32,418 nucleotides of DNA from Holophagaceae bacterium (GTDB lineage Bacteria; Acidobacteriota; Holophagae; Holophagales; Holophagaceae): positions 1 to 32,418 of the forward strand of contig WRHW01000024.1 in assembly GCA_009783055.1 (NCBI GenBank), written 5' to 3'. Within the stretch, counting starts at the first letter, position 1, and every line of letters starts with the position of its first letter. The notes beneath the pieces were generated by a model. It had not been told where the DNA came from, ran no database searches, and saw nothing but the letters and a program-made list of their open reading frames with translations. Of the stretch, positions 1 through 32,418 are shown in pieces. The translations under genes and the position numbers were made by a program.

Positions 1-311
1 TTTCCCCCCCCCCCCCCCCAACTGCCTCCCCCACGCGCAACATGAAAACATTGGAAGCCTGGGTGCAGGGTGAGACCCCCGCCATTAGGCTGTCAGCCAC
101 TATACCGTCTGTGTTGTGTTGTATCTGCATGTCTGGCAATACCAAAGGGCGAAAACTATACACTTAGCCGATGTAATTTTATCATGAATTGTAAAAAGAG
201 TAAATTGCGCTGCGGCAGTTTGACTTTGAAATAAATTGGAGTTCAGAGTGGTATGCTAGGGGTGGTACGCTTGGCCAACAATAAGCCAATGTATCGTATC
301 GGATAAACAAA
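1..311. other. gene-free left edge, no recognised gene
   Basis: No convincing gene is visible in this stretch. One plus-strand frame (frame 3) stays open from the window edge to a TAG at 165-167, but its translation begins with a poly-proline run made by the C tract and resembles nothing I know. It could be the tail of a gene cut by the edge. A short inverted repeat (TTGGC and GCCAA, 5-bp arms) lies at about 271-289, just upstream of the thioredoxin-like gene. I cannot identify a convincing promoter. Confidence 0.5.
4..19. repeat. poly-C homopolymer, 16 C
   Basis: A run of sixteen C lies at the extreme left of the window, preceded by TTT. No other homopolymer of this length is present. It may be a real slippage-prone tract or an assembly artefact at a contig edge; the sequence alone cannot tell. 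No recognised gene surrounds it. Confidence 0.85.
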
Positions 312-890
312 ATGGCCGCATTGATTTTTTCATTCCTTCTTATGGTTGGCTCCCTACAAGAGACACCTCCGCCTCAGTCTGCAATTAAATACAACCTCAT
401 TCCGGCTCAGGATGGCTGTCTGCCGTTGGATAGCAAAGATAACCTCCCAGTAATTATTGGTCAAACATCCACTAAAGCCATCCTGGAACACCGCCCTGAG
501 TATAAAGACGTATATGAACAAGTTGAGATTTCACAGGAACAAATCACGCGTTGGCAGAGTATTAAAGTGCCATGTACTTTCGTTGTTGTCTTTGGTAGTT
601 GGTGTGCTGACAGCCACCACTGGGTGCCTGATCTGATCAAACTTTCAGAGATAGAAAACCCATTCATTTCCATATATTGGATTGGTACATACAGAGAGAA
701 AAACACTGAACTGAACCACTGGCCGCCCCAAACTACCATGCAAAAGACGGAGAAAGTTCCAACTTTCTGGTTGTTTACACCAACACCAGGAGGTGGGACA
801 AAACTAGTAGGCAAAATAACTGAAAACCCGCCAAAGGTTGGTCAGACAATGGCAGCAGCTATATTGGAACTCTTAGAATCACTCCTCTGA
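312..890 (+). CDS. thioredoxin-like protein with a single active-site cysteine
   Basis: This 192-residue protein has a short hydrophobic N-terminus (about residues 3-15) that may be a weak signal or anchor. Its core is a thioredoxin fold: a beta strand (FVVVFGS, 90-96), then WCADS at 97-101, and the cis-proline loop VPTFW (Pro150). The usual second cysteine of CxxC is replaced by Ser101, so it resembles the WCxxS type seen in monothiol-like or peroxiredoxin-related thioredoxin folds rather than a classical dithiol reductase. ATG 312 is the only sensible start, since an in-frame stop lies at 282-284; no strong Shine-Dalgarno is visible. Its last 12 bases overlap the end of the convergent PilZ gene. 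The function is probably redox-related, but the partner is unknown. Confidence 0.75.
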   Translation: MAALIFSFLLMVGSLQETPPPQSAIKYNLIPAQDGCLPLDSKDNLPVIIGQTSTKAILEHRPEYKDVYEQVEISQEQITRWQSIKVPCTFVVVFGSWCADSHHWVPDLIKLSEIENPFISIYWIGTYREKNTELNHWPPQTTMQKTEKVPTFWLFTPTPGGGTKLVGKITENPPKVGQTMAAAILELLESLL

Positions 891-1265
891 TTGATTATGT
901 GAATCAATCAAAAAAGAAACCATCTCGTCCTGTATCTTTTCCACATCGCCTGAATTAAGAGCAATCAGATTTTTTAAGTGGATGTATGAATCAAAGTCGA
1001 TCTTATCAAACGCAAGGGCAATGCCGTTGTCTGTCACTCGGGCAACCCTGACATCAATTATCAGTCCGTTTTCCGGCTGGTCATCCAGGGCAATCGAAAG
1101 CTCTGCCTCGTCACCGACCGACAACTTCTTGTCTGTAATCAAATACAGGCCACCCATACTCAGGTTCTTAACCGCACCCACGAACTCCACGGCCCCCTGT
1201 TTGACGGTAGCCACAATTTTGAAGTCAACTCTGGAAAATTTCCTGTCTGTATTTTCGGTATCCAT
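879..1265 (-). CDS. PilZ-domain protein (probable c-di-GMP receptor)
   Basis: This 128-residue single-domain protein matches PilZ. The c-di-GMP-binding arginines appear as RKFSR (Arg8 and Arg12), followed about 22 residues later by NLSMGG (34-39), which fits the (D/N)xSxxG signature; the rest is beta-rich, as expected. Both binding signatures are intact, so c-di-GMP binding is likely. I chose ATG 1265 because GGAG lies 8 bases upstream; an in-frame longer start at 1298 lacks comparable support. The upstream minus-strand gene is elbB, 59 bases away, possibly co-transcribed. The 3' end overlaps the convergent thioredoxin-like gene by 12 bases. The protein or process it controls cannot be read from the context. 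Confidence 0.88.
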   Translation of the reverse strand: MDTENTDRKFSRVDFKIVATVKQGAVEFVGAVKNLSMGGLYLITDKKLSVGDEAELSIALDDQPENGLIIDVRVARVTDNGIALAFDKIDFDSYIHLKNLIALNSGDVEKIQDEMVSFLIDSHNQSEE

Positions 1266-1324
1266 TACGAGGTCTCCAACTTCATGCCGCCCGTACAAAC
1301 CACATTATATACTGGTTGAAACGA

Positions 1325-1999
1325 TTATACCATCCTCAATACTTCTGCCACGCATCGATCGATTCCAATAAACACATCTGCCAGTCTGGCATTATCAAAC
1401 ATATAAGCTGGTGTAGTCACCAGCTTTAGGTCGTTATCAATGACCACCTCTCTTGCACTTTTTGTCTCAACGTGATCCTGCATTAGGGCATCCATTGCAG
1501 GTTTCACGCCTTGTCCTGAACCCAGGGTAAGTTTCCCTTGCAATCCGATTTCGGCAAGTATAAGTGCAACAAGCGCAGGGCTTATACAAATTGCCCCAAC
1601 CGGCTTTTTCGCATCAAAAAATGTTTTAATAAAACCTGAAACGTCCTGACGCACTGAAGCACGAGGTCCATCAAAGGCAAATGCGCAGTGATTTTTAGCC
1701 ACTCCGAAACCGCCAGGGATGACTAGTGCATCAAAATCGTCTGGTTGGGCCTGCGAAATGTCCAAACACTGCCCAACTCTCGCAATTCTGCTGGCTTCCT
1801 CAAGAATGTTGCGGTTTTGCCCTTCTACCACATCGCCTGTAACGTGATTTACTACATGATGTTGATTTGCGTTGGGAGCTAAACATTGGAAGACTGCACC
1901 ATGCTGGTCTAGTGCTAGTAGCGTTAGAACCGCCTCTCTCACTTCGGCACCGTCAAGGTGGCCACAACCAGCTAACAATACTGCAATTTTTGGTGCCAT
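1325..1999 (-). CDS. elbB: ElbB-type DJ-1/PfpI family protein (glyoxalase-like)
   Basis: This 224-residue protein matches the ES1/ElbB branch of the DJ-1/PfpI (class I glutamine amidotransferase-like) superfamily. It has the N-terminal GCGHLDGAE signature (11-19, with Glu19), the IPGGFG loop (94-99) and the nucleophile-elbow cysteine in GAICISPAL (Cys138). E. coli ElbB is about the same size and has weak glyoxalase III activity; its physiological role is poorly settled. A strong GGGAGGG Shine-Dalgarno precedes ATG 1999. The gene is divergent from the aminotransferase gene with only 55 bases between starts, so the two may share a control region. It may be transcribed together with the downstream PilZ gene. 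Confidence 0.9.
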   Translation of the reverse strand: MAPKIAVLLAGCGHLDGAEVREAVLTLLALDQHGAVFQCLAPNANQHHVVNHVTGDVVEGQNRNILEEASRIARVGQCLDISQAQPDDFDALVIPGGFGVAKNHCAFAFDGPRASVRQDVSGFIKTFFDAKKPVGAICISPALVALILAEIGLQGKLTLGSGQGVKPAMDALMQDHVETKSAREVVIDNDLKLVTTPAYMFDNARLADVFIGIDRCVAEVLRMV

Positions 2000-2054
2000 A
2001 GATATTTATCCCTCCCGACTTCAAATTAAGCTACAAATTTATTATCCTTCAAAA

Positions 2055-3230
2055 ATGAAGATTTCAACCCGTCTGCCAGACATTTTTTTTCACAATTCCC
2101 TGACCAGGCTCCTAAATAGACTTAAACGGGATTCGACCCATATTTTTGACCTGACGATTTCCAACCCTACAGAATGCGGATTCATTTTCCCACGAGATGA
2201 AATTATCACCGCCCTCGCTAATCGAGACATATTTGTTTATCAACCTGATACCAAAGGTACACTTGCCGCAAGAATTGCTGTTTCAGATATGTATGAGGGA
2301 AACATAAGCCCTGAGTGCATACAACTGACAGCATCAACCTCCGAAGCTTACAGTTTTTTATTCAAATTATTAGGCACTCCTGGAGAAAATATCGTTTTTC
2401 TATCCCCATGCTACCCCCTACTTGAATGGTTGGTACGCCTTGAAGGACTCGCCTGCAAGACGGTTCCGGCGTATTTTCATGACGGTTGGACATTCGACAT
2501 CAACGCAATTTTTGACGCATGCGACTCAAAAACAAAGGCTATTGTGGTTATTAATCCAAACAACCCAACCGGCCAATTCATAACTAAGACAGAGTGGATT
2601 GGTTTGGTGGATTTAGCCACAAAAAAGGGTCTGCCACTAATCGTTGATGAAGTCTTTTCAAATTATCCTGTTGAGACCCAAGCCGAAGCCATACAATCGG
2701 TGATATACGAGCATACACCCTCATGCCCTGTGTTCATACTGTCAGGTCTTAGCAAAGTAGCTATTTTGCCGCAGCTTAAACTTGCCTGGATAGCCATGTT
2801 AGGTAGTGCAGGTAATATGGCAGACCATCTGGCTTTCATCGCAGACCAATACCTGTCGGTATCATCCCCTATCGCCAACGCCCTTCCAAAGCTGCTTGAA
2901 ATTGCCCCTCAATTACAAAAACAAGTACTCATCCGTATAAAAGAAAATCTGAACCAACTGGATTGCCTTCTTCCAGAACATCCACACTTGAGCCGCCTTC
3001 CTGTTCATGGAGGATGGAGTGTCCTAATTCAGCGACCAAACATTGAGGATGATGAAATTTGTACTTTGAGGTTACTATCCGACTTCCACCTGTTGATATA
3101 TCCAGGACACTTTTTCGATATTTCCAAAAACGGATTTCTCATCGCCAGCCTACTGCCAGAACCTAACATTTTTAAAGAAGCTGTAAAAAAGTTGCTCAAA
3201 GGTTTGGAACTAGTGCAATGTAACACTTAA
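2055..3230 (+). CDS. PLP-dependent class I/II aminotransferase
   Basis: This 391-residue fold-type I aminotransferase has NPNNPTG (168-173), IVDEVF (196-201, PLP-pyridine Asp198) and SGLSK (230-234) with Schiff-base Lys234. The substrate is unclear. The C-terminal arginine that normally binds the substrate carboxylate in AspC-like enzymes is not visible: the equivalent stretch near residue 358 reads GFLIASLL. The usual phosphate-binding arginine of the LRLGW type is Lys242 here. ATG 2055 replaces a longer in-frame opening that would run back over elbB. No clear Shine-Dalgarno is seen. The stop codon falls inside a strong hairpin (3210-3247). The enzyme assignment is firm at family level only. 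Confidence 0.88.
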   Translation: MKISTRLPDIFFHNSLTRLLNRLKRDSTHIFDLTISNPTECGFIFPRDEIITALANRDIFVYQPDTKGTLAARIAVSDMYEGNISPECIQLTASTSEAYSFLFKLLGTPGENIVFLSPCYPLLEWLVRLEGLACKTVPAYFHDGWTFDINAIFDACDSKTKAIVVINPNNPTGQFITKTEWIGLVDLATKKGLPLIVDEVFSNYPVETQAEAIQSVIYEHTPSCPVFILSGLSKVAILPQLKLAWIAMLGSAGNMADHLAFIADQYLSVSSPIANALPKLLEIAPQLQKQVLIRIKENLNQLDCLLPEHPHLSRLPVHGGWSVLIQRPNIEDDEICTLRLLSDFHLLIYPGHFFDISKNGFLIASLLPEPNIFKEAVKKLLKGLELVQCNT

Positions 3231-3247
3231 ATGTTGCATTGCACTAG
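3210..3247. terminator. hairpin enclosing the aminotransferase stop codon
   Basis: A 16-bp stem (3210-3225 with 3232-3247, one G-U wobble) closes a 6-base loop, CTTAAA. The TAA stop (3228-3230) lies in the loop. There is no T tract on either side. The position between two convergent genes suggests a bidirectional terminator or a 3'-end stabilising structure. Confidence 0.7.
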
Positions 3248-3264
3248 GTACTAGATCAATGCAG

Positions 3265-3687
3265 CTAAGGCTGAAGGCCTTGGCCAAGCATACCCAGACG
3301 ACGCGTCGTTGGAATTAGACCTGTTTTTAGGTTTCTTCCCCATCCCCAGGCATGGAAAATAGCCATGGCACCAAATAATACACCCTCAAGTTTTACCTGG
3401 CTCCCGTCAGGCAACCTGGAAATATCAACCAGCAAGTGCATTTTAACTCCAAACTTCAAGATGACAGTGATCTCTACGCGGCCTAAATCATATTTTTGAA
3501 TTATCATCCGATGCACCTTGCCGTCACTCAAAAACATCAGACCCTCTACCCCAGAAACAAGCGGCCCGTGAAGTTGAATCATGTCAATACCAAGAAGCCA
3601 GCTTTTCCATCTCGTTACATCTTTAACCCAAGCCCAAATCTCTTCGGGTTCGGCCAATGTCTTTACTGTGTGTGAGGTCTTGAACAT
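3265..3687 (-). CDS. SRPBCC-superfamily (polyketide cyclase/START-like) protein
   Basis: This 140-residue protein has the pattern of the SRPBCC/Bet v1 ligand-binding fold. The start is a strand with 'AEPEEIWAWVKDVTRWKSW' (a typical helix following strand 1), then alternating strands and a C-terminal amphipathic segment. The start at ATG 3687 is preceded by AGGA (spacing about 7); a longer in-frame start at 3711 is less likely. No catalytic residues can be named, and members bind hydrophobic ligands or act as chaperones or cyclases. It is convergent with the aminotransferase gene and divergent from ttcA. The function is unknown beyond the fold. Confidence 0.72.
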   Translation of the reverse strand: MFKTSHTVKTLAEPEEIWAWVKDVTRWKSWLLGIDMIQLHGPLVSGVEGLMFLSDGKVHRMIIQKYDLGRVEITVILKFGVKMHLLVDISRLPDGSQVKLEGVLFGAMAIFHAWGWGRNLKTGLIPTTRRLGMLGQGLQP

Positions 3688-3816
3688 AGTAATCCTATTA
3701 CATTGTACCAAAAAAACATCTCATCAGGCAAAAGTCAGTTGCTCTGGCACCATGGAAAGTCATCGCAGGTTTCAGAAAAAAACACTGAGATACAGCACTG
3801 CATGGTATTTTACACC

Positions 3817-3849
3817 TTACTCCAACTCAAATACTTTGAATTGGAGTAA
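3817..3849 (+). promoter_or_regulatory. hairpin burying the ttcA ribosome-binding site
   Basis: Arms TTACTCCAA (3817-3825) and TTGGAGTAA (3841-3849) pair perfectly over 9 bp. An inner TCAAA/TTTGA stem (3827-3831 with 3835-3839) closes a 3-base loop, with only a C/A mismatch between the two stems. The GGAG at 3843-3846, eight bases before the ttcA ATG, sits inside the 3' arm, so folding would block initiation. It could equally be a DNA operator dyad or the end of an upstream transcript. Confidence 0.6.
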
Positions 3850-3854
3850 AACAA

Positions 3855-4673
3855 ATGCCGGGGTTACTTGTGCCAGAAGCTAATAAACACCCTAAACATC
3901 GCCGTTCGTCTCAATTGCGGCAACGTCTTAGACGGAAGATGGGTAATGCAATTTCCGACTACAGCCTATTGGAAGATGGTGACGATGTGGTTGTTGCCCT
4001 GTCCGGAGGGAAAGATAGCTGGATAATGCTCGATCTGATGCTTAATCTGTGTCGCCATGCCCCAATCCGCTTTACGATTCGCGCTGCAACTGTTGATGGT
4101 GGGTTTCCATTATTCGATCCAAAACCGATTCAGGAAAAGTGTTCTGACCTTAATATTCCTCATGTATTGTTGCCAGCTCCGATCAAACCGGTGATAGAGG
4201 CCAAACCTCAATATAGTCCATGCGCTATGTGTTCTCGGTTGCGGAGGGGTGTCCTTTATTCATATATGCGTGGAGCAGGGTTAAGCAAGTTGGCCCTGGG
4301 TCATAATTTGGATGATGTTTTGGAAACATTGCTAATGAACCTCTTTTATGAGGGCAGATTGAGTACAATGCCTTTGAAATTAATAAGCAATGACGGCGCA
4401 ATAACCGTGATTAGGCCACTTGGCACATGCGACGAGTCAGATATAATTGAATACAATAATCTGCTAGGCTACCCTGTTGTCCAAAGCGGATGTCCTCTAG
4501 GGTTATGTTCTGCTCCGGTTTCCAAGAGGTTTCAGATGAAGAAATTATTAAGGGAACTGAATGCCGATGCACCGGATATTAGAAGGTGCATGTTGCGGGC
4601 AATGATGAATGTTAAGACCACCCATTTGTTGGACAGAGATTTGCTTAATCTGCCGAAAGAATTTGCAAAATGA
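3855..4673 (+). CDS. ttcA: tRNA 2-thiocytidine(32) biosynthesis protein TtcA
   Basis: This 272-residue cytoplasmic PP-loop ATPase thiolates C32 of certain tRNAs using an oxygen-sensitive [4Fe-4S] cluster. The PP-loop SGGKDS is at 50-55. The conserved PCAMCSR motif gives Cys123 and Cys126, and a third cluster ligand is likely Cys213 or Cys218 in GCPLGLC. The LGHNLDD motif is at 148-154. Length fits the short TtcA form (E. coli about 311). The related TtuA family is a less likely alternative, because zinc-finger cysteine pairs at the N-terminus are absent. ATG 3855 has GGAG eight bases upstream, within a hairpin that could control translation. The thioredoxin gene follows after 58 bases. Confidence 0.88.
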   Translation: MPGLLVPEANKHPKHRRSSQLRQRLRRKMGNAISDYSLLEDGDDVVVALSGGKDSWIMLDLMLNLCRHAPIRFTIRAATVDGGFPLFDPKPIQEKCSDLNIPHVLLPAPIKPVIEAKPQYSPCAMCSRLRRGVLYSYMRGAGLSKLALGHNLDDVLETLLMNLFYEGRLSTMPLKLISNDGAITVIRPLGTCDESDIIEYNNLLGYPVVQSGCPLGLCSAPVSKRFQMKKLLRELNADAPDIRRCMLRAMMNVKTTHLLDRDLLNLPKEFAK

Positions 4674-4696
4674 GTTTATACTGTCTGCAAGAAGCA

Positions 4697-4719
4697 GGCA
4701 TTTCAATGATGCCGTTTTT
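4697..4719 (+). terminator. weak intrinsic terminator or attenuator after ttcA
   Basis: GGCAT (4697-4701) pairs with ATGCC (4709-4713) over a 7-base loop and is followed by G and five T (4715-4719). The stem is short, so termination would be partial. It sits immediately before the AGGAGG ribosome-binding site of the next gene. Confidence 0.35.
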
Positions 4720-4731
4720 CTAGGAGGTTAT

Positions 4732-5283
4732 ATGCGAAATATCGTTTTTTTGTCTCTTCTGCTCTTTTGCTTGGTTTTACCAGTCCAAGCTCAAGCAAAT
4801 CCAGAATCGGCACAGGCGCTAGTCACAAATGTTGTGAAAACAGCAACTGCAGAGCAACGGAAGGCACTGATTGCCTTCCATGCATCATGGTGCGGTTGGT
4901 GCAAGAGATTAGAAAATTTTCTGGACTTGCCTGAAATCAAACCAGTAATCGACCGCTATTTCGAAGTCATGTGGCTTACGGTTAATGAGAGAGAGGGAAA
5001 TAAGCACTTAGAAAACCCTGGTGCTGACGAGTTTTTATCCAAATGGACAAATGGTGTCAGGTCAGGAATTCCCTTTTACGTGCTTCTGGATTCAAAAGAG
5101 CAGCTTATTGCCTCTTCGATCCGTGCAATCGAGCCTGGTGGTAATTCAGGAAACATTGGATTCCCCGGAAATGATGAGGAAAGGAGAGCCTTTATTGACT
5201 TTTTGAAAACAGGTGCGCCAAATATGAATGCTTCGGAAGAAGCGACATTAATCAAAGGACTGGAAGCAATAATGTCTAAATAG
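4732..5283 (+). CDS. exported thioredoxin-family protein (CGWC)
   Basis: This 183-residue protein has a clear signal peptide (hydrophobic 4-18, probable cleavage after AQA near residue 22), so it is likely periplasmic. The active site is SWCGWCK (Cys54 and Cys57), with the cis-proline in SGIPFYVL (Pro114). The insertion between active site and cis-proline and the extended C-terminus resemble thioredoxin_7/DUF255-like exported reductases rather than DsbA. Both cysteines are present, so dithiol chemistry is expected. The AGGAGG Shine-Dalgarno before ATG 4732 is the strongest in the window; an upstream in-frame opening at 4609 overlaps ttcA and is not credible. The substrate is unknown. Confidence 0.85.
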   Translation: MRNIVFLSLLLFCLVLPVQAQANPESAQALVTNVVKTATAEQRKALIAFHASWCGWCKRLENFLDLPEIKPVIDRYFEVMWLTVNEREGNKHLENPGADEFLSKWTNGVRSGIPFYVLLDSKEQLIASSIRAIEPGGNSGNIGFPGNDEERRAFIDFLKTGAPNMNASEEATLIKGLEAIMSK

Positions 5284-5370
5284 CTTATCTTAAGAACCTG
5301 CAAACGGGCGAAAACCTGTTATTGAGGGTTCCTGGATTTGCTCTCATAGACCCGGCACATAAAAAGTTTT

Positions 5371-6315
5371 TTGAGCCAGCGTGTAAAATTTCTTGTGTGC
5401 CATGGTACACTCGCTGGCATTATTTATTCTGCCCTGTTAATAGTTGTGTGGTCATTTATGAGTGCATGGCCTCTTTCACTTAGCCTATTGCGATTTTATC
5501 CAAAGAAAATGGGATCTGCCCTGGCAGGTTGGTTGATGTCCAGGCATTTTCCCAAAACGATACAGGAACTGCTCCTCCGTAGCTTCGCAAACCACTATGG
5601 TATTGATTTAGATGCAGCGGAAAAATCCATTGGTGAGTATAAGAGCCTTCAAGATTTTTTTACTCGTCGGCTAAAACCAGGAATGCGACCTCAGGAACAG
5701 ATGGTGCCTGGTGCGATTAATTGCCCTGTGGATGGCCAAATAATTGCCCATGGCCGCATTCAAGAAGGAACGCTTATCCAGGCAAAGGGAATGCCGTACG
5801 GATTGGCAGAGCTGCTGAAATACATTCCTTCAGCTGAGCGGTTTGAGAATGGGCACTTCATTACGCTCTACCTAAGCCCAAAGGATTACCATCGCATACA
5901 TGTTCCAATTGAGGGCATGGTGCAGGCTGTTAGCAGAGTGGAAGGAGAACTTTGGCCAGTAAACAATGTCAGCACTGCGCACGTGCCAAAGCTGTATGAG
6001 AGGAACCGCCGTGCAACCTGGCTTGCAGAAGGCAGCGGCCAAAACCACGGATTGCTGGTGGCGTGTGTGTTAGTAGGGGCTACGCATGTCGGTGGTTGTA
6101 TCATTGATGATCGTTGGCTGAACGGCAATAAATTGCCAAAGAATGCTGGATTCGCTATTGATAACTTACCCTGCAATCCTGGTGAAGAATTAGGAGTTTT
6201 TCAGTTTGGCTCTACAGTTATCCTGCTCATCGGAGGCGAAAGGGCTGACAATTGGAAGCCCACCAAGTCAGAGGGTATAGTAAAGGTTGGTCAGCGTATT
6301 GGCGAGTTTAGATGA
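5371..6315 (+). CDS. psd: phosphatidylserine decarboxylase proenzyme
   Basis: This 314-residue membrane-associated enzyme converts phosphatidylserine to phosphatidylethanolamine with a self-made pyruvoyl group. Family landmarks run in order: YKSLQDFFTRRLKPGMRP (90-106), PVDG with Asp121, YLSPKDYHRIH (167-177, His174 and His177), and the cleavage site FGST (279-282), where the usual LGST has Leu replaced by Phe. Autocleavage at Gly280-Ser281 would give a beta chain of 280 residues and an alpha chain of 34. The likely self-processing triad is Asp121, His177 and Ser281. It matches the long E. coli type rather than the short Asd-like type. The start is uncertain: TTG 5371 is the first usable codon after an in-frame stop at 5347, and no good Shine-Dalgarno is seen. 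It overlaps scpB by 4 bases. Confidence 0.92.
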   Translation: MSQRVKFLVCHGTLAGIIYSALLIVVWSFMSAWPLSLSLLRFYPKKMGSALAGWLMSRHFPKTIQELLLRSFANHYGIDLDAAEKSIGEYKSLQDFFTRRLKPGMRPQEQMVPGAINCPVDGQIIAHGRIQEGTLIQAKGMPYGLAELLKYIPSAERFENGHFITLYLSPKDYHRIHVPIEGMVQAVSRVEGELWPVNNVSTAHVPKLYERNRRATWLAEGSGQNHGLLVACVLVGATHVGGCIIDDRWLNGNKLPKNAGFAIDNLPCNPGEELGVFQFGSTVILLIGGERADNWKPTKSEGIVKVGQRIGEFR

Positions 6316-6938
6316 TGGAAGTTTTTTTTGATGGCGAATCGCTTTGGAAAGAGGGTGGAAACCTTGTGGGAGCACTCGAAGCTCTTTTCTCAGCTTCAGG
6401 TGAAATTCTTACCTTGGAACGATTGAGAGAGCTGACAGGTTTAGGCGAAGGGGTGATTCGCCAGGGCATAGAGGCACTTCAGGAGCGTTGCCAACCTCCC
6501 AAAGGAGTTCGCCTGTTAGAAGTTGGCGGAGGGTGGCGCCTAGCTATAGCACCCGAATATACAGAACTTGCAGCAAAATTGGTCACTACATTGCGAAAAG
6601 GCCGCCTGACTCCAGCACAGAGGGATATTTTGGCACTAATTGCATACCGACAACCAATCACGATACCAGAAATTAATGAATTCCGTGGGGTTACAACTGC
6701 ATCTAACCAGATCAGGAGCTTGCTGGACAGAGAACTTATAATGCCCGTTGGCCGTAAACACGTGGTCGGGAGACCTATGATGTACGCAACAACGGTTGGA
6801 TTTTTACTGCGATTTGGACTTCGGGATATTCAAGATTTACCAAAGTTAGCCGATTTTGGCGAAAGCACACTAGAAGCCCAGGCTCTCGCTCAGATAGAAA
6901 ACTCCTTGCCAAGTGGACTATTCTCCCAAAAATCCTAA
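6312..6938 (+). CDS. scpB: segregation and condensation protein ScpB
   Basis: This 208-residue kleisin-associated protein forms the SMC-ScpA-ScpB condensin that compacts and segregates the chromosome. It has the two winged-helix halves: N-terminal EALFSASGEILTLERLREL (23-41), then GWRLAIAPEY, and the highly typical TPAQRDILALIAYRQPITIPEI (100-121), followed by RGVTTASNQIRSLLDRELI and VVGRPMMYATT. The ATG at 6312 overlaps the psd stop (ATGA), implying translational coupling; a second ATG follows at 6315. No scpA is in the window, although the two are often neighbours. Confidence 0.93.
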   Translation: MMEVFFDGESLWKEGGNLVGALEALFSASGEILTLERLRELTGLGEGVIRQGIEALQERCQPPKGVRLLEVGGGWRLAIAPEYTELAAKLVTTLRKGRLTPAQRDILALIAYRQPITIPEINEFRGVTTASNQIRSLLDRELIMPVGRKHVVGRPMMYATTVGFLLRFGLRDIQDLPKLADFGESTLEAQALAQIENSLPSGLFSQKS

Positions 6939-7006
6939 ATCCCAAGGGGCACTAAAACTAAGATTCATCTAAATAGGAATGAATGCGAATTAGAAAGAAA
7001 ACGAAA

Positions 7007-8734
7007 TTATCCCAGGAATGCCTTAAGGGTTTTTGAGTATCTTGGATGGCGAATTTTTCGTAATGCTTTGGACTCAATCTGCCGAATACGCTCTCTGGTA
7101 ACAGCAAACTCACTGCCGACCTCCTCAAGAGTATGTTCGCTCGCCTCATCTCCAACGCCAAATCGCATTCGCAACACTTTTTCCTCTCTTTCTGAAAGGG
7201 TCTGGAGTACCGTGTTTACGGATTCTTTGAGCCGTTGCTGGGTGACTTGCTCGACCGGTGATACTACAGCTTTATCTTCGATAAAATCTCCCAAATGACT
7301 GTCTTCTTCTTCTCCTATGGGTGTTTCGAGACTGATGGGTTCCTGGGCAATTTTCATTACCTTCCGTACTTTGGAAACAGGCATGTCCATCGCTTTCGCA
7401 ATTTCTTCACTAATTGGCTCTCTACCAAGTTTTTGCACCAACTCCCTTTGAGTCCGAATCAACTTATTGATAGTTTCAATCATGTGGACAGGGATACGAA
7501 TCGTTCTTGCCTGGTCAGCAATCGCCCTGGTAATCGCTTGGCGAATCCACCAGGTAGCATATGTGCTAAATTTAAAGCCCCTGGAGTATTCAAATTTGTC
7601 AACAGCCTTCATTAAACCAATGTTGCCCTCTTGAATCAGATCAAGAAACTGTAAGCCTCTGTTGGTGTATCTCTTTGCGATAGAGACTACCAAACGTAAA
7701 TTTGCTTCAATTAGTTCAGCCTTGGCTGCACGGCTGATGCTCTCTGCCTGTTTGAGCTTTTGCACGTCTGCGTGAAAACTCTCGCTCTCTGTCTCGTATC
7801 TTTCAAAAAAAAATTTCAATTCAGCCGTTATTACATTTATTTCTTTTTTGTATTTTTCTTTCAAAGAAGCAAAGGTGGGATTTGTAATCCTATCCTTAAG
7901 TTCTCTCAATCTCCGTTCGCCGTCCCTAACTTTTTCATGATGTTTCATGATCTTATCTATAAGCCGTGTAATAGCCAGGCTATTAAGCCCTAAACGGCGT
8001 ATTTGACGGCTGACCAAGGCACGGCGGACAAGAATTTCACGCTGAATCTTCTTCTTTTTTTTCTTTGGAACGTTTGTGTCTGAAACCATTTCTTTCAATA
8101 GTTCCTGAAGAGCCTTATCGTGGATCAATAATTTTTGGAACTGATGATGAACATGTTGGGTTGCTGAAGTAACCCCAACTTCTTCATCCTCATCAATTTC
8201 ATCGGATAATCCAACTACTTCCCTGATTTTGCCCGGATTTTCCTTCAACATCCTCCCAATATCAATCAGCAAGCTAGATGCCAGGCGGCTGCGGGAAAGG
8301 GATCTCATTACACCCCTGATTCCAACTTCTATACGTTTGGCAATTTCAACTTCGTCCTCGCGCTTCAAAAGGGGGACGGTTCCCATTTCTTTTAAGTACA
8401 TACGTACAGGGTCGTTAAATTTATCGCCTTCGGGGGAATCAATGTCAACATCAATGCCCTTTTCTTTGTCGATTCTGTTAAAAACGTCAAAAGGGACTTC
8501 CATTTCAGCTTTGACAACCCGTCCTGCCTCCAGGGCTTCTTCTACAGAAACACCTACACCGACACCAAGTTTTAGAAACATCGACTCCATCAACTCAATG
8601 TCATCAACAATGGAACTGGTCTCTGGCAAAAAATTATTTAGTTCGTCTAGAAGAACGTAACCACGCCTCCTGCCTTTTAAGATGAGTGCTTTTGTAAGTG
8701 TAAAATACCATTCGCTAGGAGTACTAAAAATCAT
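7007..8734 (-). CDS. rpoD: RNA polymerase primary sigma factor RpoD
   Basis: This 575-residue sigma-70 has all canonical regions. Region 1.1 is compact but recognisable ([17 protein letters not shown], 22-38). Region 1.2 is near 107-137 ([12 protein letters not shown]). A non-conserved lysine/glutamate-rich insert spans about 140-335 and carries a six-lysine run (224-229). Region 2 is at 340-410 ([43 protein letters not shown]), region 3 at about 415-495, and region 4 at 505-570 with the helix-turn-helix [20 protein letters not shown]. Such a full set marks the housekeeping factor rather than an alternative sigma. ATG 8734 with GAGG about 7 bases upstream is preferred to the TTG one codon earlier. 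dnaG, a frequent partner, is not next to it. Confidence 0.95.
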
Positions 8735-8737
8735 CAA

Positions 8738-9291
8738 AAACCTCAGAACTCTTCAGTATAGTTTGCTTGTATCAAAAATCAATACAAAAATATTTTTGAG
8801 CCAATTGCGCTGTAGTATTTTTCCGGGCATTTTGGGCGGGCCTGGCCGGAGGGCGTGGATACAGGTCTGCCTTTTTTGACCAAAATCTTTCCAGAATGCC
8901 TCGTCTGCTACTGTCAGGACAGACCAATGCCCCATGTTGGGCACGGCAAAGCCAGCGACCCGTCGCTTCTAATCCTGGATTGCCGTTTAATTCATAACGA
9001 AGCGATAGATTTTAATCAATTATTGAAATCAAATTACTTAGAGTATTTTTTGTTATGTGATTTCTGGAATCCAGGTCTCATGAGTCAGACTGGTTTTTCC
9101 CTAAGCTGCCTTCGTTCTGCTGTTTGCGGAGAAACACTTGCTGAAATCAAAATACATCCCAATTCAAATCAAAAAAACCATTTGATTGAATTCCGAAGTA
9201 AAATGAAAACTCGCATGTGGCTCTGATGGATTCCAGACGGCTCTGGAAATGAAAAATTAACATCATGCGTTAGACTGGGGAGGGTCAGAAA
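8738..9291. other. 554-base gene-free region between rpoD and the cupin gene
   Basis: The rpoD promoter occupies the left end. Short inverted repeats crowd 8911-8967: CTGTC/GACAG, GCCC/GGGC, GGC/GCC and AGCGAC/GTCGCT. They could fold on either strand, but they match no riboswitch I know well enough to name. An open frame at 8855-9226 (plus, GTG start) has no family resemblance, and its only GGAGG lies two bases from the start, so I do not call it a gene. The right end provides the GGGGAGGG ribosome-binding site of the cupin gene. Confidence 0.5.
8755..8782 (-). promoter_or_regulatory. sigma-70-type promoter of rpoD
   Basis: On the minus strand, TTGATT (8777-8782) and TATACT (8755-8760) are separated by 16 bases, close to the -35/-10 consensus. 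The expected start of transcription would leave a leader of roughly 15-20 bases carrying the rpoD GAGG site. Confidence 0.5.
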
Positions 9292-9813
9292 ATGCAGGTA
9301 ATCAAAATGGTAAAAACAGTTACAAATGGATTGTTCCCATTTTGCGTGGGATTGCTGGTAGTCGTATTGGGCACCATGGCTTGCGATACGGCTCCAAAGG
9401 AGAGTATAGACGTTACATTGAAAGATTATGGCCCAGAACCAACCGTGCTGAATATTGAGGCCTATACATTGTCGAACAGCAATTTCAGAACAACACTGTG
9501 GACCGGAAAACATCTTCAAGCAACGCTGATGACCATTCCGGTGGGTGGTGATGTAGGCTTGGAACAACATCCCGATACCGACCAATTTCTGCGCATTGAG
9601 GAAGGGTCAGCTAATGTATTGATGGGTGACACTGAAGATTCGCTCACATTCACCCAAACCGCAGGAAAGGATTTTGCCATATTTGTTCCCGCAGGCAAAT
9701 GGCATAACATTATCAATACAGGCGACGTGCCGTTGAAGCTATATTCCATCTATTCGCCTGCGGAACACCCGCATGGTACGGTACATCGGACGCAAGAAGA
9801 TGATGTACATTAA
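9292..9813 (+). CDS. exported or lipoprotein cupin-domain protein
   Basis: This 173-residue protein joins a hydrophobic export segment (14-29, ending GTMAC with Cys31 as possible lipidation site; the lipobox is imperfect) to a single cupin barrel. The cupin contains FRTTLWTGKHLQ (65-76), IPVGGDVGLEQHPDTDQFLRIEEG (starting at residue 82; metal-site candidates His93, Gln98, Glu103/104) and PAGKWHN (133-139, His138). This closely resembles a family of small cytoplasmic cupins in anaerobes annotated as mannose-6-phosphate isomerase-like, which usually lack an export segment. An excellent GGAGGG precedes ATG 9292. Substrate and reaction are unknown. It stands alone, convergent with the next operon. 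Confidence 0.82.
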   Translation: MQVIKMVKTVTNGLFPFCVGLLVVVLGTMACDTAPKESIDVTLKDYGPEPTVLNIEAYTLSNSNFRTTLWTGKHLQATLMTIPVGGDVGLEQHPDTDQFLRIEEGSANVLMGDTEDSLTFTQTAGKDFAIFVPAGKWHNIINTGDVPLKLYSIYSPAEHPHGTVHRTQEDDVH

Positions 9814-9823
9814 TATCAAGTTC

Positions 9824-9850
9824 AATACCAGTCGGAAGCAACTTGGTATT
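9824..9850. terminator. inverted repeat between convergent genes
   Basis: AATACCA (9824-9830) and TGGTATT (9844-9850) form a 7-bp stem with a 13-base loop in the 70-base gap between the cupin gene and the convergent minus-strand operon. No T tract follows on either strand, so terminator function is weakly supported. Confidence 0.3.
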
Positions 9851-9883
9851 AATTAAAAAGCCTCGATCGGGGAATCCTATTCT

Positions 9884-10381
9884 TTATTTCGTGTTCGTGC
9901 TGTTGTCTTGAATTACCTCAAACCGTGTCCTCTTTAGCCAAACTGTGCAGGATTCGTTTCGGTCATCCTTTCCATCCCAGCGCAATTGTTTTGGCCCATT
10001 TTTATCTTTGCGGCTGGCTTTGACACCCGGCCCTATTCCTTCTGTCAGAAGGCGGGCTAATCCATGAGAGTCATTCAGTTCTGGCAAAAAGGGGATTGGC
10101 AGTCCACTTAAAGAGTGTGAGCGTTTGTCAATATTATTTCGTGGTATTTGAATTCTGTAGCCATTGTCCTTGTCGCCTTGCAGCAGCATTAATCTTTCAC
10201 CCAGGGCGTGCAATTCAATAATTATTTTGCCATCAGACAGCCCTACAAGTACCACAAGGGTTCCTTTACCTTCACCTGAAGGAGAAGCAAAGCCCCAATC
10301 GTACAGTGCCCGAAACGTTTGCGGCGTTTTAGGCTGTACGTATTCAATAATCACTGGCGGTAAAAAAATCACTGCTGCCAT
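9884..10381 (-). CDS. uncharacterised protein, possibly LolB/DUF4292-like
   Basis: This 165-residue protein is the last gene of a four-gene operon. The central part, with GKGTLVVLVGLSDGKIIIELHA (37-58) followed by GERLMLLQGD, alternates strands in a way that recalls the LolA/LolB or DUF4292 lipoprotein-carrier fold, but this is a resemblance by eye only. Unlike LolB it has no signal peptide and no lipobox. Its ATG lies inside the end of the TPR gene (13-base overlap), so translation is probably coupled. If the LolB idea fails, I have no alternative function. It is convergent with the cupin gene. Confidence 0.6.
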   Translation of the reverse strand: MAAVIFLPPVIIEYVQPKTPQTFRALYDWGFASPSGEGKGTLVVLVGLSDGKIIIELHALGERLMLLQGDKDNGYRIQIPRNNIDKRSHSLSGLPIPFLPELNDSHGLARLLTEGIGPGVKASRKDKNGPKQLRWDGKDDRNESCTVWLKRTRFEVIQDNSTNTK

Positions 10382-12264
10382 CCGTCATAGTCATCTGAAG
10401 CTGGGTCTTGATCAGCCTCCACTTCTTCTAGTGCTTTTATCGCTAATTCGGTTTTCAATTTGGCAACCCTGTCTGATAATTTTTCCCTGTCTGGAAAAGC
10501 AAAGGCAAGTGCCTTTTCCCATTGCTCAAGGGCTTCTTCATGTCTGTTCAGATTTAGCAGGGTCTCTCCTAAGTGTTTGAGTGTTTCCGGACTGAATGGA
10601 TTGGCTTCTATGGCTTTTCTAAAAAATGTTTCGGCTTCGATGAATTGTCCTTGCTTAAACAGCACCCAGCCCCAACTGTCCAGATATGATGAATTGCCTG
10701 AGTCCTGGTCAAGGGCCGCCTTGATGAGAGAAGCAGCTTCCTTTATGTCTCCATCGTTTTCAAGCAGATGGTAACCGAGATTGTTTTGTATTATTGAGTC
10801 GCCTGGGGCTAACTGCTGGCACAAGCGCAATACACTTAGAGCTTCTTTTTTTTGACCGAGCGACTCCAGTGCGTTGGATTGAAGCAACAAAAGCTCAAAA
10901 TCGTGGACTGGGGATATGTCGCGTGCCTCTTTTATTATTTCCAGGCATTTGTCCCACTGCCCAAATTCTGCCCAAAGATGTGCTGAAATTTTTAAGTGTA
11001 TTTGTTGAAAGGCATTTTGTAATTCCTGGCTAGGAGAATATTCCCTTTCCAAAAAATCATTTGATATTGCTGAAGCAACCCTGAAAATAAATTGTCCGGG
11101 GAAAGTCCTTATCCCTCGTTTCAGTGCAGCGTGTGCAGATGAATTATCCTTTATTTGTAGCAAAGCCTGGGTCTGTTGGCCGAACAATAACGAATTTTCT
11201 TGTACGTCGTTCCAGGATTTCATGACTTGCAACAAATCGTTTGGGCGATTGAGCATGAGTAGACAAAAAGAAAAAAAGCTCCTGGCATGTTCGAAAAAAT
11301 CGTCTTGTTCTGAATAGATTGGCTGGCTGAGCAAGTCCTTAAGAATGACATATGCTTCAGACGGTCGGCCCAAATTCATCAGGCAATATGCTTGTTGGAT
11401 ACTATTTTGAGGGTCAAAGTCAATGCTCTGGGCTTTTGCAAGGTTTTGAAGGGCTTCTTCAAAGCGATCGGCTTGTCGTTGCACAAGCGCAATGTTCTGC
11501 CAAACGGATGGTTCGTCTGGAAAAAGTTTAGCAAGGATGGCAAAGGATTCCTCGGCATGGCCCAAATAACCCTGTTCTATCTGCTTGCGAGCCAGGTCTT
11601 CCAGCATTTGTAAATGTTGCTCAGTGGCCGATGACTCCTGAGCAAGTGCCAGGCATGCCTCCCTTAATTCGTTGTATTTATTGAGCCTATAGGCATGAAT
11701 GGCTACCCGTTCATAGGCCACAACGAAAACCGACTGGTCACCCAATGTCATTGAGGGTCGAAGCCTTCCTAAATGGAGCCAGGCACTTAAGGCACCTTGA
11801 CTGTCCTGGGTTGATTCACAGAGGTCGGCTTGGCGAAACCATAGTTCTGGATCGTCTGGAGACAATTTGGCTGCATGAGCCAGAGCAGCTTTGGCGGCAT
11901 CAGAACTCCTTCTGGGTCGCCTGGCAATAGCAAATTCTATAAATGCCAGATTTGTGGCTGCCTCTGCACTTTTTGGTGCAAGCTCTGTTGCTTTTTTGGC
12001 TGCTGCAAGGGCACCATCAATATCCTGGATTTCCATCAGAGCCTCTGAGAGGCGCAGTTGAGCTTCAGAACTGTTTGGTAATGCTGCGACAACTTTTCTA
12101 TAAAGCTCAACGGCTCCGGCAGAGTCATTGCCGCCGTTTACTTTCTGCATCTCCCTGGCGCGCAAAAACAACTGTCTGGGATCTTCCTGGGAGATAATCG
12201 TTGTGCAAAAAGATAGTTGAAAAAATATTTGGGCTGCAATAGTTGAAAAATATTTGGTTTCCAC
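10369..12264 (-). CDS. tetratricopeptide-repeat (TPR) protein
   Basis: This 631-residue protein is built from TPR helices along most of its length. Clear units are near 64-98 (SEAQLRLSEALMEIQDIDGA), about 245-285, and a dense C-terminal group near 455-600 (NNLGYHLLENDGD, SYLDSWGWVLFKQGQFIEAE, ETLKHLGETLLNLNRHEEAL). The N-terminus has a hydrophobic stretch (8-24) compatible with export or anchoring. TPR arrays act as protein-binding scaffolds; no catalytic domain is seen. It starts with GTG at 12264, preceded by GAGGTGG, 9 bases after the aroB stop. Its position between aroB and a possible LolB-like protein suggests an envelope-related role, which is inference. Confidence 0.85.
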   Translation of the reverse strand: METKYFSTIAAQIFFQLSFCTTIISQEDPRQLFLRAREMQKVNGGNDSAGAVELYRKVVAALPNSSEAQLRLSEALMEIQDIDGALAAAKKATELAPKSAEAATNLAFIEFAIARRPRRSSDAAKAALAHAAKLSPDDPELWFRQADLCESTQDSQGALSAWLHLGRLRPSMTLGDQSVFVVAYERVAIHAYRLNKYNELREACLALAQESSATEQHLQMLEDLARKQIEQGYLGHAEESFAILAKLFPDEPSVWQNIALVQRQADRFEEALQNLAKAQSIDFDPQNSIQQAYCLMNLGRPSEAYVILKDLLSQPIYSEQDDFFEHARSFFSFCLLMLNRPNDLLQVMKSWNDVQENSLLFGQQTQALLQIKDNSSAHAALKRGIRTFPGQFIFRVASAISNDFLEREYSPSQELQNAFQQIHLKISAHLWAEFGQWDKCLEIIKEARDISPVHDFELLLLQSNALESLGQKKEALSVLRLCQQLAPGDSIIQNNLGYHLLENDGDIKEAASLIKAALDQDSGNSSYLDSWGWVLFKQGQFIEAETFFRKAIEANPFSPETLKHLGETLLNLNRHEEALEQWEKALAFAFPDREKLSDRVAKLKTELAIKALEEVEADQDPASDDYDGWQQ

Positions 12265-12273
12265 TTTTCCACC

Positions 12274-13299
12274 TCAATGTGGTCTTGTCATCATCAATAG
12301 TTTTGCATGAATTGATTCTAAAGACTCGGGTGAAAATTTTTGCTGGACTGGGGTTGTGCCAGGGATTGGAATTATGAAATGGACTTTACCCCCATCTTCA
12401 TTTTTTTTGTCCCGTAACAAGAATGGGATACATTTTCCCCAAGCTGGAATGTGCTGTGATAGGGGAGCAAGTTGGTTAGCCATTTTTTCTGTAAAGCTGT
12501 TTGGAAATGAAGCGATTTTGTTGTTTTCAGATAACAGGCAGGCCATTAATAATCCAAGTCCTACCGCTTCGCCATGCAGAAGGGAATGGTTTGATGCGGC
12601 TTCCAAAGCATGTCCAAAAGTATGGCCCAGATTTAGCAAGCGTCTATGGCCCTTTTCCCTGAAATCCTGGTGTACGATGCCTATCTTTAGAGCAATCGCC
12701 CATTTTATGTCTTCGGTACTCAATTTTTCACATTCCAGTAATGACTCTGCTCGGCTTAGGTCACCTTCAATTAATGCCATTTTTACTAATTCCCACATGC
12801 CAGATTTTTGGTGTTTCTGCGACAGACTGTCCAGAAATTTAACAAAAACAACTGTTTGCTCGGGGTGATGAAAGGTTCCAGCCAAATTTTTGCCAGAATC
12901 AAGATTAACACCTGTTTTGCCCCCGATACCTGCATCTATTTGCCCCAATAGAGATGTAGGCCATGAATGCCATGGAATCCCTCTCGAATATAGACTTGCC
13001 GCCAGTCCGCCCATGTCGGTCATTATCCCACCGCCGACCACTACAAGAATGTAATTTCTGTGGATGTTGCATGCGGCCCAATGTTCAAGCCAAGGTACGA
13101 TGGTCTCGATTCGTTTTGTGGCCTCGCTTGTTTCAACCCACATGGTAACTGGCGGCTCTGGCAAGCTAAAGGATTGCCAAATAGAACGAACAGATATATC
13201 ACCTAGCAATATCCATGAGGTTGTTGGCAGGTATTCAGAATGAGGCTCGTCTGAGATAACTACTTTGGTTGGGAAGCCGCAGGGTGTCTCAAGAAACAA
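12274..13299 (-). CDS. aroB: 3-dehydroquinate synthase
   Basis: This 341-residue enzyme catalyses the second step of the shikimate pathway (DAHP to 3-dehydroquinate), using NAD and a divalent metal. It has the NAD-site VVGGGIMTDMGGLAA (87-101), PTSLLGQIDAGIGGKTGVN (114-132) and NLGHTFGH (223-230). The metal ligands map to Glu170 (WELVKMA), His226 and His242 (LLHGEAV). Length is slightly below the usual 350-370, mostly at the N-terminus. The start is TTG 13299, two bases after the peptidase stop, with GGGAG 8 bases upstream. No other shikimate gene is nearby; it is embedded in an operon with an M28 peptidase and a TPR protein. Confidence 0.94.
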   Translation of the reverse strand: MFLETPCGFPTKVVISDEPHSEYLPTTSWILLGDISVRSIWQSFSLPEPPVTMWVETSEATKRIETIVPWLEHWAACNIHRNYILVVVGGGIMTDMGGLAASLYSRGIPWHSWPTSLLGQIDAGIGGKTGVNLDSGKNLAGTFHHPEQTVVFVKFLDSLSQKHQKSGMWELVKMALIEGDLSRAESLLECEKLSTEDIKWAIALKIGIVHQDFREKGHRRLLNLGHTFGHALEAASNHSLLHGEAVGLGLLMACLLSENNKIASFPNSFTEKMANQLAPLSQHIPAWGKCIPFLLRDKKNEDGGKVHFIIPIPGTTPVQQKFSPESLESIHAKLLMMTRPH

Positions 13300-13301
13300 A
13301 T

Positions 13302-15002
13302 TTACCGCTCCCTGAGGATGGCTTCAGCTTGCAGCTCTTGCCCATCACGAATCCACTTGACGATGACTTTATCGCCGCCTTTGAATGTTCCGAGGGCTTC
13401 CATGAAGTCATAAATGTCTGTGATTGCCATTCCACCGAAGGAAATAATTTGGTCGCCAGCCTTCAGGCCTATTCCCTCAGCAGTCGATCCAGGTGTTGTG
13501 CCAGAAATACGAAATCCACCAGAACCGCCCGAAAAGTCGGGCACTGTTCCGAAGGAAATGCGCCTGATAGAGGTTGACACTTGGCGTGTATCAAGTTGGG
13601 CAGTACTCGTATCGAACAAGGGCAGTTCTTGTGCATTGGCTAAGCCTTGAACCACTTTTTTTGCATAATCAGCTATCCGTGCCATTCCCGGGATGTTCAA
13701 GCGGTCGATTGTGTCCCTGGGAGTGTGATAGTCAGTGTGGATACCTGTGAAAAAGAAAAACGAGGGTATTCTTGCTGTTGCAAAACTCATGTGGTCTGAC
13801 CCACCCATAGCGAGGCCCAGGTCGCCTCCGATGGCTATACCTTCAGGGGCCAGGCTGTGGTACTGTTCCAGAGTAGCGCTTGTGGCACCCAAGCCTCCTA
13901 CGTGCAGGGTTGGGTTAGTATTATCCAGGCGACCAACCATGTCGAAGTTGACCATGAATTTGATTCTTGGAATGGGCACGGTCGGGTACTGAATCCAGTG
14001 CGCGCTCCCCAGCAGACCATCTTCTTCACCAGAAAAGTGGACGAATAACACAGAACGTTTTGGCGGGGCAATCCTGAGCTGTCTTGCAAGTTCCATGAGC
14101 ATTGCAGTGCCACTGGCGTTGTCATCAGCCCCGGGGTGCAACTGGCCAGCACTGCCACGGCTATTGCGCTCACCCATTCCAAGGTGATCCATGTGGGCAC
14201 CAAGAACTATGTATTCTTTGGACAAATCAGGGTCTGAGCCTTGGAGAATGCCAATGACATTGGGTAGTTTGACTGTAACCCTGCGCGTGCGAATACTCAA
14301 ATCCATAGTCATGCCAGCCAAGAACTTTGTAGCTGGACCCTCTGTAACAGATTCAACTAATTCCTTTGTGGTGCCCCACTGTCCGTCAAGTTTATTCATT
14401 GGGAGGCTCAGCACGGGGACAGGATGAGTAAGTGGGCCTTCTAATCGCTTAAGAGATTCAGGTGTTTGTTTTTCTTCCAAAACAATAATTCCAATGGCAC
14501 CAAGATTTGCGATACGCCGAATTCTGGTATGCAGTTCTAAATCCGATCGAGCAATTTCGCGGATTGCATTTATATCAGGTATTTTGCGCGATATGGCTAC
14601 AACGGTTCCTTTGGGGTCTATGCCCCCAAAATCGTTCCAAGCAGTTGTTGTCAATCCGTACCCTGCAAAAAGAATTGGAGCCTTTTTAAAGTTTCCATCT
14701 CCGCTCGATCCCAGCATTTCCACATCTTTGCCAAAGGCAAGTGTTTTCCCTGCCAGGCTACATGAAGCACTGGCCCTTTTGATGTTATTGACAAAAGGAT
14801 ATGTTTGTCGGTCAACATTCAGGCCCAGATTTTTATATCTCTTTTGAATGAAATCTGCTGCTTTTTGGAGTCCTTTGCTGCCATTTTCCCTTCCTTCCAA
14901 TTTTTGGCTGACGAGGTAATTGATATCCATTGTGAACCGTTGCTCAACAGATGATTGAGCTATCAAGGTTATGGCAAAAAAGAGGCAAATTAGCTGGCGC
15001 AT
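13302..15002 (-). CDS. exported M28 zinc aminopeptidase with PA insert and C-terminal PDZ domain
   Basis: This 566-residue protein has a signal peptide (about 1-16). A PA-like insert (about 90-235) sits within an M28 peptidase, and a PDZ domain follows (about 480-563; ISFGGMAITDIYDFMEAL). The dinuclear zinc and catalytic residues are visible: His270 (GAHMDH), Asp293 (GADDNASG), the Glu326-Glu327 pair (SGEED), Asp354 (NFDMVGR) and His426 (TDYHTPRD). All are intact, so peptidase activity outside the cytoplasm is expected; the substrate is unknown. AGGAAG precedes ATG 15002. It is the first gene of the operon continuing with aroB, TPR and a possible LolB-like protein, and is divergent from the ABC exporter gene. 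Confidence 0.92.
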   Translation of the reverse strand: MRQLICLFFAITLIAQSSVEQRFTMDINYLVSQKLEGRENGSKGLQKAADFIQKRYKNLGLNVDRQTYPFVNNIKRASASCSLAGKTLAFGKDVEMLGSSGDGNFKKAPILFAGYGLTTTAWNDFGGIDPKGTVVAISRKIPDINAIREIARSDLELHTRIRRIANLGAIGIIVLEEKQTPESLKRLEGPLTHPVPVLSLPMNKLDGQWGTTKELVESVTEGPATKFLAGMTMDLSIRTRRVTVKLPNVIGILQGSDPDLSKEYIVLGAHMDHLGMGERNSRGSAGQLHPGADDNASGTAMLMELARQLRIAPPKRSVLFVHFSGEEDGLLGSAHWIQYPTVPIPRIKFMVNFDMVGRLDNTNPTLHVGGLGATSATLEQYHSLAPEGIAIGGDLGLAMGGSDHMSFATARIPSFFFFTGIHTDYHTPRDTIDRLNIPGMARIADYAKKVVQGLANAQELPLFDTSTAQLDTRQVSTSIRRISFGTVPDFSGGSGGFRISGTTPGSTAEGIGLKAGDQIISFGGMAITDIYDFMEALGTFKGGDKVIVKWIRDGQELQAEAILRER

Positions 15003-15123
15003 TAAATTCTTCCTTAGGAAATATGAAAAATTGCATCCATGGCGAACTAAGATAATACCAGAGCAGATTTCAGAACGGGAATTATTTCCAACACTGCAAA
15101 TCGGCTCAAGGAATACTGATTAT

Positions 15124-16923
15124 ATGTTGAAAACTGAAAGTTCATCGTATTTTCAAAGCGACCAGGTGGATCAGAAACCGCTGCGCCACGTTTTGATTCT
15201 TCGGTTACTAAAATATTTAAGACCATATCTGTGGCATCTGCTCATACTTCTTGTTCTGATGGGAAGCGGGGCGGTACTGGAGGTCATGCCTTCTGAATTT
15301 ACCAGGAGGCTGATTGATCATCATTTAGCTCAAGGGAGTATAAGAGGGGCGGGACAATTACTCACTGCTTTTATTTGCTTTGTTTGCTTGTCTTTTTTGG
15401 TTCAGCTTTCCAGATCAATCCTGCTGGGATGGGTGGGGCAAAAAGCTATGTTGGATTTGCGGTTACAGCTTTTTGGGCACTTAATGCGCCGGTCAACGTC
15501 TTTTTTTCAGCACAATCCGGTTGGCCGCCTGATGACGAGAGTGACAACGGATGTCCAGAATTTAAATGAAATGTTCAGCTCAGGTTTTGTAGCGGTTATA
15601 GGAGATGCGCTATCACTGGTGGCGATAGTGGTTTGGATGTACCTAATGCACCCAGGCATGGCAACAATCGCGGTATTTATAGTGCCGTTTCTTTTTGTTG
15701 CAACAGAAATCTTCAGGCGAAAAGCTGGGGAGGCATTTCGTGAAACCCAGGGGCGATATGCAGCTATCCAGGCCTATCTTCAAGAACACCTCTCCAACAT
15801 GAGCCTTGTCCAGCTAAACACAAATGAAAATAAGAGCCGAGGCGACTTTGAAAGACTCAATCTTCGATATTTAGAAGCGTTTCTGAGGTCAGTGCTGGCT
15901 TATTCTGTTTTTTTTCCTGTCGTTGAGTTCCTGACATCTGTGACCCTTGCAGCTATCATTCTTTATGCGGGTTACAAGGTTGAAATTGGTGCCGTGACTT
16001 TGGGATTGTTATTGGCGTTTGTACAGCAATCAGGTCGCTTCTTCCGACCGATAAGGGAACTGGCCGAGCGTTATAATGTGATGCAAACTGCAATGGCTTC
16101 AAGTGAGCGGATTTTTGCATTGCTCGACAATGATGATGAAATAATGGAAATGACCAATGCTAAATGTCCCGTTTTTGAAAAAGAAATACGCTTCGAGGGT
16201 ATATCTTTTGCCTATGAGGCTGGTGGTCGCCATGCTGTTAAGAACATGGACGGCGAGATACCAAAGGGCAGGAGAATCGCCGTAGTCGGGCACACGGGAG
16301 CAGGTAAGAGTACGATGATTAATCTGCTAATGCGTTTTTATGATCCACATGAAGGGAATGTTCTTTTGGATGGTATTAACATCAAGGAACTAAATTTATC
16401 GAAATATAGGGGACTGTTTGGCTTGGTTCTTCAGGACGTTTTTATTTTCAGTGGAACTCTGGAAGATAACATTTTGCTCGGTAGGCCCAAAGACTCTAGC
16501 CGTTTAGCCTATGTTTTGGAACAAAGCCAGCTGAGTTCGATTTTGGAAAGGCTTCCCCAAGGTATAAAAACTCAGGTTGGTGAGCGCGGTCAGCGCTTAT
16601 CAGCGGGGGAGCGTCAATTATTGGCTTTTGCCAGAATGTTGTACGGCTTCCCTGCAATTTTGTTGCTGGATGAAGCAACTTCAAACATCGACAGCGAAAC
16701 AGAGCAGCGCATACAAGAAGTTTTCGCCAAAGTAAGTCGAGATTTTACTACATTTACAATTGCCCATCGTCTTTCAACTATTCGAGATGCCGATGAAATT
16801 TGGGTTATGGATAAAGGGGCAGTTGTCGAGCGCGGGAATCATTATGAATTGCTAAATAGGGGTGGTATCTACTCAAATTTAGTCAGGCTTCAATTTGAAA
16901 ATAACCAATCAGAAACTGAGTGA
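15124..16923 (+). CDS. ABC exporter, fused membrane and ATPase domains (MsbA/MdlB-like)
   Basis: This 599-residue half-transporter would act as a homodimer or heterodimer in the inner membrane. Six membrane segments fall within about 35-285. The ATPase domain follows: Walker A GHTGAGKST (389-397), Q-loop Gln437 (VLQD), signature LSAGERQ (492-498), Walker B ILLLDEAT (512-519) and H-loop His548 (IAHRLST). The substrate may be lipid, peptide or drug and cannot be told from sequence. An in-frame ATG at 14971 would add 51 residues, but that stretch overlaps the signal-peptide codons of the divergent peptidase and looks unlike a transporter, so ATG 15124 (AAGGA 11 bases upstream) is preferred. It is followed 119 bases later by the V4R gene. 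Confidence 0.92.
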   Translation: MLKTESSSYFQSDQVDQKPLRHVLILRLLKYLRPYLWHLLILLVLMGSGAVLEVMPSEFTRRLIDHHLAQGSIRGAGQLLTAFICFVCLSFLVQLSRSILLGWVGQKAMLDLRLQLFGHLMRRSTSFFQHNPVGRLMTRVTTDVQNLNEMFSSGFVAVIGDALSLVAIVVWMYLMHPGMATIAVFIVPFLFVATEIFRRKAGEAFRETQGRYAAIQAYLQEHLSNMSLVQLNTNENKSRGDFERLNLRYLEAFLRSVLAYSVFFPVVEFLTSVTLAAIILYAGYKVEIGAVTLGLLLAFVQQSGRFFRPIRELAERYNVMQTAMASSERIFALLDNDDEIMEMTNAKCPVFEKEIRFEGISFAYEAGGRHAVKNMDGEIPKGRRIAVVGHTGAGKSTMINLLMRFYDPHEGNVLLDGINIKELNLSKYRGLFGLVLQDVFIFSGTLEDNILLGRPKDSSRLAYVLEQSQLSSILERLPQGIKTQVGERGQRLSAGERQLLAFARMLYGFPAILLLDEATSNIDSETEQRIQEVFAKVSRDFTTFTIAHRLSTIRDADEIWVMDKGAVVERGNHYELLNRGGIYSNLVRLQFENNQSETE

Positions 16924-17042
16924 AGGAACCGTATGTCGGGCCAGGCGAATTGTTTAGGTATGACAAATCATTTTTTCAAAAAAATACTAACGAATGATAA
17001 GTATTTGCTACTATCATACAATTTTGAGCGGAAAGGATATTT

Positions 17043-17561
17043 ATGCAGGATCGAAAATACAAATTTTCCTGGGATCTTTTGGGTGACATCGGTCTTGGTA
17101 GACCAAATTTGGGTCCAACAACCCGGATCGAGGTGTATCGCCTGATGCAAGGCACTTTCAGAGATATTCTGGAGCAGAATTTCGGAACTGAAAAAGCCGA
17201 TGAAATATTCTACGACAGTGGAAAATTGGCGGGACAGTGTTTTTATCAGAACGTGCTTGGCGACATCAATGACTTTGAACATCTTATCAAGGTACTGCAG
17301 GATAGCCTTCTTTCTATGGGTATCGGAGTTCTCCGTGTTGAAGAATCTGATTTGGAAAAGGGATCTTTTGTTTTTACTGTTTCAGAAGACCTCGATTGTT
17401 CGGGACTTCCTGAATTGGACTACGAAATTTGCACCTACGATGAAGGCTTTATCGCAGGCCTGCTTGAGTGCTTTACAGGCAAAGGCTTTGAGGTTAAAGA
17501 GGTTGACTGTTGGTGTACAGGTGATAGAACTTGCAGATTCGAGGCAAATATTTCTGCATAA
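17043..17561 (+). CDS. V4R-domain protein (small-molecule/metal sensor candidate)
   Basis: This 172-residue protein is essentially one V4R (4-vinyl reductase) domain. LGPTTRIEVYRLMQGTFRDI (23-42) opens the domain, then FYDSGKLAGQCF (56-67). The C-terminal signature is VDCWCTGDRTCRFE (154-167) with Cys156, Cys158 and Cys164; further cysteines are at 119 and 130. V4R domains are found in XylR/DmpR-type regulators and in bacteriochlorophyll 4-vinyl reductase, and are thought to bind hydrophobic small molecules or metal. There is no output domain in the chain, but 17 bases downstream a HAMP-GGDEF gene begins, so the pair probably forms a split sensor-output system. AAGGA precedes ATG 17043. Confidence 0.82.
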   Translation: MQDRKYKFSWDLLGDIGLGRPNLGPTTRIEVYRLMQGTFRDILEQNFGTEKADEIFYDSGKLAGQCFYQNVLGDINDFEHLIKVLQDSLLSMGIGVLRVEESDLEKGSFVFTVSEDLDCSGLPELDYEICTYDEGFIAGLLECFTGKGFEVKEVDCWCTGDRTCRFEANISA

Positions 17562-17578
17562 TTGGTGGAATAATTTAA

Positions 17579-18634
17579 TTGACTGACTATAGCTTTAGAG
17601 AGTCATTGTTTAATGAAATAGATAGGCTGAGACTCGCTTTAGAAAAAAGCAGTATTGAAGAATTACAGGATTGCCTCCACCAGATCATGGCTACTTGCCT
17701 GAGAATAGTCGAGGGTTCATCTGTCCTTGGAACTTTCCTTAAGCCGATTCACGATTTATTGCTCGTGGAACATATACCTGAAAACCTTCCGCCAATTGTT
17801 TTACTTGATAAAAAGTACAACAAGCTATTTGAAGATGTCAAACAGTTTCGAAGTTTTATGCTCTCCATGGCGAATGGGGATTTGTCACAAAGGCTGCTAG
17901 TGAAAGGGTATATGGCGGGCGTATTGAAAACATTTCACGCCAACCTGAAGCACCTGACGTGGCAAACAAAAATGGTGTCAAGAGGCGATTTTACTCAGCG
18001 CGTTCATTTTATGGGCGAATTTGCATCCAGTTTTAACACTATGGTCGAACAGCTTGATAACACCCGAAGAGGTCTTATTGAAAGTGAAAAAAAATATCGT
18101 TTACTTGCAATCACCGACACGTTGACAGGCCTACCTAACAGACACCATTTTTTTGAAGTAGCCATAGCAGAACACACTCGTTCCAGGCGCTACAAAAAAA
18201 CCTTTTCAATTATCATGTTAGATATAGACTATTTTAAAAAGGTCAATGATACGTACGGCCATTTTGTAGGCGATCTGGTCTTGCAGGCGGTAGCAGAGCA
18301 ACTACAAAAATCACTCAGAGAAACTGATTTTCCTGGTCGCTATGGGGGCGAAGAATTTATCGCACTGCTGCCTGAAACATCTATTGCTGAAGCCCAACTA
18401 GTTGCTGAAAGAATTAGACACAATATCCAGGACAAGGACTTAATTTTTGACGATCGACAAATTAAAGTTACTGCCAGTCTGGGAATTTATAATTTTGGTA
18501 GTTTTGATGAAGCAGATGATGTTGCAGGGCAGTCCATAGATGAAATAATCGACAAAGCAGACAAAGCACTTTACTCTGCCAAAAACAAGGGGCGAAACAG
18601 AGTTGAGACTTATTCGGGTGGTATAAGCACATAG
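17579..18634 (+). CDS. soluble HAMP-GGDEF diguanylate cyclase
   Basis: This 351-residue protein has no membrane segment or signal peptide. An N-terminal helical region (1-85) is followed by one or two HAMP-like units (about 90-160; MANGDLSQRL and VSRGDFTQRV are repeated phrases), a linker helix, and a GGDEF domain (175-345). The catalytic loop is GGEEF (256-260). The inhibitory site RETD (247-250) has the canonical RxxD spacing, so product inhibition by c-di-GMP is likely. NRHHFF, DIDYFKKVND and YGH motifs are intact, so it should be active. It starts with TTG 17579, with GGTGGA upstream, 17 bases after the V4R gene, implying a common transcript and joint function. Confidence 0.9.
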   Translation: MTDYSFRESLFNEIDRLRLALEKSSIEELQDCLHQIMATCLRIVEGSSVLGTFLKPIHDLLLVEHIPENLPPIVLLDKKYNKLFEDVKQFRSFMLSMANGDLSQRLLVKGYMAGVLKTFHANLKHLTWQTKMVSRGDFTQRVHFMGEFASSFNTMVEQLDNTRRGLIESEKKYRLLAITDTLTGLPNRHHFFEVAIAEHTRSRRYKKTFSIIMLDIDYFKKVNDTYGHFVGDLVLQAVAEQLQKSLRETDFPGRYGGEEFIALLPETSIAEAQLVAERIRHNIQDKDLIFDDRQIKVTASLGIYNFGSFDEADDVAGQSIDEIIDKADKALYSAKNKGRNRVETYSGGIST

Positions 18635-18662
18635 CAGTTCAGCTACAAAAAGTTGAACTGCT
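18633..18662. terminator. bidirectional terminator-like hairpin
   Basis: AGCAGTTCA (18633-18641) pairs perfectly with TGAACTGCT (18654-18662) over a 12-base loop. The arm begins inside the TAG stop of the cyclase gene and lies between convergent genes. No T tract follows on either strand, so termination would need a factor or the hairpin may protect the 3' end. Confidence 0.6.
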
Positions 18663-18683
18663 TGAATATGAGGGTCGTTTCAG

Positions 18684-20120
18684 CTAATAACCCTTGGTCT
18701 GCATACAATCTTTTGCGGCTTTGTATCCACGGTCGAAGGCTTGCTCGTTGAGAGGCATCAGGGATGCCTTGTCCTTCAGTGCCTGTTTGATTGTGGCCAG
18801 GAATGTTTCACGAGGAAAAATGTTTGTTGCAGCTGCAAGTGCCCCCAGGCTTACGATATTTTTGACAACCATCTTTCCCAGGTCGGCGGCAATTTCTGCG
18901 AAAGGTACGCCAATTACCTTGATACTGGAATCGGCTGGTTCAAATTCCTTGGCTACGGAATTATCGAATAAGATGAACCCGTTATTTGTCACGCTCGATC
19001 CAAATTTTGCAAGGCTTGGAGCGTTGTAGGCAATAAGAATGTGCGGGAGAGGACTGGCAGGGTTAAGTACCTCCGTCTTTGCAATATGTACGTCCGCATA
19101 AGATGTGCCACCACGGCTTTCGGGGCCATATGCTGGGATGTGCGTCCCGTCAAACCCTTCATTAATTCCTGCGGTAGTTACCAAGATGGCTGCAGTTTGG
19201 GCACCATCGCCTCCTGACCCAGCGAGTTTAAGACTTATGTCAGCCGGATGTATGTGGGATGGGAACTCCTTACAAAAACGTTCTGTCTTTTCTGTTGTCC
19301 CGCCAATTAGTCCCAATATTTTTTCACTATCAAATATCGGCTCCTTTATGTCCCACCATGGCTCCACGTCCACGTCCTTTTTGACACCCAGTGGGAAAAT
19401 TGGCACCATGTTTTCTTTTACCCATTTTTCCGATTTGTCGGGGGTTATTTTTAAGTGGGTCGGACACTCAGCAAGAACTTCAACAAAAGCGTAGCCGCGC
19501 CCTTCTTTTTGAAGCTGGAGAGCCTTTTTGATTGCTTTTCTGGCTTTGTTCCTCTCAGCTGGGCTAAAAAGTGCAACTCGCTCTACATAAATCGGCCCAT
19601 CCAGTTGTGCGATTTGTTCTGCCATTTTGATTGGCTGGCCATTGATTTGTTTTCTACCATCCGGGCTGGTAGAAGTAGTCTGCCCCATTAGGGTAGTTGG
19701 TGCCATTTGGCCACCAGTCATTCCGTATATAGCGTTGTTAATGAAAATCACTGTTAGGGGACTACCAAGCTGGGCAACAGCGATAGTTTCAGCAAGGCCA
19801 ATAGAAGCCAGGTCTCCATCGCCCTGATAGCTAATTACCATGGCCTTGGGATTTGCTAACTTGTGGCCAATGGCAACCGCCGGAGCGCGCCCGTGCGCGG
19901 CTTGAGTATTGCCTGTATCAAAGTAATAGTACGCAAAAACAGAACAACCAACAGGACTGACCATAACAGTATCATCCTGTATACCGAGTTCTGAAATCGC
20001 CTCTGACAGGTATTTGTGTACTATTCCATGGCCACATCCGGCACAATAGTGGGTACTATGTCCTTTGAGGCCAACGCCATTTGAGTGTCGTTCGAATTTG
20101 TTGTAGAAGGCTGTTGACAT
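18684..20120 (-). CDS. 2-oxoacid:ferredoxin oxidoreductase, beta-gamma fusion
   Basis: This 478-residue protein fuses two subunits. Residues 1 to about 285 are the thiamine-diphosphate-binding beta subunit: YCAGCGHG (25-32), YQGDGDLASIGLAE (98-111, Mg/TPP motif) and FINNAIYGMTGGQ (126-138). From about 293 to 475 lies the gamma subunit: GSGGDGAQTAA (301-311), YGPESRGGTSYADV and a long Rossmann-like tail. With the upstream delta-alpha gene it makes a full KOR/VOR-type enzyme that decarboxylates a 2-oxoacid with CoA and reduces ferredoxin. Branched-chain (VOR) or 2-oxoglutarate (KOR) specificity cannot be settled by eye. GGAG precedes ATG 20120; the gap to the upstream gene is 12 bases. Confidence 0.92.
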   Translation of the reverse strand: MSTAFYNKFERHSNGVGLKGHSTHYCAGCGHGIVHKYLSEAISELGIQDDTVMVSPVGCSVFAYYYFDTGNTQAAHGRAPAVAIGHKLANPKAMVISYQGDGDLASIGLAETIAVAQLGSPLTVIFINNAIYGMTGGQMAPTTLMGQTTSTSPDGRKQINGQPIKMAEQIAQLDGPIYVERVALFSPAERNKARKAIKKALQLQKEGRGYAFVEVLAECPTHLKITPDKSEKWVKENMVPIFPLGVKKDVDVEPWWDIKEPIFDSEKILGLIGGTTEKTERFCKEFPSHIHPADISLKLAGSGGDGAQTAAILVTTAGINEGFDGTHIPAYGPESRGGTSYADVHIAKTEVLNPASPLPHILIAYNAPSLAKFGSSVTNNGFILFDNSVAKEFEPADSSIKVIGVPFAEIAADLGKMVVKNIVSLGALAAATNIFPRETFLATIKQALKDKASLMPLNEQAFDRGYKAAKDCMQTKGY

Positions 20121-20132
20121 TTGAAATTCTCC

Positions 20133-21521
20133 TCACTTTGCGATGGACTTAACGTAGGCTACAACATCCGCCTGCTGAGGCAAGTTGCCACCCATTCGCC
20201 GGATATGCCTTATTTCTGGGAGCTTTTCAACGCCGGCTTTATTGAGTTCAAGCCGAAGCTCGTCTTCCAGTTGGCCAGCACTAGCTTCTACAACTACTAT
20301 TTGCTTTGTCTTGGGTAGTAATGTTTTTAACTGCTCGACCGGGAAGGGCCAAACTGTTATGGGTCTGAACAGACCCGCCTTTACACCTGCTTCTCTCAGA
20401 TTCTGAACAGCACCCTTGGAGATTCGTGCTGGAGTATTACAGGCTACGAGCAGTATCTCGGCATCATCTGTCATAAAATTATCTGCTCTGGCATGTGCTT
20501 TCATTGTGGCGTATTTGGCACAAATTTTTTCATTTCGCCTTTCAAGATCTGGTTCGGCCAAATCAATCGAGTTAATCAAATTACCTCTGTGTGCCCTGTC
20601 ACCATAAACGGCCCATTCGGGTATTCCAGGTTTATTAAGGTGGGTTGGCAGATTTACCTTTCCAGTCATTTGTCCCAAATATCCATCCAGAAGAATGATT
20701 ACAGGGTTTCGATACTTGAATGCCAGTTCAAAAGCCTCAATAGTCAGGTCAAGTACTTCCTGCGGGGTGCTTGGAGTCAGACAAATTGCGTGTGTATTTC
20801 CATGCCCGAGGCCACGACAGGCAAACTTGATATCGGACTGCTCAGGAGCAATATTTCCCAGACCTGGCCCGCCGCGCATTACATTTACGATGACAGACGG
20901 GAGTTCGGCACCAACCATGTAGCTTATGCCCTCAACCATTAGTGAAAAACCAGGACTAGAAGTGAAGGTCATAGTTGGGAGCCCTGCTCCTGCAGTTCCA
21001 TACATGTGGTTGATTGTGGCAACTTCAGAAACCGCCTGTAAATACCATCCATTCATCTTTGGAAGGAACTTAGCCATGAGTTCTGCACCCTCAGTAGAAG
21101 GGGTGATTGGATATCCGTACATGTGGCGGCATCCAGCAATCATGGCCCCAATTGCGGCGGCATAATTGCCTTTGATCACCATGGGCTCAGTTTTTGGCAT
21201 TGGGATTTCTTGGTTTGCGATTGCTATAGGCTTTATCGCATCGTTTTTCTTGTCGAGAAATAGTTTTGCGGGGTTCTTCGAGTCAACCGTCTCGCCACTT
21301 TCGACTGCCAATAGGCTAAATGGTTCTGGGCATGCGTCAATGCAGAGTCCACATGAATTACATTTTTCAAGATCAAGTTTCACTGGAGCAATGCCCGTCT
21401 GATGGTTTATCTCTTCACTGAAGGTAATGCAACCTTTTGTGCAAACACCTACGCAGCGACCGCATCCTTTACAATATTCCGGAACCAGATATGGTTTTGG
21501 GCGTTCCGCCTTCTGTGCCAT
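20133..21521 (-). CDS. 2-oxoacid:ferredoxin oxidoreductase, delta-alpha fusion (VorB/KorA-like)
   Basis: This 462-residue protein starts with a 2[4Fe-4S] ferredoxin domain (delta): Cys17, 20, 23 and 27, and Cys54, 57, 60 and 64. It continues as the pyrimidine-binding alpha subunit from about 115: AAAIGAMIAGCRHMYGYPITPSTE begins at 121, with AVSEVATINHMYGTAGAG and MTFTSSPG later. The alpha C-terminal domain ends with the VVVEASAGQLEDELR helix. Electrons would pass from TPP through the two clusters to a soluble ferredoxin. GGAG lies 9 bases before ATG 21521. A terminator-like hairpin with a T tract sits in the leader. Fusion of delta to alpha is known in some anaerobes; having both halves fused is less usual. 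Confidence 0.92.
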   Translation of the reverse strand: MAQKAERPKPYLVPEYCKGCGRCVGVCTKGCITFSEEINHQTGIAPVKLDLEKCNSCGLCIDACPEPFSLLAVESGETVDSKNPAKLFLDKKNDAIKPIAIANQEIPMPKTEPMVIKGNYAAAIGAMIAGCRHMYGYPITPSTEGAELMAKFLPKMNGWYLQAVSEVATINHMYGTAGAGLPTMTFTSSPGFSLMVEGISYMVGAELPSVIVNVMRGGPGLGNIAPEQSDIKFACRGLGHGNTHAICLTPSTPQEVLDLTIEAFELAFKYRNPVIILLDGYLGQMTGKVNLPTHLNKPGIPEWAVYGDRAHRGNLINSIDLAEPDLERRNEKICAKYATMKAHARADNFMTDDAEILLVACNTPARISKGAVQNLREAGVKAGLFRPITVWPFPVEQLKTLLPKTKQIVVVEASAGQLEDELRLELNKAGVEKLPEIRHIRRMGGNLPQQADVVAYVKSIAK

Positions 21522-21530
21522 AGGTACTCC

Positions 21531-21553
21531 AAAAAAAGGTTACAAAACAACCT
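21531..21553 (-). terminator. attenuator-like hairpin in the leader of the oxidoreductase operon
   Basis: Read on the minus strand, AGGTT (21549-21553) pairs with AACCT (21537-21541) over a 7-base loop, then six to seven T (21531-21537) run into the GGAG ribosome-binding site. The stem is only 5 bp, so it would be a weak terminator or simply a spacer. Confidence 0.35.
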
Positions 21554-21848
21554 GACAATACAACTTGCCAGATATTCCACACTATTATCATGTGAGTATC
21601 GGCCCCCGTATCTGTGCAAGGGGTCACAACGATGCACCATGGGGTTGTTTCGCTGGTGTTTTCCAAACCAATGCAACCGAATGACACATAATTTTACACT
21701 GAAATTGTGGTAGTATTGGTAATTAGCTTTTGCAAGAGTGGGCGATTGGATAGAATTTTTGGAGACACAGCAATTTGGTACCTTACATGACTTTGTCTTG
21801 TGTGGACAAAATAGCGGAAGAAATGAGTTAGGAGTAGATTGATTGGGC

Positions 21849-21854
21849 TATAAT
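21849..21854 (+). promoter_or_regulatory. possible -10 box upstream of cheR
   Basis: TATAAT matches the sigma-70 -10 consensus exactly, but no good -35 hexamer is found at 15-18 bases upstream, so it may need an activator. A transcript from here would carry a leader of roughly 170 bases. Confidence 0.35.
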
Positions 21855-21866
21855 AGCAATGAGGGA

Positions 21867-21914
21867 GTGACAGGTGCTGAGAGTTGAAAAAAACTGCTGG
21901 AAGGATTGTGTCAC
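21867..21914 (+). promoter_or_regulatory. inverted-repeat element in the cheR leader
   Basis: GTGACA (21867-21872) and TGTCAC (21909-21914) can pair and enclose a smaller AGTT/AACT stem with a GAAAAA loop at about 21883-21896. The nested shape could be a regulatory RNA leader or a protein-binding dyad. It matches no riboswitch family I recognise. Confidence 0.35.
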
Positions 21915-22029
21915 AAGAGGTATTTGGTACGGGATTAGCAATACCACTTCCAGTGGTTGAAAGGAGCATGGCAATTTGGTATTCTCGTTAGTGGCAGGTA
22001 AGAAGATGTTACGATACCGGGTGGGGTAA

Positions 22030-22887
22030 ATGATCGGGTCTGGTTCCAGTGTGCAAATGAGTTCCCAGGATTTTGTGGCCTTGAGAGATTTTGTATATAA
22101 CCGATCAGGTATTTACTTTCGCGAGACGAAGAAATATTTCCTTGAAACCCGTGTGAGTAGAAGAATTTCTGAACTTTCGTTGGCATCTTATGGGGAATAT
22201 TTGAAACTCCTTCAGGGGAAATTGGGGATTGACGAGCTTAAGTACCTGTTCAATGAAGTTACAACAAATGAAACCAGCTTTTGGAGGAATCCGCCGCAGA
22301 TAGAGGCTTTTCAAAAGCTGGTACTTCCCGAGGTCGCTGCGATTGCCAAAAAGAGAGGTGGCAATAGGTTTCGCCTTTGGTCTGCAGCTTGTTCATCAGG
22401 AGAAGAGCCGTATACGTTGGCGATGGTATGTGCAGAGGCAAAAGATTCGGTATTGCGCGGTATGACAATTGAGATTATTGCCACCGATATTAGTGAACGG
22501 GTTCTCAATCTTGCAACAATTGGTCAATATGGCAGCTATACGCTGCGAAATTTGACTCCTGCCAGACTCCAACTCCATTTTGATCAAAAGGGTGACGACA
22601 TCTTTGAGGTCAAGCCTGAATTAAAAAAAATGGTCACGTTCAAAAATTTCAACCTGGTTGATTATCAGAATTATCGGACGTTGGGGATGTTCGATGTGAT
22701 ATTTTGCCGGAATGTTTTGATTTACTTTGATGATGCCGTTAAGGGAAAAGTCATCAATGGATTTTACGAGCAGCTTTTTCCAAAAACCTATCTGATGGTA
22801 GGGCACAGCGAATCAATAAGTGCATACGCATCTGGATTTGAGCTTGTCCACTTCAGCATGGCCACTGGCTACAGAAAGAATGGGTAG
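22030..22887 (+). CDS. cheR: CheR-type chemoreceptor glutamate methyltransferase
   Basis: This 285-residue cytoplasmic S-adenosylmethionine-dependent enzyme methylates glutamates on chemoreceptors or related targets. The N-terminal helical domain (10-75) is followed by TNETSFWRNP (79-88). The SAM-binding LWSAACSSGEEPYTLAM is at 116-132, with ATDIS (151-155) and FCRNVLIYFD (225-234), then GHSES (258-262). All landmarks are intact and there is no fused TPR. GGTGGGG precedes ATG 22030. It opens a plus-strand cluster with two HDOD genes, cheB and a FliK-like gene; no methyl-accepting protein or cheA is in the window. Confidence 0.93.
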   Translation: MIGSGSSVQMSSQDFVALRDFVYNRSGIYFRETKKYFLETRVSRRISELSLASYGEYLKLLQGKLGIDELKYLFNEVTTNETSFWRNPPQIEAFQKLVLPEVAAIAKKRGGNRFRLWSAACSSGEEPYTLAMVCAEAKDSVLRGMTIEIIATDISERVLNLATIGQYGSYTLRNLTPARLQLHFDQKGDDIFEVKPELKKMVTFKNFNLVDYQNYRTLGMFDVIFCRNVLIYFDDAVKGKVINGFYEQLFPKTYLMVGHSESISAYASGFELVHFSMATGYRKNG

Positions 22888-22909
22888 CCAAATGTCTATG
22901 TGTATTTGG
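22888..22909 (+). promoter_or_regulatory. short hairpin before the first HDOD gene
   Basis: CCAAAT (22888-22893) and ATTTGG (22904-22909) form a 6-bp stem directly after the cheR stop. The 3' arm reaches into the GGGGA that serves as ribosome-binding site of the next gene (ATG 22922), so it might dampen translation. The stem is AT-rich and weak. Confidence 0.3.
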
Positions 22910-22921
22910 GGATAATGAACT

Positions 22922-23776
22922 ATGCAACAGATTGATGCAAAAAAGCTAGTTGAAAATTTGGGGAACCTCCCTCCGATCCCCCACATTGCCACTCAGGTCT
23001 TAAGGTTGACTTCAGACATGGACTGTTCTTTGAGTGAACTTCAGCAAGCGATCGCGTCTGACCAGGCACTTGCTGCTCAGATGCTCAAGATCGCTAATTC
23101 TGCGATGTTCGGTTCAATGAGAGCCATTAGGACTTTGCCCCAGGCTATCATGACCCTGGGACTCAATTCTGTTAAAAGTGCAGTAATAGCATCCATATCA
23201 AAAGACTTTTATATGAAAAGCTCGATGGGGTTTTACAAGACGGTTATTTGGGAACATTCTCTTGTTTCTGCCCTGGCTGGAAGCTCGCTGGCAAAAGTCT
23301 TCCGATTTCCAGCGCATGATGAAGTGTTTCTGGGTAGTTTGTTGCATGACATCGGTAAATCTGTTCTGGATCTCAAGTTTCCTGGAAAGTATGAAAAAAT
23401 TGCCAATTCATGCTATTGCGGCGAAACGGTCGATGTACTAAAAGCTGAAGTCGATGCGTTTGGTTTTGATCACGCTATGGTTGGCGGTGCATTGCTGGAA
23501 TCCTGGAATCTTCCCACTACCGTTACTCAAAGTGTTCGGTGGCATCACAGTCCTGGCAATGCCGATGCAGAAAGTATTGTGTTGGCTGCATACGTTTCCT
23601 TGGGGAATATTTTCGCGCTTGAGATGGGGAAGGGCCTGAAAACGCCCACCAAATTTGATGATGCTAAAAATGAGGCATTAGAGCGGGCAGGCATTTCTAA
23701 AGAGGCTTATGCTTCTCAGACAGACGTGGTTTTTGAGTGTATTGAGCAGGACAAAGCTTTCGTTACGGGGTTTTAA
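22922..23776 (+). CDS. HDOD-domain protein (first of two)
   Basis: This 284-residue protein is almost entirely an HDOD domain, starting at LPPIPHIATQVLRL (16-29) with the characteristic SDQALAAQMLKIANSAMFG (46-64). HD-type metal residues appear retained: His112, LLHDIGK (140-146, His142 and Asp143), His184 and His208/209. Many HDOD proteins have lost these and act only as scaffolds, so activity is possible but unproven; phosphodiesterase function should not be assumed. HDOD proteins take part in signalling, motility and virulence regulation. It lies 34 bases after cheR and 5 bases before the second HDOD gene. GGGGA lies 10 bases upstream of ATG 22922. Confidence 0.9.
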   Translation: MQQIDAKKLVENLGNLPPIPHIATQVLRLTSDMDCSLSELQQAIASDQALAAQMLKIANSAMFGSMRAIRTLPQAIMTLGLNSVKSAVIASISKDFYMKSSMGFYKTVIWEHSLVSALAGSSLAKVFRFPAHDEVFLGSLLHDIGKSVLDLKFPGKYEKIANSCYCGETVDVLKAEVDAFGFDHAMVGGALLESWNLPTTVTQSVRWHHSPGNADAESIVLAAYVSLGNIFALEMGKGLKTPTKFDDAKNEALERAGISKEAYASQTDVVFECIEQDKAFVTGF

Positions 23777-23781
23777 TAAAA

Positions 23782-24639
23782 ATGATTACGCTTGATCTCA
23801 TCCGGCAGCGTGTGAATGGGCTACCAAGCCTTCCTGCCTCTGTGTTCGCCTTGGGCGAAATAGCGATGGATGAGCGTAGTACTTTGGATGATGTTTACAG
23901 GATTCTGGTAAAAGACCCGGCCTTGGCTTCCTGTATTTTGAGGCTGGCGAATTCTTCTCTTCTGGCAGCTGACAATTTCGCGTCTGACTTGCGAACAGCT
24001 ATTCAAAGGCTGGGCATGGATGCGATCGTAAATCTGAGCAGAGGGGTCGCTGTTATTCGCAACTATAAGGCTAGTGAATCGCTGGATGTGGTTCATCTTT
24101 GGCAACATTCGACCGCCGTCGGCTTGATTGCTAAGGCTGTTTGCGGGTATCTCAAGAGCTTTGCAGTTGCTGAAACTGCGTTTTTGGCTGGTTTGCTGCA
24201 TGACATAGGAAAGATTGTTTTGGACAGGTGTTTCCACGAGGAGTATGCTCCGGTTCTGAATGCTATTAAAACTGGCGAGGAAGAATTGGAAGCTGAAAGG
24301 AAGTATCTCAACACTACACACGTAGAAGTCGGAGCCCAGGTAGCCGTTCAGTGGAAATTCCATGACAGCATTACTGAGGTAATCCGAGACCATCACGATC
24401 CAAAACCTGGAGCTTTTTTACCAAACATAATCCATTACTGTGATTTGTTGGTTAGAACAAGGCTTCCCAATGGTTTATTAGATGAAAAACTGGTTTTGAA
24501 CTTGAGTGCTGACAATAACCTAAAGGGAATGATTTCCAGTATTTCAGGGAGCATTCCAGACTTAGAGTACCTTACATTCAGAATTGATGATGAAGTTGAA
24601 AACGCAATAGCTTTTGTACAGCAAGCTTTTCAGGACTAA
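23782..24639 (+). CDS. HDOD-domain protein (second of two)
   Basis: This 285-residue HDOD protein is parallel to its upstream neighbour but clearly diverged: LPSLPASVFALGEIAM (14-29), KDPALASCILRLANSSLL (44-61), GLLHDIGKIVLDR (137-149). Candidate metal residues are His109, His140, Asp141, His180 and His204/205, again retained. The two genes are probably an old tandem duplication. GGGG lies 11 bases before ATG 23782. Its TAA stop shares a base with a possible ATG of cheB (24639), so translation is likely coupled. The function is inferred only from family and position: a signalling scaffold or hydrolase acting with CheB/CheR. Confidence 0.9.
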   Translation: MITLDLIRQRVNGLPSLPASVFALGEIAMDERSTLDDVYRILVKDPALASCILRLANSSLLAADNFASDLRTAIQRLGMDAIVNLSRGVAVIRNYKASESLDVVHLWQHSTAVGLIAKAVCGYLKSFAVAETAFLAGLLHDIGKIVLDRCFHEEYAPVLNAIKTGEEELEAERKYLNTTHVEVGAQVAVQWKFHDSITEVIRDHHDPKPGAFLPNIIHYCDLLVRTRLPNGLLDEKLVLNLSADNNLKGMISSISGSIPDLEYLTFRIDDEVENAIAFVQQAFQD

Positions 24640-24644
24640 TGATT

Positions 24645-25769
24645 ATGGCTGAACCTATTCGAGTGATGATAGTTGACGATAGCTCATTCATGAGAAAGTC
24701 TTTGGAGCGAATGCTGATGTCTGAAGACATTCATGTAGTGGGTACTGCCAGGGATGGTTTAGATGCTTTGGAAAAAATTCCGATTTTAAAACCAGACATT
24801 TTGACCCTCGATATTGAAATGCCCAAAATGGATGGGCTTACGTGCCTTAAGAAGATAATGGCCGAGTTCCCCATGCCTGTATTGATGGTGTCAAGCCTGA
24901 CTCACGAAGGGGCAAAGGCTACTCTGGACGCGCTTGCATTAGGAGCCTTGGACTTTATTCCAAAAGAAAAAAAGCTAGATGGGACTGATGGTGATGCATT
25001 AAGTTTCCAAAACGATTTACTGGAAAAAGTAAAAAGATTGGCCCATAGTCCCAAATTCAAGACCCATCGACACCTTCAACCGTATGCTGGTCAAGCTCCA
25101 CCGCGAGTAGGCATCCCACATCCGATCAAAACACCATCAGCTCCTGTCATGGCTGTTTCTCCGAAATCAGGAGCCACTACGTTACCTGCCCAACCCAGGG
25201 CAGAAATTATTGTGCTCGGCTGCTCCACGGGGGGACCAAAAGCACTGCAGGATTTTTTGCCCTACTTGCCGAAAAACCTGCCTGTGCCGTTGCTCATCGT
25301 CCAGCATATGCCTTCCTCTTTCACCAGGCCCTTTGCCGAAAGACTGAATGGCATCTGTCAGCTTGAGGTTAAGGAAGCATCAAACGGAGATATCCCTCAA
25401 CCAGGGCATATCTACATAGCTCCCGGGGGTATTCACATGCATGTCCGTAGTCAATTGGGTCATTATGTGATCGAATTGAACCCGGAACCTTCCTCAACTT
25501 TACACCGGCCCAGTGTTGATGTGCTTTTCCAAAGTGCATTCGACGCATGTAATTCCCAAATATTGGCTATTATTCTTACAGGGATGGGTGCTGATGGAGC
25601 GCAGGGGATGAAGAAATTAAAGTCAAAAGGGGCTTACACCCTTGCTGAAGCAGAGTCGAGTTGTGTGGTTTACGGAATGCCAAAAGCGGCGGTTGAATTG
25701 GGGTGTGTTGATATTGTTGCCCCGATTCAGGAAATGGCGGGTATTCTCAAGCATCATTTCCAGTTATAG
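24645..25769 (+). CDS. cheB: CheB-type receptor methylesterase response regulator
   Basis: The receiver domain runs from RVMIVDDSSFMR (phospho-acceptor Asp in LTLDIEMPKMDG, residue 58 counted from ATG 24639) to DFIPKEKK. The esterase domain shows the Ser-His-Asp triad: Ser196 (LGCSTGG), His223 (IVQHMP) and Asp319 (GMGADG), same numbering. The linker (about 112-186) is long and proline-rich compared with E. coli CheB. I prefer ATG 24645 (374 residues; AGGA nine bases upstream), although ATG 24639 overlapping the previous stop is also possible. The protein removes methyl groups from, or deamidates, chemoreceptors, opposing CheR. The cheR and cheB genes bracket two HDOD genes. Confidence 0.94.
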   Translation: MAEPIRVMIVDDSSFMRKSLERMLMSEDIHVVGTARDGLDALEKIPILKPDILTLDIEMPKMDGLTCLKKIMAEFPMPVLMVSSLTHEGAKATLDALALGALDFIPKEKKLDGTDGDALSFQNDLLEKVKRLAHSPKFKTHRHLQPYAGQAPPRVGIPHPIKTPSAPVMAVSPKSGATTLPAQPRAEIIVLGCSTGGPKALQDFLPYLPKNLPVPLLIVQHMPSSFTRPFAERLNGICQLEVKEASNGDIPQPGHIYIAPGGIHMHVRSQLGHYVIELNPEPSSTLHRPSVDVLFQSAFDACNSQILAIILTGMGADGAQGMKKLKSKGAYTLAEAESSCVVYGMPKAAVELGCVDIVAPIQEMAGILKHHFQL

Positions 25770-25789
25770 CCTTTCTGTGGGGCAGGATT

Positions 25790-28609
25790 ATGGTTGGAGT
25801 CGCCCCAGTTTGGTCGAATACCGGTACTTCGCACATAGTGTCAGCCTCTCCTGCGAGTTTAGGCTACGATAGGGTTCTGCCATCGGTTGGACAGACCATT
25901 TCTGTTTTGTTAGTAAAAAATGGAACCGAAGGTGTGAAATTACAGCTCCCTTCCGGCCAAACTATTGCGGCACAGGGGAGCATTCCTTTCCCCGAGATGA
26001 CACAGCTTCAAGTTAAGGTATCCATTCAGGATGGTATTATCCGTCTCCAAATTCTTGAAGCCACGCCTCCCTCTCCAGCTTCAATTCTTGGACCCTTGAT
26101 ACGAGGTGAGGCAAATATATTGATCCAACAGCTACAGGCTTCAAAAATGCCAGAAACCTTGGCTCCGCTTGCGAGACTCTTTTCTTCGCTTGTGCTACCA
26201 AGCGAGTTGCAGATTCAGCAAGCTATAGATGCGCTTCCGGTTTCCACCCGGTATTTGTTGTCGAGGCTCATTGGTCTAAAGGACAATGCTCCAATCAACA
26301 TCGTGCAGAGCCTTATTGAACACTTTGAGCCTATAGCATCGTTATTTGAAGGTGAATTGTTAGATGCAGAAAAACAAGTTGCTAGTAATGTAGCATTACT
26401 AGGTAATGAACAAAAAGCAGTGCCATTAGCAGAAACATTGATAAAGGATTTGGCATATGCACTGGCCAAGTTGTTTGATTCCAGTTCACCATTGCTTGAA
26501 AAAAACCTTAATCAGATATCCAATTTGAAAGATATGTTCAGATCTGAATTTTTATCTATATTAGGACGGGCAATAAACGAGGCAAATAGAGAACCATTTG
26601 AAAAAAATATTTTAATGGATATTTTTGGAAAAATACAAATAGCCTTAAAACAACTACCGGAAGATTTACGAAATAATGTGTCAAAACTATTTGTTGGAAG
26701 TGTTGTTGAAGATACAAATGTAATAGCCAAAGCAATATTTGGAGAGTTTGGTGTTGACGGCAATAATCTAGCTAAAGGATTTGGAAAGGATTTTTTTCAA
26801 GAAGCAAACAATAAATTCGCTAGCACGAAATTGTTGCAAATACTTGAAAATATGCCAATTTCCATTAAAAAAGAAATTGCATTTGCCCTATCAGGTTCTC
26901 AAGGAGCTAAACCTGGAGATATAGCTGAGTTGTTGATCAATAAAATAAATGGCTCGAATATTGGTGTCGATTTTAGTCCAAAACTTGAGTTGACATCGCC
27001 TTCAATACGACAAATAATCACCATAATGCTAGAAGTGGCTCGACCAATAATTAACAGGCATTTCTCAGATTTGTCTAGCACTGCCGGGGATGGATCATTA
27101 GTAGTCAATGAAAGAATGGTCTCGCAAAAATTGACCCAGGTAATTGAAAATATGCCAATTTCTATCAGAAAAGACACAGCGGCTGTTGTTTTGGGCAACT
27201 CTGAGGCTGGGGCTAAAGATATTTCAGAAAATATTTACCATAGAGCTGTTGGCTCAGCTAGTTCAAATATCGAAAAGGGTGTTTTTCAGAATACTCAGCC
27301 CGAAATACGTCAAATAATAACGCTGTTGCATGAATTGGCAATGTCGTTTCAGCTAGAGGGCGATCGTCTCCTGGGAGTTACCGCAGAAGTCAATAATGGA
27401 GGCCAGATTACTGCTTCAGATTTTCAAAAAGTGGTGCAGGCAATTGAAAATTTACCAGCTTCCATCAGGAGAGCTATTGCTTTGGCCATTTTCAACTCTC
27501 CAGAAACAAAGCCAATTGATATAGCAACCTTTATTATTAATCAAGGTGCCAATGCCAATATTGATAAAAATCTGGTTTCCTTGCTGGAATCGACTCCACC
27601 CTTGGTGCGTCAATTGGTTACTGTTATTTCACAGTTGCCTATTGGATCAACTCCGCAGCAGATCGCGGAATCAGTGTTAAATGGTGAGCGAGGCATTTTT
27701 CTAGCAGCAAAGGGTATTCTTTCAGTGGATGCAGGTGTTGAGAAGTCAAACCTATCTGATCTAAGCGGATTGGGTTCTGTTTTGAATAATGATGATGCGA
27801 GCAGGAATAATTCAACCGAATCAACATCAGGGTTGAGTAATAGTAATATTAATGAAAAATTGTTGTCGATTACATTTGCTGACAGAATTAGCTATCTGCT
27901 TCGATTTGAGCATTTTAATTCTCAACAAACGTTCTCTATGGGAGAAAAAAACGATATTTCGTCATGGTTTCGTAGCATTGTGGATCAGCTCATACTAACA
28001 AAATCAACTAAAATGCAATATCAAGAAGTTGCAGATTCCTTTAAGCAAAACAGAGAATCTCTCAGAATTGATAGAAATACAAATTCAATTGTTGGGCAAG
28101 CTGCTAATAAAACGATTGAGCCTCCCCTTGATAAGCCGCAGACGTGGCAAGCGTGGCTTAAGGGCAGTATGAAGGCACTTGTGGACCAATCAATATCCCC
28201 CAAGGATGCACTTTTTCATACAATTGTAGCCAGAGAAGGCGTAAATTATTTTCAATTGCCCTTGCCGTGGTTGTCTAATCGTTCAATGGAAATGTGGATT
28301 GAAGAGGAAGAGGCTAACGAAGCTGAAAATAAAAATCCCAGCACTTTTCGTATGCTTTTGGCGGTGAATTTTTCTATTCTTGGCGAAACCAGGATTGGTA
28401 TGGAATCATCTGGCAAAAGGCTTGCGGTCAAAATTTGGACGGAGTCTCCACATCTTATTGAGAAAGAACTGCCAAATTTGCAAAGTGGAATCGCTGCTCT
28501 TGGATTCGATGTTCATGCCTCGATACAAACACTTGGTTCAGACAAAGAAGGCGTTATACCATCAATCAAATCAATAATTATGGGGTCTAGTCTGCATGCG
28601 ATGGGGTAA
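25790..28609 (+). CDS. large FliK-like protein with tandem 100-residue repeats
   Basis: This 939-residue protein has no signal peptide. The C-terminus (about 785-915) resembles the FliK C-terminal (Flg_hook) domain: YFQLPLPWL (820-828), LAVNFSILGETRIGMESSGK (857-876) and LPNLQSGIAALGFDV (894-908). The N-terminus (30-95) looks like a small beta domain (GTEGVKLQLPSGQTIAA). Between them lie three consecutive units beginning at residues 348, 448 and 548 (for example LTQVIENMPISIRK), each closed by a (S/P)xxRQIIT phrase at about 404, 504 and 604. Two weaker copies start near 142 and 282. The middle is AT-rich. If it is FliK it would control flagellar hook or rod length, but no flagellar genes are present in the window, so another ruler or scaffold role is possible. 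GGGG lies about 10 bases before ATG 25790. Confidence 0.8.
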   Translation: MVGVAPVWSNTGTSHIVSASPASLGYDRVLPSVGQTISVLLVKNGTEGVKLQLPSGQTIAAQGSIPFPEMTQLQVKVSIQDGIIRLQILEATPPSPASILGPLIRGEANILIQQLQASKMPETLAPLARLFSSLVLPSELQIQQAIDALPVSTRYLLSRLIGLKDNAPINIVQSLIEHFEPIASLFEGELLDAEKQVASNVALLGNEQKAVPLAETLIKDLAYALAKLFDSSSPLLEKNLNQISNLKDMFRSEFLSILGRAINEANREPFEKNILMDIFGKIQIALKQLPEDLRNNVSKLFVGSVVEDTNVIAKAIFGEFGVDGNNLAKGFGKDFFQEANNKFASTKLLQILENMPISIKKEIAFALSGSQGAKPGDIAELLINKINGSNIGVDFSPKLELTSPSIRQIITIMLEVARPIINRHFSDLSSTAGDGSLVVNERMVSQKLTQVIENMPISIRKDTAAVVLGNSEAGAKDISENIYHRAVGSASSNIEKGVFQNTQPEIRQIITLLHELAMSFQLEGDRLLGVTAEVNNGGQITASDFQKVVQAIENLPASIRRAIALAIFNSPETKPIDIATFIINQGANANIDKNLVSLLESTPPLVRQLVTVISQLPIGSTPQQIAESVLNGERGIFLAAKGILSVDAGVEKSNLSDLSGLGSVLNNDDASRNNSTESTSGLSNSNINEKLLSITFADRISYLLRFEHFNSQQTFSMGEKNDISSWFRSIVDQLILTKSTKMQYQEVADSFKQNRESLRIDRNTNSIVGQAANKTIEPPLDKPQTWQAWLKGSMKALVDQSISPKDALFHTIVAREGVNYFQLPLPWLSNRSMEMWIEEEEANEAENKNPSTFRMLLAVNFSILGETRIGMESSGKRLAVKIWTESPHLIEKELPNLQSGIAALGFDVHASIQTLGSDKEGVIPSIKSIIMGSSLHAMG
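26831..27730 (+). repeat. three in-frame 300-base tandem repeats inside the FliK-like gene
   Basis: Units start at 26831, 27131 and 27431, exactly 300 bases apart. Each opens with a sequence coding (L/V)xQxxENxPxSI(R/K)(K/R), followed by a stretch with the pattern KPxDIAxxI, and contains an RQ(I/L)(I/V)T phrase about 57 residues in. The first 20 or so bases after each ENMP codon are partly identical at the DNA level between units one and two. The third unit's tail diverges after about residue 620. Confidence 0.8.
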
Positions 28610-28684
28610 ACATGATGTATTGTTAAAGTTTTTGTCGTCTGGAACACATTTGGTGTAGGAAACCACTGAAAACATTTATGCGTT

Positions 28685-29500
28685 TCAATACGCTATTTCC
28701 CTGATAAACTCCCGTGCTACACGTTCAAATGACGCACTAATCGTTTCCGAAATATCCAGTACATCCTTGTGGTCGATAGTCTTATTCAATATGCCGGCAC
28801 CCATGTTGGTGACACATGAAATCCCGGCAACGAGCATCCCTTCGTGTTTGGCAACTATTGCTTCTGGAACCGTACTCATCCCCACAACATCACCTCCAAG
28901 TGTGCGAAAGGCTTTGATTTCTGCAGGTGTTTCAAAACTTGGCCCAGTAACTCCCACATACACACCTTCACCCAGCATCAAATTACATTTTGAGCCTGCT
29001 GCAATCAATTGTTGCCTCAAGTCGCGGTCATAGAGTGAAGTCATATCTGGAAATCTTGGGCCAGGCTTAACATTTGGGCCAATGAGTGGATTGGTGCCTT
29101 GAAGGTTAATATGATCTCTGATTACCATCAGCGATCCAACTTGTTTGTCAGAGCTTAGTGCGCCTGCAGCGTTAGTGAGCAAAACAGTCTTTACTCCAAG
29201 GCGGCCATATAACCTCATTGGAGCAACAACGAGGGACATCGGATGGCCCTCGTAATAATGAAACCGTCCGGCTTGTATTACCACTTTCTTTTTTTCAAAT
29301 TCACAAAAAAACATTTTCCCTGAATGTCCAATTACTGATTGTTCAGGGAATCCACGAAGCTGCTGAAAGCTAATCTCGGTACCGCTCTTTGCCTCCTGAC
29401 ATTGGGCAAGCGACCCCAAGCCAGAACCTAACACTATCGCCAATTCTGGAATAAATGGGATGTGTTGCTGAAGGAACTCTAACGCAGGCTTGATGTCCAT
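28685..29500 (-). CDS. punA: purine nucleoside phosphorylase (trimeric class II)
   Basis: This 271-residue cytoplasmic enzyme cleaves inosine or guanosine with phosphate to base and ribose-1-phosphate. It has the phosphate loop GSGLG (25-29), GRFHYYEGH (78-86), LTNAAG (108-113), GPSFETPAE (186-194, Glu190), GMSTVPE (207-213) and SCVTNMGAG (228-236; Asn232 is the usual 6-oxopurine determinant). Length and motifs fit the low-molecular-mass trimeric class rather than hexameric DeoD. A methylthioadenosine phosphorylase reading is less likely because Asn232 is present. GGGGTGG precedes ATG 29500. It is convergent with the FliK-like gene and lies 40 bases downstream of the large lipoprotein gene, possibly in one transcript. 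The symbol is by family only. Confidence 0.93.
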   Translation of the reverse strand: MDIKPALEFLQQHIPFIPELAIVLGSGLGSLAQCQEAKSGTEISFQQLRGFPEQSVIGHSGKMFFCEFEKKKVVIQAGRFHYYEGHPMSLVVAPMRLYGRLGVKTVLLTNAAGALSSDKQVGSLMVIRDHINLQGTNPLIGPNVKPGPRFPDMTSLYDRDLRQQLIAAGSKCNLMLGEGVYVGVTGPSFETPAEIKAFRTLGGDVVGMSTVPEAIVAKHEGMLVAGISCVTNMGAGILNKTIDHKDVLDISETISASFERVAREFIREIAY

Positions 29501-29540
29501 CGTCCACCCCTTATGCCAACAACTTGTCTCAGAGGCTGCA

Positions 29541-31454
29541 TTAATAGGCAGGGTCCAGGCGTACGTTTATTATTGTGTCACCTGCGATTTTGACCTTGGA
29601 GCTTTTAAGACTGAAATCCAAAAGATAGGCAATTGCATAATCAGAGTCGCCGATTAAAACTATTCTTTTTGGATCGGGAGAAGACGAGTCGAAAAGATAG
29701 GAAGAAAGCACATTTCCGTCGATCCTGACCTCGATGGATGCTCCAGTTGGAAGAGGGGGATCTGGAATAACTGATAATCGGTAAGCCACGTCTTTGCTGA
29801 GACGTATTTTTGCAGAAAAATTTTCTTTGTAAGTTAAGTTTGAAAAATTCCCCTCGGCATCTGCGACAGAGTCAGACATGCTGAGGGTAAAGCTGGGCAA
29901 GGCATCAGTGGCTGAATTGGGGTCTAGGCCCCAGTCCGTAATGAAGTTGCTGAGAGGGCCTTCGATAGGCCTTGGCCATATTTCGCCAAAAAACGGAGTT
30001 GCCATCTGGGTTATGACATTATCTGTAAATATTTCGGTCAAATCAACCGAGTCCAAAGAACCTGATATCTCGGACAAACGCTTTAATTGGGTGAATAGAC
30101 TTGGCAGGTCAGTAATTTCCGAATACTCAGATTCTTCGTCGTAATAAATTTCGGATTGTAATGAATAAAAATGGGGAATTGAATTCGGTTCAATCTTTTC
30201 CCAGGTATCCGGTTCACCAGGTGCAGTTATGCTATTCGCTTTCAGCGCCACCTCCCAAGTAAAAGCTGTGATTGCAGGACTGGAATATATATCTTGGGGC
30301 AGCTCAGTAATTTTGCGAATATCCTTGACCGCAGTCCCAGACCCTGAAGTAAGGAACGGAGTTTTTAAGACAATTGCAGCAATGGCATCTGGAAGCCCCT
30401 CTGCCATCGCCATTGTAGGTTGAAGGCTGGAGATGATTGACTGATTTCTGCCATCGCTGATATCAGAATATTTTTTGGGAGGAAACTGAAAACGTCCTGG
30501 AATTTGCGTGCCTCTCATCGAGTTTCTTGCCATCATCGAAAGCAGGGTACCTTGATCCCAGGCATCGTCGTTTTCTGCGCCTGGGCCGCCTCTTACGCTG
30601 CCAAAAAAGTGCAAAACACCCCCACCTGTAGAACTAGACGGTTCGTAAGCCAGTGGGAATCTTGCCCTATCATATTCAACATAGGTGCCAAAAGGTTCTG
30701 TGATATTTTGCCGATAGTGAAGGTCGAGCGTTGCACCTGGTGTTGGATTGCCAATTAGCGTTGATGCAGTGTAGAGTGTGTCAATGATTGCCGCAACTTT
30801 ACTACCAGTTCCATAAAATTCAAGCTGTGCCGACTGAGCATGTTGTTCGGATGGGTGGGTGATCCACCAGCCGTCATCCAGGCCGATTTCAATATCCAGT
30901 TCAACTTTGCCTTCCACGGTGGCTGCAGGCATTGGATTGTCAAACGGTGCAGAACCATCAATCCCTTTCCGCATCGAGTAAATGACCCTGTCAGCTTGGG
31001 GGATTTGGCTGTTGATGCCATCCGGGTCTGCGATAATGCGGACTAAATAGCCGTAGTTGTTAAACACGCTTTGAACTTCGACATAAGCTGGAATCGTGTC
31101 ATCATCGGGTAAAGAGGCGGTGTATTCGCCTTCAGAATTTGTGTAATCCCAATCATAAACGTACCAAACCTCGACTTTTGAGTCATCAGGCATGGTCTCT
31201 TCCTTAGAGCAGACCACACGGACATAAGCACCACGCAGCGGCAGTATTTCGGCGTTGTCCTGTGAATCCAGGCCGAGTGGATATCCATTGTTGTCTACTT
31301 TTATCGGCAACCGTGTATAGGTTATTGTTCCGGTTACTGTTCTGGCAGCAGAATCATCTGTCTGATTTCTGCCGCCACCGCAGCCCAGAACAAAAAAGCC
31401 TACAAAGACAGTAATAAGAATATTAAGGGTTTTTCTGAATTCTGTGAAAACCAT
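29541..31454 (-). CDS. large lipoprotein of unknown function with a beta-sandwich N-terminal domain
   Basis: This 637-residue protein starts at ATG 31454 with GAGG just upstream; a TTG at 31469 is possible. The signal peptide ends in a good lipobox, FVLGC (Cys25), so it is probably membrane-anchored. Residues about 38-135 look like a carboxypeptidase-regulatory/Ig-like beta sandwich (VTGTITYTRLP, then NSEGEYTASLP). The centre is rich in Pro, Ser, Asp and Glu with no recognised motif. The last 110 residues form another strand-rich domain with ENFSAKIRLSKDVAYRLSV, reminiscent of pre-peptidase-type C-terminal domains. No catalytic site is seen. Its partner and role are unknown. Confidence 0.75.
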   Translation of the reverse strand: MVFTEFRKTLNILITVFVGFFVLGCGGGRNQTDDSAARTVTGTITYTRLPIKVDNNGYPLGLDSQDNAEILPLRGAYVRVVCSKEETMPDDSKVEVWYVYDWDYTNSEGEYTASLPDDDTIPAYVEVQSVFNNYGYLVRIIADPDGINSQIPQADRVIYSMRKGIDGSAPFDNPMPAATVEGKVELDIEIGLDDGWWITHPSEQHAQSAQLEFYGTGSKVAAIIDTLYTASTLIGNPTPGATLDLHYRQNITEPFGTYVEYDRARFPLAYEPSSSTGGGVLHFFGSVRGGPGAENDDAWDQGTLLSMMARNSMRGTQIPGRFQFPPKKYSDISDGRNQSIISSLQPTMAMAEGLPDAIAAIVLKTPFLTSGSGTAVKDIRKITELPQDIYSSPAITAFTWEVALKANSITAPGEPDTWEKIEPNSIPHFYSLQSEIYYDEESEYSEITDLPSLFTQLKRLSEISGSLDSVDLTEIFTDNVITQMATPFFGEIWPRPIEGPLSNFITDWGLDPNSATDALPSFTLSMSDSVADAEGNFSNLTYKENFSAKIRLSKDVAYRLSVIPDPPLPTGASIEVRIDGNVLSSYLFDSSSPDPKRIVLIGDSDYAIAYLLDFSLKSSKVKIAGDTIINVRLDPAY

Positions 31455-31485
31455 CCCTACCTCATACAATTAGGACACAAAGCCT

Positions 31486-31513
31486 ATCATACACGACTTG
31501 AGAGCCATCCAAA
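31486..31513 (-). promoter_or_regulatory. candidate promoter for the lipoprotein gene
   Basis: On the minus strand, TTTGGA (31508-31513) and an extended -10 TGTATGAT (hexamer at 31486-31491) are 16 bases apart. The match is moderate. The distance to ATG 31454 leaves a leader of about 25 bases. Confidence 0.35.
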
Positions 31514-31587
31514 ACCGAAAGCTATACGATTATTAGAGTGCGATGATTAGGGCATAAGTTCAAGTGTAACGATAATTCCAACCATTC

Positions 31588-32418
31588 TTACTGAGCCCTA
31601 TTGCCACTCAGCCGAAATTTTTCATTATAAGCAATAATATCACCAGATAACTCTTCTGTGTCGTTTAGCCAGGGTGCAGGGTTCACCGGTTGGTTATTTA
31701 TCCTTACTTCAAAGTGGATGTGCGGGCCGGTCGAATTGCCAGTACTCCCAACTCTGGCAATTATTTGGCCACGGAGTACTACATCTCCCACAGCCACAAG
31801 ATTTTTACTGTTGTGTCCATAAAGAGTTTCGATACCATTGCCGTGGTCAATTTTTACAAAAAATCCCAGTTTGCGGTCTCTTCCCACCACGGATACACGA
31901 CCGTCCATCGCTGCAAAAACGCTGTGTCCTTTAGGTGCAGTGAGGTCGATGCCCTTGTGAGTTCCGTCATATGTCCTGCGGACGCGACGATTTCCCGCGG
32001 ATGTCTTAATAACTACGGTGATAGTCCTGATTCGTGGTCCCCATGCTGAACTGATGGTGCGAGTCTCAACAGGCCACAGCAGGTCAAGTTCGTAATGGTC
32101 TAGCGGATCAGCCGTGAACAAACCCTCAGGCTCGATGTCCGCTCGAATAGGCGAGATTGAATCAGATAATGAAGTTTGGATTCCCGATGAAGGCACCGGA
32201 TGCAGTGTGAGTTGGATTTTTTGGAAATAGTCGTCGTTGGGGTCGGTTATTAACGGCGGTGCCAAAGTTGGAAACAAACTAGTTTGCGCTGAAGGTAATA
32301 GCGGTAATGCCTCTAACCATGTAATCGCTGAAGTCTCGACCGAATTAGCTTGTTTGTTGGTTGCAATCGCATCCTTTCTGTTGGCAACACCGATTTGGTT
32401 TGGTGTCTGGGCTGTTGT
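31588..32418 (-). CDS. M23-family metallopeptidase, N-terminus beyond the window
   Basis: The frame is open to the window edge without a stop, giving 276 visible residues; the true start lies outside. A TTG at 32277 is internal and not a start. The C-terminal part is an M23 (LytM/lysostaphin-type) endopeptidase: THKGIDL (zinc His and Asp), YGHNS, and the TGPHIHFEVR zinc/catalytic motif. All zinc ligands are present, so peptidoglycan peptide hydrolysis is likely. The upstream low-complexity region, rich in Ser, Thr, Pro and Asp, suggests an exported or anchored protein. The gap of 133 bases to the lipoprotein start contains its likely promoter, so the two are probably separate units. Confidence 0.9.
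   Translation of the reverse strand, partial: TTAQTPNQIGVANRKDAIATNKQANSVETSAITWLEALPLLPSAQTSLFPTLAPPLITDPNDDYFQKIQLTLHPVPSSGIQTSLSDSISPIRADIEPEGLFTADPLDHYELDLLWPVETRTISSAWGPRIRTITVVIKTSAGNRRVRRTYDGTHKGIDLTAPKGHSVFAAMDGRVSVVGRDRKLGFFVKIDHGNGIETLYGHNSKNLVAVGDVVLRGQIIARVGSTGNSTGPHIHFEVRINNQPVNPAPWLNDTEELSGDIIAYNEKFRLSGNRAQ

Follow-up and report, generated by a model that had tools for sequence, protein, structure and literature searches.

A second FliK-related protein with duplicating, probably helical modules is encoded behind a chemotaxis gene block in flagellated Holophagaceae

We describe a second FliK-type protein of flagellated Holophagaceae, named FliK2 here (gene fliK2); the FliK superfamily itself is known, and what is new is a member with duplicating, probably helical modules whose gene lies behind a block of chemotaxis genes. 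The window, i.e., the whole stretch of DNA that was analyzed, is contig WRHW01000024.1 of Holophagaceae bacterium assembly GCA_009783055.1 (positions 1 to 32,418, forward strand; 32,418 nucleotides). FliK2 consists of a small N-terminal beta domain, a variable middle, and a C-terminal domain resembling the T3S4/Flg_hook domain. No description of this system was found in the open-licence literature, a search whose scope mostly excluded subscription journals. On balance, we lean toward the view that FliK2 is an accessory export-specificity-switch factor that would act with FlhX or FlhB and that its module array is a spacer under loose length constraint.

RESULTS

Genomic setting of fliK2

The reading frame assigned to fliK2 in a preliminary description of this DNA is open over its whole length, as claimed there, and follows cheR, two genes for HDOD-domain proteins, and cheB (Table 1). 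The same four genes lie upstream of fliK2 at all 21 other loci that can be read on that side, namely, those of 20 genomes (fliK2 is present in 56 family genomes besides that of the window) and that of a second copy in the bin, on contig C4 (genomes, contigs, and genera are given our own handles, beginning with G, C, and g, respectively); cheR is partial in G014 and G029, and the loci of G008, G019, and G028, which end at contig ends, are outside this count. Ten loci of relatives were found in a named genome collection, eight in bins of Holophagaceae or Holophagales and two in bins labeled Deltaproteobacteria and Acidobacteria. The canonical FliK of the bin is encoded by a separate gene on contig C44 that adjoins flgD/flgE; the window gene instead follows cheB, and its product is not the canonical hook FliK.

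The fliK2 copy on C4 (C4:4980-7721) encodes a protein 43% identical to FliK2 of the window. We considered and rejected a paralogous origin, as C4 is syntenic with the window at 68 to 77% nucleotide identity over long stretches, and contigs C100 and C34 form a similar pair (69 to 76%). The most likely explanation of such syntenic pairs is a bin composed of two related species, and we therefore handle the C4 gene as an orthologue below; a segmental duplication is a conceivable but less favored alternative. Between the window and C4, CheR is 90%, HDOD protein 2 is 85%, CheB is 84%, and HDOD protein 1 is 74% identical, and thus FliK2, with only 43%, evolves fast; the G001 protein shares 36% of its residues with that of the window.

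Table 1. Features of fliK2 and the genes preceding it (positions in the window)
Feature	Position	Strand	Basis and remarks
cheR methyltransferase	22030..22887	+	Pfam CheR E 1.7e-55; opens the conserved block; synteny
HDOD-domain protein 1	22922..23776	+	Pfam HDOD E 2.4e-50; synteny
HDOD-domain protein 2	23782..24639	+	Pfam HDOD E 1.6e-46; synteny; close orthologue absent from 18/18 relatives without flagellar markers
cheB receiver-methylesterase	24639..25769	+	Pfam CheB E 3.1e-67; directly upstream of fliK2; synteny
fliK2	25790..28609	+	ATG, 939 aa; closes the cheR-HDOD-HDOD-cheB-fliK2 block; C-terminal Flg_hook match and fold match
N-terminal small beta domain, residues 33-92	25886..26065	+	HMM 69.7 bits; pLDDT about 78
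Possible first module copy (weak), residues 141-178	26210..26323	+	i-E 0.005 with the module model of other genera; 4.6 bits versus 4.4 for the best shuffle
B-type module (LPxxxRNN), residues 277-328	26618..26773	+	25.7 bits; profile homology to A-type
A-type module 1, residues 345-392	26822..26965	+	Self-comparison, HMM, profile comparison
RQIIT phrase 1, residues 407-411	27008..27022	+	Probable B-type relic
A-type module 2, residues 445-492	27122..27265	+	Self-comparison, HMM, profile comparison
RQIIT phrase 2, residues 507-511	27308..27322	+	Self-comparison
A-type module 3, residues 545-592	27422..27565	+	Self-comparison, HMM, profile comparison
RQLVT (third, altered RQIIT phrase), residues 607-611	27608..27622	+	Self-comparison
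C-terminal T3S4/Flg_hook-like domain, residues 770-939	28097..28606	+	Pfam, profile comparison, fold match of model

Two conserved domains and kinship with FliK

The full-length model of FliK2 is poor (mean pLDDT, 50), and therefore only its two terminal domains and, cautiously, its helix pattern were used. A hidden Markov model of the N-terminal domain, built on 5 proteins, matches all 19 Holophagaceae FliK2 proteins that possess an N-terminal part. The modelled domain reaches a Z score of at most 6.2 over 58 residues against PDB chains, which is under the clear level of the tool, and many of the chains matched contain OB domains; the designation OB-like is tentative.

The C-terminal domain belongs, on several lines of support, to the FliK/T3S4 superfamily. 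Pfam Flg_hook (PF02120) matches residues 844 to 912 with an E value of 5.6e-5 and 23.3 bits (26.7 bits in a six-frame search), below the gathering score of 29.8 bits, and Flg_hook matches were seen in the window protein and five relatives. Among homologues, the G248 protein clearly passes the cut-off (39.6 bits), those of G001 and G100 exceed it in the six-frame search (30.9 and 30.3 bits) and fall below it as whole proteins (26.6 and 27.0 bits), and that of G150 is far under it (14.4 bits). A profile of the domain aligns with one of the C termini of 15 canonical FliK proteins of the family (P, 9.7e-5; 63 columns), and when FliK2 was compared with the family's full-length FliK, the C-terminal part was the sole alignment returned. 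No NCBIfam model matched any of the five FliK2 proteins searched, and weak Pfam matches in the middle of FliK2 proteins (DUF5891, E value of 0.0094, and similar ones) were judged to be chance.

The model of residues 770 to 939 (pLDDT, 73.6) points in the same direction. Its best PDB match is the SS (substrate-specificity switch) domain of PscP (5cuk), a YscP-like ruler protein of an injectisome. This domain ranks first in Foldseek (E value, 7.7e-3; probability, 1.00), where no PDB chain reached an E value of 0.001, and is the only chain with a Z score of at least 5 in VIA (5.9; 76 of 94 residues); we regard these values as middling support from a predicted structure, and the comparison covers the SS domain of PscP. 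Against the sequences of solved structures, the C-domain profile gave chance-level matches only (best E value, 0.43), and PscP was not among them. The description of the protein as FliK-like therefore holds at the level of the superfamily, but the protein misses the Pfam cut-off and is not the hook FliK.

Repeats in the variable middle

The copies starting at residues 345, 445, and 545 align without gaps at offsets of 100 and 200. Self-comparison scored 201 at offset 100 (residues 340 to 516 against 440 to 616) and 132 at offset 200, far beyond chance (maximum of 30 shuffles, 49), and an HMM made from six segments of the C4, G001, and G003 proteins recovered residues 346 to 398, 446 to 500, and 546 to 595 of the window protein with 55.1, 52.2, and 66.5 bits, respectively, whereas no domain in 200 shuffles exceeded 4.5 bits. 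The three units spaced by exactly 100 residues that the preliminary description had noticed are thus borne out. Its account of their sequence, an ENxPxSIR opening and an RQIIT phrase in every unit, needs two corrections, as unit 1 opens with ENMPISIK and the third phrase reads RQLVT. Identity among the 100-residue units is only 33, 28, and 22 of 100 residues, and therefore the duplication is old.

One of the two weaker copies proposed alongside these units is real and represents a second type of module: residues 281 to 320 score 25.7 bits, compared with 4.4 bits for the best of 200 shuffles, in a model that includes the weak copies of relatives and contains no window sequence, although a model of the strong copies alone misses this copy (residues 277 to 328; -3.0 bits). 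The other, at residues 141 to 178, scores no better than shuffles; it matches the module of other genera (i-E value of 0.005 among 19 proteins) and models with a three-helix pattern, and we consider it doubtful as a fifth copy.

Two types of module can be distinguished in FliK2 proteins, the A type, represented in the window by the three strong copies, and the B type, marked by the motif LPxxxRNN. Profile comparison shows the two to be homologous (hhalign probability, 94; P, 1.2e-7; score, 35.0; highest score in 100 column shuffles, 17.8), and A-type modules retain their pattern at 22 to 54% identity. The repeat unit is probably a module of about 45 residues with three helices at similar offsets, as suggested by a model of low to moderate confidence in which the helices are merged at the first A-type copy. 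A stretch from residue 594, which we do not claim as a module, models with the same helix pattern. In G001 and G003, a complete B module with the opening LRQIITxLPxxxRNN comes after an A module, and in the window protein and its C4 counterpart, an RQIIT-like opening is, as judged by eye, all that is left at this position; because complete B modules open in this way, we read the RQIIT phrase as the probable relic of a second, B-type module.

Turnover of modules and spacer length among relatives

The exact spacing of 100/100 residues is peculiar, within its genus, to the window protein. In the C4 protein, its nearest relative, A modules start at residues 333, 433, and 521 (spacing, 100/88), and in G001 they start at residues 428 and 553 (spacing, 125). 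Within genus g7, the three modules of G017 lie about 115 residues apart in a spacer (N-domain to C-domain) of 430 residues, and the two of G024 lie about 99 residues apart in a spacer of 266 residues. A similar module occurs in one to three copies, always between the N- and C-terminal domains, in 7 of the 11 FliK2 proteins from further genera of the Holophagaceae, matches that are partly by construction, as the model was seeded by eye with nine segments of these seven proteins; this seed set did not include the second copy of either G024 or G011. Single comparisons with the modules of the window (A type, P of 2.8e-4 and probability of 41; B type, P of 5.1e-5 and probability of 67) lend moderate support to a relation. 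In the other 4 of these 11 proteins from outside genera g1 and g3 (G006, G007, G012, and G023), no module was detected at an E value of 1e-3, and in G007 and G023, a middle that is rich in Pro, Ala, Gln, and Thr by eye takes the place of the modules.

The spacer as a whole ranges from 38 to 677 residues across FliK2 proteins (partial proteins, such as that of G003, which ends at a contig end, were excluded from comparisons of length). It comprises 38 to 44 residues in all 17 orthologues of genus g3 that were read, 164 to 430 residues in 11 other proteins, and 677, 653, and 663 residues in the genus of the window, from which three complete proteins are available. In distant homologues, a beta domain is repeated instead, with eight copies in G150, three in G100, and two in G248. 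The segments of G150 were chosen by eye, after which each of the eight was recovered by a leave-one-out model (E values of 2e-10 to 6e-6; best shuffle, 0.013); the G150 model did not match the N-terminal domain of the window protein (i-E value, 0.85). Different lineages have thus amplified different modules within related proteins.

These comparisons bear on the suggestion, made in the preliminary description, that the number of repeats could set a ruler, such that FliK2 would be secreted and its helical modules would determine the length of the hook or another appendage. The T3S4-like C-terminal domain fits such a role, as do the similar spacers of the window's genus, maintained despite sequence identities of 43% (C4) and 36% (G001) and differing modules. 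But a canonical FliK is already encoded beside flgD/flgE, the unit spacing varies inside one genus, three modules in one g7 genome correspond to two in another with a much shorter spacer, and the g3 orthologues have next to no spacer at all. Since the number and spacing of the repeats change between close relatives, a repeat-counting ruler is unlikely, and we regard the secreted-ruler reading as quite improbable.

The same data admit the possibility, to which we give a minor but appreciable weight, that the array is neutral, a spacer that grows and shrinks by duplication while the function of the protein is independent of its length and composition. In its favor are the spacers, which may consist of helical modules or of Pro/Ala/Gln/Thr-rich sequence or be nearly absent, and the amplification of a beta domain in another lineage, whereas the retention of the A-type pattern among divergent copies and the narrow range of 653 to 677 residues in the window's genus argue for some constraint. 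Neutrality of the array is compatible with the role in export switching that we favor for FliK2.

Distribution with flagellar genes and association with flhX

Among 77 family genomes, fliK2 and canonical FliK occur together in 55, fliK2 occurs without FliK in 2 (G001, 69% complete, and G029, 76% complete), and FliK occurs without fliK2 in 2 (G002 and G009). FlhX, an orphan FlhB C-terminal domain, is found in 53 of the 77. All four of fliK2, FliK, FlhB, and FlhX are present in 48 genomes, 11 have partial sets, and the 18 genomes without flagellar markers lack all four; these counts are not independent because the genomes are related. G009 (96% complete) has FliK, FlhB, and FlhX and lacks both fliK2 and the close orthologue of HDOD protein 2, so that fliK2 may be dispensable there or may lie in an assembly gap; this HDOD orthologue is also missing from G002. 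A wider search of 396 Acidobacteriota genomes detected fliK2 in 25, of which 24 belong to the family, and homologues were present in 3 of the 38 genomes of the class of G100, G100 included.

In all three homologues outside the family (G100, G150, and G248), flhX lies directly 3' of fliK2 on the same strand; the orphan domain in G100 scores 68.3 bits in Pfam. Each of these genomes also encodes a full FlhB and another FliK, which exceeds the Pfam cut-off. No match to cheR, HDOD, or cheB was found at the three loci. Of the three, the C-domain profile of Holophagaceae matches G100 alone (E value, 4.6e-6), and G248 and G150 are tied to the window's family only through G100. The bin of the window contains two FlhB copies and one FlhX (C4:71738). 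In six Holophagaceae genomes inspected for it (this bin and G001, G003, G005, G007, and G011), flhX does not adjoin fliK2; in the last five, it is far from fliK2 or on another contig.

The constant position behind cheB, together with the lack of linkage to flhX in Holophagaceae and to hook genes in this bin, would also suit a cytoplasmic partner of the chemotaxis-adaptation or HDOD proteins that no longer takes part in export control and whose T3S4 domain now acts as a binding module. Against this stands the absence of fliK2 along with the flagellar genes from 18 of 18 genomes, although joint absence separates the two readings poorly because HDOD protein 2 of the block is missing from the same genomes: its close orthologue (49 to 53% identity) was found in four of four flagellated controls and in none of the 18, 4 of which hold other HDOD proteins (30 to 33% identity). 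The distant homologues, which adjoin flhX at loci where the chemotaxis block is not seen, also argue against such a role, and we consider it rather unlikely.

DISCUSSION

We favor a function for FliK2 in the switching of export specificity because of the adjacency of fliK2 and flhX in distant genomes and two precedents. In Salmonella, binding of FliKC to FlhBC switches export (PMC6972891), and for Nitratiruptor, a FliK gene is named together with flhX as a gene pair, in passages that give no link of the pair to chemotaxis genes (PMC9321776). FlhX (HP1575) is the orphan FlhB C-terminal domain presented as a "spare part" for FlhB in the title of Wand et al. (2006), cited in PMC3040844. We suggest that the C-terminal domain of FliK2 would engage an FlhB-type C-terminal domain, either that of orphan FlhX or that of FlhB itself, and that FliK2 would in this way tune the timing of the transition from hook-type to filament-type export. 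The helical array would act as a spacer between the two conserved domains and not as a ruler that is counted. Since fliK2 sits behind the cheR-HDOD-HDOD-cheB genes and is probably cotranscribed with them, the completion of the flagellum may be tied to the installation of chemotaxis adaptation.

FliK2 shares with FliK the superfamily of its C-terminal domain and the layout of an N-terminal part, a variable middle, and a C-terminal domain. It differs in its location away from the hook cluster and in its score under the Pfam cut-off, and its N-terminal domain and modules have no visible counterpart in the full-length FliK of the family.

A more elaborate scheme, speculative and in our estimation improbable, is that Acidobacteriota keep two parallel switches, FliK/FlhB and FliK2/FlhX, the second of which has in Holophagaceae been wired into the chemotaxis-adaptation block, and that in the window's genus, an array that turns over freely is held at about 650 to 680 residues, such that FliK2 would time or measure by length although its units are not counted. 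We keep a length constraint among the readings because of the spacers of 677, 653, and 663 residues in that genus.

In summary, the spacers of FliK2 proteins, which extend from about 40 to 680 residues and owe this range in part to module duplication, form a natural length series that could serve to test if T3S4 proteins depend on a spacer of measured length. In one lineage, the same genomes retain an orphan FlhB domain and a FliK-type protein additional to the canonical one, and the position of fliK2 behind cheB suggests that flagellar assembly and chemotaxis adaptation are connected in these bacteria.

A distant fliK2 homologue beyond the Holophagaceae, and variation within the family

The distant homologue of FliK2 encoded in G150, a genome from outside the Holophagaceae, carries a beta domain in eight copies, all of which were backed by leave-one-out models, and its gene is followed immediately by flhX, the orphan gene for an FlhB C-terminal domain. 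In four genomes (L041 9421-11469, L105, L107 and L108), flhX is adjoined by a receiver-like gene and by a gene whose product begins MIDLHCH; judged by eye from its sequence, the latter is a candidate PHP-like gene.

FliK, FlhB and FlhX are all present in G009, a 96% complete genome of genus g7, and both fliK2 and a close orthologue of HDOD2, the second HDOD gene of the fliK2 block, are missing from it, reflecting either real loss or an assembly gap. In G016 (L051) and G032 (L057), fliK2 looks frameshifted, because two reading frames are needed to cover it; the shift may be real or a sequencing error. The G016 assembly is listed as a single contig.

Additional features and composition of the bin

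Coordinates of features in the window and other loci
Feature	Location	Strand	Length (residues)	Basis
FliK2 homologue, G150	L115 3579-8219	-	1546	
Open reading frame	window 29541-31469	-	642	
Repeat-bearing protein	L007 270-3773	-	1167	by eye

The open reading frame in the window had no Pfam match at an E value of 1e-5. Several near-identical repeats of approximately 80 residues were seen by eye in the C-terminal half of the L007 protein.

Window positions 9917-25769 share long syntenic stretches with contig C4 (L006 and L008) of the same bin, G000, and contigs C100 (L042) and C34 (L043) form a second syntenic pair, all within a range of 68-77% nucleotide identity. Such stretches within one bin point to G000 being a mixture of two related species binned together.
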